The translations under genes and the position numbers were made by a program. A stretch of 64,000 nucleotides of DNA, taken from contig QDFX01000007.1 in assembly GCA_003347645.1 (NCBI GenBank), positions 1-64,000 of the forward strand, in the 5' to 3' direction. This DNA is from Rhizobiaceae bacterium CPCC 101076. GTDB lineage: Bacteria > Pseudomonadota > Alphaproteobacteria > Rhizobiales > Methylopilaceae. The notes beneath the pieces are model-generated. The model was not told where the DNA came from. It saw nothing but the letters and a program-made list of their open reading frames with translations, and did not search any database. Shown here piece after piece: positions 1 through 64,000 of this stretch (within the stretch, counting starts at the first letter, position 1; each line of letters opens with the position of its first letter).

Positions 1-135
1 GAGGCCCAAGGCATGTGGTCCCGGCGGGTTAGACTCCCGTCACTAGGGTGTCCATCGGCCTCTCCCGTTCCGGCGGAACCGACCGCCCAGGGAGAGCGGG
101 CACCCGCCAGCGGAGGCTAGAAAGCTAAGCCTCCG
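1..135. other. Gene-free structured stretch, possible edge of an RNA gene
   Basis: No convincing reading frame is present. Several perfect or near-perfect hairpins follow one another: GAGGCC (1-6) pairs with GGCCTC (57-62); CTCTCCC (60-66) pairs with GGGAGAG (90-96), enclosing GGCGG/CCGCC (72-76 and 83-87); and CGGAGGC (111-117) pairs with GCCTCCG (129-135). Such a density of stems suggests a structured RNA on either strand, cut by the window edge. I compared it by eye with 6S, tmRNA, RNase P, SRP and 5S RNA and could not assign it. Confidence 0.3.
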
Positions 136-166
136 GGGGCCATGCGCAGCAAGCCAAGCACACCGC

Positions 167-278
167 GCGCGGGACGTCGCGAGAGCGTCTTCCCGAGGTG
201 AGCAAAACAATCGGTTTGGCCCTTCAAATCATCAGGCCAAACCGCCCCGGGAGAGGTCGATCTCCCGACGTCCCGCGC
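167..278. repeat. 112-nt nested palindrome (three-stem fold)
   Basis: A perfect 12-bp outer stem (GCGCGGGACGTC at 167-178 with GACGTCCCGCGC at 267-278) encloses a perfect 10-bp stem (CGGTTTGGCC at 212-221 with GGCCAAACCG at 235-244) and a 6-bp stem (GGGAGA at 250-255 with TCTCCC at 261-266). There is no T-run, so it is not a plain terminator. It may be a dispersed intergenic repeat or a structured RNA. No known family was recognised. Confidence 0.5.
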
Positions 279-371
279 AGCCCTCCATGAGGACGCGACG
301 AGGATTTTGGCCGCGAAGGAAGCGGGCCAGCGCGAAGACACTTCGAGCCACGGAGCGCTGACGCGTGTCGG

Positions 372-440
372 TGTCTCTCTCTCCCCGACGAGGGAGAGAG
401 CGGACTCGGGCGGGAACCGGCCGAGCCGAGTGAGGGGGGA
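372..440. repeat. Intergenic palindromic repeat, copy 1
   Basis: This unit has the plan CTCTCTCTCCCC, short spacer, GGGAGAGAG, CGGACTCG, then a second GC-rich palindrome ending in GAGTGAGGGGG. It has the same order of blocks as the two units at 494-641. Such short palindromic units are common between genes in Rhizobiales. The 279-371 stretch before it has open frames but no start signals or recognisable protein. Confidence 0.5.
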
Positions 441-493
441 CGCCGGAGGCGTTCCGAGGCACGGCACAGCCTGGCCGCCATGACGAAGGCGTT

Positions 494-641
494 CTCCCTC
501 CCCGGCAATGGGGAGGGCGGACTCGCGGCAGCGAGCCGGGTGGGGCCTCGGGCCTATCGGACCATGGAACACGCGGAGAGGTCCCTGCCCCCACCCCGGA
601 GCGCTTCGCGCTCTCGACCCTCCCCATTGCTGGGGAGGGAG
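494..641. repeat. Inverted pair of about 52-bp palindromic repeats
   Basis: The left unit (494-545) begins CTCCCTCCCCGGCAATGGGG. The right unit (588-641) is its inverted, slightly diverged copy, ending in CCCCATTGCTGGGGAGGGAG. The 42-bp spacer is unrelated. The whole could fold into a long stem. Positions 642-813 hold nothing I recognise apart from the approach to the riboswitch. Confidence 0.6.
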
Positions 642-813
642 ACCCATGCCCCTGCCGCCGGTCAGACCTTCGACCAAAGGCGTGCGACAAACCTTCCTCC
701 AATCCGCCCAACGTGTTACAACTGCGGCCGTACATCCAGGAGAAGCCGTTCGCGGCTACCGAAGGCGCAATCCCAAAAACGCTCAGGTCCCTGTTACTGG
801 TTGTATGAGGAAT

Positions 814-912
814 GATCTGGAGAGCGCCGCGCGGTTTTCCGCGAGGCCGCCGAAGGGGCAAGCGGGAGCACGGCGCTCCGTCCGCGAATCTCTCAGGCAA
901 AAGGACAGATCG
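814..912 (+). promoter_or_regulatory. Glycine riboswitch (single aptamer)
   Basis: The conserved glycine-aptamer blocks are all present and in order: GGAGAG near 819-824, CCGAAGGGGCAAG near 849-862, and AATCTCTCAGGCAAAAGGAC at 887-906. GATCT (814-818) and AGATC (908-912) can close the element. Only one aptamer is seen; the usual tandem partner is missing. No U-tract terminator follows, and the dadA Shine-Dalgarno (GGGAGAGAG) lies about 30 nt downstream, so control of translation is likelier than of transcription. It sits 41 nt upstream of dadA. Confidence 0.92.
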
Positions 913-952
913 GGGAGGAAGACCCTGACCATCCTTTTGGGAGAGAGACCCC

Positions 953-2209
953 ATGCGCGTATTCGTTCTCGGCGCCGGAGTGATCGGCACCACAGCCGCC
1001 TGGTACCTTCACAAAGCCGGCCATGACGTCACCGTCCTCGACCGCCAGGGCGGCGCCGGCCGCGAGACCTCGTTCGCCAATGGCGGCCAGATATCGGTGT
1101 CGCACGCCGAGCCGTGGGCCAATCCGTCCGCGCCGCTGAAAGTGCTGAAATGGCTCGGCCGGGCCGACGCCCCGCTGCTGTTCCACCCGCGCCTCGACTG
1201 GCGGCAATGGCGCTGGGGCCTCAACTTCCTGCTCGAATGCCTGCCGTCCAGGACGCGCCACAATATCGAGCAGATCGTCAAGCTCGGAACCTATTCCCGC
1301 GCCTCGCTGCAGGAACTCCGTCAGGAAGAGCAGATCCGCTACGACCACCTCGAAAAGGGCATCCTGCATTTCTACACGAGCCAGCTCGAATACGACGCCG
1401 CGCAGGCTCCGGCCGAGGTCATGCGCAAGTTCGGCTGCCAGCTCGACATGCTGACGACCGAACAGGTCATCGCCATCGAACCGGCGCTAGCCTCGGCGCG
1501 GGACAAGATCGTCGGCGGCTCGATGACCGAAGCCGACGAGAGTGGCGACGCCAACGCCTTCACCAAGGAGCTGGCCCGGCTCTGCGCGGTCAACGGCGTC
1601 GAGTTTCGCTACAACACCACGATCCTCGGCCTCGACCGTGACGGCGACAGGATCACCGGCGTCCGCGTCCGCCAGGAAGACGGCTCCTACGCCACGCTGA
1701 AGGCCGACGCCTATCTCGTCTGCCTCGGCGCATATTCGCCGATGCTGGTCGGCGAGCACGGGATCGACCTCGATATCTATCCGGCCAAGGGCTACTCCGT
1801 GACCATGCCGGTCAAGGACCCGTCGAAGGCACATTCGGTCAGCCTGACCGACGACGAGTACAAGCTCGTATTCTCGCGTCTCGGCGATCGCCTCCGCATT
1901 GCCGGCACCGCCGAGCTCAACGGCTACAATCTCGACCTCAACAAGGTCCGCTGCGACGCCATCGTGAAGCGCACGCAGGACCTGTTCCCCGGCGCGGGCG
2001 ATCCGGACCAGGCGACGTTCTGGACCGGCCTTCGTCCCGCCACGCCGTCGAACGTGCCGTATATCGGCAAGACGAAGGTGAAGAACCTGTTCCTCGACAC
2101 CGGCCACGGCACGCTCGGCTGGACCCACGCCTGCGGCTCCGCCCGCGCGATCGCCGACATCATCTCCGGCCGTAAGCCCGAGGTCGATTTCGCGTTCACA
2201 GGTGTCTGA
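953..2209 (+). CDS. dadA: D-amino acid dehydrogenase, DadA family (FAD)
   Basis: This 418-residue FAD enzyme is expected to oxidise D-amino acids, chiefly D-alanine, to 2-oxo acids at the inner membrane and pass electrons to the respiratory chain. The N-terminus has the Rossmann motif GAGVIG (7-12) with an acidic residue ending beta-2 (D30), then the family signature FANGGQIS (41-48). A C-terminal TGLRP...TGHGTLGW region closes the FAD site. Length matches E. coli DadA. The ATG at 953 is preceded by GGGAGAGAG. A glycine riboswitch lies directly upstream, so glycine level controls this gene. That makes glycine, or an amine that yields it, a possible substrate or signal. No racemase gene (dadX) is adjacent. 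Confidence 0.88.
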   Translation: MRVFVLGAGVIGTTAAWYLHKAGHDVTVLDRQGGAGRETSFANGGQISVSHAEPWANPSAPLKVLKWLGRADAPLLFHPRLDWRQWRWGLNFLLECLPSRTRHNIEQIVKLGTYSRASLQELRQEEQIRYDHLEKGILHFYTSQLEYDAAQAPAEVMRKFGCQLDMLTTEQVIAIEPALASARDKIVGGSMTEADESGDANAFTKELARLCAVNGVEFRYNTTILGLDRDGDRITGVRVRQEDGSYATLKADAYLVCLGAYSPMLVGEHGIDLDIYPAKGYSVTMPVKDPSKAHSVSLTDDEYKLVFSRLGDRLRIAGTAELNGYNLDLNKVRCDAIVKRTQDLFPGAGDPDQATFWTGLRPATPSNVPYIGKTKVKNLFLDTGHGTLGWTHACGSARAIADIISGRKPEVDFAFTGV

Positions 2210-2283
2210 TGGGGGGCGTCTGATTTGCCGCGCGGCGGGATGCGCCATTTATTTGGCGCGATGACGTGCTTAGAGGGACGGGC

Positions 2284-2880
2284 ATGAAAGTCCGTCCCTC
2301 CCTCGTCCTCGGCCCGGTCCTCTTCCTGGTGGGCCTCATTGCACTGGGAGCGGCCTTCGTCGCCTTCCGCCCGCAGGTGCCGACCGCGCAGAGCGTCGGC
2401 GCGTCGCTCGTCGGCGGTCCGTTCAAACTGATCGATCAGTCGGGGCAGGAATTCACCGACAGATCGGTCGCCGGAAAGCCGTTCCTGGTCTTCTTCGGCT
2501 TCACCCATTGCCCGGATGTCTGCCCGACCAAATTGTTCGAGATCTCGCAGGTCCTGAACGCGATGGGCGACAGAGCGAACGACCTTCAGGTCCTGTTCGT
2601 CACCGTCGATCCGGAGCGCGATACGCCGGACGTGATGGGCCGCTACGTCTCGAGCTTCAATTCGAAGATCAGAGGCCTGACCGGAGACCGTCCGTCGATC
2701 GACGCGATGATCAAGGCTTACCGGGCGTACTCGAAGAAGGTGCCGACCGAGGACGGCTCCTACACGATGGACCACACCTCGATCGTCTACATGATGGACA
2801 GGAACGGCCAGTTCGTCGCCCCGCTCAACCTCGACCGCGCGCCCGACGAGGTCGCGAAGGACCTGGAGCGGATCGTCTGA
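2284..2880 (+). CDS. SCO1/SenC-type copper chaperone
   Basis: This is a 198-residue thioredoxin-fold protein of the SCO1/SenC family, which delivers copper to the CuA centre of cytochrome c oxidase in the periplasm. An N-terminal membrane anchor spans about residues 8-27. The copper ligands are visible: CPDVC (C76 and C80) and the distal His in MDHTS (about H164). I chose the ATG at 2284 over the GTG at 2266 because AGAGGG lies 6 nt before it and the anchor then begins the protein. A small hairpin (GCGCCA 2242-2247 / TGGCGC 2254-2259) lies between it and dadA. Its 3' end overlaps the convergent glycosyltransferase gene by 56 bp. Confidence 0.88.
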   Translation: MKVRPSLVLGPVLFLVGLIALGAAFVAFRPQVPTAQSVGASLVGGPFKLIDQSGQEFTDRSVAGKPFLVFFGFTHCPDVCPTKLFEISQVLNAMGDRANDLQVLFVTVDPERDTPDVMGRYVSSFNSKIRGLTGDRPSIDAMIKAYRAYSKKVPTEDGSYTMDHTSIVYMMDRNGQFVAPLNLDRAPDEVAKDLERIV

Positions 2881-4756
2881 AGCCCGGGCCCGCGGCGCTC
2901 GCGGACGTCCGCGCGAGGCCGTGCTCGGTCTTCTCCCAGACGTGCGGCGCGCGGATCAGCCGCCACACCGCCCGCCACGCCGCCACCGAACTCATCAGCC
3001 AGTAGAGCGGCACCAGCGCGATCCAGCGCGCCTGGCCGGTCAGATTCCGCCGATCGGCGCCGATCGCCGCGATCGCCATCGCGGTCCCGAAGCCGAGCAC
3101 GAGATTCGTCCCGGTCAACGCCAATTCCAGCCAGCCGACCCAGTCGTCAAAAACCAGCCAGCCGCTGCTCAGCCCGTCCACGATTAGTCCGCCGACGAAG
3201 ATCGGCAGCATCAGCGCGCTGATCGGCACGCCGCCGATGAACGCATGGAAGACGAGCGCATTCCGCCAGCCAAGTTCGCGATGCAGGCGAACGGGCCGGC
3301 GCATATGCACGATCCAGGTCACCACATAGCCCATCAGCCAGCGCGTCCGCTGCCTCAGCCAGGCGCGATGCGTGTTCGGCGCCTCCTCCAGCGTCGACGA
3401 GGAGATCGTCGCGCAGCGATAGCCGAAGCGGGCGAGCCTGACGCCGAGATCTGCATCCTCGGTCAGGTTCCAGGCATCCCAGCCGCCGACGCGGTCGAGC
3501 ACTGCCGTCCGGAAATGGTTCGACGTCCCGCCGAGCGGAAACATCAAGCCGCATCGCGACAGTCCGGGCAGCAGGGCATCGAACAGCCCGGCATATTCGA
3601 GCGCGAAGACGCGGGTGATCCAGCTGTCCGCGCGGTTGTCGATGACCAGTCGCGCCTGCACGCAAGCGAGCTGTGGTCCGCCTCGCAGGAATGCCTGGAC
3701 CGCATCCCGCAACTGTCCTGGTTCCGGCCTATCCTCGGCATCGAAGACGCCAATAATCGCACCTCGCGCGGCCGCCAGTCCGAGATTGAGGGCACGCGGT
3801 TTGGTCCTCGGCGAGCCTTGCGGCACCACGATGGTTTCGAAATTCGACGGCGCATCAAGTACCGCAAGCGCCGCCCGGGTTTCGGCATCGCCATGCTCGA
3901 CCAGGAGCTTGATGTCGAGCTTGGCTTCCGGATAGTCGAGCGCCCGCAGCGCCCTGAGCAGGCCACCGAGGCAGCGGCTCTCTCGATAGAGAGGGATAAG
4001 CAGCGTGTAGATCGGCAGTTGATCGTCGGGAATGCGCTCCGATTTTGGCTCCTCCACCAGCGCGGTCAGCGCAACCAGACGCAGAGCGGTGATGGCGATG
4101 AACAACGCTGCAAATGCGAGGTCGAGCAGGAGAGGCTCATACGCCGCGGCGATCAGGGCGATGACCGAACATAGAACCAGGACTTGGGCACCGTAGCGGG
4201 CGGGAGCGCCGGATCCCGCGCTGAGATCGGGATCGATCGCCGCGGGTCCGCTCTGCACATAATCCGCCAGCGCAGCCCCAGCGACGTCGACGACGTAGCG
4301 CGTGAAAACCCTCGGAGCGCTCAGCAGGATGTTGGCCGACAGCCCAAATGATCGCGAGAAAGCAGCGAGTCTGGTGACCGACCTGGCCTTGGCGGCGACC
4401 AGAAGGCGGCCGTCCGGCAATCGCAGCATACCGCTCCGAAATGCCGATAATGCCTCTCGGGCGCTCAGTGACCCAGGGATGCCATCCACCCGCTCGGCCG
4501 TTCCAACATCAAGTTCGGCGGCAAGGCGGGAGACCAGCATCCGTTCATCGACGCGAGTACAGGCGAACAATGCATCGAGAGGCGGAACGCCCTGGGCCTT
4601 TGCGCAGTGCAGGGCCCGCATCACGACGGGCGTCGGGGCTAGTTCGGCCAGAAGAGCGATGTCTTCGGGTGTCGAAACGACCGCGGAATCCCGACCCGAT
4701 CGCGGCGACCGCAGCCGCGCACGCGTACCCGCATCAGTCCGCGCAGCCCCCGCCAT
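2825..4756 (-). CDS. Membrane glycosyltransferase, family 2 (cellulose-synthase-like)
   Basis: A 643-residue processive-type GT2 enzyme, probably making or extending an extracellular polysaccharide at the inner membrane. The N-terminal third (to about residue 190) looks like a soluble regulatory domain of the GspE-N/MshEN kind. Two membrane helices follow, then the GT-A domain with TLLIPLYRE, the DxD-like FDAEDRPEP, GGTSNHF, TEDADLG and the QRTRW motif, and then more helices. The ATG at 4756 is preferred; a TTG at 4807 would add 17 basic residues. The last 30 residues are basic and low-complexity because the gene reads antisense into the SCO1 gene. The substrate is unknown. Confidence 0.8.
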   Translation of the reverse strand: MAGAARTDAGTRARLRSPRSGRDSAVVSTPEDIALLAELAPTPVVMRALHCAKAQGVPPLDALFACTRVDERMLVSRLAAELDVGTAERVDGIPGSLSAREALSAFRSGMLRLPDGRLLVAAKARSVTRLAAFSRSFGLSANILLSAPRVFTRYVVDVAGAALADYVQSGPAAIDPDLSAGSGAPARYGAQVLVLCSVIALIAAAYEPLLLDLAFAALFIAITALRLVALTALVEEPKSERIPDDQLPIYTLLIPLYRESRCLGGLLRALRALDYPEAKLDIKLLVEHGDAETRAALAVLDAPSNFETIVVPQGSPRTKPRALNLGLAAARGAIIGVFDAEDRPEPGQLRDAVQAFLRGGPQLACVQARLVIDNRADSWITRVFALEYAGLFDALLPGLSRCGLMFPLGGTSNHFRTAVLDRVGGWDAWNLTEDADLGVRLARFGYRCATISSSTLEEAPNTHRAWLRQRTRWLMGYVVTWIVHMRRPVRLHRELGWRNALVFHAFIGGVPISALMLPIFVGGLIVDGLSSGWLVFDDWVGWLELALTGTNLVLGFGTAMAIAAIGADRRNLTGQARWIALVPLYWLMSSVAAWRAVWRLIRAPHVWEKTEHGLARTSASAAGPGFRRSAPGPSRPRRARGRG

Positions 4757-4831
4757 GCCGCGACCCCGAAATTTCCGGACCGCTCTCGCGGCCCGCCCCG
4801 CATCCAACTATAATGACACGCAAATCAAACC

Positions 4832-5698
4832 ATGCGAGTCCTTTGCTCGATGCGCTTACTGGTTGCGACCTGCGCCGTCGCCGTGACGCTTTCGTCCTGC
4901 CTGATGCCTCTTGGCCGAGCCGACGCTCAGCCCGCGGCGGGGCTTCCGCGCCTGCGGACCGCCGGCAGCGAGACCTCGGAGTCGGATCGCGCGCCAAAGA
5001 GACTCGTGCGGTTCCTGACGTCGGCGGACTATCCGCCGTTTCAGTATGTGGCTCCGGACGGCAACCCGGCGGGCTTCAACGTCGATCTCGCACGTGCCAT
5101 CTGCAGCGAGCTCGGCTTTTCCTGCACGATCCAGGCTCTACCCTGGAACGATCTTCTCGACGCGCTCCAGAATGGCCGGGCAGACGCGCTGATCGCCGGA
5201 ATGAAGCCAACCGAGGATTTACGTGGGAAGGCGGAACTGACGCGCCCCTATTTCCGTGCAGTTGCCCGGTTTACTGCCCAAAAGGCATCGCCGCTCAAGG
5301 ACACGACGCCCGAGGCCCTCACGGGCAAAAGCATAGCGGTCGTGGCCGGCACGGCGCACGAAGCTTTCCTCAAGGCCTTCTTCGCGAAATCCGATCTTCG
5401 CGGCTTCCCTGATGCCGAACTGGCGCGTGCTGCCCTGAAAGGCGGGCAGGTCGATGCGATGTTTGGCGACGGCGCGGCGCTGTCGCTCTGGTTGGGCGGT
5501 TCCGCGTCCGAGAATTGCTGCGCATTCACCGGCTCCGCCTATACCGAAAGCAGGTATTTCGGAGAAGGAATGACCATAGCCACCCGCAAGGGCGATCTTC
5601 GTCTTCGCAATCAGATCGACACGGCGCTCGATAATATCGAGACCAAAGGCGCCCTCTCCGACCTTTACCTTCGCTGGTTTCCGATCGGCATTTATTGA
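4832..5698 (+). CDS. Amino-acid-type (family 3) solute-binding lipoprotein
   Basis: This 288-residue protein has a signal sequence ending in a lipobox, LSSC (cysteine 23), so it should be a periplasm-facing lipoprotein. The mature part has the bacterial extracellular solute-binding family 3 fold: FLTSADYPPFQY, GFNVDLARAIC, a PW.D.L...ALQNGRADALIAGM block and a C-terminal IDTALDNIETKGALSDLYLRW. Such proteins bind polar amino acids for ABC import. No permease or ATPase gene is next to it, so it either works with a transporter encoded elsewhere or acts as a sensor. It is divergent from the glycosyltransferase gene with 75 bp between them. Confidence 0.82.
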   Translation: MRVLCSMRLLVATCAVAVTLSSCLMPLGRADAQPAAGLPRLRTAGSETSESDRAPKRLVRFLTSADYPPFQYVAPDGNPAGFNVDLARAICSELGFSCTIQALPWNDLLDALQNGRADALIAGMKPTEDLRGKAELTRPYFRAVARFTAQKASPLKDTTPEALTGKSIAVVAGTAHEAFLKAFFAKSDLRGFPDAELARAALKGGQVDAMFGDGAALSLWLGGSASENCCAFTGSAYTESRYFGEGMTIATRKGDLRLRNQIDTALDNIETKGALSDLYLRWFPIGIY

Positions 5699-5763
5699 GC
5701 GCGGGGTTTGACGGGCTGGATCGTCGCCCCTAGTTTCGCGCCGCTCCAGGAGATTTGTACGCG

Positions 5764-7434
5764 ATGACGGCCGTTTCCGGCATTCCAAGCCATGTGATCG
5801 AACTCGCCAAGGTGTCCACCGCCTGGCCGTTTGAGGAAGCTCGCAAGCTCGTGGCCCGCCTTGAGAAAAACGGCAGCGCCAAGGAAGTGCTGTTCGAGAC
5901 CGGATACGGCCCATCGGGCCTGCCGCATATCGGCACCTTCGGCGAGGTCGCACGCACGACCATGGTACGGCACGCCTTCCGCGTCATCACCGAGGACAAG
6001 GTGCCGACACGCCTCCTGTGCTTCTCGGACGACATGGACGGCCTCCGCAAGGTTCCCGACAACGTGCCAAACCGCGAGGTGATGGAGCACTATCTTGGCC
6101 TGCCGCTGAGCCGCGTGCCCGATCCCTTCGGCAGCCCCGAAGGCTCGTTCGGCGCCGCGAACAATGCGCGCCTGCGCGCCTTCCTCGACCAGTTCGGCTT
6201 CAGCTACGAATTCGCCAGCGCGACCGCCTATTACACGTCCGGCCGCTTCGACGAGACGCTGCTGAAGATGCTCGCGGCGTACGACCAGGTGATGGAGATC
6301 ATCCTGCCGACGCTCGGCCCGGAGCGCCGAGCGACTTATTCGCCGTTCCTGCCTGTCTGCCCGCGCACCGGCATCGTTCTGCAGGTGCCGATGATCGACC
6401 GCGACGTGGCCGCCGGCACGGTAACTTATATCGACCCAAAGACCGGTGAACGGATGACGACGCCTGTCACCGGCGGCCGCGTGAAATGCCAGTGGAAGGC
6501 CGATTGGGCGCTGCGCTGGGTGGCACTCGGCGTGGACTATGAGATGGCGGGCAAGGACCTGATCGACTCCGTCACGCTGTCGAGCAAGATCGCCCGCGCG
6601 CTTGGAGCGGAGCCGCCGGAAGGCTTCAACTACGAGCTCTTCCTCGACGAGGAGGGCCGGAAGATATCCAAATCACTGGGCAATGGCCTCACCATTGAGG
6701 ACTGGCTGCGCTATGCGTCGCCGGAAAGCCTGTCGCTGTTCATGTACCAAAGTCCGCGCTCGGCGAAGCGCCTGCACTTCGACGTCATCCCGAGGAACGT
6801 GGACGACTATCTGGCCTTTATCGAGAAGTTCCCGAACCAGGAACCGAAGGATCAGCTGCTCAATCCGGCTTGGCACATCCATAGCGGCAATCCGCCACCG
6901 GCCGAACGTATCGGTTTAGAAAACACTCAGCTCGCCTTCTCGATGCTGCTCAACATCGCTTCGGTCTCGAATGCCGAGACGGCCGAACAGATGTGGGGCT
7001 TCATCCGCCAGTACGCACCGGGCGTCGGTCCTGACACACATCCGCGTCTCGGCGCGCTCGTCGGCTACGCCGTCGCCTACTATCATGACTTCGTGAAGCC
7101 CCAGAAGGTCTTCGTAGCGCCGGACGAGACCGCACGAAAAGCCCTTCTCGCGCTCGACGACGCCCTGGCCGCCATGCCCGCGGACGCAACGTCCGATGTT
7201 ATCCAAGCCTCGGTCTATGAAGTCGGCCGGAGCTTCTACCCTGACACATCCGGCAAGGCGAAGTCGCCAGACGGCCGTCCCGGCGTCTCCCAGGCCTGGT
7301 TCGTCACGCTCTACAAGACGCTGATTGGACAGGAACGCGGACCGCGCTTCGGCTCGTTCGTGGCCGTTTATGGTATCGACGGCACACGCGGTCTGATCGC
7401 GAAGGCCTTGGCCAACGAACTCGCTGCGGCCTGA
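5764..7434 (+). CDS. lysK: Lysyl-tRNA synthetase, class I
   Basis: This 556-residue enzyme charges tRNA-Lys with lysine. It is the class I form typical of archaea and of many alphaproteobacteria, unrelated to the class II LysRS of E. coli. The Rossmann signatures are clear: [10 protein letters not shown] (HIGT at 55-58) and KISKS (300-304). ATG 5764 was chosen over TTG 5755 because AGGAGA (5748-5753) sits 10 nt before the former and only 1 nt before the latter. No class II lysS is visible in the window. Its stop lies 3 nt from the stop of the convergent repressor gene. Confidence 0.94.
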
Positions 7435-7437
7435 ACC

Positions 7438-8067
7438 TTACTGGCTTGACCAGAGAATCCGCTGGATCCACGCGATGTCCTTCGTCGCGATCACCCGGTC
7501 CGGATGTTCGGAATTGAACGAGCGCAGCTCGACCGTCTTGGCGGTCTGCCGCTTCAGCTCCTTCGCGAGGATTTCGCCTTCCTTCGTCTTGACGACAACG
7601 CGGTCGCCTCGGCGCGGCTTGGCTGCCGGCGAGACCACGATGATGTCGCCGTTCCGATAGAGCGGCAGCATCGAATCGCCCGAAATCTCAAGGGCGTATG
7701 CCTGATCATCGTCGATATCGGGCAGGCTCACCTCTTCCCATCCGGAACCGACCGGGAAGCCGCCATCGGTGAAGAAACCGCCACCGCCCGCCTGTGCCAT
7801 ACCGATCAGCGGCACGGTGCGGTTCGCCCCCTTGCCGCGGCCGGCGACGATATCGAGGAAGCTTTCGAGCGAGCTGCCGGTTGCCGCAAGGATCTTCGAA
7901 ACCGATTCGGTCGACGGCCAGCGCGGACGTCCGTCGGCGGCGACGCGCTTGGAGCGATTGAACGTCGTAGGATCGAGACCTGCCCTCTTGGCGAGGCCTG
8001 ACGCGGACATGCCGTGAGCCTCCGCGAGACTATCGATCGCGGCCCAGATTCGGCTGTGCGTCAGCAT
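7438..8067 (-). CDS. XRE/S24 LexA-like self-cleaving transcriptional regulator
   Basis: A 209-residue repressor with an N-terminal helix-turn-helix (about residues 8-60) and a C-terminal S24 peptidase domain of the LexA/CI fold. The catalytic dyad is visible as S132 in GDSMLP and K160 in RVVVK, and a probable self-cleavage site is A93-G94 within AQAGGGG. Proteins of this build release their targets when cleaved after DNA damage, or act as phage-type C repressors. No prophage genes are nearby, so a chromosomal role is likelier. The ATG at 8067 is the only sensible start. It may act on the divergent DUF952-pyrD operon and on itself. Confidence 0.85.
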   Translation of the reverse strand: MLTHSRIWAAIDSLAEAHGMSASGLAKRAGLDPTTFNRSKRVAADGRPRWPSTESVSKILAATGSSLESFLDIVAGRGKGANRTVPLIGMAQAGGGGFFTDGGFPVGSGWEEVSLPDIDDDQAYALEISGDSMLPLYRNGDIIVVSPAAKPRRGDRVVVKTKEGEILAKELKRQTAKTVELRSFNSEHPDRVIATKDIAWIQRILWSSQ

Positions 8068-8096
8068 ATTGCCCTCAACGGGAAGGTTAGAAGAAT

Positions 8097-8122
8097 AGTA
8101 GGAATTAGTACCTCCGACTACT
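8097..8122. promoter_or_regulatory. Possible operator between S24 repressor and DUF952 gene
   Basis: AGTAG (8097-8101) and CTACT (8118-8122) form an inverted repeat centred about 40 nt upstream of the repressor ATG. A third related half, TTAGTA, lies at 8105-8110. The AT-rich patch stands out from the surrounding GC-rich DNA. It is a plausible autoregulatory site, inferred from position and symmetry only. It does not match the alphaproteobacterial LexA box GTTC-N7-GTTC. Confidence 0.3.
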
Positions 8123-8186
8123 TTTGTCCAGCGAACTTTGCAGCTTTCTTGATTGAAGCGGCCGGGGCTTCTAAAGCTCGGCCGGG

Positions 8187-8531
8187 ATGATCGAAACTAT
8201 CTATAAAATACTGCCCGCCGAGATGTGGGAGCAGGCCTGCCGGGAGGGTCTTTTCCGTGGCGCTCCGGTGGACATCGCGGATGGCTTCATCCACTTTTCG
8301 ACCGCCGAACAGGTGGCCGAAACCGCCGCGAGGCACTTCGCTGGACAGGCCGACCTGATCCTGCTTGCCGTCGACACCACGGCGCTCGATGCAGCACTGA
8401 AATGGGAACCGTCGCGAGGCGGCGCACTCTTTCCGCATCTTTACAACGACATGGATGTGTCGGCTGTCAGGTGGGCAAAACCCCTCCCCTGGAACGGCAC
8501 CCACCACGTTTTTCCGGAGCTTGGACAATGA
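8187..8531 (+). CDS. DUF952 family protein
   Basis: A 114-residue soluble protein of the DUF952 family, recognised from [18 protein letters not shown] and the C-terminal [13 protein letters not shown] block. The His-rich, conserved IHFST/HLY pattern suggests an active site, and the fold is distantly related to ADP-ribosyl-type glyoxylase-like barrels, but no activity is established. Its stop codon overlaps the pyrD start (ATGA at 8528-8531), so the two are translationally coupled. This pairing is usual in Rhizobiales. Confidence 0.82.
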
Positions 8532-9601
8532 TCGGCGCCGGCTGGCCGCTCCTGCGCGGCGTCTTTCAATCGATCGATCCCGAACGGGCGCATGAGCTGA
8601 CGCTCGCGGCGCTTGAGCGCGTTCCCCTGCCGCCCGCCCGACCGGACGATCCGCGCCTCGCAGTCGAGGCCTTCGGACTGACATTCCCGAATCCGATCGG
8701 TCTCGCCGCAGGCTTCGACAAGGATGCGCGCGTTCCCGATGCGATGCTGAGACTGGGCTTCGGCTTCGTCGAGGTCGGCTCGATCACGCCGCTTCCGCAG
8801 CCCGGGAATCCGAAACCGCGCATTTTCCGGTTACCTGACGATCAAGGCGTCATCAACCGGCTCGGCTTCAACAATGGTGGCCACGAAGCCGCGCTACGAC
8901 GCCTTGCCAACCGGAAGCGCGGAGGAATTCTCGGCATCAATGTCGGCGCCAATAAAGACGCCGCCGACCGCACTGCGGACTATGTCTCCGGCATCCGCGT
9001 CTTTGCCGACCATGCCGACTATCTGACGGTCAACATCTCATCGCCGAACACGCCCGGCCTGCGCGACCTTCAGGCACGTGGCGCACTCGACGATCTTCTG
9101 GCGCGCGTGGTCGAGGCGCGGGATGGCATGGTCACCCGCAAGCCCGTTCTCCTCAAGATCGCACCCGATCTCGCTCTGAGTGATCTGGACGACATCACCG
9201 AAGTGGCGCTCGCACGCGGCATCGACGGCCTGATCGTCTCGAATACGACGATCACCCGTCCGGCCGGGCTCGGCGGCGAACACATCAAGGAGCCGGGCGG
9301 ACTTTCCGGCACTCCCCTGTTTCAGCGCGCGACATGGATGCTGGCCGAAGCTGCAAAGCGCGTTGAGAGACGAATTACTCTCGTCGGGGTCGGTGGCATC
9401 ACGTCGGCGGAGACGGCTCTCGCGAAGTTCCTGGCGGGAGCCAGTCTGATTCAGCTCTATACGGGGCTGACCTATGCCGGTCCGGGATTAGTCAGCGATA
9501 TCAAGCAGGGCTTGCTGACGATGATCGCACGCGAGGGGTCGCTAAAGTCTCTTATCGGCCGGGATCGAGATGCGATCGCAGCGGCAGGCCCGGGCGTTTA
9601 G
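8528..9601 (+). CDS. pyrD: Dihydroorotate dehydrogenase (quinone), class 2
   Basis: This 357-residue enzyme oxidises dihydroorotate to orotate in pyrimidine synthesis and passes electrons to the quinone pool at the inner membrane. Family blocks include GLAAGFDKD, the FMN-site [27 protein letters not shown] and [18 protein letters not shown] (about residues 169-179) carries the Ser that marks class 2 enzymes. The N-terminal helical segment that contacts the membrane is present ([16 protein letters not shown]). The start is ATG 8528, coupled to DUF952. The stop TAG overlaps the stop of the convergent DUF6460 gene by 3 nt. Confidence 0.95.
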
Positions 9602-9936
9602 GCGCGATTGCCGAGTTTCAGCAGCCGACTCAAGAGCCAGAGCGGAAACACGATCACCGCACCGAGCAGGAACCAGCGGAACACGGTTTCGACCGCATCC
9701 CAGATATTGTCGAAGAACTCGAAGAACAGTTCACGAAGACCGCGCAGGATCGCGAAAGCATCAAGATCGAGCACCGCGAGCAGCACGCCGATCACGACCG
9801 AGAGCATTACAAGCTTCGCCAGCACCCACAACGGCGACCCGCCGAAGAACCGGGTCAGTGGATCCGCGGCAGCTGGCTTTGCGGGAATCTGAACGGGTTC
9901 GGCCTGCGGGGGCGAACTGGTGTGTGCGTCGGTCAT
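9598..9936 (-). CDS. DUF6460 small membrane protein
   Basis: A 112-residue protein with a Pro/Ala-rich cytoplasmic N-terminus (about 1-30), a first membrane helix (about 37-58), an amphipathic linker rich in Phe and acidic residues ([16 protein letters not shown]) and a second helix (about 86-106). It matches the alphaproteobacterial DUF6460 family, whose role is unknown. It converges on pyrD with overlapping stops and shares direction with the two genes to its right. Confidence 0.72.
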
Positions 9937-9980
9937 ACTCGAATTCTAGCATGGCCGCCGGTGTCGGCCAAAGCTGCGAG

Positions 9981-10214
9981 CTATTTCTCTTCGGCCATGA
10001 CCCGAATCGAATATTCCGATTGGGGCGTGTCGGCCACTCCCGAAACCTCGTAGACGTGGCCATCATACTCGACCTCATCGCCGGGGATTGGAGCATAGAA
10101 ACCTTCCGGCACCACGCCTTTGTCGAGCCGCTCGGTCGATCCATCCTTGTGAAGCACAACCACGCCGACCCGACCGGTCGGGCTCGACCGTTCCGGCTTT
10201 TCGAAATGACGCAT
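9981..10214 (-). CDS. Small conserved-looking hypothetical protein
   Basis: A 77-residue acidic protein starting MRHFEKPERS. ATG 10214 is preferred because GGAG lies 7 nt before it; a longer form would overlap the dcd gene. The middle reads as a small beta-rich domain (VGVVVLHKDGS...VEYDGHVYEVSG). It has no signal peptide or membrane segment. I do not recognise the family. It follows the dCTP deaminase gene by 37 nt, so it is probably co-transcribed with it. Confidence 0.6.
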   Translation of the reverse strand: MRHFEKPERSSPTGRVGVVVLHKDGSTERLDKGVVPEGFYAPIPGDEVEYDGHVYEVSGVADTPQSEYSIRVMAEEK

Positions 10215-10251
10215 CGGCAAACTCCAGGCTGCGGTCTCAATTCGAGGCCGA

Positions 10252-11355
10252 CTAACCAACCCGGAAATGCTTGGAGAGTTTCAAACCCTGCGCTTGATAA
10301 TTGGACCCAAGATCAGCGCCATAGAGACGTTCCGGCAATGCCGCGAGACGTTCGTAGACCAGGCGACCGACGGTCTGGCCGTGCTCCAGGATGAACGGAA
10401 CCTCGTGGCTGCGCACTTCGAGCACGGCTCGCGAACCGCGTCCGCCGGACGCTACATGGCCGAAGCCCGGATCGAAAAAGCCGGCATAGTGGACGCGGAA
10501 CTCGCCCACGAGCGGGTCGAACGGCACCATCTCTGCTGCATAGGCCGGCGGCACATGCACCGCCTCCCGCGAGGCAAGGATATAGAACTCGCCTGGATCG
10601 AGGATCAGAGTGCGATCGCGCGCCGAAACCTCTTCCCAGAAGTCTTCGACCGCATAGCCGTTGACGTTGTCGACATCGATCACGCCGGTATGCCGCTTGG
10701 CGCGATACCCGACCATGTGCTTTCCGCCGAGCCCTGACAGATCGACCGTGACCGAGATGCCGTCGCGGAGATCGGGCTGATCGGTATCGACCAACCGCTC
10801 CGCGTCCTGAAGCGCTCGCATCTCCGCTTCGTCGAGACCGACATGGCCGCGGCGGAACCGGATTTGCGACAGCCGAGAACCGGTGCGCACCAGAACCGGG
10901 AACGTGCGCGGGCTGATCTCAGCCCAGAGCGCACCTTGATAGCCGGGCGGAAGGACATCGAAACCGCGCACGCCGTCCGCAATTACACGGGTGAAAACAT
11001 CCAGTCGGCCGGTCGAGCTCTTCGGATTGGTCGAAGCCTGCACGTCAGGAGGCAGGTCGAGGCTTTCCAGCAGCGGCACGAGATAGACGCAACCGGTTTC
11101 GAGAACCGCGCCATCTTCCAGGCTGAAAGCGTGAATCAAGACGGAGTCCAGCCGCTCACGGACCGTCTGCCCGGGACCGGGCAGGAAGCTCGCCCGAACG
11201 CGATAGGCCGTCTTGCCGAGACGAAGATCGAGCGATGCCGGCTGGATCTGCCGATCGATCGCAGGCGCCTCAAGACGCACGATTCCTGCATCGATCAGCG
11301 CGCTGATCGACTGCGCCGGAGCGATGCCGGTGCCGAAGTCCGCGCCTTGAGCCAT
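10252..11355 (-). CDS. dcd: 2'-deoxycytidine 5'-triphosphate deaminase
   Basis: A 367-residue enzyme of the dCTP deaminase/dUTPase superfamily, about twice the length of E. coli Dcd and typical of alphaproteobacteria. It would deaminate dCTP to dUTP for dTMP synthesis. The signature IQPASLDLRLG appears early (about 37-47), followed by STNPKSSTGRLDVFTRVI, which holds the nucleotide and catalytic loop, and GYQGALWAEISPRTFPV. The second half repeats the fold (SREAVHVPP, PFDPLVGEFRVHYAGFFDPGFG), so this is an internally duplicated form. ATG 11355 was chosen over an upstream TTG because of the GGACAT stretch before it and family length. Confidence 0.85.
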   Translation of the reverse strand: MAQGADFGTGIAPAQSISALIDAGIVRLEAPAIDRQIQPASLDLRLGKTAYRVRASFLPGPGQTVRERLDSVLIHAFSLEDGAVLETGCVYLVPLLESLDLPPDVQASTNPKSSTGRLDVFTRVIADGVRGFDVLPPGYQGALWAEISPRTFPVLVRTGSRLSQIRFRRGHVGLDEAEMRALQDAERLVDTDQPDLRDGISVTVDLSGLGGKHMVGYRAKRHTGVIDVDNVNGYAVEDFWEEVSARDRTLILDPGEFYILASREAVHVPPAYAAEMVPFDPLVGEFRVHYAGFFDPGFGHVASGGRGSRAVLEVRSHEVPFILEHGQTVGRLVYERLAALPERLYGADLGSNYQAQGLKLSKHFRVG

Positions 11356-11440
11356 GGATGTCCGCCGGTCCAACACACTCCGTCAGTAGCAATCCAGCGG
11401 ATTGACGCCAAGCGGAGCGAGGAGTAGAGCCTCGATTTAT

Positions 11441-11497
11441 CCCGTGGTGATTTGAGCCGGCCGGCTTGCAGCCACGTAAAACAAGTCGCTAAAAGGC
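11441..11497 (+). promoter_or_regulatory. SAM-II riboswitch (metA motif)
   Basis: The H-type pseudoknot core of the SAM-II class is recognisable: CGTGGTGATTTG (11443-11454), a first stem, GGCTTGCAGCCACG (about 11463-11476), then TAAAACAAGTCGCTAAAAGG (11477-11496). CAAGTC near 11483-11488 can pair with GATTTG, as in the known structure. It binds S-adenosylmethionine and would turn the gene down when SAM is plentiful. It precedes metZ, a usual target in Rhizobiales, with 57 nt to the GTG start. Confidence 0.93.
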
Positions 11498-11554
11498 CGT
11501 GGCGCGAGTGACTTAGGTCTTGCTGCGCGGCGGCTCTGTCATCGAAGGTGCCGC

Positions 11555-12754
11555 GTGTCGAAGAAAGCTCCCCTCCCCGCCCGCAAGCTCAAGCCCGCGA
11601 CGGTCGCCGTGCACGAAGGTGCGCTACGCAGCCAATTCAACGAAACCGCGGAATCGATCTTCCTCACGCAGGGCTACATCTACGACTCGATGGAGCAGGC
11701 CGAGGCGCGGTTCAACAACACTGATCCCGGCTTCCAGTATTCCCGTTTCTCGAACCCGACCGTGACCATGTTCGAGAACCGCATGGCCGCTCTCGAAGGC
11801 GCCGAGGCCGCCCGGGCCACCGCGACCGGCATGGCCGCGGTCACGGCCGCGATCCTCAGCTTCGTGAACGCCGGCGAACACATCGTCGCCGCCAAGGCGC
11901 TGTTCGGCTCGTGCCGCTACATCATCGAGGATCTCGCGCCGCGCTTTGGCATCACCTCGACACTCGTCGACGGTTCGGATCTCGACCAGTGGCAGGAGGC
12001 TGTTCGCCCGAACACCAAGGCGTTCTTCCTCGAAACGCCGACCAATCCGACGCTCGACATCTATGACATCTCGGCCGTTGCGGAGATCGCGCATGCGGCA
12101 GGGGCGAAGCTGATCATCGACAACGTGTTCGCGACGCCGGTTTTCCAGAAGCCGCTCGCGCTCGGTGCCGACGTCGTCTGCTATTCGGCGACGAAGCACA
12201 TCGACGGGCAGGGCCGCACGCTCGGTGGCATCGTGCTCGGCACGGAGGAATTCGTCACCGGCCCGCTGCAGATGTTCCTGCGCCAGACCGGACCCTCGCT
12301 CTCACCGTTCAATGCGTGGGTCATGTTGAAGGGCCTGGAAACTTTGGCGCTCCGGGTCGAGAAAGCGGCGGCCAACGCAGCGAAGATCGCGGACTTCCTC
12401 GCCGATCACCCGAAGGTGACCAGGGCGATCTACCCGTTCCGTCCGGACCATCCGCATGTCGCCCTCGCCAGGAAGCAGATGACGGCGGGTTCCACGCTCG
12501 TGACCTTCGACGTGAGGGGCGGCAAGGCGGAGGCGTTCCGCTTCGGCGGTGCGCTGGAAATCGTCAAGATCACCAACAATCTCGGCGACGCGAAGAGCCT
12601 GATCACCCATCCCGCGACGACGACGCATCAGCGCCTGACGCCGGAAGCCCGCGCGGAGCTCGGCATCGGCGACAGCATGCTGCGCCTGTCGGTCGGCATT
12701 GAGGATGCGGACGACCTGATCGAGGATATTTCCATCGCGCTGGACGCAATCTGA
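11555..12754 (+). CDS. metZ: O-succinylhomoserine sulfhydrylase
   Basis: A 399-residue PLP enzyme that makes homocysteine from O-succinylhomoserine (or O-acetylhomoserine) and sulfide in methionine synthesis. Cys/Met-metabolism family blocks are all present: YSRFSNPTV, the ATGMAAV loop that contacts PLP, ETPTNPTLDIYDI, DNVFATP and SATKHIDGQGR with the PLP lysine at K214. GTG 11555 is the start, with GAAGG 6 nt upstream. The SAM-II riboswitch ahead of it explains its control. apaG follows 38 nt downstream on the same strand. Confidence 0.94.
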   Translation: MSKKAPLPARKLKPATVAVHEGALRSQFNETAESIFLTQGYIYDSMEQAEARFNNTDPGFQYSRFSNPTVTMFENRMAALEGAEAARATATGMAAVTAAILSFVNAGEHIVAAKALFGSCRYIIEDLAPRFGITSTLVDGSDLDQWQEAVRPNTKAFFLETPTNPTLDIYDISAVAEIAHAAGAKLIIDNVFATPVFQKPLALGADVVCYSATKHIDGQGRTLGGIVLGTEEFVTGPLQMFLRQTGPSLSPFNAWVMLKGLETLALRVEKAAANAAKIADFLADHPKVTRAIYPFRPDHPHVALARKQMTAGSTLVTFDVRGGKAEAFRFGGALEIVKITNNLGDAKSLITHPATTTHQRLTPEARAELGIGDSMLRLSVGIEDADDLIEDISIALDAI

Positions 12755-12792
12755 CGCACCCAAATAGCCGCGTTTCGGGTTATCCTTGAGCC

Positions 12793-13185
12793 ATGTACAG
12801 CGCGACGACACGCGGCATTCAGATTACGGTCACTCCGAAATTCCTGACCCAGGAATCGGAGCCAGACCGCGCGCATTTCGTCTGGGCGTATTCGATCGAC
12901 ATCGAGAACCATGGAGAAACCCAGGTTCAGTTGCTGTCGCGCTACTGGAGGATCACTGACGCCTCGGGCCGCGTGCAGGTGGTCGAAGGTCCGGGCGTCG
13001 TCGGCGAGCAGCCGATCCTCGGCCCCGGAGAGACCTTCTCCTATACGAGCGGCGTGCCGCTCACGACCTCTTCGGGCTTCATGGTCGGTTACTATGTGAT
13101 GGTGACCGACGAAGGCGAGAAGTTCGAAGCCGATGTTCCGGCCTTCTCGCTGGATCGGGCCGAAGAGCGCCGGGTCGTTCATTGA
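12793..13185 (+). CDS. apaG: ApaG protein
   Basis: A 130-residue single-domain immunoglobulin-like protein. ApaG is linked by phenotype to Co2+/Mg2+ resistance in enterobacteria, but its biochemical role is unsettled. The family signature is clear: RYWRITDASGRVQVVEGPGVVGEQP and the later FSYTSGVPL...GFMVGYYVM block. There is no signal peptide. The TGA stop shares its A with the ATG of argE (13183-13187), so the two genes are coupled. Confidence 0.93.
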   Translation: MYSATTRGIQITVTPKFLTQESEPDRAHFVWAYSIDIENHGETQVQLLSRYWRITDASGRVQVVEGPGVVGEQPILGPGETFSYTSGVPLTTSSGFMVGYYVMVTDEGEKFEADVPAFSLDRAEERRVVH

Positions 13186-14351
13186 TGGGTTCGAGACCGT
13201 CGCCCCAAATCGTGTCCATTCTCGAGCGTCTCGTTGCGTTCGACACAGTCAGCTCGAAGTCGAACCTTGAACTGATCGACTGGGTGCAGAAATATCTGAC
13301 CGATTGCGGCCTCGCGTCGGCAATCCTACCCAGCGCATCCGGCGACAAAGCCTCCTTGCTGGCACGGATCGGGCCCGACAACGAACCGGCGATCGCCCTC
13401 TCGGCCCATACCGACGTCGTACCGGTCGCGGGACAGAACTGGTCGAGTGACCCGTTCACCCTCATCGAGCGCGACGGAAAGCTCTACGGCCGCGGCTCAT
13501 GCGACATGAAGGGCTTCGTCGCCCTGATGCTGGCGGCCGTCCCGGCGCTGATGGAAAAACCGCTGAAGCGGCCGGTCCAGCTCGTCCTCACCTACGACGA
13601 GGAAACGACCATGGACGGGGTGGCGGATTCGCTCCGTCATATCGGTCAGGAATGGCAGCGCCCGGCCGCGGTCATCGTCGGCGAGCCAACGAGCATGCAG
13701 GTCGTCGATGCGCATTTGTCGATCGGCGGCGTCCGCATGGTGATCCACGGCCGCGCCGCTCATTCCAGCCTGCCGCACCTCGGCGCGAGCGCGATCGATG
13801 CCGCGCATCAGGTCATCGGCGAGCTGATGCGCATCCGCGATGAATTCATAGCTGCCGGGGATCCGACCGGTCGGTTCACGCCACCGCATTCGACGCTAAA
13901 CGTCGGCCGCATCCAGGGCGGGCAGGCGCACAACATCGTGGCACCGTCATGCATGCTGGAATTCAGCATGCGGGGCGTGCCGGGCTCCGACATCGAGGGC
14001 GCGATCGAGCGCGTCATAGCTTTCGGCGAGGGGCCGGTGCTCAGCCGCATGCGCGCGACCGCCCCAGAGGCGCATATCGATGTCGAACGCTGGCTGTTGG
14101 CGCCGTCGCTCGGCCCACGACCGGGCTCCGAAGCCGAATTGATCGCCATGCGCCTTGCCGGCACGAACAGCACGACGACTGTCTCATACGCCACCGAGGC
14201 CGGCCATTATCAGCGCGCAGATATCCCGACGGTCGTTTGCGGGCCGGGTTCGATTGATCAGGCGCACGCACCCGACGAATTCATCGAACTCAGCCAACTT
14301 GCTGCCGGCGAGGCGTTCATCCAGCGCCTGATCGAGGAATGCAGGGCCTAG
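13185..14351 (+). CDS. argE: Acetylornithine deacetylase (M20 family)
   Basis: A 388-residue metallohydrolase that removes acetate from N-acetylornithine in arginine synthesis. Metal-binding and catalytic blocks of the M20 family are visible: SAHTDVVP, GRGSCDMKGF, DEETTMDG with the catalytic Glu pair, and a dimerisation domain starting near IGGVRMVIHGRAAHSS. The C-terminal GPGSIDQAHAPDEF supplies the last His. ATG 13185 is preferred over TTG 13182 and overlaps the apaG stop. Other arginine genes (argF, argD) lie just beyond on the opposite strand, which supports argE over related dipeptidases. The TAG stop overlaps the hslO stop within a shared CTAG. Confidence 0.88.
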   Translation: MGSRPSPQIVSILERLVAFDTVSSKSNLELIDWVQKYLTDCGLASAILPSASGDKASLLARIGPDNEPAIALSAHTDVVPVAGQNWSSDPFTLIERDGKLYGRGSCDMKGFVALMLAAVPALMEKPLKRPVQLVLTYDEETTMDGVADSLRHIGQEWQRPAAVIVGEPTSMQVVDAHLSIGGVRMVIHGRAAHSSLPHLGASAIDAAHQVIGELMRIRDEFIAAGDPTGRFTPPHSTLNVGRIQGGQAHNIVAPSCMLEFSMRGVPGSDIEGAIERVIAFGEGPVLSRMRATAPEAHIDVERWLLAPSLGPRPGSEAELIAMRLAGTNSTTTVSYATEAGHYQRADIPTVVCGPGSIDQAHAPDEFIELSQLAAGEAFIQRLIEECRA

Positions 14352-15310
14352 CTGTCGGAGATTCCGACATCGGATGGCGACAGCGTGTATTTCCGCGAGC
14401 AGAACTCGCAGGTCACGGTAATCGCGCCGTCATCGCCGACCATGTCGCGCCGCTCCTCGTCCGAGAAGCTCTTGAGCATTCCCAAAATCCGCTCCTGCGA
14501 GCAGCGGCAGGATTCCCGCACGCCCTGACCATTGAAGACGCGGACACCCCGCTCGTGGAATAGCCGGAACAGCAGTTGCTCGCTGGCGATCGTCGGATCG
14601 ATCAATTCGTGATCTTCGATTGTCTCGACGAGAGCCTGAGCCTCGGTCCACGCATCGTCATCGTCCGCCGGCGGCATGACGAGGTCTTCCGGCGCATCGC
14701 CCGGATGCAGGTCCTGCGTACGAATCCGCTCACCAGCGGCCGGAAGAAACTGCACGAGCAAGCCACCCGCACGCCAGGCATGCGAACCGCCGGAACCATT
14801 GCCCCCGAACGCCTCGGCGACAGCGAGCCTTACCCGCGTTGGGATCTGCTCCGACTGACGGAAATATTGGTGCGCCGCCTCTTCCAGGCTGTTGCCCTCG
14901 AGCGGGACCACGCCCTGATAACGGTTCATGTCGCCGCCGGCGTCGATCGTCATCGCCAGATGGCCGTGCCCAAGCAGATCGCCCGTCGCCACGCTCGGCA
15001 TCTCGGCAAGACGATCGGCATCGTATCGTGCATAGGCACGCAGCCGATCAGGAGCCTCGAAGTCGACCACCAGCATGTCGATGGCACCGTTCGAACGGGT
15101 CTGCAGCTGGAAGCGGCCGTCGATCTTCAGCGACGAACCGAGCAGAACCGTCAGCGCCACGGCCTCGCCGAGCACCTTCGACACAACCGGCGGATAGTCG
15201 TGGCGATTCAGAACGCTGTCGATGGACGGGCCGAGGCGCACGACACGCCCCCGGACATCCAGACCCTCGACCTGGAACGGCAAAATATGATCGTCGGTAC
15301 TCTCAAGCAT
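14348..15310 (-). CDS. hslO: Hsp33 family redox-regulated chaperone
   Basis: A 320-residue holdase chaperone that is switched on by oxidation of a zinc-binding cysteine cluster. The C-terminal cluster is intact: CRC (in ESCRCSQERI) and CEFC near the end, giving the CxC...CxxC pattern. The core blocks are present, including RVVRLGPSIDSVL, the SSLKIDGRFQLQ region, and a Gly-rich linker. The gene is third in the reverse-strand run argD-argF-hslO, 18 nt after argF, an order common in Rhizobiales. It ends convergently on argE with overlapping stops. Confidence 0.92.
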   Translation of the reverse strand: MLESTDDHILPFQVEGLDVRGRVVRLGPSIDSVLNRHDYPPVVSKVLGEAVALTVLLGSSLKIDGRFQLQTRSNGAIDMLVVDFEAPDRLRAYARYDADRLAEMPSVATGDLLGHGHLAMTIDAGGDMNRYQGVVPLEGNSLEEAAHQYFRQSEQIPTRVRLAVAEAFGGNGSGGSHAWRAGGLLVQFLPAAGERIRTQDLHPGDAPEDLVMPPADDDDAWTEAQALVETIEDHELIDPTIASEQLLFRLFHERGVRVFNGQGVRESCRCSQERILGMLKSFSDEERRDMVGDDGAITVTCEFCSRKYTLSPSDVGISDS

Positions 15311-15328
15311 CCACGCCTCTAATAAGGG

Positions 15329-16258
15329 TCAGGCCTGGATCGCGTCGAAGCACCAGGCGAGGACGCCCTTCTGCGCATGAAGCCGATTCTCGGCCTCGTC
15401 GAACACGGCCGATTGCGGTCCGTCCATGACCTCTGCGGTGACTTCCTCACCCCGGTGCGCAGGCAGGCAATGCATGAAGATGGCGTCTCGGGATGCCGCC
15501 TTCAACAGCTTGCTGTTCACCTGATAGGGCTGCAGCAGGTTATGGCGCCGCTCCTTCTCGCCATCTCCCATCGAAACCCAGGTATCGGTGAGGATACAGT
15601 CAGCGCCGTCGACCGCCTCGAAAGCATCGCTGGTGAGTTCGACCGCCGCGCCCTCACCCTTTGCCCAGGCGACAAGCTCGTTGCTCGGGGCGAGTTCCGG
15701 CGGGGTAGCAATGCGAAGCGTGAAATCGAGCCGAGCCGCGGCGTGTACCCAGGAGGCGAGGACATTGTTGGAGTCACCGGTCCAAGCGATCGTCCGACCC
15801 TTGATCGAGCCGAGCCGCTCCTCGAACGTCATCAGGTCAGCCATTACCTGGCAGGGATGCGACGTCTTCGTCAGGCCGTTTATCACCGGCACTGTGGCAT
15901 GGCGCGCAAGTTCCTTAAGCGCATCGTGCTTCAGGATGCGGATCATGATTCCATCGACATAGCGCGACATCACCCGCGCGGTGTCCTCGATAGCCTCGCG
16001 CTCGCCGAGCTCGATTTCCTTGCCTGTCACCATCAAGGGCGAACCGCCGAGTTCGCGGACGCCGACATCGAAAGACATGCGGGTGCGAAGCGACGGCTGT
16101 TCGAAGACGAGCGCGATGACCCGGCCGTCCAGAGGACGGTCCTTCGCGGCCTCGGGCGTCCGGCGGCGGGCTTTCATCGCCTTGCCGGCGTCGAGAATGG
16201 TGCGGAGCGTCGATCCAGTGAAATCGGACAGATCGAGGAAGTGGCGGGGAGCAGTCAC
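15329..16258 (-). CDS. argF: Ornithine carbamoyltransferase, anabolic
   Basis: A 309-residue enzyme that makes citrulline from ornithine and carbamoyl phosphate. Family signatures: carbamoyl-phosphate site SLRTR (56-60), HPCQ (134-137), the ornithine loop DTWVSMG, and [13 protein letters not shown]. The length is standard. It starts 11 nt after argD and is followed 18 nt later by hslO, so the three are one transcript. Confidence 0.96.
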
Positions 16259-16269
16259 GGTCGGTCTTT

Positions 16270-17472
16270 CTATTCAGCCGCGCTGAGGCCCTGAGCGAGC
16301 CTCTTGTCGAGAGCGTCGAGGGCTTCGTCCATGCGTTCGACGGCAAGCGCCATCTCGTCGTCGCTGACGATCAAGGGCGGGAGGAGGCGCACGACATTGT
16401 CGCCGGCCGGCACCGTCAGCACATGCGCATCGACGAATGCCGAAACTACCTCGCCCGGAGGGATCAGGCATTTGAGGCCAAGCATCAGGCCCTCGCCACG
16501 CAGTTCTTCAACGATGTTCGGGTGGCGGTCGACGAGCGCACCGAGCTTCTGCTTCAGCACCAGCCCCTTGCGGCGAACCTCTTTGAGAAAAGCGGGTTCA
16601 AGCACCACGTCGAGCACGGCATTGCCGACGGCCATCGCGAGCGGATTGCCGCCGAAGGTGGTGCCGTGCGAACCGGCGGTCATGCCGGAGGCCGCTTTCG
16701 CGGTGGCCACGCAGGCGCCGACGGGAAATCCGCCGCCGAGCCCCTTCGCCAGCGCCATGATGTCCGGAGCGACACCCGACAATTCATAAGCGAAGGCATG
16801 GCCGGTGCGGCCGATGCCGGTCTGAACCTCATCATAGATCAGCAGCAGATCGCGCTCGTCGCATATCTCGCGCAAACGGCGCAGGAACGCGGCGGGCACC
16901 TCGCGAATGCCGCCCTCGCCCTGGACAGGCTCGATTATGATCGCGGCCGTCTCGGGAGTAATCGCGGCAAGCAGAGCCTGCTCGTCGCCGGGCGCGACAT
17001 GATCGAAGCCCGGGACTTCCGGGCCGAAACCGTCGAGATGCTTCGGATTGCCGCCCGCGGAAATGGTCGCCAGAGTCCGGCCGTGGAAAGCGCCGTTGAA
17101 GGCGACGATCCGCCAGCGTTCGGGATGACCCGAATAGCTATGGTATTTGCGGGCCATCTTGATGGCGGCTTCGTTGGCTTCGGCACCCGAGTTCGTGAAG
17201 AACACGGTGTCGCCGAAGCTCGCCGCCACGAGCCGCGTCGCCAACCGCTCGCCGTCCGGTATCTTATAGAGATTGGACGTGTGCCAGAGCTTACCGGCCT
17301 GCTCGCGCAGCGCCTCGACGAGATGCGGATGGCAATGGCCGAGGGCATTCACCGCGATGCCGGCGCCGAAATCGAGATATCGCTCGCCTGTGACCGTGGT
17401 CAGCCACGCTCCTTCGCCATGCTCGAAAGCAAGGTCGGTACGCGCGAAGACGGGAAGCAAAGCGGAGCTCAC
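16270..17472 (-). CDS. argD: Acetylornithine/succinyldiaminopimelate aminotransferase
   Basis: A 400-residue class III PLP aminotransferase acting on N-acetylornithine in arginine synthesis, and possibly on succinyl-DAP in lysine synthesis. Blocks: [51 protein letters not shown] (PLP Asp), [13 protein letters not shown] (PLP Lys) and [17 protein letters not shown] at 17472 with GAGG just upstream gives the family length; an in-frame ATG at 17574 would add 34 atypical residues. It is first in argD-argF-hslO. Confidence 0.92.
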
Positions 17473-17838
17473 GGGCGCCTCGGTAAAGTGTGGCCTAAAA
17501 AGCGCAGAGGCGCCGCCCAGCAGAGCGGCACCTCCGGAAAGCGCCGATTTTACGGGCCGACCGTGCAGTGTCAATGACGGCTAGAGCCCTGAGTTCTCAG
17601 GCGATGAATCGGAATGCGAGCAGAGTTTTCCCGACCTGTGGGGAAAACACCCCGTTCTCCTTTCGGACTCTTGCGGCCGAGTCAGCCGATCATGTAGTTT
17701 ACCAATCGTTAAGCACGATATCTCGTGTGAGACGGAATTTCAGCTACTATGGACGGTATATCCGGTCCAGGCTTGGTGTTGAACCGGCTGGATCCACCCG
17801 TTCGGATTCCGCCTCGCCGATACAATGGAGCCGCGCTG
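17473..17838. promoter_or_regulatory. Intergenic region argD/gcrA with four GANTC sites
   Basis: This 366-bp divergent region holds four GANTC sites, the CcrM methylation target: GAATC 17606-17610, GACTC 17666-17670, GAGTC 17679-17683 and GATTC 17805-17809. Four in about 200 bp of GC-rich DNA is more than chance would give. GcrA reads methylation at such sites, so autoregulation of gcrA is plausible. It must also carry the argD promoter. No other gene is seen. Confidence 0.55.
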
Positions 17839-18339
17839 ATGAACTGGACGGATGAGCGTGTTGAGCTTCTCAAGAAGCTCTGGAGCGATGGGTTGAGCGC
17901 GAGCCAGATCGCTGCTGAACTCGGCGGTATCACGCGCAATGCTGTCATAGGCAAGGTTCACCGCCTCGGCCTTTCCGGTCGCGCCAAGGCTGTTCAAAGC
18001 ACCGCTCCCCGCCCGCGCAAGCCTCGCGCGCCGTCGCATCCGTCGATGGTTTTCCGCACTGCCGGTGCGACCGCGCTGGCTCCGGTCCGCACGGTCGATC
18101 TCGACATCGAGCCGATCATCCAGCGCGCACCGCGCCCTATGCTGGAGCCGGTCTCCTGCGAGCGCGTGACCATCATGGATCTGCGCGAATGCATGTGCCG
18201 CTGGCCGATCGGCGACCCCGGCAGCGAGAGCTTCCGCTTCTGCGGAACCCGCTCCAATATGGGCTCGTCCTATTGCAGCTATCACGCGACCATCGCCTAT
18301 CAGCCGGCGAGCGATCGCCGCCGCCGTGCGGTCGCCTGA
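17839..18339 (+). CDS. gcrA: GcrA cell cycle regulator
   Basis: A 166-residue global regulator that binds sigma-70 and methylated GANTC sites to drive cell-cycle genes in alphaproteobacteria. The N-terminus is the defining MNWTDERVELLKKLW followed by a helix-turn-helix with ITRNAVIGKVHRLGLSGR (31-48). A basic, Pro-rich linker leads to the C-terminal sigma-binding domain with its conserved Cys set (ECMCRWPIGDPG, FRFCG, SYCSYH). ATG 17839 is chosen on homology and a GGAG 8 nt upstream. A strong symmetric terminator follows. GANTC sites precede the gene. Confidence 0.96.
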   Translation: MNWTDERVELLKKLWSDGLSASQIAAELGGITRNAVIGKVHRLGLSGRAKAVQSTAPRPRKPRAPSHPSMVFRTAGATALAPVRTVDLDIEPIIQRAPRPMLEPVSCERVTIMDLRECMCRWPIGDPGSESFRFCGTRSNMGSSYCSYHATIAYQPASDRRRRAVA

Positions 18340-18360
18340 TCGCAGCGAGCAGAACCAAAA

Positions 18361-18387
18361 AATAGGCCGCGCGATGCGCGGCCTATT
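18361..18387. terminator. Bidirectional terminator, gcrA/phoB
   Basis: Perfect 12-bp inverted repeat AATAGGCCGCGC / GCGCGGCCTATT with a 3-nt loop, flanked by an A-run (18357-18362) and TATTTAG. It lies between the convergent gcrA and phoB genes and can serve both. Confidence 0.88.
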
Positions 18388-18417
18388 TAGTTCAGAAGAA
18401 GATATCAGCAGAAGGCA

Positions 18418-19119
18418 TCAGCCCGCGCGGGCAAAGCGCTCGTCGAAGCTGTAGCCGGAGCCGCGCACTGTGCGGATCGGATCCTGGCGGCGGCCGCGAT
18501 TGATCACCTTGCGCAGGCGACCGACGTGGACGTCCACCGTGCGTTCGTCGATATAGACATCGTGGCCCCAGACACCGTTGAGCAATTGCTCGCGGGAGAA
18601 GACGCGGCCGGGAGTCTGCATCAGGAATTCTAGGAGGCGGAACTCGGTCGGGCCGAGCTCCAGTTCGCGACCGCCGCGGCGGACACGGCGCGTTTCGCGA
18701 TCAAGCTCGATATCGCCGGCCTTCAGTTGCGAAGCGATGTGATCCGGCTTGACGCGGCGCAGCAGGCTCCGCACGCGAGCGACCAATTCCGGCACCGAGA
18801 ACGGCTTCACGACATAGTCGTCGGCGCCGGTGGCCAGACCACGCACGCGCTCGGTCTCTTCGCCGCGCGCGGTCAGCATGATGATCGGGAGACGTTCCGT
18901 CTCCGGCCGAGCGCGGAGGCGACGGCAGAGTTCAATGCCGGACAGGCCCGGCAGCATCCAGTCGAGCAGAACGAGATCCGGAACCCGTTCACGAAGCCTG
19001 GTTTCGGCCTCGTCACCGCGAGCGACGCTTTCGACGTCATAGCCTTCCGCTTCGAGATTGTACCGGAGGAGGAGCGTCAATGGCTCCTCGTCCTCCACGA
19101 TCATGACCCGTGCGGACAT
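18418..19119 (-). CDS. phoB: Phosphate regulon response regulator PhoB
   Basis: A 233-residue OmpR-family regulator. The receiver domain has D53 as the phosphoacceptor (LLDWMLPG), with the acidic pair E9-D10 and KPF. The C-terminal winged helix contains RTVDVHVGRLRKVI and ends RTVRGSGYSF. When phosphorylated by PhoR under phosphate starvation it binds Pho boxes. It is the last gene of phoR-phoU-phoB, 7 nt after phoU. The pstSCAB genes that usually sit in this operon are absent. Confidence 0.95.
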   Translation of the reverse strand: MSARVMIVEDEEPLTLLLRYNLEAEGYDVESVARGDEAETRLRERVPDLVLLDWMLPGLSGIELCRRLRARPETERLPIIMLTARGEETERVRGLATGADDYVVKPFSVPELVARVRSLLRRVKPDHIASQLKAGDIELDRETRRVRRGGRELELGPTEFRLLEFLMQTPGRVFSREQLLNGVWGHDVYIDERTVDVHVGRLRKVINRGRRQDPIRTVRGSGYSFDERFARAG

Positions 19120-19126
19120 CCTGTTC

Positions 19127-19846
19127 TCAATCCTCGCCGAACGAGATCGTCGTGGTGCTCGTCAGATCACCCTTCGGACGCTCGTCGATTAACGGCTCGC
19201 CGACCGCCAGATAGTGGATCGTCTCGGCGATGTTGGTGGCGTGATCGCCGATGCGCTCGATGTTCTTCGCGCAGAACAGGAGATGGGTGCAGAACCCGAT
19301 ATTGCGCGGGTCTTCCATCATGTAGGTCAGGAGTTCGCGGAACAGCGAGGTGTAGATCGCATCGATCTCGCCGTCGCGCTTCCAGACCTGGAGGGCGCGG
19401 GTCGCGTCACGGCGGGAATAGGCGTCCAGCACTTCCTTGAGCTGGCCGAGCACAAGTTCGCCCATGTGGTCGACGCCACCGGCAAGCTTCGGCGGCTGCA
19501 GCTGCCCCTCGAGGGCGACCACGCGCTTGGCGATGTTCTTGGCCAGATCGCCGATGCGCTCGAGATCGTTCGAGACACGAAGCGCGGCGACGACCTCGCG
19601 GAGGTCGACCGCCATCGGCTGGCGCTTGGCGATCGTGAGAACTGCCTTCTCCTCGACCGCGTGCTGCAGACTGTCGATGACGCGGTCGCGCTCGATGATC
19701 CGCTGGGCGGCGGCTAGGTCACGCGACAACAGCGCGGAAATCGATTCCCCGACCAGTTGCTCGGCGAGACCGCCCATCTCCGCGATCATCTCGCTGAGGG
19801 ACTTCAGGTCCTCGTCGAACTCTTTCGAGGTGTGCTGTGTCATCAT
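19127..19846 (-). CDS. phoU: Phosphate signalling protein PhoU
   Basis: A 239-residue all-helical protein built from two three-helix repeats. Each repeat has the metal-binding E/DxxxD pattern (for example VSNDLERIGDLAKNIAKR and KNIERIGDHATNIAE). PhoU links the Pst transporter to PhoR and holds the kinase off when phosphate is ample. It lies between phoR and phoB, 85 nt after phoR. Confidence 0.95.
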   Translation of the reverse strand: MMTQHTSKEFDEDLKSLSEMIAEMGGLAEQLVGESISALLSRDLAAAQRIIERDRVIDSLQHAVEEKAVLTIAKRQPMAVDLREVVAALRVSNDLERIGDLAKNIAKRVVALEGQLQPPKLAGGVDHMGELVLGQLKEVLDAYSRRDATRALQVWKRDGEIDAIYTSLFRELLTYMMEDPRNIGFCTHLLFCAKNIERIGDHATNIAETIHYLAVGEPLIDERPKGDLTSTTTISFGED

Positions 19847-19931
19847 AGCGCCGGTTCCTCTAGTGCGGCCCTCTTAAGAGGGATCAATGACGCTTCGATG
19901 ACATCGAGGGAAGCGCATTTCGCGCCTCCAG

Positions 19932-21212
19932 TCACTCATCGGCGCGGGTATTCAGAACTGCGGTAAACCGCGCCCCCCCTCCGGAAGGGCTTTCGATCAG
20001 GAGTCGACCGCGGTGGCGGGCCATGATGTGCTTGACGATGGCAAGCCCGAGACCCGTCCCTCCCTTCTCCCGACTCTCGCCGACATCGACGCGATAGAAG
20101 CGTTCGGTCAGGCGGGGCAGATGCTCCGGCGGAATGCCCGGCCCATAATCCTGCACGGAGATCCGGATCTCCGGTCCGGTTGCGGTGACCGAGACATCGA
20201 CCCGCTTTCCCGACTGGCCGTATTTGATACCGTTCTCGACGAGGTTCTCGACGACGCGGATCAGTTCATCGCGGTCTCCCGGCACGGATACGGAAGTGCC
20301 CGGAAACGACGAACGGATTTCCACGCCGCGCTCGCCGGCCAGAGGCGAGAGACTGTCGACGACGCTGCGAACGATTTCGACGGGGTCGACCGGTGTCGAC
20401 GGCCTCAAATGCTGCTTTTGCTCGATCCGAGACAGTGACAGCAGGTCGTCGACGAGACGCGACATGCGCGCGGCCTGGCTGCGCATGATGTCGAGGAAGC
20501 GCTCGCGCGCCGAAACGTCCGCCTTCGCAGGTCCTTGAAGAGTCTCGATGAAACCGAGCAGCGCGGCCAATGGCGTGCGCAATTCGTGACTCGCATTAGC
20601 GACGAAATCGACGCGCATGCGCTCCGCCCGGCGGAGATGCGTCAGGTCGTGCAGGACGAGGAGAACGAATTGCGGATTGCCTCGTTCGCGGTCTGCCTGA
20701 TCCAGCCAGACAGGCCCGATCCGGGCTTCCAGCCAGCGGTCGACCGGCACGCGATCGGCATATTCCACCGTTCTCGCAGTACCGCCTGTGCCCACCGCAC
20801 GGACTGCATCCAATATCTCCGGAACGCGCAGGGCGAAGGACACCGGATCACCGGTCCGCAGATTGCCGAAAACATCAATCGCGGGAGCGTTGAACTCATG
20901 CACGATGCCGCGAGCCGTCAGCAGGATCGCCGGCTCGTTCAATGCTTCGAGAAGAGCGACGGCCAACGGGTCGGCGTCACGTTCCGTCTGACTGACAGGC
21001 ACTGTCGCGCGATCGTCCAGCGGGGTGAAGGCCGTGGCGAGCGGCACGGCGATGGCGCTGAGCGCGGCAATCCAGAGCGGAAGTAGCCCGAGGCCCCAGA
21101 GTGCCGCGAGCACGACCAGCGCCGCGCCAATAGCAATCCGGCCCCTTTTCAGGCGTCGCAGAAATACGCTTCCTTCCACTGCGTTCGCCTTGCCGTCCCA
21201 AACCAACGTCAT
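19932..21212 (-). CDS. phoR: Phosphate regulon sensor histidine kinase PhoR
   Basis: A 426-residue membrane kinase. A basic start is followed by two closely spaced helices (about 24-62), a PAS-like domain, HisKA with the phospho-His in NASHELRTPLAALLGF, and HATPase with N, G1 (DYGPGIP) and G2 (GGTGLGLAIVKHI) boxes. The short periplasmic loop is typical of PhoR, which senses phosphate through Pst/PhoU. ATG 21212 is preferred over upstream ATGs at 21284 and 21299. Those would place the Pho box inside the gene and add a Cys/His-rich tail unlike the family. Confidence 0.93.
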   Translation of the reverse strand: MTLVWDGKANAVEGSVFLRRLKRGRIAIGAALVVLAALWGLGLLPLWIAALSAIAVPLATAFTPLDDRATVPVSQTERDADPLAVALLEALNEPAILLTARGIVHEFNAPAIDVFGNLRTGDPVSFALRVPEILDAVRAVGTGGTARTVEYADRVPVDRWLEARIGPVWLDQADRERGNPQFVLLVLHDLTHLRRAERMRVDFVANASHELRTPLAALLGFIETLQGPAKADVSARERFLDIMRSQAARMSRLVDDLLSLSRIEQKQHLRPSTPVDPVEIVRSVVDSLSPLAGERGVEIRSSFPGTSVSVPGDRDELIRVVENLVENGIKYGQSGKRVDVSVTATGPEIRISVQDYGPGIPPEHLPRLTERFYRVDVGESREKGGTGLGLAIVKHIMARHRGRLLIESPSGGGARFTAVLNTRADE

Positions 21213-21251
21213 GGCCGCTTCCTCGCTTTGCTGCGACAGGGGCACGGCCGC

Positions 21252-21269
21252 GTGACAGTGACATGACAC
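21252..21269 (-). promoter_or_regulatory. Pho box (PhoB-binding site)
   Basis: On the reverse strand the site reads GTGTCAT-GTCA-CTGTCAC, two 7-nt repeats 11 nt apart. This matches the PhoB consensus CTGTCAT-N4-CTGTCAT/C at 13 of 14 repeat positions. It lies 40 nt upstream of the phoR start and 114 nt upstream of the divergent phospholipase-D-like gene. It should autoregulate phoR-phoU-phoB and may also serve the divergent pair. Confidence 0.85.
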
Positions 21270-21382
21270 CAGTATTTCCGCCATGTCACAAACGCTCAAC
21301 TACTGTCGGGGCACCAATCCTTTTGGTCGGCACTTTCAGCGTCTTGCCGCGTTTAGGAACGTCGTTCCAGCGCGGAAGCCCG

Positions 21383-23500
21383 ATGTCTGTATTTCAACAA
21401 GGTCGCAACGTCTGGCATGTCGAGAGAGCCCAGCGGGCATCGGTTCTGATCGACGGCGCGGCCTATTTCGGCGCGGTCCGCAGCGCGCTCAGGAAGGCGC
21501 GGAAGACGATCTTCATCATCGGCTGGGACATCAACAGCCGGGTCAGATTGGTCGGCGAGAGTGGCAAGGCCGATGATGGCCTTCCCGAGGAGCTCTGCCA
21601 GTTCCTCTGCGCGCTGGTCAAACGCCGGCCGGAGCTGACCATCAACATTCTGCTCTGGGACTTCTCGATCCTCTATTCCACCGAGCGAGAGATATTTCCA
21701 TCCGTCAGCCTCGGTTGGAATATGCCGTCCTGCATCCGCCTTTGCCTTGACGACGCTCTTCCTCTCGGCTCTGCCCATCATCAGAAGCTGGTCGTGGTCG
21801 ACGATTGCGTCGCATTCTCGGGCGGGCTCGACCTGACCGTCAGGCGTTGGGACACGAGCGATCACAGCTTCGACAATCCATTGAGGAAGGATGCGTCGGG
21901 AAGCTCCTATCGCCCGTTCCACGACGTCCAGATGCTGGTGAACGGCCCGGCGGCCCGGCGTATCGGAGAGCTTGCCCGCACCCGTTGGGAAAGAGCGACG
22001 TTCGAGCGCTTGCCCGACGTTCACCCGGAAGAGGAGTGCTGGCCCGAAGGAATCCAGGCGCATTTCCGCGATGTCGATATTGGCATCGCGCTGACCCAGC
22101 CGGTGTACGATGCCATCCCGGAAGTCCGGCAGGTAGAGCAGCTTTTTCTCGACGCGATCGACCGGGCCGAACGTCACATCTACATCGAGAACCAGTTCCT
22201 CACTCGCCTGCCGATTGCCGAGCGCATTACCGCGCGGATGCGCGAACGCCCGGAACTCGAAACCCTCATCGTCGCCCCGCACACCCACGAATCGTGGATC
22301 GAAGCCCGCACGATGCGGACGGGGCGGATCAACTTCCGTCGCTGCTTCGAGGAGGCCGGCGTCCAGGACCGTGTCCGGTTCTTCTATCCATCCGTGGAAA
22401 CCGAGGCTGGGCAGATCGACACCATGGTCCATTCGAAGGTGATGGTAGTCGACGACCGTTTCCTGCGGGTCGGATCCGCCAATCTCAACAATCGGTCCAT
22501 GGGTACTGACACCGAATGCGATCTTGCTCTCGAAGGCGAGACGCCCGAGGTCCGCGCGCAGATCGAAACTCTGCGCAACACGCTGATCGGCGAGCATTGC
22601 GGTGTTTCAGCTTCGGAGGTCGCCACCGCTATCGTGCGGGAGGGATCCATGCTTCGCGCCACCGAGATCCTGCAGGAGCGAGGCCACCGGATGCGGCCGA
22701 TCGAGGACGGCGAACCCGACCCCTCCGACATTTCGCGCGGCATCAGCGCGGTCGCCGATCCCGAAAGGACGGTCGGGATTGAGGAATTCATCCATCACTT
22801 GGTCGGTGCGAAAGTGCCGTATCGTCAGGTCTCACATGTGTTTCAGGTCGCGCTGGGATGTCTCCTCGTCGTCGCGCTTACTCTGGCCTGGCGCTACACT
22901 CCGTTGTCGGAATGGACCGATCCGCGGACACTGCGCGATGCCGCCGAAACCCTTTCCGGAAGCTATTGGGCACCGCTTATCGTCATTGGCGTCTTCGTGG
23001 TCGCCGGGTTCGTCCTGTTCCCGGTGACGATCCTGATCGCCGTCACGGCGGGCGCGTTCGGCCCGGTTCTGGGCCTTGCCTATGCCGGCGCCGGCGCACT
23101 GGCGAGCGCCGCGGCTACTTATTTCATCGGCCTGAAGCTCGGACGGGACGCCCTCAGACGTCTGGTCGGGCCGCGGCTGAACCGGATATCGCGGAAGGTC
23201 TCCGACAAGGGCGTACTCGCCGTTGCCGCCGTGCGCCTCGTACCCGTCGCCCCGTTCACCGTCGTCAATCTCGCTGCGGGCGCAAGCGGAATAAGGGTCA
23301 CCGACTTTCTCGCCGGCACGGCATTGGGACTCACGCCGGGCCTTATCGTGCTGTCGACGCTCGGTGACCAGGTTTTCCGGGTGCTTTCGGATCCCAGTGG
23401 TGCCGACATCGCTATGTTCCTCGTTCTGGCCATGGCCTGGATCGGCCTGTCCTTTGGCGCACAGGTCGCGATGACCAAGTTCCGGAAAACCCGCGCATGA
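21383..23500 (+). CDS. Phospholipase D-like protein fused to a VTT (DedA/TVP38) membrane domain
   Basis: A 705-residue two-part protein. The first about 500 residues carry two PLD catalytic motifs, HHQKLVVVDD (about residue 131) and VHSKVMVVDD with GSANLNNRS (about 349-370), so it probably cleaves or forms phosphodiester bonds in phospholipids. The last about 200 residues are a VTT domain with several helices and the FPVTILIAVTAGAFGP and GRDALRRLVGPRL blocks. ATG 21383 is taken because GGAAG precedes it; the upstream ATG 21263 lies inside the Pho box. The position beside a Pho box suggests phosphate scavenging from lipids. The next gene starts in an ATGA overlap. Confidence 0.85.
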   Translation: MSVFQQGRNVWHVERAQRASVLIDGAAYFGAVRSALRKARKTIFIIGWDINSRVRLVGESGKADDGLPEELCQFLCALVKRRPELTINILLWDFSILYSTEREIFPSVSLGWNMPSCIRLCLDDALPLGSAHHQKLVVVDDCVAFSGGLDLTVRRWDTSDHSFDNPLRKDASGSSYRPFHDVQMLVNGPAARRIGELARTRWERATFERLPDVHPEEECWPEGIQAHFRDVDIGIALTQPVYDAIPEVRQVEQLFLDAIDRAERHIYIENQFLTRLPIAERITARMRERPELETLIVAPHTHESWIEARTMRTGRINFRRCFEEAGVQDRVRFFYPSVETEAGQIDTMVHSKVMVVDDRFLRVGSANLNNRSMGTDTECDLALEGETPEVRAQIETLRNTLIGEHCGVSASEVATAIVREGSMLRATEILQERGHRMRPIEDGEPDPSDISRGISAVADPERTVGIEEFIHHLVGAKVPYRQVSHVFQVALGCLLVVALTLAWRYTPLSEWTDPRTLRDAAETLSGSYWAPLIVIGVFVVAGFVLFPVTILIAVTAGAFGPVLGLAYAGAGALASAAATYFIGLKLGRDALRRLVGPRLNRISRKVSDKGVLAVAAVRLVPVAPFTVVNLAAGASGIRVTDFLAGTALGLTPGLIVLSTLGDQVFRVLSDPSGADIAMFLVLAMAWIGLSFGAQVAMTKFRKTRA

Positions 23501-24198
23501 AAAAACCCGCGGATGCCGTGCGGGTCCTGACATGGAATATCCACGGCGGCGTCGGGCCCGACCGGCGCTTCGATCTGCACCGCATCGTTGATCTCATCCG
23601 AGATTGGGAGGTGGACATCATCGCTCTGCAGGAAGTCGATTCCCGCAGGAGCCCGCGAGGCTCCTCCGCCTTTTCCTTCCTGCTCCAATCCCTTGGCGGA
23701 CACGGCGTAGAGGCAAAATCGATCCTTGCCCGCGACGGCGAATACGGGCAGATGCTCATCAGCCGCTGGGCACCGGATCATACGGAAATTCACGACATCT
23801 CCGTCCCGCGCCGTGAACCGAGACGCGCCATCCACACCGGGATTTCGACCCCATACGGCCTGCTGCAGGTCACCGCGACGCATCTCGGCCTCAGTTTTCG
23901 GGAGAGGCGCTGGCAATCGACGAAGCTCTGCTCCATCGCTGGCAGGAGCACCGCGACGTCCGTCATCATGGGAGACTTCAACGACTGGCTTCGCGGCGGA
24001 GCGGTAAAAAGATCGCTCACCGGATTCATGCCCGAAGCAACAAGCTTCAGAACCTGGCCGGCACGCTGCCCGATGATGAAGCTCGATCAAATATTCTGCC
24101 GCCCCGCGGGAACTTTGATCCAGAGCCGCATAGACCATCGGGGCGCCACGATGTCGGATCACCTTCCAGTCATCGCGGATCTGAGAGTTTTCCAGTAA
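23497..24198 (+). CDS. Endonuclease/exonuclease/phosphatase (EEP) family protein
   Basis: A 233-residue Mg2+-dependent hydrolase of the DNase I-like EEP fold. Active-site motifs: TWNIHGGVG (Asn), IALQEVD (Glu), MGDFNDW (Asp/Asn) and SDHLPVIADL (Asp-His). It has no signal peptide. Its ATG overlaps the stop of the PLD-VTT gene, so the two are coupled and probably act on related phosphodiester or phospholipid substrates. Such PLD plus EEP pairs recur in alphaproteobacteria. The substrate is not set by sequence. Confidence 0.88.
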   Translation: MKKPADAVRVLTWNIHGGVGPDRRFDLHRIVDLIRDWEVDIIALQEVDSRRSPRGSSAFSFLLQSLGGHGVEAKSILARDGEYGQMLISRWAPDHTEIHDISVPRREPRRAIHTGISTPYGLLQVTATHLGLSFRERRWQSTKLCSIAGRSTATSVIMGDFNDWLRGGAVKRSLTGFMPEATSFRTWPARCPMMKLDQIFCRPAGTLIQSRIDHRGATMSDHLPVIADLRVFQ

Positions 24199-24292
24199 TC
24201 TGTCACATTGAACCTGGATCGATCCTGACGCGACAACTTCATTGTTGTCCCGTGTAGAATCCAGGAAAATGCCCTCGCAGGGCTGGTGGGGA

Positions 24293-26032
24293 ATGGCTGA
24301 GAACGAATTCATCTTGTTATTGGAGGACGGTCCCGAGCGCCGTCCTTCAACTGTGTCGCCCCGCTGGAAGGTCGCCGTCATCGACGACGATCCGAGCGTG
24401 CACAGCGGCACGCGCTTCGCGTTGCAGAACTACGAGCTTTACGGTCGCAGCCTGGAGCTCCTGTTCGCCAGTTCAGCCGCCGAAGGCCGGGCGTTGCTCA
24501 AGGCCAATCCCGACATAGCCGTCATCCTCCTCGACGTCGTCATGGAGACAGATTCCGCGGGTCTCGATCTCGTCGGCTTCATCCGAGAAAGCCTGAAGAA
24601 CGAGCTGACCCGCATCATCCTGCGCACCGGCCAACCCGGTCAGGCGCCGGAGCGGAGGATCATCGTCGATTACGACATCAACGACTACAAGGCGAAGACC
24701 GAACTCACCGCCGACAAGCTGTTCACATCGATCACGGCGGCTCTTCGCAGCTATGAGCAGTTGAAACGGCTGATCGAAACGCGCCGCGGTCTCGAGATCA
24801 TCATCGAAGCCGCATCGACCATGTTCGATTTCGGCTCGATGCAGCGGCTGGCCGAAGGCGTGCTGACCCAGCTCGCATCGCTGCTCGATGCGGAATGCGC
24901 GGGTATTCTCGTGCTTCGCGAGGGACATGAGGACGAGGACTTCCTCGTTCTCGCCGGTTCCGGCTGTTACCGCGATTTCACCGCTGCGGAGCGCAAAGCC
25001 CAGATCGACGCCGAACTTCGTAGCCTGATCGACCAGGCTTTCGTCGAAACCAGGCACCAATTCCTCGACGGCCGGACCGTGCTTTATCTTCGCACCGCCA
25101 GCGGCCGCGAGATCGTGGTTCTGCTGGAATCCGCCAAAAGCCTGTCCGACACCGATCGCTCGCTGGTCGAGGTGTTCTGCAGCCGCCTGTCGATCGCGTT
25201 CGACAACGTCATGCTCTACGACAAGCTGCAGGAAGCCAACGCGCGCCTCGAGCAGCGCGTCGCCGACCGCACACGCGAACTCAGCGCCGCGAACGAGCGA
25301 CTGCAGGGCCAGTGGGCACGGCTGCGCAGTTCCGACGCGTTCAAGAGCGAAGTTCTTGGCACCGTCGCGCACGATCTCAAGAACCCGCTGAGCGTCGTAC
25401 TCGGCCGCGCGGAGATGCTGACAGAGTTCATCTCCATGGAACCTGTCGCGGTCGAAGGGGCGCAGACTCAAATCGATCACATCCGCGGCGCCGTTAACGG
25501 CCTGATCGAAATGGTCGACAGTCTCATCCGCGACGCGATGGCCGACGCCGATGACATTTCCGTCCGCGTCTCGAATTTCGATCTGGCGGAACTCGTCACC
25601 GAGGTCGTGGAGGCGAACCGGACTCTCGCCGACCGCAAGGAACAGGTGATCGCGCTCGACGTGAAGCTCGGCCTGATCGGCTGGGGCGATCCCGACCGGC
25701 TGCGCGAGGCGATCGACAATCTGATCAGCAACGCCGTGAAATACACGCCTCGCGGCGGGTCTATCCAGGTGCAGGCGGTTCGAGACGGACTTGGTAGCCT
25801 CGTCCACGTGACCGATAGCGGACCCGGATTTTCGCCCGAGGACGAGGCGAGACTGTTCGGCCGTTTCCAACGGCTCTCGGCGAAGCCGACAGGTGGCGAG
25901 ACGTCGACCGGCCTTGGCCTGTCGATCGTCAAGCGGATCGTCGAACTTCATCAAGGGGGTGTTTCTGTCGTTAACCTGGATGAAGGCGGGTCGCGCTTCA
26001 CCATCGCTCTTCCTGGACCGCCCGTAAGATGA
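24293..26032 (+). CDS. Hybrid sensor: receiver-DUF3369-histidine kinase
   Basis: A 579-residue cytoplasmic protein without membrane helices. Order: receiver domain (about 20-145) with phosphoacceptor Asp in VILLDVVMETD; a DUF3369 GAF-like domain (about 155-330); a coiled coil (RLEQRVADRTRELSAANERL); HisKA with VAHDLKNPLSVV; and HATPase with DSGPGFSPEDE and TSTGLGLSIVKRI. The receiver at the N-terminus makes it a kinase that is itself controlled by another kinase. ATG 24293 was chosen for its GGTGGGG and domain boundary. It overlaps the next regulator gene by ATGA, so that is its likely partner. Confidence 0.88.
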   Translation: MAENEFILLLEDGPERRPSTVSPRWKVAVIDDDPSVHSGTRFALQNYELYGRSLELLFASSAAEGRALLKANPDIAVILLDVVMETDSAGLDLVGFIRESLKNELTRIILRTGQPGQAPERRIIVDYDINDYKAKTELTADKLFTSITAALRSYEQLKRLIETRRGLEIIIEAASTMFDFGSMQRLAEGVLTQLASLLDAECAGILVLREGHEDEDFLVLAGSGCYRDFTAAERKAQIDAELRSLIDQAFVETRHQFLDGRTVLYLRTASGREIVVLLESAKSLSDTDRSLVEVFCSRLSIAFDNVMLYDKLQEANARLEQRVADRTRELSAANERLQGQWARLRSSDAFKSEVLGTVAHDLKNPLSVVLGRAEMLTEFISMEPVAVEGAQTQIDHIRGAVNGLIEMVDSLIRDAMADADDISVRVSNFDLAELVTEVVEANRTLADRKEQVIALDVKLGLIGWGDPDRLREAIDNLISNAVKYTPRGGSIQVQAVRDGLGSLVHVTDSGPGFSPEDEARLFGRFQRLSAKPTGGETSTGLGLSIVKRIVELHQGGVSVVNLDEGGSRFTIALPGPPVR

Positions 26033-26760
26033 CCCAGAATCAGACCGCCAAGATTGTCGTCGTCGACGACGAAGCCGCCGCTCGTGAAATGTTCGGCGAC
26101 TATCTGAAACTTCACGGCTTCTCCGTTACTCTTTGCGAGGGCGGCGCCGCGTTGCGCGCAGCCGTCGCCAAGGAAACGCCCGATCTCGCGATCCTCGATC
26201 TCAACATGCCCGAGGAAGACGGCCTGTCGCTGATCCGCTACCTCAAGCAGGAAAAGCCGCACGTCCCGATCATCATGCTGACGGCGACGGCAAGCCCGAT
26301 CGACCGGGTCGTCGGCCTCGAACTCGGCGCCGACGACTATATCGCCAAGCCCTGCGAACTGCGCGAACTGCTCGCCCGTGTCCGCTCGGTGCTGCGGCGC
26401 GTGACGGCGGCGCCCGCGAAGGCCGCGGCGGCGGGATCGGACGAAACAGTCAAGATCGGCACGAAGTGGCTTGACCTCGCCAGCCGCATGCTGCGCGACG
26501 AGGACGGCAACGAGCATCCGCTGACGAACTCCGAGTTCACGCTGCTGAAGGCGTTCACCGATCATCCGCGCCGCGTCCTGTCGCGCGAGCGCCTGCTCGA
26601 TCTCGCCAACGCCCGTGATGCGGACGCGTTCGATCGCGCCATCGATGTGCGCATCACCCGCATCCGCAAGAAGATCGAGCCGGACCCCTCCCGCCCGAGC
26701 GTCATCCGCACTGTGCGCGGCGCTGGCTATGTATTCTCGCCCGACGGCAAGGATATCTGA
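26029..26760 (+). CDS. OmpR-family response regulator
   Basis: A 243-residue DNA-binding regulator. The receiver domain has acidic D13-D14, phosphoacceptor D57 (ILDLNMPEEDG), T in LTATAS and K in AKPCEL. An Ala-rich linker leads to a winged helix ending RTVRGAGYVFSPDG. It is coupled to the preceding DUF3369 kinase by a 4-nt overlap and is the only DNA-binding partner in this block. Its targets are unknown; the small exported protein gene just downstream is a candidate. Confidence 0.9.
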   Translation: MTQNQTAKIVVVDDEAAAREMFGDYLKLHGFSVTLCEGGAALRAAVAKETPDLAILDLNMPEEDGLSLIRYLKQEKPHVPIIMLTATASPIDRVVGLELGADDYIAKPCELRELLARVRSVLRRVTAAPAKAAAAGSDETVKIGTKWLDLASRMLRDEDGNEHPLTNSEFTLLKAFTDHPRRVLSRERLLDLANARDADAFDRAIDVRITRIRKKIEPDPSRPSVIRTVRGAGYVFSPDGKDI

Positions 26761-26774
26761 GGCTTAGCCCTCTT

Positions 26775-26803
26775 TGTTTCGTCGCGACGGCTACGACGAA
26801 ACA
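26775..26803. repeat. 10-bp perfect inverted repeat, possible terminator stem or operator
   Basis: TGTTTCGTCG (26775-26784) and CGACGAAACA (26794-26803) are separated by 9 nt. It lies 15 nt after the response-regulator stop. A second stem, TTTTGCG/CGCAAAA (26827-26833 / 26839-26845), follows. Neither has a U-tract, so they may be mRNA-stabilising stems or a binding site for the adjacent regulator. Confidence 0.4.
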
Positions 26804-26919
26804 TTTCGCGCAACGTTGAAACCGCATTTTGCGAACCACGCAAAAAGCCGGAAATGCGCACCCCCTAAACCTCCATCATCAACAACGGGCCGGAACAACG
26901 GTCCTGGAGGTCGGGACAA

Positions 26920-27309
26920 ATGCTTACCCTCGCCAAGAACTCCATCGTGCGTGCTGCCGCTGTGGCCGCCCTTTGGGTCGTGGCATCGGGGGCGGCCCAT
27001 GCCGGAGAAGCTGACATGGGCAAGGCTCAGGCCCGTCATCCCGCGATGGCGATCGATCAGGCCTTCGCTCCCTTCCAGATGGTGAAACCGGTCGAGGCCG
27101 AGCTTCGCCACACGATCGGCGCGCCCAAGGGTGACCTGCTCGTGTCGACTGCCTGCCAGGGTCAGTCCTGGCCGTATATCTCGGCCGAATGCCTCACCGG
27201 TGATGCGCCGGCTCGCAAGGTTGCCCGCACGATCACGATCGAGCGACGCACAGCCGAAAGCTCGACTTTGAACCGCGTCCCCGCGGCTCTTCAGATGGCG
27301 CAGCGTTAA
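26920..27309 (+). CDS. Small exported protein of unknown function
   Basis: A 129-residue protein with a clear Sec signal peptide (LAKNSIVRAAAVAALW, cleaved near AAHA-G). The mature part of about 100 residues has two cysteines (TACQGQSW and SAECLTG) that may form a disulfide. It is basic at the C-terminus. CTGGAGG lies upstream of ATG 26920. I do not recognise a family. It sits between a response-regulator gene and a histidine kinase gene, so it may be a target or periplasmic accessory of the signalling block. Confidence 0.7.
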   Translation: MLTLAKNSIVRAAAVAALWVVASGAAHAGEADMGKAQARHPAMAIDQAFAPFQMVKPVEAELRHTIGAPKGDLLVSTACQGQSWPYISAECLTGDAPARKVARTITIERRTAESSTLNRVPAALQMAQR

Positions 27310-27350
27310 CGAGTTTCGCCGCGCGGACACCGCTCGGCACAGAGGATTGA

Positions 27351-27611
27351 ATGTACGGATATCGGGTGGTCCTGGTTCTCGTCTCAGCTCTCGTCCTTTG
27401 GGCGGGGGTGAGGATCTACGGCCAACTATCCGAGACTGTGCACGGATCGGCACTTGGCTTTACCCTCGAAGCCTTGAAGCTCCCGGTGCACGACGGCGAA
27501 CCTGCTCCGGCATCCCCCCCGCCCCCCCAGCCGGAGCAGGTTCCGCCGCGTCCCTTCCCTTTCTCACTGCTATCCAGAGGCGAACTGATCCCCGCCTCCG
27601 GCTTCGTCTAG
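27351..27611 (+). CDS. Small single-pass membrane protein, proline-rich
   Basis: An 86-residue protein: one membrane helix (about 5-22), then a short extracytoplasmic tail with a run of prolines (PASPPPPQPEQVPPRP). AGAGGA lies 4 nt before ATG 27351. Its stop is 17 nt before the start of the large histidine kinase, so the two are likely co-expressed. No known family is recognised; a small partner of the kinase is one possibility. Confidence 0.55.
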   Translation: MYGYRVVLVLVSALVLWAGVRIYGQLSETVHGSALGFTLEALKLPVHDGEPAPASPPPPQPEQVPPRPFPFSLLSRGELIPASGFV

Positions 27612-27628
27612 ACGCCGGAGGGGGCAAG

Positions 27629-30064
27629 GTGAGCAGTATCCTCAATGATTTGACCGCGCACGAAAGCGGCGCCCTCAGGGGCGCCGGACTGCGTTCGGCC
27701 GAGGCCCTATCGGCGGTTGCGCCATGGCTCCGCCCGAGCGATGGTGGCGTCCGTGGTTGGGCCGATATGCGTATTGGGCTGAAAGTCTTCTTGGTCGGAG
27801 CCATTCCGATCGTCATCGCGGCAGGCATCGCGCTCGCCGCATGGATGCTTTTGGCCGAAGCGGACCGCGCGCGCCACGCAGCGGTGCTCGCCAGTACCTT
27901 TTACCGAAACCTCGGCATGGCGATCGCGGCGCGCGACGACTACGTCGATTCCGTCGGCGAGGACCGCAGTCGGCATCACTACGTCTTCGCCTCCCACGCC
28001 AATCAGGCATGGACCGACATGAACGCGCTGGCGGCGTATGCGTCGGATGCCGAACAGGCGAAGGCGATCACCGAGGGCCGCGACGACCTTGCCCGCTTCA
28101 TGCGGCGCATGGCGGAATTCGTACAGACCACCGAGCGCAACGACCTCGCGGCGAAGAACATGGCGGCCCGCGCCGCTTCGCTGATATCGCTCAGCGACCA
28201 GGCCCGCGCACGGCAGCACACGTCGAACAGCGAAATCATGGCCTCAATGCGCGAGGACGACCGCAAGCTCCGCTTCGCACGCGAGATTGTCGACCGTACC
28301 GAGCAAATCAGGTCCGCGCTGAACGCTCTCGAAGTCGAGGCCGCCCGCGCCGGCGGATTTACCGACACACAGCAGACCCAGCTCAATATTTCTAGCTTGC
28401 GGAACGAGGCGCGCGATCTCGCACCGCTTCTCCGCGATGCCGGCCAATCGGCCTTGGCGGTCGAGTTGCCGTGGCTGGTCGATTCCTACGAGGAGCGACT
28501 CCGCCAGAACGACCAGCGCGCTTGGGCTCCCCGGCTATCGGAATGGCTCGAGCGTCTCCTGAAAGTGCAACGCACGCAGCGGCAGGCTCTTCATGACGAG
28601 GTCGCGTCGCTGATGAACTACTCGGTCGAGTCCAGCGAGACCGATCAGGCGACGCAGAATATCGCGATCGAAGCGCTGAAGCTTGGCCAGACGACCGAAA
28701 AGGCGCTCGCGGGCCGCGACGGGCCCGCGATGATGACGATCCTCGAACAGAGCAACGCTCTGTCTCGCCGGGTCGCGGCGCTACCGATTTCGCCGCTGAT
28801 CCAGTCCGAAATGGTCGACGCGATCGACCAGTGGAGGCAGGGATTGTCCGCGATCTCCGGCGCGCTCAAAACGCAAAGTCAGATGATCGCCGACATGGAT
28901 GCGAGCGCGCATTCAATGCTGGAGCGCGCGGGTTCGCTGAACGACATGTTCACGACCTATGCGGACCGGATCGGCGACGTCGTCCGCAAGATCCTCGTCA
29001 TCGGCGCGGCAGCTGCCCTGTTCCTGGGTGCCATCCTCGCCTTCTACGTCGCGCGTTCGATCACAAATCCGCTGGGCCGTCTGAAAGGCCGCATGCTGGA
29101 GCTGGCGCAGGACCCATTCGCCGGACCGGTCGCCGACGCCGACCGCCGCGACGAGCTCGGCGAGATCGCCCGCGCCGCGAACTTCTTCGTCACCGAGATC
29201 GGCCGGCGTGAGCACGCCCTTCGTCGCGCCAAGGATCGCGCCGATACCGCGCTGACCGAACTCCGCCGCACCCAGGACGATCTCATCCAGTCCGAGAAGC
29301 TCGCCTCCCTCGGCCAGCTCGTCGCCGGCGTGGCTCATGAGATCAACACGCCAGTCGGCATCGCGCTGACGACCGCGACCTCGATGAGCGACGAGGTCAA
29401 ACGCTTCGGCGAAGCAGCTTCGGAAGGCAGGCTGCGGCGCACCGAATTCGAGCGCTTCGTCGCCCGTGTGAACGAGGGTTCGCAGCTCCTCTATACGAAC
29501 CTGAACCGCGCCGCCGAACTGGTGCAGAGTTTCAAGCAGGTGGCCGTCGACCAGGCGAGCGGCGAGCGGCGCACCTTCGACCTCGGCCACTGGCTGCACG
29601 AACTACTGACCAGCCTTGGCCCCGTGCTCCGCAAGACGAAGCACGAAGTGACCATCGAGTGTCGCGAGGGGGTCGTCATGGACACCTATCCCGGCGCGCT
29701 CGCGCAGGTGCTGACTAACCTCCTGATGAACGCTGTGATCCACGCCTATGCCGAGGGCGAGGCCGGACGGATGGTCTTGCGCGTCGAGGAACCCGCCGAG
29801 GGTTGGCTGCGCCTGACATTCACCGACGACGGCCGCGGCATCCCGCCAGACCACCACGACAAGATATTCGAGCCGTTCTTCACGACCGGCCGTGCGCAGG
29901 GTTCAACCGGCCTCGGCCTGCACATCGTCTACAACCTCGTCACCAACAGCCTTCTCGGCCGGATCGACCTCGAAAGCGAACCCGGCAAAGGCACCCGTTT
30001 CATCCTCGATCTGCCGCAGAGCGTGGCCTCGGTCCTTCCTCAGAAGCACTTCGCAACCGCTTGA
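27629..30064 (+). CDS. Membrane sensor histidine kinase with long helical sensor domain
   Basis: An 811-residue kinase. After a short cytoplasmic lead come membrane helix 1 (about 47-70), a predicted all-helical periplasmic sensor of about 380 residues, helix 2 (about 450-470, IGAAAALFLGAILAFYVA), HAMP, a coiled coil, HisKA with GVAHEINTPVGIAL, and HATPase with DDGRGIPPD and STGLGLHIVYNLV. The EINTP box is of the DctB/NtrY-like class. GTG 27629 has GGAGG upstream; ATG 27767 is a shorter choice just before the first helix. There is no paired regulator next to it. A DppA-like binding protein follows after 8 nt and could feed it a ligand. Confidence 0.88.
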   Translation: MSSILNDLTAHESGALRGAGLRSAEALSAVAPWLRPSDGGVRGWADMRIGLKVFLVGAIPIVIAAGIALAAWMLLAEADRARHAAVLASTFYRNLGMAIAARDDYVDSVGEDRSRHHYVFASHANQAWTDMNALAAYASDAEQAKAITEGRDDLARFMRRMAEFVQTTERNDLAAKNMAARAASLISLSDQARARQHTSNSEIMASMREDDRKLRFAREIVDRTEQIRSALNALEVEAARAGGFTDTQQTQLNISSLRNEARDLAPLLRDAGQSALAVELPWLVDSYEERLRQNDQRAWAPRLSEWLERLLKVQRTQRQALHDEVASLMNYSVESSETDQATQNIAIEALKLGQTTEKALAGRDGPAMMTILEQSNALSRRVAALPISPLIQSEMVDAIDQWRQGLSAISGALKTQSQMIADMDASAHSMLERAGSLNDMFTTYADRIGDVVRKILVIGAAAALFLGAILAFYVARSITNPLGRLKGRMLELAQDPFAGPVADADRRDELGEIARAANFFVTEIGRREHALRRAKDRADTALTELRRTQDDLIQSEKLASLGQLVAGVAHEINTPVGIALTTATSMSDEVKRFGEAASEGRLRRTEFERFVARVNEGSQLLYTNLNRAAELVQSFKQVAVDQASGERRTFDLGHWLHELLTSLGPVLRKTKHEVTIECREGVVMDTYPGALAQVLTNLLMNAVIHAYAEGEAGRMVLRVEEPAEGWLRLTFTDDGRGIPPDHHDKIFEPFFTTGRAQGSTGLGLHIVYNLVTNSLLGRIDLESEPGKGTRFILDLPQSVASVLPQKHFATA

Positions 30065-30072
30065 GAGTCAAA

Positions 30073-31665
30073 ATGATCCGCAAGAGCCAACTGACACTGG
30101 CCCTGATGCTGTCGCTCGCTGCAATTCCGGCCTCAGCGAAGACGCTCGTCTTCTGCTCCGAAGGCAATCCGGAAGGCATGAACCCCCAGATCGTCACGAC
30201 GACGACCGGCATGAACGCGGTCCGCGCGATCTTCAACACTCTGGTGGAATTCGAGCCCGGCACCACGGTGCTGCGCGCTTCCCTCGCCGAAAACTGGACG
30301 ATCTCCGAGGACGGAACGGAGTACACGTTCCAACTGCGGAAAGGCGTGAAGTTCCATTCGAACGCCTTGTTCACGCCCTCACGCACGATGAACGCGGACG
30401 ACGTCATCTTCTCGCTGGAACGCCAGTGGAAGACCGACCATCCGTTCCACAACGTGTCCGGCGGAAAGTACGACTACTTCAAGGACACGGGGATGCCCGA
30501 TCTCCTGAAGACGATCGAGAAGGTCGACGATTACACGGTCAAGATCACGCTGACCCATCCCGAAGCGCCGTTCCTCGCCAACCTGGCGATGAATTTCAAT
30601 TCCGTCCTGTCGGCGGAATATGCTGACCAGCTGCTGAAGCAAGGCATGCTCGAAAAGCTCGACGAGGCACCGATCGGCACCGGCCCCTTCTCGTTCGTCA
30701 GCTATCAGAAGGACGTCGCGGTCCGCTATCGCGCGTTCCCGGACTACTGGGCGGGAAAGCAGCCCGTAGACATGCTGATCTTCTCGATCACACCGAACCC
30801 GGCGGTTCGCCTGACCAAACTGAAGGCCGGCGAATGCCATGTCATCGCCTTCCCCAATCCGGCTGATATCGAGAAGATCAAGGTCGATCCGGATCTTCGC
30901 CTCCTTAGCCAGGAGGGCATGAACATCGGCTACATGTCGATGAACGTGACCAAGAAGCCGTTCGACGATGTCCGTATCCGCCGCGCCATCAATATGGCGA
31001 TCGACAAGGAGTCGATCCTGACGGCCGTCTATCGTGGCGCTGGCATCGTCGCGAAGAACCCGATCCCGCCGACGCTCTGGTCCTACAACGACGACGTGAA
31101 GGACTATCCCTACGACATCGAGGGCGCCAAGAAACTGATGGCGGAGGCAGGCTATCCGCAGGGTTTCGAGAGCGAGCTCTGGTACATGCCGGTGAGCCGT
31201 GCCTACAACCCGGACGGCCGCCGCATCGCCGAGATGATCCAGACCGATCTCGCCCGCATCGGCATTCGCCTGAATTTGATCACCTACGAATGGAACGCCT
31301 ATCGCGCCAAGCTCCAGAACGGCGACGCGCCGATGGCCTTGTTCGGCTGGACCGGCGACAACGGCGATCCGGACAACTTCCTCAACGTCATGCTGGGCTG
31401 CACGGCCGCTCGCCCCGGCGGCAACAATGTCGCGAAATGGTGTAACCGCGAATTCGACGACCTCGTAACCAGGGCCAAAGGCATCTCCGACCGCAACGAG
31501 CGCACGCGCCTTTACCGCGAGGCACAGGAAGTCGCGAAGCGCGAAGCGCCTTGGGTGCCGCTCGCTCACTCCGTCGTCTTCACCGGCATCCGAAAGGATG
31601 TCGTCGGCTTTAAGCAGGATCCGCTTGGCCGTCACCTGTTCGAGAATGTCGACGTGAACAACTGA
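30073..31665 (+). CDS. Dipeptide-type ABC transporter substrate-binding protein (family 5)
   Basis: A 530-residue periplasmic protein of the DppA/OppA class. The signal peptide ends at ASA (about residue 21). The mature N-terminus TLVFCSEGNPEGMNPQ and later GTGPFSFVSY, RRAINMAIDKESI and MLGWTGDNGDPDNFL-like blocks are typical of DppA, which binds dipeptides or haem. No dppBCDF transporter genes follow. Instead it is 8 nt after a histidine kinase gene, which suggests a sensory partnership or use of a distant transporter. It converges on the GDYXXLXY gene with 9 nt between stops. Confidence 0.88.
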   Translation: MIRKSQLTLALMLSLAAIPASAKTLVFCSEGNPEGMNPQIVTTTTGMNAVRAIFNTLVEFEPGTTVLRASLAENWTISEDGTEYTFQLRKGVKFHSNALFTPSRTMNADDVIFSLERQWKTDHPFHNVSGGKYDYFKDTGMPDLLKTIEKVDDYTVKITLTHPEAPFLANLAMNFNSVLSAEYADQLLKQGMLEKLDEAPIGTGPFSFVSYQKDVAVRYRAFPDYWAGKQPVDMLIFSITPNPAVRLTKLKAGECHVIAFPNPADIEKIKVDPDLRLLSQEGMNIGYMSMNVTKKPFDDVRIRRAINMAIDKESILTAVYRGAGIVAKNPIPPTLWSYNDDVKDYPYDIEGAKKLMAEAGYPQGFESELWYMPVSRAYNPDGRRIAEMIQTDLARIGIRLNLITYEWNAYRAKLQNGDAPMALFGWTGDNGDPDNFLNVMLGCTAARPGGNNVAKWCNREFDDLVTRAKGISDRNERTRLYREAQEVAKREAPWVPLAHSVVFTGIRKDVVGFKQDPLGRHLFENVDVNN

Positions 31666-31674
31666 GAGCCTGCG

Positions 31675-32241
31675 CTAGAGCAGGCTCTCCTCGTAGCGAA
31701 CCGTGCCGTCGACGAGCAGCCGCTTGAGAGCGGCGCGTCCGTCCTTGCCGACGGCAACATCGACTTCCATGCGCTTGTCATTGCGCATCTTTTCGAGTTC
31801 GAGCCCCTCGCCCTCGGGCACGAAGAACTTCTCCAGATTGTATTCGACGCTGTAGTTGGCGCAGTGCTCGCCGGTGCAATTGTCGGTCCAGCGGACGTTC
31901 TCGATCGTGCCGCGCAGCGCCATTCGGCCTTCGGGCATCGAATGGTGAAGCGCGACTGCCTTCCACTGGTCGCCCTCCCGCGCGAGTTCGACGAAGATTG
32001 GGTCCTGATAGCTGAAGGCGTCATTGCCGCCGAGCTCGGCCGCCGCCAGCTGCGATTGCGGATAAGACAGCACGACATAATCGCCGCGCAGGAAATCGCG
32101 CGGGTCGACTGGTAGGACGGACAGCCGGATTTCCTGCCCGTTCGTGATCAGCATCGCGCGGTTGGCGATCATGTATCCGAGCAAGGCGGCCTGAACGACA
32201 AGGGCGAGCGCGAAGCCCCAAAGCGGAAGACGCCGGGTCAT
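31675..32241 (-). CDS. GDYXXLXY-domain membrane protein
   Basis: A 188-residue protein with one N-terminal helix (about 7-27) and an extracytoplasmic domain holding the namesake motif GDYVVLSY. ATG 32241 overlaps the DUF2157 stop (ATGA); a longer reading frame upstream is only the shadow of that gene. DUF2157 and GDYXXLXY proteins are usually encoded together, and their function is unknown. It is the last of five close reverse-strand genes that start with a nucleotide cyclase. Confidence 0.85.
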   Translation of the reverse strand: MTRRLPLWGFALALVVQAALLGYMIANRAMLITNGQEIRLSVLPVDPRDFLRGDYVVLSYPQSQLAAAELGGNDAFSYQDPIFVELAREGDQWKAVALHHSMPEGRMALRGTIENVRWTDNCTGEHCANYSVEYNLEKFFVPEGEGLELEKMRNDKRMEVDVAVGKDGRAALKRLLVDGTVRYEESLL

Positions 32242-33548
32242 GCCGCAACTCCTGCTGGGCGAAGTGTCAGCCGGCGGTCGAGCCGGACCATGACGACAGC
32301 CATAGCGATGAACAGCACGCCACCAATCAGGAATGCGATCGCCGTATCCATCAGGCTGCCGAGCGTGACGCTGTAGAGATACAGAACCTCGGCGCAGAAG
32401 ATGACCATGCCGAACTTGCTGTTGAGCGGGTGACCGGCATGGCCGAGCGACATCCACCACAGCGCGCCGGCCAGAACCAGGCTGCCGGTCGCGAGACGGG
32501 GTGTGAGATCGCCTGTGTTGGGCTCATTCCAGAAGGCGAGTGCGAATGAAGCGCCGCCAACGAGGACCAGGGCGACCAGGTCGGCGAGACGAATGGTGCG
32601 CTTTTGATGGGCCCATGCGCCGAGACCGACGGCCGTGACCAGTACGGTCAGCAGCACCGGCAACCAGACGGACTGCGTGCCCTCCTCGTGCGTGAGGAAC
32701 AACGTTACCTGCGTCATCGCGAGGGCCAACAGCACGCCCGTGAATGACGGCATTTCGAGATCGCGACCGAGCGCAGCGAGACGCGGATGAGCACGCGCCG
32801 TGCCAAGCACGAGACCACCGGCCCAGAAGGCGAGGCCCGAAAGGGTGAGAAGCGCGAAGCCCGCGCTCGCGGGCCAATTCGCCCGGACATCGAGCTGGTA
32901 GACCGACATCACCATCCAGACCGCCAGCGCCAACATGGCGCTACGACGTGCAAGCCGGCTGTCCGCCCATGTCGCCGTCGCGGCACCGAACAGAATGGCA
33001 ACGAGACCGCCCCAATGGATCAGCACCCCGCTATCGATCACTTCCGAAGTCCAGTAGACGGCGCCGACCAGGAAAATGACGATCGCCGAGATCGATCGCG
33101 TCGCGAGGATCGCGACCGCCATGCCGACCAGCCAGAGCAGGATCGCATCGGAGAATTCGCCGGCCAGATGATAGGTCTGGCCGACAAGCGCGATCGACGC
33201 CGCGAAGACGAAACCGGCAATCAGGACCGCAACGTCGGCGATCCAGATCATGTCGCGACGGCACAGTTCCGCGGCGGCGCCATATGCCAGTGCGAGTGCC
33301 AGCAGAAGAAGGCCGAAGCGTAAGACACGGGGCATGTAGTCCCAGTTCGCGCCGACGAATGCGAAAACGCCGAAACCGAGCAGGATTGCGCCCAGAAACG
33401 CGATCATGGTCGCCAGCGTGACGCTCATTCCCTTGCCGGAATTAACGGAAGAGAGAATGGCAGCGGCTCCGTCATCGCTGACCCAACCCTGTTCCCGCCA
33501 ACGCGGAAGATCGTCCGCCAGCCTTTTGCGGTATTGCCCGTCCAGCAT
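32238..33548 (-). CDS. DUF2157 polytopic membrane protein
   Basis: A 436-residue protein with a short soluble N-terminus (RKRLADDLPRWREQGWVSDDGA, typical of DUF2157) followed by about a dozen membrane helices through to the C-terminus. Function unknown. It begins 10 nt after the antiporter stop and overlaps the GDYXXLXY gene, so all three should be translated together. The link with an ion antiporter hints at an envelope or ion-stress role, by inference only. Confidence 0.87.
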   Translation of the reverse strand: MLDGQYRKRLADDLPRWREQGWVSDDGAAAILSSVNSGKGMSVTLATMIAFLGAILLGFGVFAFVGANWDYMPRVLRFGLLLLALALAYGAAAELCRRDMIWIADVAVLIAGFVFAASIALVGQTYHLAGEFSDAILLWLVGMAVAILATRSISAIVIFLVGAVYWTSEVIDSGVLIHWGGLVAILFGAATATWADSRLARRSAMLALAVWMVMSVYQLDVRANWPASAGFALLTLSGLAFWAGGLVLGTARAHPRLAALGRDLEMPSFTGVLLALAMTQVTLFLTHEEGTQSVWLPVLLTVLVTAVGLGAWAHQKRTIRLADLVALVLVGGASFALAFWNEPNTGDLTPRLATGSLVLAGALWWMSLGHAGHPLNSKFGMVIFCAEVLYLYSVTLGSLMDTAIAFLIGGVLFIAMAVVMVRLDRRLTLRPAGVAA

Positions 33549-33558
33549 CTTCGTCCCC

Positions 33559-36039
33559 TCAGCCGGCAGCTTGCGGGGCCGCGACCTTGTTTTCCTTGAG
33601 GCGTTTCTTGGCGACGCTCTCGATGTGCGCGCCTACATCCGGGTGAGACGCGATGAATGAATTAAAGGTTCGAGCATCGAGACGAAGAAGCGAACAATAA
33701 GCAATCGAGAAGACGTCGGCGGTGCGCGGTTCGTTGGTTAGTAGAGCGAGCTCGCCGAAGACATCGCCGGTGCCCAGACGGATCTGCCGGAAGCCGGCCC
33801 GCACCTCGACCGCGCCGGACGAGATGAAATAGGCCGCGTCACCGCGATCGCCCTTCCGGATCAGCATCTCGCCCGGCAGAGCGAAGACCGGCGTCATCAG
33901 CGAGCGCATCTCCTCGACCTGCTCATCATTGAACGACGAGAACAGCGGGAATCGTTTCACGAGTTCGCAGGTGTCGAGACCGAGATCGAGCGGCGGCCGG
34001 CGGTCGATCTTCTCACGCTGGGCCGCGATGCGAAGCTTCAGGTCGCGATGCAGTTCCGGGCCGATGATGCTCTGCTCGAACAGGCTTTCATATTCGAGTT
34101 CCTCCCGTCGCAGCGCTGTCCTCAGGACGAAACTCCGTTTGAGCGCCTGCGAATATTCGGGGAACTGGAGATTCAGGCCGTCGAGAGCACGCTGGATCGC
34201 CTCCAGGCGTTCGGTCAGAAGCTCCTGCGCGCGCCGCGCGACTTCCGTACCGAGCACAGGTTCGATCGTGGCGTGGATGAAGGGGGTCAACTGCATCAGC
34301 ACGATGCGGCTCGCGAGGATGATCTCGAACCGATCCGACAACAGACGCGAGAAATAGGTATCGACGCCGAGCCTGCGGTGGATGCCATGCGCAAGCTTCA
34401 GCCGGGTCGTCAGGCCCAGGCTCTTGCGAGCGGCCTCGGCATAACCGTGCTCGCCGCCGGTACGGGCGCGGTCGATCAGCCGGGCGCTGTTGGCGAGCAT
34501 GTCCGAGACGATCGAAAACGAGATCGTCCGCTCGCGGAACTGTTCGAGGATCAGCTCCCGCTCCTGCCGTGCCAGGGTCACAAGGCCGAGTGAGATGCGA
34601 TGCTCGCGGTCGAAGCCGGCGAAATCCTCTACCCGCTCCCGGGCTTCGGCCATGGCTCCGCTGATCTGCATTTCCGGCAGTTCGTAGAGGGACGCCGATT
34701 TGGCGAGCTGGTCCTGCACGTTGAACTGCGCAACGCTCAGAACCTGCAGGCGCAATGCCTCGTCGAGCGGAGACAGGCGGTCCAGCCCGACCAGGCGCAT
34801 CAGGATGTGCAGCGTCGTGCCCTGGATGAGCACTGTGAACAGGACGAAGCCGGTCGCGAGAACCGCGATGAAACGCTTCACTTCCAGGGACACGTCCGGA
34901 TTTTCCGTGATCGAAAGCGCCAGCGCCAAGGTTAGCGCGCCGCGCAGGCCACCCCACAAAATGACAACGCCGTACCGCCCGCCAATTGCGGTCGATAAAC
35001 CGAACCTCGACATCAGCGGAAGGGCAACGAACAGGATGACCGCGCGCGCGACAAGCGCCGCCAGCACGAGCACCATCAGCAGACCGAGATCGGTCCAGGT
35101 CGCGCCGGCCAAGAGCTTGGGGATCAGCACCGAAGCCAGGACGAAGACGAGCGAGGTCGCCCAATAGTCCAGCTGCTCGGCGATGGCGTGGAACTGTCCC
35201 CAGCCGACCGGCGAGGCGTAAGCGGGTCCGAACAGATTGAATGTGATGCCGACGCTGACGACCGCGACCACGCCCGACACATGCAGCATATGCTCGGCGA
35301 AGATGAATGCGAGGTAGGGCGCGGCGAGGAGGAGCGACACCTGCGCCATCGGCCGGTCACTGACGAGCGCCGTCAATACGCAGACGACGCGCCCGACGAG
35401 ATAGCCGAACACCGCCCCGCCACCACCGAGAAGGAAGAAGGTGGTCACCGTGCCGCCGATATTGACCGGCTGCGGTTCGAGCACGTAGCCGAGGAACAGG
35501 ACGAACAGCGTGATCGCCGCTGCGTCGTTGAACAGGGCTTCGCCTTCCAGGATGCGGCCGAGGCGCGACGGCGCGCCGATATCACGGAAGATGCCGATGA
35601 CGGCAACCGGGTCCGTCGTGGCGACCACCGCGCCGAGCAACAGGCACGCCATCAGCGAGAAACCCGAAATCCAGTGAACGACGCCGCCGATGAAGAAGGT
35701 AGCCACGATCACCGCCACCACGGACAGCACCAGGACTGGACCCGCATCCTCGGCGATCTGGCGCACGTCGATGTTCACCGCAGACTGGAAAACGAGGATC
35801 GGCAGGAACACGAAGATGAAGACGGAAGACGCGACCGGCGGGTTGACGATGAGCTGGACGACGCCGTTCGGATCGAACGCGTAATAGTGCTGAAGAACCA
35901 GCGAGACCACGCCGATGCCGATGCCCAGCAGAGCGAAGGCGACGCTCGTCGGTACACGCAGCCGAGCCGCGATCGGCTCGACCATGCTGACCATGGTCAA
36001 GAGGCCGGCGACAATCAGAACGACCGCAGGAACGAGCAT
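33559..36039 (-). CDS. CPA1-type Na+/H+ antiporter with C-terminal cyclic-nucleotide-binding domain
   Basis: An 826-residue protein. The first about 400 residues are a 12-13 helix CPA1/NhaP exchanger with ATTDPVAVIGIFRDIGAPSRLGRILEGEALFNDA-type helices holding the Asp ion site. A cytoplasmic helical stretch (about 400-680) leads to a cNMP-binding domain (about 700-805). The phosphate-binding cassette is intact: FGELALL (761-767) and PRTA (771-774), with the Arg that contacts the cyclic phosphate. ATG 36039 follows family start patterns. The gene is 22 nt after a metallo-hydrolase gene and downstream of a nucleotide cyclase gene. Gating by cAMP or cGMP is therefore likely. Confidence 0.88.
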   Translation of the reverse strand: MLVPAVVLIVAGLLTMVSMVEPIAARLRVPTSVAFALLGIGIGVVSLVLQHYYAFDPNGVVQLIVNPPVASSVFIFVFLPILVFQSAVNIDVRQIAEDAGPVLVLSVVAVIVATFFIGGVVHWISGFSLMACLLLGAVVATTDPVAVIGIFRDIGAPSRLGRILEGEALFNDAAAITLFVLFLGYVLEPQPVNIGGTVTTFFLLGGGGAVFGYLVGRVVCVLTALVSDRPMAQVSLLLAAPYLAFIFAEHMLHVSGVVAVVSVGITFNLFGPAYASPVGWGQFHAIAEQLDYWATSLVFVLASVLIPKLLAGATWTDLGLLMVLVLAALVARAVILFVALPLMSRFGLSTAIGGRYGVVILWGGLRGALTLALALSITENPDVSLEVKRFIAVLATGFVLFTVLIQGTTLHILMRLVGLDRLSPLDEALRLQVLSVAQFNVQDQLAKSASLYELPEMQISGAMAEARERVEDFAGFDREHRISLGLVTLARQERELILEQFRERTISFSIVSDMLANSARLIDRARTGGEHGYAEAARKSLGLTTRLKLAHGIHRRLGVDTYFSRLLSDRFEIILASRIVLMQLTPFIHATIEPVLGTEVARRAQELLTERLEAIQRALDGLNLQFPEYSQALKRSFVLRTALRREELEYESLFEQSIIGPELHRDLKLRIAAQREKIDRRPPLDLGLDTCELVKRFPLFSSFNDEQVEEMRSLMTPVFALPGEMLIRKGDRGDAAYFISSGAVEVRAGFRQIRLGTGDVFGELALLTNEPRTADVFSIAYCSLLRLDARTFNSFIASHPDVGAHIESVAKKRLKENKVAAPQAAG

Positions 36040-36061
36040 GATGTTTCCGACCGAATGGGAG

Positions 36062-36925
36062 TCAGGGGCCGGGCGCGCTCCCTGCCAGTGCCGAAAGCTT
36101 GGCACGGGCATCGAGCGTAACCGTCATCGCCTCGCGAGCGAAGAATGCATTGGGAAACCGATCCTGCAAAGTCCGTTCCATCTCCAAGAGACGCTCATCG
36201 TCATATTCGGGCGCGTGATGGAAGCAGGCGAGCCGCTCGACTCCGGCCGAACTGGCGAGGTCCGCACCGACCGCCCAGGTCGAATGCCCCCACCCTTTGA
36301 AGCGCGGATAGTCCGGCACGTCCCAGGTTGCGTCGTAGACGAGGAGGCCCGCGCCCTGGCAGAACGCCACGAGCATCGGATCTGACCGGTCGGAAGCGTG
36401 CTCGACATCGGTCAGGAAGACGGCGGACTGGCCTCCGGAATCGAAGCGGTAACCGGTCGCGCCGCCCGGATGATTGAGCGGACATGTGCTGACCGCCACG
36501 CCGCCGAATTGCAGGACTTCGCCGGCATTGAATCCGATGAACCGTACCTTGGCCGGGAGATCGTCGAACGTCAGCGGAAACAGCGGCGGCGAAAACAGGT
36601 TTCGCAATGCGGCTTCGGCGGTCGCGCCGTCGAGATTGCCGCAATAGAGGTTGACGGTCGCGCCCTCGACGAACAGCGGCGCGAACGACATTAGCCCAAC
36701 AACGTGATCGTGGTGCAGATGCGTGAACAGCACGTCAAAATGTTCGCCGCGCGCAGGGTTCGGATCGAGATTGTCGCTCAACGGCAGAATGCCCGTGCCG
36801 GCGTCAATGATGAAACGCCGCCCGGCCACGAGAACCTCGATGCAGGCCGTGTTCCCGCCGAACATCTGCGTCTTCTGTCCCGGAACCGCGATCGACCCGC
36901 GAACGCCCCAGAAGCGGACGCTCAT
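36062..36925 (-). CDS. MBL-fold metallo-hydrolase
   Basis: A 287-residue metallo-beta-lactamase-fold enzyme beginning MSVRFWGVRGSI, of the Lactamase_B_2/RNase Z-like class that includes some phosphodiesterases. Metal ligands are intact: THLHHDHVVG, the LNHPGG His, LTDVEH Asp and CFHHAPE His. ATG 36925 is preferred; an upstream extension to 37060 looks non-coding. It sits between the cyclase (101-nt gap) and the cNMP-binding antiporter (22-nt gap). A role in breaking down the cyclase product is an inference from context. Confidence 0.82.
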   Translation of the reverse strand: MSVRFWGVRGSIAVPGQKTQMFGGNTACIEVLVAGRRFIIDAGTGILPLSDNLDPNPARGEHFDVLFTHLHHDHVVGLMSFAPLFVEGATVNLYCGNLDGATAEAALRNLFSPPLFPLTFDDLPAKVRFIGFNAGEVLQFGGVAVSTCPLNHPGGATGYRFDSGGQSAVFLTDVEHASDRSDPMLVAFCQGAGLLVYDATWDVPDYPRFKGWGHSTWAVGADLASSAGVERLACFHHAPEYDDERLLEMERTLQDRFPNAFFAREAMTVTLDARAKLSALAGSAPGP

Positions 36926-37026
36926 GCCGCGCGAAGTGTCAGTGCTGCCGTTTGTCAAACGCGTAGCCCACCCAATCGAAACTGATTCCTTGTACGCGGA
37001 TCGTGGCGGCGAAATAGAGGCCGCCG

Positions 37027-39243
37027 CTACTTGTGCGCAAATTCCGTCACGCCATCCCATTCCGCGGGCGGCTGCTCGACGCCGAATTTCCGGCTGACCT
37101 CGACATAGTAGTCGTAGAGACGCGACAGGCCGTCGAATCGCGATTTCGAGAGCATGGCCGCACGCTCGGCCGCTTCGGCGAAACGACGCGAGCGGAAGGC
37201 ATCGATCATCGCCGCATGGTCCGTGGCGTGCCGACGAAACTCCTCGGCATTGGCCACGGTCGCGTCTCCGACGAGCGTGAAGATGCGCACGGCCTCCGTC
37301 TTACCCTTCACGCGGACGGCATCGACCTCGAGCCATGCGAAGTCCGGCGCGGCTTCCCGTGTCGGCCGCGAGGCGAGGATCTCGACGCCGTAGGTCTTGC
37401 TCGCGCCCTCGAGACGAGAGGACAGATTCACATCGTCACCGAACGCCGAATAGTCGAAACGGCGCACTGAACCAAAATTGCCAACGGAGCAACTGCCTGT
37501 CGCAAGTCCGATACCGAAACGAACCTGCTTGTGAGCGCGTCCCGATACGTCGGCTTCCGCTTTCCAGCGCGCATTGAGCGCCGCGAGCGCGATGATCATG
37601 TCGAGCGATGCGCGCGCCGCGTTCGACGCGTGGTCCGGGTCGTCCAGCGGCGCGTTCCAGAAGGCCATGATCGCGTCGCCGATATATTTGTCGAGCGTCG
37701 CCTTGTGATCGAGACAGACCTCGCTGAGCGCCGTCAGATAGGTGTTCATGAATGTCGTCAGTGCGACGGCATCCATACCTTCCGAGATCGCGGTGAAACC
37801 GCGGATGTCGCAGAACATGATGGTTATGGTCCGCGTCTCGCCTCCGAGGACCAGGCGCTCCGGATCCTTGGTCAGCTGCTCGACGACGGCCGGCGCCACG
37901 AAGCGTCCGAATGCCTCTCGCACCCAGCGCTTCTGCTTCTGTTCGGCGCGGTAGAGCGACAGTACGCCCGACAGGTAAACCGCGGCGACCGTGATCGTCG
38001 GAAACAACGGATCGAGCAGGACGCCGTTGTGCGAGAACGCGTACCAGCTGCCGCCGATCACGGTCGCGATCGCGGCGAGGCCGAGCACAGCCGTTCCGGC
38101 CGCCTCGATACGCGGCAGCAAGATCGCGATCGCAAGGCCCGCCAATGCCGCGATCAGAAGCTCGAGCCCCACCGCCCAATCGGCGCGAATCAGGGAATAA
38201 CCCTCGACGATATGCTCGATCAGTTGCGCGTGGACCTCGACACCGGGCACCGAAGCATCGACGGGCGTCGCACGCTGATCGAGCAGCCCCGCCGCGCTCG
38301 TGCCGATGAGTATGATGCGCCCCTGGATCTCGTTTGAATCGACGGAGCCGTCGAACAGCTTCCAAGCCGGTACGAAACGCGCGCCCTCGGTGTGGGAGAA
38401 TCTGACGCGAATTTCGCCGCGCGGGTCGGTCGCGATTTCCTGCGCTCCGACCTTGATCGCGTTGATGCCGGTCCGGGCCCCGAACGTCGTCTGCCCGCTC
38501 GCATTCGACGCCCGGATCAGGAACGTCGATGCCGATTGCGCCACACGCAGCGATTCAAGCGCGAGACCGGGAACGATTTGGTTGCGCACCCGCAGCACAA
38601 GCGGCACGCGCCGAACCGTCTGATCGCGATCGGGCAACCAGTTCAGCGCGCCGATGCCGGCGGCTTTCTCGACCAGACCCGGCAAAGGCAAAACAGCGCT
38701 TGAGAAGTGCGGAATAAAGGCCAGCGGATCGTCGCCCGCGCTCGCAATGCCGAACTTGACCGGATAGGTGACCTCCGCCGTTCCTCCGGTCAGAATGCTT
38801 CCGAGCACGACCGGCGCGGTGCCGATCTCGTCCGCGAAGGTCTGGTCGTTTCCCGGAGTGGAGGCCAGTTCGCGCTGGATCAGGCTTTTGCCAGGCGTCT
38901 CCGGCAACAGCGGCAAGACGTTCTCCGGACTGGTCCGGTCCGCCTCCGAGAACACCATATCGAAACCGATTGCGGCGACGCCCATCTGCCCGAGGCGCTG
39001 CACGAGTTCGCCCAGTCGCGGTCGCGGCCATGGCCATTGGCCAATCCTTCGGAGCGATTCATCATCGATATCGACGATCCGGACCGGCGTCTGCGGATTC
39101 CACGGCCGAGGCGACACCCGCTGGTAGGAATCGAAGATCAGGTTGCGGACGTCATCCAGCCGCGACGCCTGCGAAAGCCCCAGTGCAAGGATGGCGAAAA
39201 GCGGGACCAGAACCGCTGCCAGATAGGACCAGCGTCCGAGCAT
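37027..39243 (-). CDS. CHASE2-domain class III adenylate/guanylate cyclase
   Basis: A 738-residue sensor enzyme. After one membrane helix (about 4-22) comes an extracytoplasmic CHASE2 domain (to about 335), three membrane helices (about 345-435) and a class III cyclase domain (about 468-660). Catalytic residues are in place: metal-binding D479 (FCDIRGFT) and D523 (YIGDA), ATP-selecting K519, S599 (DYSAFGDD), and transition-state N606 and R610 (VNLSSR). K plus S fits ATP better than GTP, so cAMP is the expected product. It heads a five-gene reverse-strand run with a cNMP-binding antiporter and is divergent from a barrel/FecR pair. Confidence 0.92.
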   Translation of the reverse strand: MLGRWSYLAAVLVPLFAILALGLSQASRLDDVRNLIFDSYQRVSPRPWNPQTPVRIVDIDDESLRRIGQWPWPRPRLGELVQRLGQMGVAAIGFDMVFSEADRTSPENVLPLLPETPGKSLIQRELASTPGNDQTFADEIGTAPVVLGSILTGGTAEVTYPVKFGIASAGDDPLAFIPHFSSAVLPLPGLVEKAAGIGALNWLPDRDQTVRRVPLVLRVRNQIVPGLALESLRVAQSASTFLIRASNASGQTTFGARTGINAIKVGAQEIATDPRGEIRVRFSHTEGARFVPAWKLFDGSVDSNEIQGRIILIGTSAAGLLDQRATPVDASVPGVEVHAQLIEHIVEGYSLIRADWAVGLELLIAALAGLAIAILLPRIEAAGTAVLGLAAIATVIGGSWYAFSHNGVLLDPLFPTITVAAVYLSGVLSLYRAEQKQKRWVREAFGRFVAPAVVEQLTKDPERLVLGGETRTITIMFCDIRGFTAISEGMDAVALTTFMNTYLTALSEVCLDHKATLDKYIGDAIMAFWNAPLDDPDHASNAARASLDMIIALAALNARWKAEADVSGRAHKQVRFGIGLATGSCSVGNFGSVRRFDYSAFGDDVNLSSRLEGASKTYGVEILASRPTREAAPDFAWLEVDAVRVKGKTEAVRIFTLVGDATVANAEEFRRHATDHAAMIDAFRSRRFAEAAERAAMLSKSRFDGLSRLYDYYVEVSRKFGVEQPPAEWDGVTEFAHK

Positions 39244-39440
39244 TCAGCGGCCCTTCGAGTGCGACCGGAAACCAAAGCCGGCAGCCGGTTTAGCCTCCGA
39301 TGTGTCACACGTAAACCACCGTGCCGGGCTCACAATCCAGAGTCACCGTCCCGATACATGGAATCTTGTTGCGTGTGCAATTGAGCCGCACTAGGAGGGT
39401 TTCGGGGCGCTGGCAAGTTTGCCGAAACTTGGGAGCGATT
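39244..39440. promoter_or_regulatory. Divergent promoter region with two CRP/FNR-like palindromes
   Basis: This 197-bp region separates the cyclase gene from the barrel/FecR genes. It holds TGTGTCACAC (39301-39310) and TTGC-GTGT-GCAA (39369-39380), both short palindromes built of TGTG/CACA or TTG/CAA halves as in CRP/FNR-family sites, though the spacing is not the E. coli CRP one. If functional they could bring cAMP feedback to both transcripts. This is a reading by eye only. Confidence 0.35.
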
Positions 39441-40790
39441 ATGGCTGAGAAACCGGGCATGCGGGTTGCGCTGCTCGCGGTCACCCTTGCGTGCGGCCTC
39501 GTGGATGGTGCTGCCGCACAAGGGGCCGCTCAGGCCCAAAGCCGCGAGGCCATTTTTGCGCAGATGCTGCGCGATCCTGGCAATGTCACCCTCGCTCTGC
39601 GCTACGCGAAACTGAGCAACGACGAAGGCGATCTCGAAGCCGCAATCGGCGCGCTCGAGCGCATCCTGTTCTATAATCCGAGCGAACCGAACGCTCGTCT
39701 CTATCTCGGCCTGCTCTACGCCAAGCTCGGCTCGAACGACATGGCGCGTGGCTATTTCGAGTCGGTACTTCAGCATCCCGCAACGCCCGAGCCGATCCGT
39801 GCTCGCGCCGAGGCGCTGCTCGCCAAGGCGAACGAGCGGCTGAGCCCGCATCAGTGGAACAACTACATCCGCACCGGCGTCCGCTACCAAAGCAATGGAA
39901 ACGACGAGCCAGACGGCGAATATCAGGTGTTCGACCCGATCAACGGCCTGACGACGGTTGAGGGCAATCCAACAGACGACTGGAACGCTTATGTCCAGAC
40001 CGGCACGTTCTACAGCTATGATTTCGGCAATCAGCGCGGCGATCGCTTCGAAGCTAGCCTGACGACCTATAATACCCGCAACGCCCGCTTCGACGACTTC
40101 AACTACAACATGGCCGAGGTCACGGCCGGCATCCGGTTCGGCCTGCCGATGGAGAACGGCATGGCATCGGTGAAGCCTTACGTCATCGGCACCGCCGCTT
40201 TGCTCGACGACCAGGAGTATTTCCATGGCGGCGGCGGCGGCCTCGTCTTTGACATCCCGGTCGGCAAGATCGTCGTCTCGCCGTTCGCCGAAGCCGTCTG
40301 GCGCGAATACGAGAACAACGACGAGATCAACATCATCGGCGGATCGCAGTTCGAGGACCGTAATGGCGTGACCACGACGGCCGGCTTCCGTCTCGCGACA
40401 AGCACCTACGCCGCCTACCGCTTCAATGCCCGCCTCGCCTACGAAACACGTGATGCCGACCAGGACTATGAGGGTTTCGAGCGCTTCCTGGCCGAGATCC
40501 AGTTCCCATTCGACGTGAACATCAAAGGTCACCAGCTTCTGATCACGCCGCTCTTCGGCGTCCGTTATACGAACTACGACGCACCCGATCCGACCGTTCA
40601 GGACGTCGATGGCATTGACGACGTGACGCGCGAGGATCTCGAATTCCGGGTCGGCCTTGCCGCCGATTACGCGATCAACGACTGGGCCGGCGTCGGAGCG
40701 CAAGTGTTGTACCGCACGACGGATTCGAACCTCAATGCATACGAAACCGACAACTGGACGATCTCGTTCGGTCCCAATTTCCGGTTCTGA
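39441..40790 (+). CDS. TPR-linked outer-membrane beta-barrel protein
   Basis: A 449-residue exported protein. A signal peptide (MRVALLAVTLACGLVDGAAA) is followed by TPR-like repeats (about 45-130, with LALRYAKLSNDEGDLEAAI and ARLYLGLLYAKLGSND), then a region of alternating polar/aromatic strands of about 300 residues ending in the C-terminal Phe typical of outer-membrane barrels (SFGPNFRF). The build recalls the Slam/DUF560 family of surface-lipoprotein export factors. ATG 39441 has GGGAG 7 nt upstream. The FecR-domain gene follows 10 nt later, so it may be the cargo or partner. Confidence 0.75.
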   Translation: MAEKPGMRVALLAVTLACGLVDGAAAQGAAQAQSREAIFAQMLRDPGNVTLALRYAKLSNDEGDLEAAIGALERILFYNPSEPNARLYLGLLYAKLGSNDMARGYFESVLQHPATPEPIRARAEALLAKANERLSPHQWNNYIRTGVRYQSNGNDEPDGEYQVFDPINGLTTVEGNPTDDWNAYVQTGTFYSYDFGNQRGDRFEASLTTYNTRNARFDDFNYNMAEVTAGIRFGLPMENGMASVKPYVIGTAALLDDQEYFHGGGGGLVFDIPVGKIVVSPFAEAVWREYENNDEINIIGGSQFEDRNGVTTTAGFRLATSTYAAYRFNARLAYETRDADQDYEGFERFLAEIQFPFDVNIKGHQLLITPLFGVRYTNYDAPDPTVQDVDGIDDVTREDLEFRVGLAADYAINDWAGVGAQVLYRTTDSNLNAYETDNWTISFGPNFRF

Positions 40791-40800
40791 GGAGTAGACG

Positions 40801-41628
40801 ATGCCTATCTTCAACAGCCGCACGGCGGCCCGCATCTCCGCCCTCCTTGCCGGCACCGCGCTGTTTACCCTGAACGTGCAGGCACAAAGCGTCGGCACAG
40901 CCGCGGCCGTCAATCCGACGACCGAGGGCGTGCGTCCCGGCCAGGCGATACGCGTGCTTCGCCTGGGCAGCGACATCATCAGCAACGAGCGGATCAACAC
41001 CTCGCCGCAGGGCTCGACCCAGATCCTGTTCGTCGACAAGACAACGCTCAACATCGGTCCGGGCAGTTCGGTCGTGATCGACCAGTATGTCTTCAACCCG
41101 AAGACCGATACCGGCCAGGCGGCGATCACGCTTGGCAAGGGCATCATGCGCTTCGTCGGCGGCGAGATCAGCCACAGCGGTGGCGCGACGCTGAAGACGC
41201 CAGTCGCGACCGTCGGCATCCGCGGCGGTATGGGAACGATCGAGCACACGGCCGACGGGACGATCTATCTGCACCATTACGGCTCGGCGACGATCAGCAA
41301 TTCCTGCGGTTCGGTGACGATCAACCGTCCAGGTTTCTCGACCAGTGTCGGCGGCCCGAACCAGTGCCCGACCGATCCGGAAAAATCGACGAAGCCGGCC
41401 ATCGACCGCGCTCTGGCGCTGCTGACCAGCGGTCCCGGGCAGTCGGGAGGCGGCACGTTCACCGGCCAAGGGCCGCAGACGATCGACACGCCGACAGTCG
41501 ATCTGCCGCCGGACCTGCAGAAGGATCTCGACGATCTGGTCCGCGAGGCACAGCAGGATGTCGTGACGGGTGATCAGCACTACGACGACCCGCCGCCGTC
41601 GTGCACCTTCTCCTGCACCGGCAACTGA
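40801..41628 (+). CDS. Exported FecR-domain protein
   Basis: A 275-residue protein with a Sec signal peptide (cleaved near VQAQ-S) and a FecR domain (about 45-170), recognised from RPGQAIRVLRLGSDI, GSTQILFVDKTTLNIGPGSSVVIDQYVF and TPVATVGIRGG. The tail (about 175-275) is Pro/Thr/Asp-rich with a few Cys. It lacks the cytoplasmic anti-sigma part and membrane helix of classic FecR, and no FecI-type sigma gene is nearby, so it is not an iron-citrate anti-sigma factor. GAGGAG precedes ATG 40801. Its 3' end overlaps the convergent glycosyltransferase gene by 49 bp. Confidence 0.82.
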   Translation: MPIFNSRTAARISALLAGTALFTLNVQAQSVGTAAAVNPTTEGVRPGQAIRVLRLGSDIISNERINTSPQGSTQILFVDKTTLNIGPGSSVVIDQYVFNPKTDTGQAAITLGKGIMRFVGGEISHSGGATLKTPVATVGIRGGMGTIEHTADGTIYLHHYGSATISNSCGSVTINRPGFSTSVGGPNQCPTDPEKSTKPAIDRALALLTSGPGQSGGGTFTGQGPQTIDTPTVDLPPDLQKDLDDLVREAQQDVVTGDQHYDDPPPSCTFSCTGN

Positions 41629-42599
41629 GCACCCGTCAGGTGCCTCAAATCTTCGATGGCAGCGTGATAGTTGGCTTCGTTGGCGACGTCGCGGTTGAAG
41701 CTGTTCGGGCCGAGGGAAAACTTCTGGATGCAACGGTGGTTGAACAGCGCCGCGCCCTCACGGTCGCGATGCACAACCACCGTTCCACCGCCGAACGTGA
41801 AATCGGGACGTAGCGCGCCCATCGAGAACGGCCCATACGGCATGAAACCGTATGGCACATGAGCGCTTCCCAGGTATCGAACGGGTTCGATAGGTTCGTT
41901 CCGCATATGGGCGAGGTGCAGCCAGGCGAGACGAAACGTGTCTTTGTCTCCAAAGACGTACTCGTAATAGACGTCCCTGCGCTCGTTGAAGTGGACTGTC
42001 AGGCAGAGCTCCGGCCAACAACGGGCCTTGTCGATCAACAATTGGCCGCTCTCGAACTCCTGGCTGTCGTTCGCAGGCACGTTGAAGACTTGCCAGACAG
42101 GCGCGTTCGGCCGCCAGCGCAGCGCCTGCCAGATCGACATCATGTCGTGCCAGAACAAGCAGCCCTTATCGAGATAGCCAGGATCGTCGAACAGGAAAGA
42201 CGGATCGCGAATCGGAAAACAGTCGCTGTCGAGCCAGAGTACTTCACGGAACGAGCTGCGCTGGATGGCGATGGGCTTGATCGCGAAGGGACGCTCAGTC
42301 GGACCGTCGAGATCGTCCTCGATGATACGAAGCCGCAAATCGAGCTGCAGTCCCGAAAGAAGCGCAAGATGACGTTCCGAGACCTCCCCCGGCCGATGCC
42401 AGGCCTCGACCGGCAGATCGACGCCCAGACGAACTAGCTCATTGAGCAAAACCCAGCACGAGGGGAATTCCGCATCGTAGACGCCGGTGACGATACCCCT
42501 GCCGCTCATCCCTTCCGGCGGCGCGCCGCACCAGGCAATCGCGGCTCTCTGTTCGGCGTGGAGTGCCGCTATATCCGTGTCTGACAGCTTCAGTACCAT
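41580..42599 (-). CDS. Putative alpha-mannosyltransferase (MNN1-like)
   Basis: A 339-residue cytoplasmic protein resembling the Mannosyl_trans3 (MNN1/MNT) family known best from fungi. It has a GT-A-type core with LWLDSDCFPIRDPSFLFDDPGY, where the DSD would bind metal and sugar nucleotide, followed by GCLFWHD and a GQLLIDK block. It has no signal peptide or membrane helix. ATG 42599 is chosen because GGGGAAG lies upstream. Substrate and role are unknown; a surface polysaccharide is possible. It is alone on its strand and overlaps the FecR gene end. Confidence 0.68.
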   Translation of the reverse strand: MVLKLSDTDIAALHAEQRAAIAWCGAPPEGMSGRGIVTGVYDAEFPSCWVLLNELVRLGVDLPVEAWHRPGEVSERHLALLSGLQLDLRLRIIEDDLDGPTERPFAIKPIAIQRSSFREVLWLDSDCFPIRDPSFLFDDPGYLDKGCLFWHDMMSIWQALRWRPNAPVWQVFNVPANDSQEFESGQLLIDKARCWPELCLTVHFNERRDVYYEYVFGDKDTFRLAWLHLAHMRNEPIEPVRYLGSAHVPYGFMPYGPFSMGALRPDFTFGGGTVVVHRDREGAALFNHRCIQKFSLGPNSFNRDVANEANYHAAIEDLRHLTGAQLPVQEKVHDGGGSS

Positions 42600-42711
42600 T
42601 CGTGACTTCCCCACCAGGCGGCGAAAGATGTCTCTCAGATCAGTCGCTTGATCAAGTCGCGACGAAACGCACCAGGCTTGACCTTCCCCATTGGGGAGCC
42701 CCCATCATCCG

Positions 42712-42757
42712 GCCGTGACGCTTTCCTCTGTCAGCGTCATCATCAACGCGTCACGGC
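42712..42757 (+). promoter_or_regulatory. Competing hairpins in the leader of glgP
   Basis: GCCGTGACGC (42712-42721) pairs perfectly with GCGTCACGGC (42748-42757). The overlapping TGACGCT (42716-42722) pairs perfectly with AGCGTCA (42733-42739). The two stems exclude each other. They lie 127 nt upstream of the glgP start in a 284-bp region (42600-42883) that has no other gene. The arrangement resembles a switchable leader, but no ligand-binding motif is recognised. Confidence 0.4.
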
Positions 42758-42883
42758 TTCGCCGCATAAGACGCTGATCCTGCGGACGGTACGTCTATTG
42801 CTTGTCTCGGGTAACTGGACCGGCAAAGATGGAACGGGGGCACTGACCGCCCGCATCTGTCGCTAAAGCCCGCGGAGAATCCG

Positions 42884-45361
42884 ATGCTGACGACGCTTGA
42901 GCATGCTTCCTCCTTCGATGCCGAAAACATCAGCGAGGAACAGGCCATCGCCGATGTGAAGAGCGCCATCCTCAACAAGATGTCGCTCGCCGTCGGCAAG
43001 GATGCGGCCTACGCCACCGACCGCGACTGGTTCGTCGCCTGCGCGCTCGCCATCCGCGACCGCATCGCCCACCGCTTCCTCGCCGGCAAGCGCAGCTCGA
43101 CATCCGACGGCAAGAAGCGCGTCTACTATCTCTCCCTCGAATTTCTGATCGGCCGCCAGCTCACCGACGTGCTGTCGAACATGGAAATGCTCGACGTGTT
43201 CAAGCACGCGCTCGGCGATCTCGGCGTCGACTATGAGCGCGTCCGCAATGCCGAGCCGGATGCCGCACTCGGAAACGGCGGCCTCGGCCGCCTCGCGGCC
43301 TGCTTCATGGAAAGCATGGCAACGCTTTCGATCCCCGCCTACGGCTACGGCATCCGCTACGAGAACGGCCTGTTCCGCCAAGCCATCAAGGACGGCTGGC
43401 AGCAGGAATATCCGGAAGACTGGCTAGCCTTCGGTACGCCGTGGGAATTCAGCCGCTCCGACGTGATTTACGACATCAAGTTCGGCGGCTCGGTCGAGAC
43501 GAACCGCAACGATGCCGGCAGCATGCGTTTCACCTGGCACCCGAGCGAGGTCGTACACGCCGTCGCCTATGATACGCCGATCGTCGGCTGGCGCGGCAAG
43601 CATGTGAATCCGCTGCGCCTGTGGGCCGCCCATACGATGGACCCGCTGCGCCTCGAACTCTTCAACAAGGGTGACCATGTCGGCGCGCTGTCCGACCAGG
43701 CGCGCGTGGAATCGATCTCGAAAGTTCTCTATCCGAGCGACGAGACCCCGGCCGGCCAGGAACTGCGCCTGCGCCAGGAATATTTCTTTGTCTCGGCCTC
43801 ATTGCAGGACCTCGTCAACCGCCACAAGCGGATCTTCGGCGACCTCTACTCGCTGCCCGACCGCGCCGCGATCCAGCTCAACGATACGCATCCCGCCGTC
43901 GCCATTCCGGAGTTGATGCGCATCCTCATCGATGAGCACGGCCTGCCCTGGGACGAGGCGTGGCGCATCACCTCGAACACCTTCTCCTACACCAACCACA
44001 CGCTGCTTCCGGAAGCGCTGGAGACCTGGCCGCTGCCGCTCTTCGAGCGCCTGCTGCCGCGCCATCTCCAGATCATCTACTTCATCAACAGCCTGCACCT
44101 CGAAGGGGTCAAAGCCGCGTTCCCGAACGAACCCGCTCTCTTGAGCTCGGTGTCGGTGATCGACGAGCAGGGCGGCCGCCGGCTCCGCATGGGTCAGCTC
44201 GCCTTCATCGGCTCGCACACGATCAACGGCGTCTCGGCGCTGCACACCGATCTGATGCGCGCAACGACGTTCCGCGATCTGCACCGCGTCTATCCGAACC
44301 GTATCCAGAACAAGACCAACGGCATCACCTTTCGCCGCTGGCTGCACCAGTCCAATCCCGGCCTCACCGGCCTGCTGCGCGAGGTTTGCGGCGACGAGAT
44401 CCTGGACAATCCGGAGGCAATCCACCGCCTGATGGAGCACGCCGACGATGCCTCGCTGCAGGAGCGCATCTCAAAGGTCAAGCACGCCAACAAGGTGGCC
44501 CTCGCCAGGCTGATCGCCGACCGCACCGGCGTCCGCGTCGATCCGGCCGCCCTCTTCGACGTCCAGATCAAGCGCATCCACGAATACAAACGCCAGCTGC
44601 TCAACCTGCTCGAGACGGTCGCGCTCTATGACTCGATCCGTGCCAACCCGACAAAGGACTGGGTACCGCGCGTCAAGATCTTCGCCGGCAAGGCGGCCGC
44701 GAGCTATGTCAACGCGAAGCTGATCATCAAGCTCGCCAACGACATCGCCCGCGTCGTCAACGGCGATCCGAGCGTGCACAACCTGCTGAAGGTCGTGTTC
44801 CTGCCGAACTACAATGTGAGCTTGGCGGAATCGATCATCCCCGCGGCCAATCTATCGGAGCAAATCTCGACCGCCGGCATGGAGGCGTCAGGCACCGGCA
44901 ATATGAAGCTCGCGCTCAACGGCGCCTTGACGATCGGCACGATTGACGGCGCCAATATCGAAATTCACGACCATGTCGGTTCGGAAAACATCTTCATCTT
45001 CGGGCTGACCACGCCGGAAGTCGAAGACCGCCGTGCCAACGGACCGTCCGCCCAGACCTCGATCGCCAATTCGCCGATGCTCGGGCAGGTGCTCGATGCT
45101 GTCGGCGACGGCCGCTACTCCCCGGAGGATCGCGGCCGCTTCCGTCCGCTGGTCGACGGGCTGCGCAACAACGACCGCTACATGGTGACGGACGATTTCG
45201 ACAGCTATTACGCCGCGCAACGCCGGGTCGACGAGACCTGGGCCAAGCCGGATGTCTGGAACCGCGCCGCCATCGCGAACATCGCCAATATGGCGTGGTT
45301 CTCGTCGGACCGGACGATCTCGGAGTATGCCGAGCAGATCTGGAAAGTGCCGGTGGGCTGA
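42884..45361 (+). CDS. glgP: Glycogen/starch/alpha-glucan phosphorylase
   Basis: An 825-residue GT35 enzyme that releases glucose 1-phosphate from glycogen with phosphate and PLP. Family blocks: DAALGNGGLGRLAACF, RYENGLFRQ, IQLNDTHPA, RRWLHQSNP and the PLP-lysine box EASGTGNMKLALNGALTIGT. Length is standard. ATG 42884 has GCGGAGA upstream. No other glycogen genes (glgA, B, C, X) are in the window, so it stands alone. A strong terminator follows. Confidence 0.96.
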   Translation: MLTTLEHASSFDAENISEEQAIADVKSAILNKMSLAVGKDAAYATDRDWFVACALAIRDRIAHRFLAGKRSSTSDGKKRVYYLSLEFLIGRQLTDVLSNMEMLDVFKHALGDLGVDYERVRNAEPDAALGNGGLGRLAACFMESMATLSIPAYGYGIRYENGLFRQAIKDGWQQEYPEDWLAFGTPWEFSRSDVIYDIKFGGSVETNRNDAGSMRFTWHPSEVVHAVAYDTPIVGWRGKHVNPLRLWAAHTMDPLRLELFNKGDHVGALSDQARVESISKVLYPSDETPAGQELRLRQEYFFVSASLQDLVNRHKRIFGDLYSLPDRAAIQLNDTHPAVAIPELMRILIDEHGLPWDEAWRITSNTFSYTNHTLLPEALETWPLPLFERLLPRHLQIIYFINSLHLEGVKAAFPNEPALLSSVSVIDEQGGRRLRMGQLAFIGSHTINGVSALHTDLMRATTFRDLHRVYPNRIQNKTNGITFRRWLHQSNPGLTGLLREVCGDEILDNPEAIHRLMEHADDASLQERISKVKHANKVALARLIADRTGVRVDPAALFDVQIKRIHEYKRQLLNLLETVALYDSIRANPTKDWVPRVKIFAGKAAASYVNAKLIIKLANDIARVVNGDPSVHNLLKVVFLPNYNVSLAESIIPAANLSEQISTAGMEASGTGNMKLALNGALTIGTIDGANIEIHDHVGSENIFIFGLTTPEVEDRRANGPSAQTSIANSPMLGQVLDAVGDGRYSPEDRGRFRPLVDGLRNNDRYMVTDDFDSYYAAQRRVDETWAKPDVWNRAAIANIANMAWFSSDRTISEYAEQIWKVPVG

Positions 45362-45409
45362 CGCCGTTGGGTCACTCAGCGCCGCCCTGCCTATCGAACG
45401 AATGAATGA

Positions 45410-45441
45410 ATCCCGGACGCCGAAACGTCCGGGATTTTTTC
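45410..45441 (+). terminator. Rho-independent terminator of glgP
   Basis: Perfect 10-bp stem ATCCCGGACG (45410-45419) / CGTCCGGGAT (45426-45435), 6-nt loop, then six Ts (45435-45440). The T-run abuts the stop codon of the convergent ispA gene. Confidence 0.93.
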
Positions 45442-46413
45442 TTATCGGTCGCGGTTGGCGACGAAGCGGGCCGCTTCGCGAAGCACGTCGGCCTTGTCGC
45501 CGAAAGCGGACAGCGCGCCTTCCGCATCCGCGACGAGCTCGGCGAGGCGCTTGCGCGCCGCGTCCTTGCCCCAAAGCCGCACCAGCGTTCCCTTGCCCTT
45601 CGCGGCGTCTTTGCCTGTCGCCTTGCCGACGATGGCGGCATCCGCCTCTTCGTCGAGCAGGTCGTCGGCGATCTGGAAGGCCTGGCCGAGCGCCCGGCCG
45701 TAACGCTCGAGCGATGCGCGATCCGCCGCGCTCGCGCCGGCGATGATCGCACCCATCTGGCAACCGGCGAGCAGGAGCGCGCCGGTCTTCATTGCCTGCA
45801 GCTTCAGGATCTCGACATCCGTCAATTGCTGCGGACGTCCGTCGCCGAAGCGGCCCTCGGCGCCGAGATCGAGCAATTGTCCGCCGACCATGCCGCCGAG
45901 ACCCGACGCACGCGTGAGCGTCTTCACCAGCTCGACGCGCACCTTGGCGTCGGCATGCGTCGGCTCGTCGGCAAGAATATCGAACGCATAGGTCAGTAGT
46001 GCATCGCCGGCGAGGATCGCGGTCGCCTCGTCGAACTTCTTGTGCGTCGTCGGCTGGCCGCGGCGCAGATCGTCATCATCCATCGCCGGAAGGTCGTCGT
46101 GGACGAGGCTGTAGCAATGCACGCATTCAAGCGCGGCACCCGTCCGCATCACACCCTGGCCTTCGACGCCGAAGAGCTTGGCGGTTTCGATGACGAGGAA
46201 CGGGCGCAACCTCTTGCCGCCGGCAAGCGCCGCATAGCGCATCGCTTCGACCACACGGTCGGGGCGCTCCAGCTCGCCCGGGAGCGGTTGGGAGCCGAAA
46301 AGATCCAGAAGCACGACATCGACGGCCTTAATCGTCGCCGTCAGGTGTGCGTTAAAGTCTAAGGGGATCAACTCGATACGCCTTTCGGATAGGGAAGGCC
46401 AAATGGTAGACAC
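45442..46413 (-). CDS. ispA: Polyprenyl synthetase, probable farnesyl diphosphate synthase
   Basis: A 323-residue trans-prenyltransferase that condenses IPP with DMAPP and GPP. Both Asp-rich motifs are present: DDLPAMDDDD (106-115) and DDLLDEE near residue 245. The insertion in the first motif fits bacterial FPP synthases. GTG 46413 gives the longest reasonable protein; TTG 46371 (309 residues) with AAAGG upstream is an alternative start. It lies divergent from hpnN beside the hopanoid genes, which suits supply of farnesyl diphosphate for squalene. Geranylgeranyl product cannot be excluded by eye. Confidence 0.85.
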   Translation of the reverse strand: MSTIWPSLSERRIELIPLDFNAHLTATIKAVDVVLLDLFGSQPLPGELERPDRVVEAMRYAALAGGKRLRPFLVIETAKLFGVEGQGVMRTGAALECVHCYSLVHDDLPAMDDDDLRRGQPTTHKKFDEATAILAGDALLTYAFDILADEPTHADAKVRVELVKTLTRASGLGGMVGGQLLDLGAEGRFGDGRPQQLTDVEILKLQAMKTGALLLAGCQMGAIIAGASAADRASLERYGRALGQAFQIADDLLDEEADAAIVGKATGKDAAKGKGTLVRLWGKDAARKRLAELVADAEGALSAFGDKADVLREAARFVANRDR

Positions 46414-46537
46414 ATTTGCGTCGCAAGGGCTTGTCGCGTACGGGGACGATCAACGGGCTTGATCGAACCGTACATAAAGCCGGCAACGGCAAGAGTTTCA
46501 TCTTAATCCGGTGCCCGGGCAGGGCGGAGTATCCCAA

Positions 46538-49192
46538 ATGAAGAAAATGGGCGAGCGCATTCTTTTGGCCTGCGCGGAAATCTGCGCGCGGAAGCCATGG
46601 CTTGTCCTTTTCGTCACGGCAATCCTGACCGGCCTGTCGATCTATGCATCGACATTCCTGACGATCAACACGAATACCGACGAAGTTCTGTCACGCGACC
46701 TGCCGTTTCGCCAGATCGAGCAAGAATATCGCAAGTCGTTCCCTAAAGAAGAATCGATCGTCGTCGTCGTCGATGCCGCCACTCCGGCCGATGCCGACCT
46801 CGCGGCCGACAATCTCGCGGTGCGCCTGCGCGCCCGTCCCGAACAGTTCCTGGACGTCCAGGTGCCGGGCTCGTCGCCCTTCTTCAACGACAACGGCCTG
46901 CTCTATCTCGACCAACCGAAGCTGAAGACCTTCGTCGACCAGATCGAACAGTCGAAACCCGTCCTGCAACTATTCGCGCGCGATCCGAGCCTGCGCGGCA
47001 TCGAAAGCTATATCGAGGCCCAGGGCGACGGCAGCGCGGATGCCGATCGCTTCGGCCGCACGCTTGCGGGCCTTGGCGAGACGGCGCAAGCCAACGCTGA
47101 CGGCGACGAGAAACGCACTGACTGGCTGTCGATCTTCGGCTTCCAGCGGCCCGAAGGCCGACCCGGAACCCGCCGCATGGTGCTGGCCAAGCCGAAACTC
47201 GACAACAGCTCGATCAACCGCGCCGGTCCCGCGCTCGATGCCCTGCGCGAAGAGATGAAGGGTGTGCAGGAAGAAGAGGCCGAGGGCCTCCAGATGCACA
47301 TCACCGGCGACCCGACGCTGCGCCAGCAGGAACTCAACGACGCCTTCTCGGGCGCGATCGCCGCGTCCGGCTTCTCGTTCGTTCTCGTCGCGCTCAGCCT
47401 CATTATCGGCATCCGCTCCGGACGCCTGATCGCGGCACTTCTGATCACTCTCGTCATCGGCTCGATGTGGACGACGGGCCTCGCGGCAATGTCGGTCGGC
47501 CGGCTGAACCTGATCTCCGTCGCCTTCATGGTCCTGTTCTTCGGCCTCGGTGTCGACTTCGGTACCCACCTTGGTCTGCGCTATCTCGAGGAACTGAAGA
47601 AGAAGGGCACGTTCGAGGCGGCGATGAAGGAGTCCATGCTCGGCGAAGGTCCGAGCATCGCGCTCAGCACACTCTGCGCCAGTCTGGCTTTCCTGTCCTT
47701 CGTGCCGACTTCTTATGTCGGTCTGGCGGAATTCGGCATCATTTCCGCCCTCGGCATGGTCGTCGCGCTCGTCATGACCTTCACGGTTCAGCCCGCGCTG
47801 ATGGCGGTGATGCCGCCCAAGCTGAAGCCCAGCCGAAGCTTCGACATCGGCATCGGCAGCTGGGTGCAGAAGCACTACAAGGCCATCCTCGTCGTCTCCG
47901 CCGTGGTGACGTTCGGCTCGCTGTACTTCGCCCGCGACGCGCGGATCGACGTCAACCCGCTCAACTTGCAGAACCCGACTGCCGAGCCGGTGGTGACCTT
48001 CCGCGACCTCGCCAAGGATCCGCTGACCTCGCCCTACGCGCTGAACGTCGTCGCGGACAATCTCGACGATGCCCGCACGCTCGCCGAGAAGCTCGATGCG
48101 GCGCCGGGCGTCGAAGGCGTGCAGACCGCCGAAGTGTTCCTGCCAAAGGATCAGGCGCCGAAGCTCGCTTTGCTCTCGACCGTCCGCAACTCGCTCGGCC
48201 CGGATTTCTTCGATCCCAATGCGACGCGTCCGGCTCCCAGCGACGCCGAACTGACCCGCGCGTTCCAGCAACTGCGCGACACCGCCGCCTCTCTTGCGCA
48301 GAGCGGAGCCGAAGGTTCCGAGGTCCGCGCCGGAGCGGAGAAGCTGCGCGACGGCCTCGCCGCCTACGCCGAAAAGCGAGGCATCGATCTCGAGTCCCTG
48401 AAGGTGCTTCAGGACAATCTCGTCGGCAGCATGCCCGACATCGTCGACGCGCTCCGCACTCGCATCGGAAACGCCAAGGAGCTGACCCTCGCCGACCTCC
48501 CGCCGGAGATCGCCAAGGACTGGATCGCTCCGGACGGCAAGCTCCGCCTGCGTGTGATGCCGACAGGGGACGTGGCGAATGCGGACTCCTTCCGCACCTT
48601 CGCCGACACCGTCCAGGCCATATCGCCGAAGGCGAGCGGCGTGCCGATCAGCGTGACGGAGGCCGGCAACGAGATCCTCTGGGCGTTCGTCGAGGCGATC
48701 ATCTACACGACGATCGCGATCGGCCTCGTCGTCATCATCATGCGCCGCCGCGTCTCCGACGTTCTTCTGGTGCTCGCGCCGCTCGCGGTCGCAGCGCTGT
48801 GGACGGTCGCCGCCTCGGCGATCCTCGACCTGCCGTTCAATTTCGCGAACGTCATCGTCATTCCGCTGCTGATCGGTCTCGGCGTCGCGGGCAGCATCCA
48901 CATCGTGGTTCGTGCTCGCGAAATGTCGGATGAGCACCACGCCCATCCCGACAGGCCGCGCGGCAATGTGCTCGACACGTCGACCTCGCTCGCGGTGTTG
49001 GTGGCGCAGCTCAACACCGTCGCGGCTTTCGCCACGCTCGCAATTTCGCACCATCGCGGCCTATACAGCATGGGCATGCTGCTCGGCATTTCGATCTTCT
49101 TCGTTGTGATCGTCTGCCTCGTGGTGTTGCCGGCCGCGATGATCGCTCTTAATCCGAAGCATCGTCTGGAGCCGAGTGACGCGGACGACTGA
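46538..49192 (+). CDS. hpnN: Hopanoid transporter HpnN (RND/MMPL family)
   Basis: An 884-residue RND-type transporter that moves hopanoids from the inner to the outer membrane. It has the two-fold RND layout: helix 1 (about 22-42), a large periplasmic domain, a block of helices (about 280-450) with GLGVDFGTHLGLRYLEE, a second periplasmic domain rich in coiled coil, and a last helix block (about 720-870). ATG 46538 has GGAG 8 nt upstream. hpnA follows 17 nt later. The 124-bp gap to ispA must hold its promoter. Confidence 0.93.
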   Translation: MKKMGERILLACAEICARKPWLVLFVTAILTGLSIYASTFLTINTNTDEVLSRDLPFRQIEQEYRKSFPKEESIVVVVDAATPADADLAADNLAVRLRARPEQFLDVQVPGSSPFFNDNGLLYLDQPKLKTFVDQIEQSKPVLQLFARDPSLRGIESYIEAQGDGSADADRFGRTLAGLGETAQANADGDEKRTDWLSIFGFQRPEGRPGTRRMVLAKPKLDNSSINRAGPALDALREEMKGVQEEEAEGLQMHITGDPTLRQQELNDAFSGAIAASGFSFVLVALSLIIGIRSGRLIAALLITLVIGSMWTTGLAAMSVGRLNLISVAFMVLFFGLGVDFGTHLGLRYLEELKKKGTFEAAMKESMLGEGPSIALSTLCASLAFLSFVPTSYVGLAEFGIISALGMVVALVMTFTVQPALMAVMPPKLKPSRSFDIGIGSWVQKHYKAILVVSAVVTFGSLYFARDARIDVNPLNLQNPTAEPVVTFRDLAKDPLTSPYALNVVADNLDDARTLAEKLDAAPGVEGVQTAEVFLPKDQAPKLALLSTVRNSLGPDFFDPNATRPAPSDAELTRAFQQLRDTAASLAQSGAEGSEVRAGAEKLRDGLAAYAEKRGIDLESLKVLQDNLVGSMPDIVDALRTRIGNAKELTLADLPPEIAKDWIAPDGKLRLRVMPTGDVANADSFRTFADTVQAISPKASGVPISVTEAGNEILWAFVEAIIYTTIAIGLVVIIMRRRVSDVLLVLAPLAVAALWTVAASAILDLPFNFANVIVIPLLIGLGVAGSIHIVVRAREMSDEHHAHPDRPRGNVLDTSTSLAVLVAQLNTVAAFATLAISHHRGLYSMGMLLGISIFFVVIVCLVVLPAAMIALNPKHRLEPSDADD

Positions 49193-49209
49193 CGCTGGTT
49201 GGTGGGACA

Positions 49210-50229
49210 ATGGCGCGTGTATTGGTGACTGGCGGCTGCGGGTTTGTCGGCCGTCATCTTGTGAAGGCTTTGCAAGATCGCGGCGACGAGATCCGCGTCG
49301 TCGACCTGGCTCCTCCCTCTGTCGGCGGGCCGCATGCGGAGTACATCAGGGGCTCGATCACCGACGCCGCGCTGATGGATTCAGCGCTCAAGGGCGTCGA
49401 TCGCGTCTACCATCTCGCCGGTATTCCCCATCTCTGGGCTAAGAAGCGGAGCGGCTTCGACATCGCCAACCGCCAGGGCACCGAGGCCGTCATGGCGGCC
49501 TGCATGCGCGCGAATGTTCCGCGCGTCGTCCATTGCTCGACTGAATCGATCCTTCTGCCGAAGACCAAGCGCGAAGCCGTCGACGAGTCGCTGACGCTCC
49601 AGCTCGGAGACATGCCGGGCCCCTACACCCGCTCGAAGTTCCAGGCGGAAGTGGCCGCGATGAAGGCCGCGCGTGAAGGACTGAACGTCACGATCGTCAA
49701 TCCGACCGTGCCGGTGGGCGCGGGCGACGACAACATGACTCCGCCCGCGCAGATGCTGGCGCTCTTCCTCAAGGGCGGCACGCCGTTTTTCCTCGATTGC
49801 GTGCTGAACCTCGTCGACGTTCGCGATGCCGCCGACGGCATGATCCTCGCAGGTGACAAGGGTGCGGTCGGAGAGCGCTACATTCTCGGCGGCGAGAATG
49901 TCCGCCTGCGCGATCTGCTGCGACTGCTTGAGGAAGTCTCCGGTCGCCGGATGCCGACACGCACGATCCTGCCCCCGATCGCGCTCGCGGCAGGCGTGGT
50001 CTCCGAGTTCATCGCCAACAACATCACCAGGACCGCGCCTGCGGCGACGCTCGAAGGCATCTTGCTCGCTTTGCGTTCCGGCGCGTTCGACAACTCCAAG
50101 GCACGCCGGGAACTGGGTTATTCGCCCCGTCCGGTCGACACTGCACTGCGCGCGGAGCTGGAATGGCTTGCGAGCAGAAATAATGCCGAACAACCGACAA
50201 GCTTTGGACACGAAGCTTCGGCTAAGTGA
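49210..50229 (+). CDS. hpnA: Hopanoid-associated sugar epimerase HpnA
   Basis: A 339-residue short-chain NAD(P)-dependent epimerase/dehydratase. The nucleotide motif GGCGFVG (8-14) and the catalytic YTRSK (YxxxK) are visible, along with NPTVPVGAGDDNMTP. HpnA is encoded with hopanoid genes throughout Rhizobiales; its exact substrate is not settled. It follows hpnN by 17 nt and precedes a DUF2141 gene by 34 nt, so these form one transcript leading towards hpnH. Confidence 0.92.
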   Translation: MARVLVTGGCGFVGRHLVKALQDRGDEIRVVDLAPPSVGGPHAEYIRGSITDAALMDSALKGVDRVYHLAGIPHLWAKKRSGFDIANRQGTEAVMAACMRANVPRVVHCSTESILLPKTKREAVDESLTLQLGDMPGPYTRSKFQAEVAAMKAAREGLNVTIVNPTVPVGAGDDNMTPPAQMLALFLKGGTPFFLDCVLNLVDVRDAADGMILAGDKGAVGERYILGGENVRLRDLLRLLEEVSGRRMPTRTILPPIALAAGVVSEFIANNITRTAPAATLEGILLALRSGAFDNSKARRELGYSPRPVDTALRAELEWLASRNNAEQPTSFGHEASAK

Positions 50230-50263
50230 CGCCACGAATTCTCAAAATGAGGACGTGCGCATC

Positions 50264-50833
50264 ATGAAGCTACTCATGCTCGCCCTCGCGGGGGTCCTGT
50301 CGGCAGCTGGAACCGCCAATGCTGCCACTGTCACGCTGATCATCGACGGCATCGATGTCGGCAAGGGCGTTGTGAATGTCGCGTTCTGCGACAAGGGTCC
50401 GCTGGACCAGTGTCGCCAGTTCAAATCGAACCAGCCCGCGACCGCCGATACGGTCGGCTTCCGCTTCGAGAACGTCCCGGCCGGCAGTTATGCGTTCGTC
50501 GGATATCAGGACGTCAATTCGAACGACACGTTCGACAAGAACTTCGTCGGCATGCCGAAGGAGCCTTTCGCGCTCAGCAACAATGCCGGCGACAAGCTGT
50601 TCCCGCCGCCTGGCTATCAAGACCTCGCTCTTCCGATCGCCGAAGGTCAGGACAACGTGATCAACATCACGCTGCAGACCATGGGCGGAAAGAAGAAGCA
50701 GCAGCCCACCTCGGCGAAGACATCGATTGAATCGATACCGATGATCACCGTGCCGAACCCCAGTGTCGCGAGCACGCCGGCGCTCAGCACTGCGCGGTCA
50801 AGCACGGCGGCAGCCCCGCCCGCGCGCAAATGA
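50264..50833 (+). CDS. DUF2141 exported protein in the hopanoid cluster
   Basis: A 189-residue protein with a Sec signal peptide (cleaved near NANA-A or TANA-A, about residue 20), a beta-rich DUF2141 domain (about 22-140, with VNVAFCDKG, FRFENVPAGSYAFVGYQDVNSN and FGLS-like core) and a Ser/Thr/Pro-rich tail of about 45 residues. ATG 50264 starts the signal peptide; GTG 50255 is a weaker alternative. DUF2141 function is unknown. Its place between hpnA and hpnH suggests a periplasmic role tied to hopanoids, by context only. Confidence 0.82.
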   Translation: MKLLMLALAGVLSAAGTANAATVTLIIDGIDVGKGVVNVAFCDKGPLDQCRQFKSNQPATADTVGFRFENVPAGSYAFVGYQDVNSNDTFDKNFVGMPKEPFALSNNAGDKLFPPPGYQDLALPIAEGQDNVINITLQTMGGKKKQQPTSAKTSIESIPMITVPNPSVASTPALSTARSSTAAAPPARK

Positions 50834-50865
50834 ATGCTGCAAGGCGATTAAGGTTGACGTGATTT

Positions 50866-50894
50866 CAATTGCCCGGCTTTCCGCCGGGCAATTG
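50866..50894 (+). terminator. Stem-loop after DUF2141 gene, probable terminator
   Basis: Perfect 12-bp stem CAATTGCCCGGC (50866-50877) / GCCGGGCAATTG (50883-50894) with a TTTCC loop, 32 nt after the stop. Only a weak T-rich stretch follows (CATTACTG), so termination may be partial and let hpnH be read through. Confidence 0.6.
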
Positions 50895-51307
50895 CATTAC
50901 TGCAACAAGTACAGATAACAAGATTTCGGACTGCGCCGGCGACTCGACCTCGACGCGGCGACATGACATAGCTTCCTGCCAATGCTCTCGAATTTCATAC
51001 ATCGAATGAAGTTCGCACTGGCGAGAACAGGAGTGTGTGGGCACTGCGCTGGACCCGGTTTGTCAACTCGGCGTCATATGACATTGGCATGAGCGCAGCG
51101 GCAACTGGTCGCGGCGCACATTGTCGGTTTCGCCCCACTTACCTGTCAGAATGGAAAGTTGAATCTGTTGCTTGGATTGGCACACGAAATGCTCAAGCAA
51201 CAAATGTGCATTACTCATCCCTCCGCGCTCCGGCGCGGTTATCGGTCCGCCCATTCGGCGTCCCGAGAACAGACAAGCGCTTTGGCGCAGAAGTAAAGGA
51301 GCCGCTT
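50895..51307 (+). promoter_or_regulatory. Upstream region of hpnH with a sigma-54-like site
   Basis: This stretch of about 410 bp has no convincing gene and is less GC-rich than its neighbours. TGGCAC-ACGAA-ATGCT (51178-51193) keeps the GG and GC dinucleotides and their 12-nt spacing of sigma-54 promoters, with two mismatches to the consensus. A stem CCGCGC/GCGCGG (51223-51238) follows. An open frame extends upstream of hpnH from 51035 but its residues do not match the family. Confidence 0.35.
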
Positions 51308-52516
51308 GTGGGCATCCCGCTGAGACAGATCATCGACGTCGGCAGCTACATCGTCAAAAAAGAGCTCTCGGGTGTGAAGCGATACCCGCTCGTGTTGATG
51401 ATGGAGCCTCTTTTCCGCTGCAATCTGGCCTGCGCCGGCTGCGGCAAGATCGATTACCCGGACGAAATCCTCAATCAGCGCATCTCCTATGAAGACGCGA
51501 TGCAGGCGGTCGACGAATGCGGCGCCCCGGTCGTTGTCATCGCGGGCGGCGAGCCGCTGATCCACAAGGAGCTTCCGCAGATCGTTCGCGGCATCATGGC
51601 GAAGAAGAAATACGCCATCGTCTGCACCAACGCGATCCTGCTCGAGAAGAAGATGGATGAGTACGAGCCGAGCCCGTACTTCACCTGGTCGATCCATCTC
51701 GACGGCGACAAGGAGATGCACGACAAGTCGGTGTGCCGTAACGGCATCTACGACAAGGCCGTCGCCGCATTGAAGGAAGCCAAGCGCCGTGGTTTCCGCG
51801 TGACTATCAACTGCACCTTCTTCCAGAACGCCGATCCGGACCGCGTCGCGACCTTCTTCGACGAAGTTACCGCTCTCGGCGTCGACGGCATGACGGTTTC
51901 GCCGGGCTACGCCTACGAACGCGCCCCGGACCAGCAGCACTTCCTGAACCGCCAGACCACGAAGAATATCTTCCGCAAGGTGTTCAGCCAGGCGAAGGGC
52001 AAGGGCTGGCAGTTCAACCAGTCGACTATGTTTCTCGACTTCCTGGCCGGCAACCAGTCCTACTCCTGCACGCCGTGGGGCAATCCGACCCGCACCGTGT
52101 TCGGCTGGCAGAAGCCCTGCTATCTCCTCGGCGAAGGTTATGCGAAGACCTTCAAGGAGCTGATGGAAGACACGAACTGGGACAATTACGGCGTCGGCAA
52201 TTACGAGAAATGCGCCGACTGCATGGTCCATTCGGGCTTCGAGGCATCCGCCGTGCGCGACACGGTTCGCCGCCCATGGAAAGCCGCCATGGTTCAGCTG
52301 TTCGGCATCAGGACGACCGGCCCGATGGCGCCGGAAATTCCGCTCGCCAACCAGCGTCCTGCGGAATACGTCTTCTCGCGCAACGTCGCCGCGCAGATGT
52401 CCACCATCCGCGCCAACAACAAGTCGACCACCGTCGACACCGAAGACCATCAGGATCTGCTCCGCACGCCGGAGCCGGGTCCGTCGAATGACCAGAACGT
52501 CTCGAGCGCCGCCTGA
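51308..52516 (+). CDS. hpnH: Adenosyl-hopene transferase HpnH (radical SAM)
   Basis: A 402-residue radical SAM enzyme that adds adenosine to diploptene, the first step in making C35 hopanoids. The 4Fe-4S motif CNLACAGC gives C38, C42 and C45 (CxxxCxxC). The GGEPLIH block and a C-terminal SPASM-like Cys set (YEKCADCMVHSGF) follow. GTG 51308 has AAAGGAG 6 nt before it and matches the family N-terminus (GIPLRQIIDVGSYI); the longer frame is rejected. It ends just before a strong bidirectional terminator. Confidence 0.95.
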   Translation: MGIPLRQIIDVGSYIVKKELSGVKRYPLVLMMEPLFRCNLACAGCGKIDYPDEILNQRISYEDAMQAVDECGAPVVVIAGGEPLIHKELPQIVRGIMAKKKYAIVCTNAILLEKKMDEYEPSPYFTWSIHLDGDKEMHDKSVCRNGIYDKAVAALKEAKRRGFRVTINCTFFQNADPDRVATFFDEVTALGVDGMTVSPGYAYERAPDQQHFLNRQTTKNIFRKVFSQAKGKGWQFNQSTMFLDFLAGNQSYSCTPWGNPTRTVFGWQKPCYLLGEGYAKTFKELMEDTNWDNYGVGNYEKCADCMVHSGFEASAVRDTVRRPWKAAMVQLFGIRTTGPMAPEIPLANQRPAEYVFSRNVAAQMSTIRANNKSTTVDTEDHQDLLRTPEPGPSNDQNVSSAA

Positions 52517-52534
52517 GACTTCGACAGTCCAAAC

Positions 52535-52566
52535 AAAAAAGCCCGGCATTCGCGCCGGGCTTTTTT
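52535..52566. terminator. Bidirectional terminator, hpnH/DUF930
   Basis: AAAAAA-GCCCGGC-ATTCGC-GCCGGGC-TTTTTT: a 7-bp GC stem flanked by six As and six Ts, so 13 bp in all. It can end both hpnH and the convergent reverse-strand transcript. Confidence 0.95.
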
Positions 52567-52585
52567 CGTTTGTATGCGCTGCACT

Positions 52586-53272
52586 TCAGTGGATTGCCGC
52601 CAGATTGTGGGGTTCCCATTCATCGCGCGGAATAGCATCTCCCACTTCGAACGCGAACGAGACCACCTTCGCGTGGTCAGGTGAAAGTCCGCAACGGAAT
52701 CTGAGATGATACCAGTTCCGCTTGCTTCGAAATGCGGCTCCGTCGGCGACGAGAACGTCGCCGTCCTCACGGGTATCCGACATCGCGAATGAGACCAGCC
52801 TGTCCGGCCGGTAATCCGGCTTCCATGCCTCGATCTGTTCGGACGCCTCGATGGCGCATAGCTGATCGATACGGTCGGCCTCGACCATCTGACTCATCGC
52901 CTTCACTGCCTGCCGGCTTTGCGGCCGCGCCAGGTTTGCCTGCGCCAACATCGTTGTTGCCTGGACCATTCCTGACCGCGAAGGACCGGCCGGTGGTGTT
53001 TCGTTGGAAGGAGGATCAGCTGATGGCGCGGGCACGGAATCCCCTCGCAGCATGGGCTCAACCGATGATGCCGAGGATGGGGATTTACGCGCCGTCAGCG
53101 CGTCGAACTCGCCGCTGCTGAGCACCTCGACCGAGACGTCCTGTGGCGCCGGAACGGGCAGCGGAACAGGCCACATGGCAAGCGCGAGGAATAGGAGCGT
53201 GTGGAGGCCGATAGAGGCCAGAACCCGCAATACCCCTACCGCTCGATCCGGCGGTTCCAGTCTAAACAGCAA
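52586..53272 (-). CDS. DUF930 domain protein, single-pass
   Basis: A 228-residue protein with one N-terminal helix (about 15-37), a low-complexity Pro/Ser linker (about 40-100) and a DUF930 domain (about 110-228) with Cys in DQLCAIEA and FRCGLSPD. DUF930 proteins are found in Rhizobiales and have no known role. The TonB-like topology (helix, Pro-rich stretch, globular end) is notable. It lies 140 nt after hpnG on the same strand, so it may be read from the hopanoid operon. Confidence 0.8.
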   Translation of the reverse strand: MLFRLEPPDRAVGVLRVLASIGLHTLLFLALAMWPVPLPVPAPQDVSVEVLSSGEFDALTARKSPSSASSVEPMLRGDSVPAPSADPPSNETPPAGPSRSGMVQATTMLAQANLARPQSRQAVKAMSQMVEADRIDQLCAIEASEQIEAWKPDYRPDRLVSFAMSDTREDGDVLVADGAAFRSKRNWYHLRFRCGLSPDHAKVVSFAFEVGDAIPRDEWEPHNLAAIH

Positions 53273-53412
53273 AAGAGGAATCCGGCGCGATCACTGCGCA
53301 GCCATGCCTCTCGCCAGCGCCCGCTCAAAGACGTAACCCATCCCGCCCCCCGGTTCCCCGTTGGGCAGTTTTCACCGCGACAAGGCGATTTGATGGAGCC
53401 GGAGACGACCGA

Positions 53413-54135
53413 TCAGCTGAAAGCCGTACCCCAGCTCGCCGGCACGTAGCCCAGCGAGCGGAACGCAATCGAGGCGTCGCGCCCGAGGCGAATCAGATCC
53501 ATGATCTGGCCAGGACGGCGTGCCAGGCTGCCGAAGACACCCGGCAACGAAATACTGCCGTCAGGCTTCAGCGCAGTCGCGACGAGGTCGGGCAGGCCGC
53601 GATGAGCCGGGTCGCAGACGACGCGGATTGCCGCGAAAGGCAGGCCGTGCTTCGCGGCGTATTCGGCCGCGATATGGGATTCCATATCGACCGCAGCAGC
53701 GCCCGAATTCTCCCAAGTGTTCCGCTTGCTGATCTTGCACACGAGAGCCAGGTCGACGCCAGCCAGTGGCGCCTGGATGGTGCGCAAACGATTGTCGACA
53801 TTGAGGGCACTCTGCAGCGTCTCGTTCAGCGCCGCGTCGGCCGCCCATTCCCCATCTTCGGTGACGACCTTGGTGGCCAGCACGATATCGCCGGGATGAA
53901 GCGACGGATCGAGACCGCCGGCGACACCGAAGCTCACCACCGCGCGGCAGGCCGGTTCCGGACGGGCATCCAGCATCGCGCGGAGCCGCGCGGGCACGCC
54001 ACCGGAGCAGATCGTCTCCACAGAAGGACCGGCCGCAATTTTCGCCTCGCGCGCGACGCCGGTTACGACGAGGACAGGCAGCGCGGCCGCAGCCGGCACC
54101 GCGGCCGCGACGATCTCACATACCGAAGGCGACAT
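53413..54135 (-). CDS. hpnG: Hopanoid nucleoside phosphorylase HpnG
   Basis: A 240-residue member of the MTA/SAH nucleosidase-phosphorylase family that removes adenine from adenosylhopane to give ribosylhopane. VVSFGVAGGLDP, the VDMESHIAAEYAAKHGLPFAAIRVVCD block with the substrate-binding Met-Glu, and the final SL/RLGRDAS region fit. ATG 54135 overlaps the end of shc by 20 nt, so the genes are coupled. Together with hpnH it provides the C35 side chain. Confidence 0.92.
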   Translation of the reverse strand: MSPSVCEIVAAAVPAAAALPVLVVTGVAREAKIAAGPSVETICSGGVPARLRAMLDARPEPACRAVVSFGVAGGLDPSLHPGDIVLATKVVTEDGEWAADAALNETLQSALNVDNRLRTIQAPLAGVDLALVCKISKRNTWENSGAAAVDMESHIAAEYAAKHGLPFAAIRVVCDPAHRGLPDLVATALKPDGSISLPGVFGSLARRPGQIMDLIRLGRDASIAFRSLGYVPASWGTAFS

Positions 54136-56092
54136 GCCGGCTATTGCCCTTCTTCAGATTGCGATAGCGGGCCATGGCCCAAAGCGGGAAGAATTTCGCG
54201 TAGCCGTGATAGCGGAGATAGAACACCCGCGGAAAGCCCCCGCCCGTGTAATACTCCTCCGGCCACAGGCCGTCTTTCTGCTGCGTTGCTGCGAGCCAAG
54301 CAATCCCCTTCGCGACAGCCGGGTGATCGTTCTCACCGGCCGCCTGCAACGCAAGCAAGGCCCATGCCGTTTGTGACGCAATCGACGGCGCGGGTTCGTA
54401 GCCGCGATATTCGAGCTTGTAGCTGTCGCAGTCCTCGCCCCAGCCGCCATCGGGATTTTGGATGGCGAGCAGCCATTGCACGGCTTTCCTGATCGGCGCG
54501 GATTGGTGGTCGACGCCGGCCGCGTTCAGCGCGCAGAGCGAGGACCAGGTGCCGTAGATGTAGTTGACGCCCCAGCGGCCGAACCAACTGCCGTCAGCTT
54601 CCTGGTCCTTGATCAGATATTCGACGCCACGCTTCAGTGGGTCGCTGTTCTCGACAGTTTCGCCAAGCTGGGCGAGCATCGAGACGCAGCGGGCCGACAC
54701 GTCCGCCGTCGGCGGGTCCAGCAGCGCGCCGTGGTCCGCAAACGGTATCTCGTTGAGATAGTAATACTGGTTGTCGGCGTCGAATGCCCCCCAGCCGCCA
54801 TTCTTCGACTGCAGGCCGTGGATCCATTCACGGGCACGCTCGATGGCGGCTTCGTAATCGGTGTCCGGCGCGCGGGCCTTGATACGGTCCATGCCCATGA
54901 CGACCACGGCGGTATCGTCGACGTCGGGATAGTGCGCATTGGCATACTGGAACGCCCAGCCGCCCGGACGCACGTCCGGCCGCGCCTCGGCCCAGTCGCC
55001 CTTCACGTCGAGGATCTGGTGCGGCTTCAGCCAGTCGAGCGCGACGCGAGCGGCCTTGTCGGCCTCATCATTGCCCGCTTCGAGCAAAGCATGGCTCGCG
55101 AGCGAAGTGTCCCAGATCGGCGACAGGCAAGGCTGGCAATAGGCCTCATGTTCCTTGACGACGAGCAGCTTCTCGATCGACGCGCGGGCGATGACCACGC
55201 GCGGATCGTTCGGCGGCACGCCGAGCACGTCGTACATTTCGAGCGCATTGACCATGGCCGGAAAGATCGCGCCCAGGCCGTCTTCGCCGTTCAGGCGCTC
55301 GTCGACGAACTCGACGATCTTCTTGATCGCGCGCTCCTGCGGTCCCTTCGGGAAGAAGGGAACGGCGACCTTCAGCACCTTGTCGAGGCCGATGAAGAAC
55401 TTCTTCCAGTACCATTTCTGGTGGGCGCCACCAAAGGTCCACGTCTTCACTTCGAAGGCGGGCGTCGTGAACAGTTCCGGAATGCCAATGCCGAGCTTGT
55501 TCTTCGCGAGCGGCTTCTTCAGCATCAGAACGAAGAGCGGCACCATCACCGTGCGCGCCCAATACGACACCTTGTCGAGGTGGAACGGGAACCACTTCGG
55601 CAGAAGGATGATCTCGACCGGCATGGTCGGAACCGCCTTCCACGGCACCTGACCGTAGAGCGCGAGCAGAATGCGTGTGAAGACATTGCTCTTCGCCGCG
55701 CCGCCATGCGCAAGGATCGCGTCGCGCGCCTTCTCCATATGCGGGGCATCGATGTCGTCGCCGATCATCTTGAGCGCGAAATAGGCCTTCACGCTCGCCG
55801 ACATGTCGAACGCGCCGCCATGAAACAGCGGCCAGCCATTGTGCTCGCCCTGGATACGGCGGAGGTACACGGCGATCTTCCGCTCGAGCTCATGGTCGAT
55901 CGGCTCGCCGCGGAAATGGCGCATCAGGACATATTCGGCCGGGATCGTCGCGTCCGCCTCGAGTTCGAAGCAGAAATGCCCGTCGGCCTTGCGATAGCCG
56001 AGCAGTCCTTCGGTCGCGTGAGCGATCTTGCCCTCAAGCTCGTCCAGCCGGATCTCCGGCGCGAGATCGCGCAAGGGGGTTGCCTCGTTCAA
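54116..56092 (-). CDS. shc: Squalene-hopene cyclase (HpnF)
   Basis: A 658-residue monotopic membrane enzyme that cyclises squalene to hopene and hopanol. The acid motif DVDD (390-393) that protonates squalene is intact, and QW-repeats (for example QNPDGGWGEDC, QKDGLWPEEYYTGGGFP, QEADGSWFGRWG) run through the barrel domains. A TTG at 56092 is taken as start because GAGGGG lies 7 nt upstream; a TTG at 56107 is possible. It overlaps hpnG and lies 11 nt after hpnE. Confidence 0.95.
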   Translation of the reverse strand: MNEATPLRDLAPEIRLDELEGKIAHATEGLLGYRKADGHFCFELEADATIPAEYVLMRHFRGEPIDHELERKIAVYLRRIQGEHNGWPLFHGGAFDMSASVKAYFALKMIGDDIDAPHMEKARDAILAHGGAAKSNVFTRILLALYGQVPWKAVPTMPVEIILLPKWFPFHLDKVSYWARTVMVPLFVLMLKKPLAKNKLGIGIPELFTTPAFEVKTWTFGGAHQKWYWKKFFIGLDKVLKVAVPFFPKGPQERAIKKIVEFVDERLNGEDGLGAIFPAMVNALEMYDVLGVPPNDPRVVIARASIEKLLVVKEHEAYCQPCLSPIWDTSLASHALLEAGNDEADKAARVALDWLKPHQILDVKGDWAEARPDVRPGGWAFQYANAHYPDVDDTAVVVMGMDRIKARAPDTDYEAAIERAREWIHGLQSKNGGWGAFDADNQYYYLNEIPFADHGALLDPPTADVSARCVSMLAQLGETVENSDPLKRGVEYLIKDQEADGSWFGRWGVNYIYGTWSSLCALNAAGVDHQSAPIRKAVQWLLAIQNPDGGWGEDCDSYKLEYRGYEPAPSIASQTAWALLALQAAGENDHPAVAKGIAWLAATQQKDGLWPEEYYTGGGFPRVFYLRYHGYAKFFPLWAMARYRNLKKGNSRHVAFGM

Positions 56093-56103
56093 GATGGCAC
56101 CCC

Positions 56104-57375
56104 TCAAGCCGCCGTGCGGGCGGTCGCGCCGGCCGATTCAAGAATCGCCTTGGAAGCTGCGTTGCCCGAACGGATCGCGCCTTCCATGCACGCCGGAAGG
56201 CCCGTGGCGGTCCAATCGCCGGCGAGGAAGAGATTGGCGAACTGCGTCTTCGGCCCCGGACGCTTCGACGCTTCGCTGGGAATGGCGGCGAAGGTCGCTC
56301 GGCGCTCGCGGTTGATCTGCCATTCCGGCAGCTCCGGCGGCAGGCCGGTGACCTTGGACACTTCGGCCCAGATCTTCTCGGCAAGCGACTGACGGTCGTG
56401 CGTCATCAATTCGTCGGCGGCGCTGATTGTCACCGACAGATGATCCTCGTAGGCGAACAGCCATTCGGACATGGAATTGACGAGGCCCATATACATCGGA
56501 TGGCCGGCCGGCGGCGCGATCTTGAAGTGCAGATTGACAATCGCCTTGAACTTCTCCGGCGTGATCAGGCCCGGCACATAGGCCCGGGCGACGACCGGAG
56601 GCGCGGCAAGGATGACGATGTCCTGCGGGCCGACCGTGATCTTCTCCTCACCGAAATCGAGCACGTTGGCGCGCTCGCCGTCATACTCGACGCCGCGCAG
56701 CGTGCGGCCATAGGTGAAGGTCGCGCCGCGCTCAGTCAGATACTTGATCGCCGGGTCGATATAGGCGGACGACATGCCCTTGTGGGCGATGATAGGGCGG
56801 CAGGCCTGGCCGCCGGCGCCGAACGTCTCCTTGAACAGAGTGATTGCCATTTGAGCATCGGCCTCGGCCGGCTCGACGTTCAGCGCCGCCAGCATGACCG
56901 GGCGCCACAGCCGTTCGTAGAGGCTCGTCTTGGTGTCCATCACCTCGCCAACGGGACGCGACGCATTGATCGCGCGCAGCAGGCCGAGCGGCGCCAGGTA
57001 GTCGCTGGCCTTGGAGCCCGGGACGCGGCGCTTGGAGTCCAGAATCCACCACGGAACACGGCTGGAATTCGGCCGCAGGGTCCAGCGCTCGCCGCTGGCG
57101 AGATCGGCGAACGGGATTTCCGCCTCGCACTGGGTCATTTCCTTCAGGCCGTCGATGCGCGTCAGGTAGCGCACGGCGGCGTGGTTGCCGGAGAGCAGGA
57201 GATGGCTGCCATTGTCGACGACGATGTTCAGGACCGTGTCCATGAAGGAGCGGCAGCGGCCGCCGGCGGCCTTCGCGGCCTCGTAGAAGGCGATCTTGTA
57301 ACCGGCATCCGCCAGATCGACCGCGGCCGAGAGACCACCGAGACCCGCGCCGACGATGTGAACAACGCCTGACAT
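56104..57375 (-). CDS. hpnE: Hydroxysqualene dehydroxylase HpnE (FAD)
   Basis: A 423-residue flavoprotein of the phytoene-desaturase/amine-oxidase class that reduces hydroxysqualene to squalene. The FAD motif GAGLGG (9-14) is followed by the E/R block AAGGRCRSF, and the C-terminal FLAGDWTATGLPACMEGAIRSG closes the FAD site. ATG 57375 starts directly after the hpnD stop. With hpnC and hpnD it forms the three-step bacterial squalene pathway. Confidence 0.94.
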   Translation of the reverse strand: MSGVVHIVGAGLGGLSAAVDLADAGYKIAFYEAAKAAGGRCRSFMDTVLNIVVDNGSHLLLSGNHAAVRYLTRIDGLKEMTQCEAEIPFADLASGERWTLRPNSSRVPWWILDSKRRVPGSKASDYLAPLGLLRAINASRPVGEVMDTKTSLYERLWRPVMLAALNVEPAEADAQMAITLFKETFGAGGQACRPIIAHKGMSSAYIDPAIKYLTERGATFTYGRTLRGVEYDGERANVLDFGEEKITVGPQDIVILAAPPVVARAYVPGLITPEKFKAIVNLHFKIAPPAGHPMYMGLVNSMSEWLFAYEDHLSVTISAADELMTHDRQSLAEKIWAEVSKVTGLPPELPEWQINRERRATFAAIPSEASKRPGPKTQFANLFLAGDWTATGLPACMEGAIRSGNAASKAILESAGATARTAA

Positions 57376-58212
57376 TCAGACCACTCCATAGCGAAGGAAC
57401 GCGCCGATCAGGGTGAGCTTGCTGACGCCGACGCGCGTGCGCGGCGGAGCCCAGCCCTGGGCAAGCAACCGTTTGAGAACATTATGATAGGCCGCGCCCA
57501 TCAGGCGCGGAGCGCGCACGGCCACGCGCGGGGCGGCGGCCATGATGGCGCCCGCCTCGTCGAAATGCTGCTGCGCCCGGGCGGCGACCACGCGGCAGGC
57601 CTGATCGAGGCCCGGATGGTCGAGCGCGGCACGCGGGTCCGTCAGCTCGGTCATGCCAGCGTTGTGCAACTCTTCGCGCGGAAGGTAAAGACGGCCGATC
57701 GCCGCGTCTTCATCGAGGTCACGCAAGATGTTTGTCAGCTGAAGCGCACGGCCGAGATGATGCGACAGCTTCTCTCCGGCAGCAAAGTCCATTCCGAACA
57801 CCGGCACGGACAGACGACCGACCGCGCTCGCGACACGATCAACATAGAGATCGAGCGCTGCCCAGTCGGGAGCGACGATCGGCAGGCCGACATCCATTTC
57901 CATGCCATCGATAACATCATGGAAATCCTGGCGGCGCAGGCCGTAGCGATTGACGGTGTCGGTCAGAAAGCTTGCGACGCCGGCCGGGCCGCCCTGATAG
58001 AGGCTGTCGATGTCGCGGCGCCAGCCCTCGAGGCCCTCGCGCTTCTCGATATCGGTGCCGCCCTCGTCGGCGATGTCGTCGACCGCGCGGCAGAAGCCGT
58101 AGACCGCGAACATGCCCTCGCGGCGCTCGCGCGGCAGGATGCGCATCGCTGTGTAGAACGAGCTGCCCGTCGCGGTCGGCGGCGCGTTGTTGGTCTCGAC
58201 GGCCATCGTCAT
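57376..58212 (-). CDS. hpnD: Presqualene diphosphate synthase HpnD
   Basis: A 278-residue squalene/phytoene synthase-family enzyme that joins two farnesyl diphosphates into presqualene diphosphate. The Asp-rich motifs are FCRAVDDIADE (first) and LTNILRDLDEDAAIGRLYLP (second). ATG 58212 overlaps the hpnC stop (ATGA); a longer in-frame reading upstream is the hpnC shadow. The paralogue hpnC next door catalyses the following step. Confidence 0.94.
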   Translation of the reverse strand: MTMAVETNNAPPTATGSSFYTAMRILPRERREGMFAVYGFCRAVDDIADEGGTDIEKREGLEGWRRDIDSLYQGGPAGVASFLTDTVNRYGLRRQDFHDVIDGMEMDVGLPIVAPDWAALDLYVDRVASAVGRLSVPVFGMDFAAGEKLSHHLGRALQLTNILRDLDEDAAIGRLYLPREELHNAGMTELTDPRAALDHPGLDQACRVVAARAQQHFDEAGAIMAAAPRVAVRAPRLMGAAYHNVLKRLLAQGWAPPRTRVGVSKLTLIGAFLRYGVV

Positions 58213-59087
58213 AGCGCGCCCTGCTTGGCCGGAGCGGAAGAACGGCTGAAGGCGCGGCGGATCATCGTGCCGGTCACGGCGGTCAGCGCGGTGGCGGCGA
58301 AGCCGACCTTGCTGAAATGCACCTTCTCGCTCAGCGGATCGCGATGCTGCAGGCCACGGATCAAGGTCTGTGCGAGTTTGTAGATGGCGCTTAGTTCGGC
58401 CGCGAGACGGATGTCCCGGACGAGATCGGGAAGCGTCCTGCCCTCTTCCAGAAGCTTCTCGGTGCGGACCGCGAGATCCGCGATCGCCGCCTTCAGTTGC
58501 GGGGTCGCTTTCGGCGCGCCGAGATCCTCGATCCGGGCGTCGTGATTTTCGAAGATCTCGGCAGGGATGTAGACACGGTCGATGCCCGTGTAATCCTTCC
58601 CGCAGTCCTGCAGGTGATTGAGAATCTGCAGCGCCGCACAGATGGCGTCCGACGCCGGCCAGGTGCGCTGCGGATCTTCCCCATGGACGTCGAGCACGAA
58701 GCGGCCGACCGGCATCGCCGAGAGCGAGCAATAGGCCATCAGCTCGGAGAAATCGGCGTAGCGGGATTTCTTCGCGTCGAGGCGGAAGGCATCGAGCAGA
58801 TCGCGCGCATGCCGGGGCGTCAGGCCGCGCTCGGCCAGCGCATGGCGCAACGGCTCGGCTTCCTCGTCCGGCGGTCCGTTGCCGGTCAGCGCGGCATCAA
58901 GGCTGTCGAGCAACACGAGCTTCTGGTCCGGCAGCAGGGTCGGATGGTCGGCCACGTCGTCGGCCGCGCGCACGAAGCGGTAGAAGGCGAGGATCGGCCC
59001 GCGATGGCGCTTCTGGATGAATTTCGCGACAGGGAAGTTCTCGTCGGTATGACCCTTGCCGGAGCGTAGTTCGGTCGCGGTGCTCAT
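58209..59087 (-). CDS. hpnC: Hydroxysqualene synthase HpnC
   Basis: A 292-residue squalene/phytoene synthase paralogue that turns presqualene diphosphate into hydroxysqualene. Motifs: HTDENFPVAKFI at the start, RFVRAADDVADHPTL, and ILNHLQDCGKDYTGIDRVYIP in the second Asp-rich region, where the usual DxxxD is changed to QDCGKD as is typical of HpnC. ATG 59087 overlaps the hpnB stop by 4 nt and its own stop overlaps hpnD, so the run is tightly coupled. Confidence 0.94.
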   Translation of the reverse strand: MSTATELRSGKGHTDENFPVAKFIQKRHRGPILAFYRFVRAADDVADHPTLLPDQKLVLLDSLDAALTGNGPPDEEAEPLRHALAERGLTPRHARDLLDAFRLDAKKSRYADFSELMAYCSLSAMPVGRFVLDVHGEDPQRTWPASDAICAALQILNHLQDCGKDYTGIDRVYIPAEIFENHDARIEDLGAPKATPQLKAAIADLAVRTEKLLEEGRTLPDLVRDIRLAAELSAIYKLAQTLIRGLQHRDPLSEKVHFSKVGFAATALTAVTGTMIRRAFSRSSAPAKQGAL

Positions 59088-60256
59088 GCGCCTCCTCCGG
59101 CCGCCGCCTGATAACGGCCCTTCCAGGCGCCGCCCTTGCCGCGCCAGTACTGAATCGCGGAGTCTACGGTGAAGGCGAGATAGAGCGCGGCGATCAACGG
59201 CAACGCGACACCCCAGAGAGGCGAGCTGCGGTAGAGCCGGGAAATCGGCTGGAACGACAACGCCATCATGATCCAGGCCGCAATCCCGAAGAGCTGCGGC
59301 CAGCCACTTGCAAACACTGCGAATAGCGGCGGCACGAGATAGGTCACGAACATGCCCGCGACAGCACCGAGAAGGCGCAGCGGCGAATAATTGAGCTCGG
59401 CATAGGCCGAGCGCGAGACCATGCGGCGGATATGGTCGAAATCTTCATAGGGGCGAATGCTCTCGACTGCCTCGGTCAGGCCGAGGAAGATTGGCCAGCG
59501 CTTCTTCATCAGCGCGCCGAGCGCGCAATCGTCGATGAGAGATCCGCGGATCGCATCGATGCCGCCCGCAACTTTCAGCGCCTCGTAACGCACGAGCATG
59601 CAGCCGCCAGCAGCGGCCGCCGTCTTCTTGCGCGCATCGTTCACCCATGCGAACGGATAGAGCTTCTGGAAGAAGAAGACGAAGGCCGGGATCAGCAGGC
59701 GCTCGGCCTTGCTGTCGCAGCGGAGCTTGACCATCAGCGAGGTCAGGACCGTACCGTGCGCCTCGGCGCCGCGAACGAGCCGTTCGATCGCCTTCGGATC
59801 GCGATAGCCGATGTCGGCGTCCGTGAAGAGGACGTAATCGGTGCCGCCAGCCTTCTCGACCGCACTGACGCCTTGGCTCATTGCATAGAGCTTGCCGGTC
59901 CAGCCGGCAGGCGGCTCGGAGCCGCGCATCACGATAAGCCTGTTGGGGCCGCCGAGCTTGCCTGCGGCCTCGCGGGCGATATCGCCGGTGCCGTCGCTGC
60001 TCTGGTCATCGACAAGCACCACCGCGAAGGGACCGGGATAGGATTGGCCGAGAAGCGAGCCAACGCTCTCGGCGATCACGTCGGCCTCGTTGCGGGCCGG
60101 AACGACCGCAACGACACGCGGCCAGATCGCCGGAGCAGCCAAGTCGTCAGGCGCAAATCGGGTGTCGCGCTCCGCGGCACGCCAGAACGCACCTCTCCCC
60201 ACGAGGAGATATATCCAGATCGCGAGCGACGCGATCGAGAGTATGGCAACGACCAA
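59084..60256 (-). CDS. hpnB: Hopanoid-associated glycosyltransferase HpnB
   Basis: A 390-residue membrane GT2 protein. After one helix (about 2-19) comes the GT-A domain with VVPARNEADVI, VLVDDQSSDGT, FTDADIGY (DxD) and SLIDDCALG. Several helices (about 290-375) end it. HpnB is a standard member of hopanoid clusters, but its substrate is not established. TTG 60256 with AGGGA 7 nt upstream is the start. It lies 57 nt after dxs. Confidence 0.9.
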   Translation of the reverse strand: MVVAILSIASLAIWIYLLVGRGAFWRAAERDTRFAPDDLAAPAIWPRVVAVVPARNEADVIAESVGSLLGQSYPGPFAVVLVDDQSSDGTGDIAREAAGKLGGPNRLIVMRGSEPPAGWTGKLYAMSQGVSAVEKAGGTDYVLFTDADIGYRDPKAIERLVRGAEAHGTVLTSLMVKLRCDSKAERLLIPAFVFFFQKLYPFAWVNDARKKTAAAAGGCMLVRYEALKVAGGIDAIRGSLIDDCALGALMKKRWPIFLGLTEAVESIRPYEDFDHIRRMVSRSAYAELNYSPLRLLGAVAGMFVTYLVPPLFAVFASGWPQLFGIAAWIMMALSFQPISRLYRSSPLWGVALPLIAALYLAFTVDSAIQYWRGKGGAWKGRYQAAAGGGA

Positions 60257-60313
60257 TCGGACGATCCCTGCTTCCCGCGACCAACCCTCAGCCCAGGGCC
60301 GGCGCGGCGGCCG

Positions 60314-62230
60314 TCAGGCCCGGTCCTTCACCGCCTGGGGTGTTTTCTGCAGCACTTCGAACACCTTGCTGACGATACCCTTGGCATCGAGGCCGGCGTT
60401 CGAATACATCCGGTCAGGCTTGTCGTGATCGGTGTACTCGTCAGGCAGGACGAGAGAACGGATCTTGAGGCCATCATCGAGCGCGCCGCGGTCGGACAGG
60501 AGCTGCAGCACCTGGCTGCCGAAGCCGCCGACCGAGCCTTCCTCGATCGTCAGCAGCACGTCGTGCGTACAGGCCAGCTTGAGGATCATCTCCTCGTCGA
60601 GCGGCTTGGCGAAGCGTGCGTCGGCGACCGTGGTCGAAAGCCCGCGGGCCTCGAGCTCCTCGGCGGCCTTGAGCGCTTCCTGCAGGCGCGTGCCGAACGA
60701 CAGCAGAGCGACCTGATCGCCCTCGCGGACGATGCGGCCCTTGCCGATCTCGAGCGGGATGCCTTCCTGGGGCATCTCGACGCCGACACCCTCGCCGCGC
60801 GGATAGCGGAACGCGATCGGTCCGTCATCATAGGCAACCGCGGTTGCGACCATGTGGACCAGTTCCGCCTCGTCGGCCGCCGCCATCACGACCATGCCCG
60901 GCAGGCAGGACAGGAACGCGGTGTCGAAAGCGCCCGCATGGGTCGCGCCGTCGGCGCCGACATAGCCCGCGCGGTCGACCGCGAAGCGGACCGGCAGGCC
61001 CTGCAGGGCGACATCGTGGATCAGCTGGTCATAGCCGCGCTGGAGGAAGGTCGAGTAGATCGCGCAGAACGGCTTGTAGCCCTCGGTCGCGAGACCGGCG
61101 GCGAAGGTCACCGCGTGCTGCTCGGCGATGCCGACGTCGAAAGTGCGTTCCGGGAAGCTCTTGCCGAAGATACCGACGCCGGTGCCGTCCGGCATGGCGG
61201 CCGTGATGGCGACGATCTTGTCGTCCTTCTGGCCTTCCTTGGCGAGGCTGTCGCCGAAGACCTTGGTATAGCTCGGGAAGTTGGCGGCGGCCTTCTTCTG
61301 CGCGCCGGTGACGACGTCGAACTGAACGACGCCGTGATATTTGTCGTCCGACGCCTCGGCCGGGGCGTAGCCCTTGCCCTTCTGCGTCACGACATGGACC
61401 AGGACCGGGCCGTTGCCGGCGTCGCGGACGTTCTGCAGCACCGGCAGAAGATGGTTCAGATCGTGACCGTCGATCGGACCGACATAATAGAAGCCGAGTT
61501 CCTCGAACAGCGTGCCGCCGCCGGCGAGGAAGCCGCGGGCGAACTCTTCAGCCTGGCCGACCTTGGAGGTAACGAAGCTCGGCAGGTTCTTCGAGAGCTG
61601 CTTGGCCGTTTCGCGGATCGAGCGATAGGTCTTGCCCGACATCAGACGCGACAGATAGGCCGAAAGCGCGCCGACCGGCGGAGCGATCGACATCTCGTTG
61701 TCGTTCAGGATGACGATCAGGCGCGAATTCAGCGCGCCAGCATTGTTGAGCGCCTCGAAGGCCATGCCGGCTGACATCGAACCGTCGCCGATGACCGCGA
61801 CGACATTGTTGTCGCCGCCGGACAGATCGCGGGCGATCGCCATGCCGAGGCCGGCCGAGATCGAGGTCGAGGAGTGGGCCGCGCCGAACGGGTCGTATTC
61901 GCTCTCGGAGCGTTTGGTGAAGCCCGAAAGCCCGCCCGGCTGGCGGAGCGTGCGGATGCCGTCGCGGCGGCCGCAGAGGATTTTGTGCGGATAGGTCTGG
62001 TGACCGACGTCCCAGATCAGGCGATCCTTCGGCGTGTTGAAGACGTAGTGCAGCGCGACTGTCAGTTCGACGACGCCGAGGCCGGCGCCGAGATGGCCGC
62101 CCGTGACCGAGACGGCGTCGATGGTTTCACGACGAAGTTCGTCGGCAACCTGAGCAAGCTTCTCTTCCGGCAGCTTACGGAGGTCTTCCGGAGTGCGGAT
62201 CGTGTCGAGAAGCGGCGTCACATGAGCCAT
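60314..62230 (-). CDS. dxs: 1-deoxy-D-xylulose-5-phosphate synthase
   Basis: A 638-residue TPP enzyme that condenses pyruvate and glyceraldehyde 3-phosphate, the entry step of the MEP isoprenoid pathway. Blocks: [25 protein letters not shown], the TPP motif [18 protein letters not shown], the acid [10 protein letters not shown] and [18 protein letters not shown] 62230 gives the normal N-terminus. It opens the reverse-strand hopanoid run and ties precursor supply to hpnBCDEFG expression. Confidence 0.96.
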
Positions 62231-62687
62231 GTTCCGTCTTTCACAAACGAGGGGCCATAAAAGCCCAGTCCAAACTGCCGCTCCCACGAGACATCAGCCA
62301 TACTAAACTGGCAAGTGTCGCGCATGGTTCAGCTCGAATCCTTGCATTAATGCTGAATGACGGTGACTTCCCCGCCACAGGGTTGTCATGATCATCGTTC
62401 AGCACACGCCTTTCGGCATTGCTCTGAAGGCCGCAAAACCGCCCTTCAGAATGGGTCGCGCTTATGAGCCCAAAGGTTCAAAACGCAAGATGCCACAACA
62501 TCCTGCCGCCACTCCAATGTCGTGCCTTTGCCCGAACTTTTGGAGAGGGTGTCGACCAAAGGCCGACGGGATTGGACGTGGTGTTGCGCGGCGCGCTCTA
62601 TAGCAAGATAGGGCGCTCAATAGAAGCCCCGCGGAAAACGCGGTTCTTCCCTGTTATCGGTGCTGTGCGAGGAAAAAATCGCGGCAG
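62231..62687. other. Gene-free region upstream of dxs
   Basis: 457 bp without a supportable gene. Short open frames on the plus strand have atypical composition and no start signals. An imperfect stem (GCGCTCTAT 62590-62598 / ATAGGGCGC 62605-62613, one G-T mismatch) is present. The dxs promoter is expected here. The xseB gene that often precedes dxs in relatives is not seen. Confidence 0.5.
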
Positions 62688-63323
62688 TCAAGCCGGTTGG
62701 CGGCTGAGCAGCACCGAGATTCCCAAGCTCGTCAGAACCGCGCCGGAACCCTGCCGGAGACGACGGACGATGTGCGGACGACGCATCAGGAGCGTGCGCG
62801 CGCTGGACGCGGCGAAGGTGTAGACCAGATCCGCCACGACGTTCAGCGCGATCGACGTCGCGCCGAGAACGAAGAATTGCAGACCGACCGTGCCACGCGA
62901 CGGGTCGATGAACTGCGGGATCAGCGCGAGGAAGAACGCCGCCGTCTTCGGATTGGTGGCCTCGACGATGATGCCGTCGCGGAATGCACGCCACGCACCT
63001 CCCTCCGAAGAAGACGAGAAATCGATCTCCGCCTGACGCCCCGATCTCCAGGTCTTGATCCCGAGGTAGACGAGATAGACGCCACCGACGACCTTGAGCG
63101 CCATGAACGCGGTCGCGCTGGTCATGATCAGCGCCGATACGCCGACCACGCCTGCGAAAACATGCACGAAGCCGCCCATCGTCGTGCCGAGGATCGACGC
63201 ATAGCCGTCGGTTCGTCCGGCCGCGATGGTCCGGCCGACGATATAGAAGATGCCGGGGCCGGGCATGAATGCGAGGACAAGCGCCGCCGCGGAGAACACG
63301 GCGAGGGTGGACAGATCGGGCAT
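62688..63323 (-). CDS. LysE/RhtB-family amino acid exporter
   Basis: A 211-residue inner-membrane protein with about six helices. Family blocks: the N-terminal FMPGPGIFYIVGRTIAAGR motif and the GGVYLVYLGIKTWRS block, then a TNPKTAAFFLALIPQFID motif. It probably exports an amino acid or a related small molecule such as homoserine lactone or threonine. There is no adjacent LysR regulator. It shares direction with dxs but is too far away to be one transcript with certainty. Confidence 0.9.
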   Translation of the reverse strand: MPDLSTLAVFSAAALVLAFMPGPGIFYIVGRTIAAGRTDGYASILGTTMGGFVHVFAGVVGVSALIMTSATAFMALKVVGGVYLVYLGIKTWRSGRQAEIDFSSSSEGGAWRAFRDGIIVEATNPKTAAFFLALIPQFIDPSRGTVGLQFFVLGATSIALNVVADLVYTFAASSARTLLMRRPHIVRRLRQGSGAVLTSLGISVLLSRQPA

Positions 63324-63398
63324 GAAGATTCCTTGGAACGGAGCGCTGATGTCGGCGATTGTTCTGGTAAAATCAAGGCAAAGGCGCGCTTCAGCCGT

Positions 63399-63423
63399 AA
63401 AGCGCCAGAAATAACGGCGCTTT
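63399..63423. repeat. Stem-loop between LysE gene and small exported protein gene
   Basis: AAAGCGCC (63399-63406) / GGCGCTTT (63416-63423), perfect 8-bp stem with a 9-nt loop, in the 194-bp divergent region. It may be an operator or part of a leader. Confidence 0.35.
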
Positions 63424-63517
63424 GGCCTCCAAAAGGTCGCAATACCAGTCGAGTGAAGCCCGCCCCAAATGGCCGATTACCGGCCACTCGCCTGAATTTA
63501 CCGGGAGGTCCCCCTTG

Positions 63518-63799
63518 ATGTTCCGCTCGCTTATCGTCGCCGCTGCCCTTGTTGCTGTTCCGAGCTTCGCCTTCGCCGGAAAGGCCGACGCCGATGCCTG
63601 CGCCGCAAAGCTGACCGGCCAGAGCAAGGTCATCTATCGCGCGTCCGTCGCTTACGCAGTCCAGGGCGACTCGCTCGAGCAGGCCGTCACCAAGGCCACG
63701 AAGCCGAAGGTTCAGGCCGGCCGCCTCAGCGAGAACGATGCCCGCAGGTTTGGCCGCGAGGCCGCCAATTGCGTCCGCCTCGTCTATCGCAAGGCTTGA
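63518..63799 (+). CDS. Small exported protein
   Basis: A 93-residue protein with a Sec signal peptide (MFRSLIVAAALVAVPSFAFA, cleaved before G21). The mature part is about 73 residues, helical, with two Cys (DACAAKLT and AANCVRLV) placed to form one disulfide. GGAGG lies 9 nt before ATG 63518. Similar small periplasmic helical proteins are widespread in Rhizobiales, but I know no function. Confidence 0.75.
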   Translation: MFRSLIVAAALVAVPSFAFAGKADADACAAKLTGQSKVIYRASVAYAVQGDSLEQAVTKATKPKVQAGRLSENDARRFGREAANCVRLVYRKA

Positions 63800-63816
63800 T
63801 CTGAGAGACTGCCATT

Positions 63817-63837
63817 GGGCCGGCCTGTTGCCGGCCC
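63817..63837. terminator. Terminator between convergent genes
   Basis: GGGCCGGC (63817-63824) / GCCGGCCC (63830-63837), 8-bp stem with CTGTT loop, followed by GATCTGTTT. It lies 17 nt after the small exported protein gene and just before the end of the convergent aminotransferase gene. Confidence 0.7.
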
Positions 63838-63845
63838 GATCTGTT

Positions 63846-64000
63846 TCAGGCCAGCGCGCTTCGCACCGCGCCACCCCGGCGATTGATCGCCGTCGCCAGG
63901 CGATCGGCCGCCTCGCCCACCATTTCCGGGCTCTTCGCGAAACACAGCCGCAGGAATTCCTCGCCGCCCCGGCCGAACGCCGTTCCGGGCGCGAGACCGA
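63846..64000 (-). CDS. PLP-dependent aminotransferase, C-terminal fragment (runs off window)
   Basis: The reverse strand from the window edge reads GLAPGTAFGRGGEEFLRLCF, then AKSPEMVGEAADRLATAI and a short tail to a TGA at 63846-63848. LAPGxAFG...GEEFLRLCFA is the C-terminal signature of class I/II aminotransferases (aspartate/AlaT type), where the Arg before LCFA binds the substrate carboxylate. Only about 51 residues are inside the window, so the exact type cannot be told. Confidence 0.85.
   Translation of the reverse strand, partial: GLAPGTAFGRGGEEFLRLCFAKSPEMVGEAADRLATAINRRGGAVRSALA

Follow-up and report, generated by a model that had tools for sequence, protein, structure and literature searches.

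A CHASE2 cyclase gene beside a gene for an antiporter with a cyclic nucleotide-binding domain: a candidate local cAMP circuit in Methylopilaceae

A stretch of 64,000 nucleotides from Rhizobiaceae bacterium CPCC 101076 (contig QDFX01000007.1; hereafter, the window) was found to encode a CHASE2-type class III nucleotide cyclase, an MBL-fold hydrolase and a CPA1 antiporter that ends in a cyclic nucleotide-binding domain (CNBD). The genes are real, their active and binding sites are complete, the neighbourhood of cyclase and antiporter recurs in other genomes, and the antiporter has the predicted fold of SLC9C1 and SOS1; control of the exchanger by cAMP is what this arrangement suggests. Ion exchange set by a cAMP circuit that is encoded at the locus is considered the best explanation, with a probability of about 0.55. 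A preliminary description of the locus, which had proposed such a reading, is partly supported.

Gene arrangement and domain content

Five genes lie in a row on the minus strand, separated by gaps of 101, 22, 10 and -4 nt, and the coordinates, strands and gaps first reported for them were exact on re-reading. The features of the locus are the following.

37027..39243, minus strand: CHASE2 membrane sensor with class III nucleotide cyclase, 738 aa (PF05226, PF00211; motifs; PDB matches)
36062..36925, minus strand: MBL-fold hydrolase, 287 aa, candidate cyclic-nucleotide phosphodiesterase (PF12706, NCBIfam, metal-site alignment, neighbourhood)
33559..36039, minus strand: CPA1 antiporter of the Na+/H+ type, 826 aa, whose helical cytosolic domain is followed by a C-terminal CNBD (PF00999, PF00027; PDB; AF2)
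32238..33548, minus strand: DUF2157 polytopic membrane protein, 436 aa (PF09925, hydropathy, pairing with GDYXXLXY)
31675..32241, minus strand: GDYXXLXY protein with a single predicted TM segment, 188 aa (PF14345, hydropathy)
39441..40790, plus strand: TPR protein, C-terminal part beta-barrel-like (weak TPR and DUF2860 Pfam matches; neighbourhood)
40801..41628, plus strand: FecR-domain protein, 275 aa (PF04773; likely signal peptide, judged by eye)
39244..39440, no strand: intergenic stretch between divergent genes, probable control region (position only)

All five proteins of the row score above the curated Pfam cut-offs: the cyclase for CHASE2 (9.5e-55) and Guanylate_cyc (4.3e-22), the MBL protein for Lactamase_B_2 (1.8e-18), the antiporter for Na_H_Exchanger (2.5e-48) and cNMP_binding (9.9e-17), with no further domain found, and the DUF2157 and GDYXXLXY proteins for their own families (2.7e-31 and 6.5e-33, respectively). 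These matches, together with motif reading by script, confirm the domain identities and complete active sites that had been proposed. A scan for sigma-70-type promoters gave no site in 39244..39440 or upstream of the gene row, and terminator-like matches were at background level.

The antiporter and its cyclic nucleotide-binding domain

The antiporter carries the motif NDA at residue 171, and NDA171-173 is present in 53/53 aligned antiporters (alignment A1, consisting of the window's protein and 52 others from the 90 antiporters collected). Its CNBD possesses a complete phosphate-binding cassette, FGELALLTNEPRTA, at residue 761, with Glu763 and Arg772 kept. In a PDB sequence search the antiporter matched SOS1 with the lowest E-value and SLC9C1 nearly tied, while the CNBD matched the domains of SthK (9e-21), PKG, PKA and HCN. 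In the AF2 model (pLDDT 81), helices over residues 424-679 run into the CNBD, the last CNBD helix ends at 820 and the protein at 826; hydropathy predicts no TM segment beyond residue 401. The modelled protein matches the folds of SLC9C1 and SOS1 along its whole length (for three SOS1 entries, 742-789 residues aligned, Z 46.7-47.2, rmsd 9.7-10.6), and with the PDB sequence match this bears out the parallel with SLC9C1 that had been drawn.

SLC9C1 is reported to be a voltage-gated sperm Na+/H+ exchanger whose voltage range is shifted by cAMP (PMC6052114). The window's antiporter shares with it a CPA1 exchanger domain, cytosolic helices and a C-terminal CNBD, and its gene shares a locus with a cyclase gene, as SLC9C1 is linked with a cyclase in sperm. 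It differs in having no voltage-sensing domain between exchanger and CNBD (by hydropathy, AF2 and Pfam), in the neighbouring cyclase, which is a CHASE2 membrane sensor encoded alongside, and in sequence, with an identity to SLC9C1 of ~22%. Plant SOS1/NHX7 likewise has an exchanger followed by an alpha-helical cytosolic domain and a CNBD; in SOS1 a beta-domain and autoinhibitory tail follow, whereas the window's antiporter ends after the CNBD. Prokaryotic channels of the SthK type have a CNBD like that of the antiporter, but SthK is a channel.

Relatives of the antiporter were found in 65/385 genomes of the class, and in five of these (the window's, L032, L033, L133 and L197) both the exchanger domain and the CNBD were confirmed by Pfam. 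A 2020 review states that the combination of exchanger and CNBD is absent from bacteria (PMC7573149); in view of these sequence matches, that statement appears to be wrong.

The cyclase and its FecR and TPR neighbours

The CHASE2 and cyclase domains are both present in the cyclase, and its metal and transition-state residues are complete according to Pfam and motif reading. The motifs were located by script (FCDIRGF at 477, KYIGD at 519 and VNLSSR at 605); we take them to supply the metal and transition-state residues, and Lys519 to mark a preference for ATP. CyaB is among the adenylate cyclases that the protein matched when PDB sequences were searched.

Beside the cyclase lies a divergent plus-strand pair, a TPR/beta-barrel-like gene (ORF 39321-40790) and a FecR gene (40801-41628). 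Both are part of the cyclase module, although the preliminary description had omitted them from its set. The TPR/barrel gene is kept together with the cyclase in L132 and L133, and its relatives adjoin CHASE2 cyclases elsewhere in the order; the best TPR model for its product scores below the Pfam cut-off, and an ATG at 39441 is the probable start in preference to the ORF start at 39321. A FecR ORF lies within 2 kb of 14/20 CHASE2 cyclases examined (19 of the 69 order matches besides the window's, and G150 of the family). The window's cyclase has the domain order of other CHASE2 class III cyclases that have FecR/TPR genes nearby; compared with those loci, the window additionally has the antiporter and MBL genes. 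The nearest outside relative of the cyclase is that of L278, where a channel gene (Ion_trans and CNBD) adjoins the cyclase gene, which is faced by genes for an MBL protein and a CNBD-ABC transporter.

Distribution of the cyclase-antiporter linkage

The preliminary description had named confinement of its five-gene set to close relatives as a point against its reading, and the set was indeed found only in the window's genus (3/4 genomes). In an order sample of 150, the antiporter was near close homologues of the cyclase, MBL, DUF2157 or GDYXXLXY genes in the window's genome only. Since synteny in the genus also extends to the HK and SBP genes on the flanks, gene order there proves little and was not counted as proof of an operon.

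The cyclase-antiporter core extends further. Within the family Methylopilaceae a CHASE2 cyclase adjoins the antiporter in 9/9 antiporter-bearing genomes, with both domains confirmed by Pfam in 9/9. Different cyclase lineages stand beside the antiporter in two genera of the family, on opposite sides of it. The antiporters of these genera are sisters (99*), while a single clade of their cyclases was rejected (p-AU 7.5e-7, from a quick tree and for a grouping picked after an earlier tree; the cyclase tree kept 29 rows of the earlier set after removal of three long sequences, 11 near relatives and duplicates). The pairing therefore looks to have been acquired twice. In L197, of another family, the order is cyclase-FecR-antiporter on the same strand. 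This recurrence in a second genus and in L197 upholds the proposal that the CHASE2 cyclase belongs with the CNBD antiporter.

Elsewhere the linkage is sporadic. No CHASE2 cyclase was present within ~8 kb (less at contig ends) in any of 22 antiporter loci from other families of the order, or within ~8 kb in 59/60 loci at class level (60 of 66 rows besides the window's, six fragment or cut-gene rows being left out); several sampled contigs are short, those of L155 and L197 being <6 kb. Among 80 further antiporter loci a CHASE2 cyclase was nearby only in L200, whose contig is the very one of L134. Close homologues of the antiporter (E 1e-60) and the cyclase (1e-90) lie apart in 13/14 genomes of the order having both. 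A rough estimate of the probability of three or more independent adjacencies by chance ranges from 0.0002 to 0.06, depending on the assumptions.

Class III cyclases of other kinds also occur near antiporters, 4-6.6 kb away in 3 of the 22 loci from other families of the order. Those of L038 (5.5 kb), L047 (4.1 kb), L044 (6.6 kb) and L237 (4.8 kb) were not counted; a Pfam scan covered the first two and showed no CHASE2. TPR-type cyclases in L157 (964 nt from the antiporter) and L211 (2.4 kb) and a dCache-type cyclase in L205 (7.1 kb) were not counted as CHASE2 cyclases either. A receiver-domain cyclase in Ruegeria L275, 161 nt from the antiporter, was rejected, the cassette having Gln for Glu and the cyclase no CHASE2.

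The MBL-fold hydrolase

The MBL protein possesses THLHHDH at 68, GHST at 213 and HH at 236 (located by script), and its metal-site columns are invariant across a 22-row alignment. Apyc1 is an enzyme that cuts cyclic nucleotides, and the profile of the MBL protein, which matches known phosphodiesterases, reaches it as well as YhfI (6kns) and PhnP. RNase Z is the strongest match in both PDB and NCBIfam; the NCBIfam model for cyclic nucleotide-degrading phosphodiesterases (NF041851) gave 41.4 bits, which does not reach its cut-off of 400. Atypical class-II phosphodiesterases reportedly have the signature [T/S]HXHXDH (PMC9293780). The MBL protein resembles Rv1339, YhfI and CpdA of this class in having PF12706 and that signature, which is also common to RNase Z kin and so not diagnostic of a phosphodiesterase; its sequence similarity to the three is weak, and RNase Z scores closer. 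A single-sequence structure model had a mean pLDDT of 41.

Relatives of the MBL gene have CNBD genes nearby in 15/20 loci, class III cyclase genes in 12/20 and either in 17/20 (20 of 51 matches besides the window's, mostly high-scoring). An ABC partner lies within 8 kb of the MBL relative in 33/47 genomes having both (61/70 ABC rows used, omitting three fragments as well as second pieces). These neighbourhoods favour the original suggestion that the protein is a likely cyclic-nucleotide partner.

The proposed circuit and its alternatives

In the proposed circuit, an envelope signal would pass through the FecR and TPR/barrel proteins, a probable relay, to the CHASE2 domain and raise cyclase activity. 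The cAMP formed would bind the CNBD of the CPA1 antiporter, which resembles SOS1 and SLC9C1, and would alter its exchange of Na+ (or K+) for H+, and the MBL protein would remove the cyclic nucleotide, resetting the circuit. That cAMP is the ligand is inferred, as are the gating and the direction it takes, the signal, the ion exchanged and the substrate of the MBL protein.

The genes might instead be loose neighbours, with the cyclase supplying CRP-type regulators and a cell-wide pool of cAMP, and the antiporter reading that global pool. A nearby cyclase is missing for most relatives of the antiporter, and among 158 antiporters without an adjacent CHASE2 cyclase the cassette is kept in 93 and not in full in 65 when an insertion is allowed (kept in 90/158 by strict columns; 168 distinct copies were aligned over the cassette, one a split gene without that part). 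cAMP, if read by those 93, would thus be made elsewhere. Incidental adjacency sits poorly, though, with its occurrence in all nine family genomes, with two cyclase lineages, and in L197, and with the CNBD channel that takes the antiporter's place in L278; this alternative is judged unlikely, although it is the foremost rival to the circuit as a whole. It is more improbable still that the CNBD is structural or regulates without ligand, as in plant SOS1, and that the cyclase has other targets. SOS1 has the same architecture and reportedly does not keep the ligand-binding residues, including the Arg, of its CNBD-like domain (PMC10372031), and Gln or His replaces the cassette Glu in 62/158 of the other antiporters. 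Unlike SOS1, the window's antiporter keeps Glu763 and Arg772, as do all ten distinct copies adjacent to a CHASE2 cyclase, and the domain matches those of SthK, PKG, PKA and HCN.

A tRNA/RNA phosphodiesterase or other hydrolase outside cyclic-nucleotide turnover is a substantial, though not the preferred, possibility for the MBL protein, and is compatible with the circuit for the remaining genes; the RNase Z matches point to it, while the CNBD, cyclase and ABC genes around the family and the reach of its profile to YhfI, PhnP and Apyc1 point away from it. Of very low probability is a Pycsar-like antiphage system with a cyclase and a cyclic-nucleotide-activated effector. PADLOC models for PycC match the cyclase, and those for PycTIR and related effectors match the CNBD, but the matches are limited to the common cyclase and CNBD parts, no TIR-type Pycsar effector was found among the five proteins by PADLOC or Pfam, and the CHASE2 sensor, the FecR partners and the sister relationship of the antiporters in the two genera also argue against it.

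Wider occurrence and significance

The local cAMP circuit may belong to a wider type: tentatively, at somewhat below even odds, Alphaproteobacteria harbour widespread cyclic-nucleotide-gated cassettes of a cyclase, an MBL phosphodiesterase and an exchangeable CNBD transporter (CPA1 antiporter, channel or ABC). If so, the antiporter form would, as far as the literature searched shows, be the first secondary transporter gated by cyclic nucleotides in bacteria, and would correspond there to SLC9C1 and SOS1, with a CNBD still working. No paper was found that joins MBL, CNBD and cyclase, or that treats CNBD antiporters in alphaproteobacteria, in a search that covers few subscription papers; CHASE2 in combination with adenylate cyclase and FecR came up in two papers. 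In bacteria, cAMP is mainly recognised as a signal that controls transcription. With a sensor cyclase wired to a CNBD antiporter, cAMP would have a fast output at the envelope that bypasses transcription, and the pair would offer a simple model in bacteria for SLC9C1, the gating of which has been studied in sperm.

The DUF2157-GDYXXLXY pair

The last two genes of the set as first drawn form an independent two-gene membrane module that, in the window's genus, has joined the gene row. A place for them within the cAMP circuit was rejected; the two genes lie within 3 kb of each other in 42/45 genomes having both (47/55 DUF2157 rows used, omitting a second piece and seven rows that scored below the cut-off).

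Gene organisation of the locus

The row of five reverse-strand genes in the preliminary description was borne out exactly, each encoded domain scoring above the Pfam curated cut-off. That description had omitted two neighbours on the opposite strand, a TPR/beta-barrel-like gene and a FecR gene (Pfam), which begin approximately 200 nt from the cyclase start when the ATG at 39441 is taken. The genome comprises 3.73 Mb in 38 contigs.

31675-32241, minus strand, GDYXXLXY protein
32238-33548, minus strand, DUF2157 protein
33559-36039, minus strand, CPA1 antiporter (826 aa) with a cNMP-binding domain (CNBD)
36062-36925, minus strand, MBL metallo-hydrolase (PF12706, 287 aa)
37027-39243, minus strand, CHASE2 cyclase
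39441 (or ORF start 39321)-40790, plus strand, TPR/beta-barrel-like protein
40801-41628, plus strand, FecR protein

Motif reading by script identified the class III motifs in the cyclase, whose Lys519 presumably favours ATP, as well as an NDA motif and the CNBD cassette (FGELALLTNEPRTA) in the antiporter. The MBL protein retains the metal-site residues that show no variation across its family in a 22-row alignment. The locus most likely encodes a circuit in which an envelope-sensing CHASE2 cyclase would make cAMP, which would in turn gate the SLC9C1/SOS1-like antiporter, with the MBL protein as the probable reset enzyme; signal, ligand, gating and ion are alike what we infer. The preliminary description had proposed much the same, and while its observation is confirmed, its interpretation is supported in part.

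Pairing of the CHASE2 cyclase with the antiporter

The antiporter is present in 9/18 genomes of the family, and in all nine a CHASE2 cyclase lies beside it (CHASE2 and cyclase domains Pfam-confirmed in each). In the window's genus the MBL gene sits between the two, and in a second genus (six genomes) the cyclase is directly next to the antiporter, tail to tail with it, and is preceded by an ORF of 1,214 to 1,257 aa with a FecR match (FecR and TPR Pfam-confirmed in 5/6). The two genera have sister antiporters in the tree (99), but a single clade for their cyclases was rejected (p-AU 7.5e-7, using a quick tree and a grouping picked after seeing an earlier one). Two different CHASE2 cyclases therefore came to adjoin orthologous antiporters, in differing geometry.

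Outside the family, not one of 22 antiporter loci from the order had a CHASE2 cyclase within roughly 8 kb; in three of them a class III cyclase of another kind lay at a distance of 4 to 6.6 kb. Antiporter loci from named genomes showed a CHASE2 cyclase nearby in 1/80; this locus, L200, is the same contig as L134 of the family, with an identical antiporter core. The 60 class-level antiporter loci included one from a fragmented genome of another family (L197) in which the cyclase, FecR and antiporter genes share a strand, and one (L196) where the antiporter faces both an MBL gene and a CHASE2-SpoIIE gene. A rough Poisson estimate places the chance of at least three independent adjacencies at 0.0002 to 0.06, the range being set by the cyclase copy number and lineage number assumed, and the association is probably above chance, though sporadic. 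At L196 (3810-10796), the CHASE2 output opposite the CNBD antiporter is a PP2C-type phosphatase in place of a cyclase.

The five-gene set as such did not extend past close relatives. It is found entire, together with FecR/TPR and with the kinase and solute-binding genes at its flank, in three of four genomes of the window's genus; in G151, also of this genus, neither antiporter nor cyclase was found at the thresholds used. Across 150 genomes of the order, a close antiporter homologue within 3 kb of a close homologue of the cyclase, MBL, DUF2157 or GDYXXLXY protein occurred in the window's genome alone; G034 and G142 of this sample have a cyclase of a different lineage adjoining the antiporter. 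The flanking genes (27347-31665) encode a HAMP-domain histidine kinase and, after it, an extracellular solute-binding protein of family 5; L132 and L133 of the same genus keep both next to the locus.

Among outside relatives, L057 of genome G052 is nearest to the window's cyclase (100 and 99 in two trees); it lies at locus L278. The gene directly upstream encodes an Ion_trans channel with a CNBD, its ORF overlapping that of the cyclase by 4 nt if the listed TTG is the cyclase start (12 nt separate this TTG from the next internal Met codon). FecR and TPR/barrel-like genes lie upstream, faced by the genes for an MBL protein and for an ABC transporter whose C-terminus carries a CNBD. A 94% identical copy of the channel occurs in another genome from the family of G052, where the cyclase side is unreadable, apparently at a contig end. 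Judging from these sequences, the transporter partner of the CHASE2 cyclase can be swapped, with a CNBD channel in L278 where the window has an antiporter. A homologue of the CNBD-linked ABC transporter, 46% identical, is also encoded in the window's genome (G000:C11:47468-50137), at a distance from the locus.

The antiporter and its CNBD

An AF2 model of the antiporter (34-row alignment; mean pLDDT 81, pTM 0.66) matched both SLC9C1 and SOS1 along its entire length, with Foldseek E-values down to 4e-33 and VIA Z of 38.7 to 47.5 across 723 to 789 aligned residues; the high rmsd (9.7 to 11.4) probably reflects a different placement of the domains. No voltage sensor was predicted by Pfam, hydropathy or the model. 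The CNBD-like domain of SOS1 is described in PMC10372031 as lacking the ligand Arg, whereas Glu763 and Arg772 are intact in the window's antiporter. PMC7573149 states that the combination of exchanger and CNBD is absent from bacteria; this does not hold in the present data.

Among 168 distinct antiporter copies, the cassette is kept in 10/10 with an adjacent CHASE2 cyclase and in 93/158 others (90 by strict columns), with Gln or His replacing the cassette Glu in 62/158, many from Rhodobacterales; as the copies are related, these counts do not constitute a significance test. This replacement is frequent in the antiporters of L205-L277, many of them Rhodobacterales, and suggests that cyclic-nucleotide binding is changed or lost in those bearing it.

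The MBL protein

In 20 fetched order loci out of 51 matches, relatives of the MBL protein had a CNBD gene no more than about 5.6 kb away in 15 and a class III cyclase no more than about 5 kb away in 12, with one or the other in 17 and neither in three; CNBD, ABC and cyclase domains were Pfam-confirmed in the examples tried. An ABC transporter with a CNBD lay within 8 kb of the MBL gene in 33 of the 47 genomes carrying both. Profile matching gave RNase Z as best hit, then human ELAC1, BA1088 and YhfI (6kns), with weaker matches to PhnP and Apyc1. Its [T/S]HXHXDH signature is that reported for atypical class-II PDEs in PMC9293780, and is not diagnostic because these enzymes are, by the same account, close kin of RNase Z. 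A phosphodiesterase role is likely for the protein. At L280 (6013-7242), a response-regulator receiver is fused to an MBL domain of the same family; a CHASE2 cyclase lies 1.4 kb away and has three FecR genes in its vicinity too.

DUF2157 and GDYXXLXY

These two proteins, previously thought to complete the set, are an independent module: GDYXXLXY lies within 3 kb of DUF2157 in 42 of 45 genomes with both, and in that order sample the pair is near the antiporter in the window's genome alone. A review of the phage-shock (PSP) envelope stress response (PMC11237479) names DUF2157 as the membrane portion at the N-terminus of LiaF, which would be in keeping with the pair having an envelope role.

Other genes in the window

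At 21263-24198, PLD active-site motifs are fused to a VTT (DedA-like) domain, adjoined by an endonuclease/exonuclease/phosphatase-family gene. The row at 46511-52516 consists of MMPL transporter, NAD-dependent epimerase and radical SAM/DUF3463 genes, which we take to be a hopanoid cluster (HpnN/HpnA/HpnH-like).
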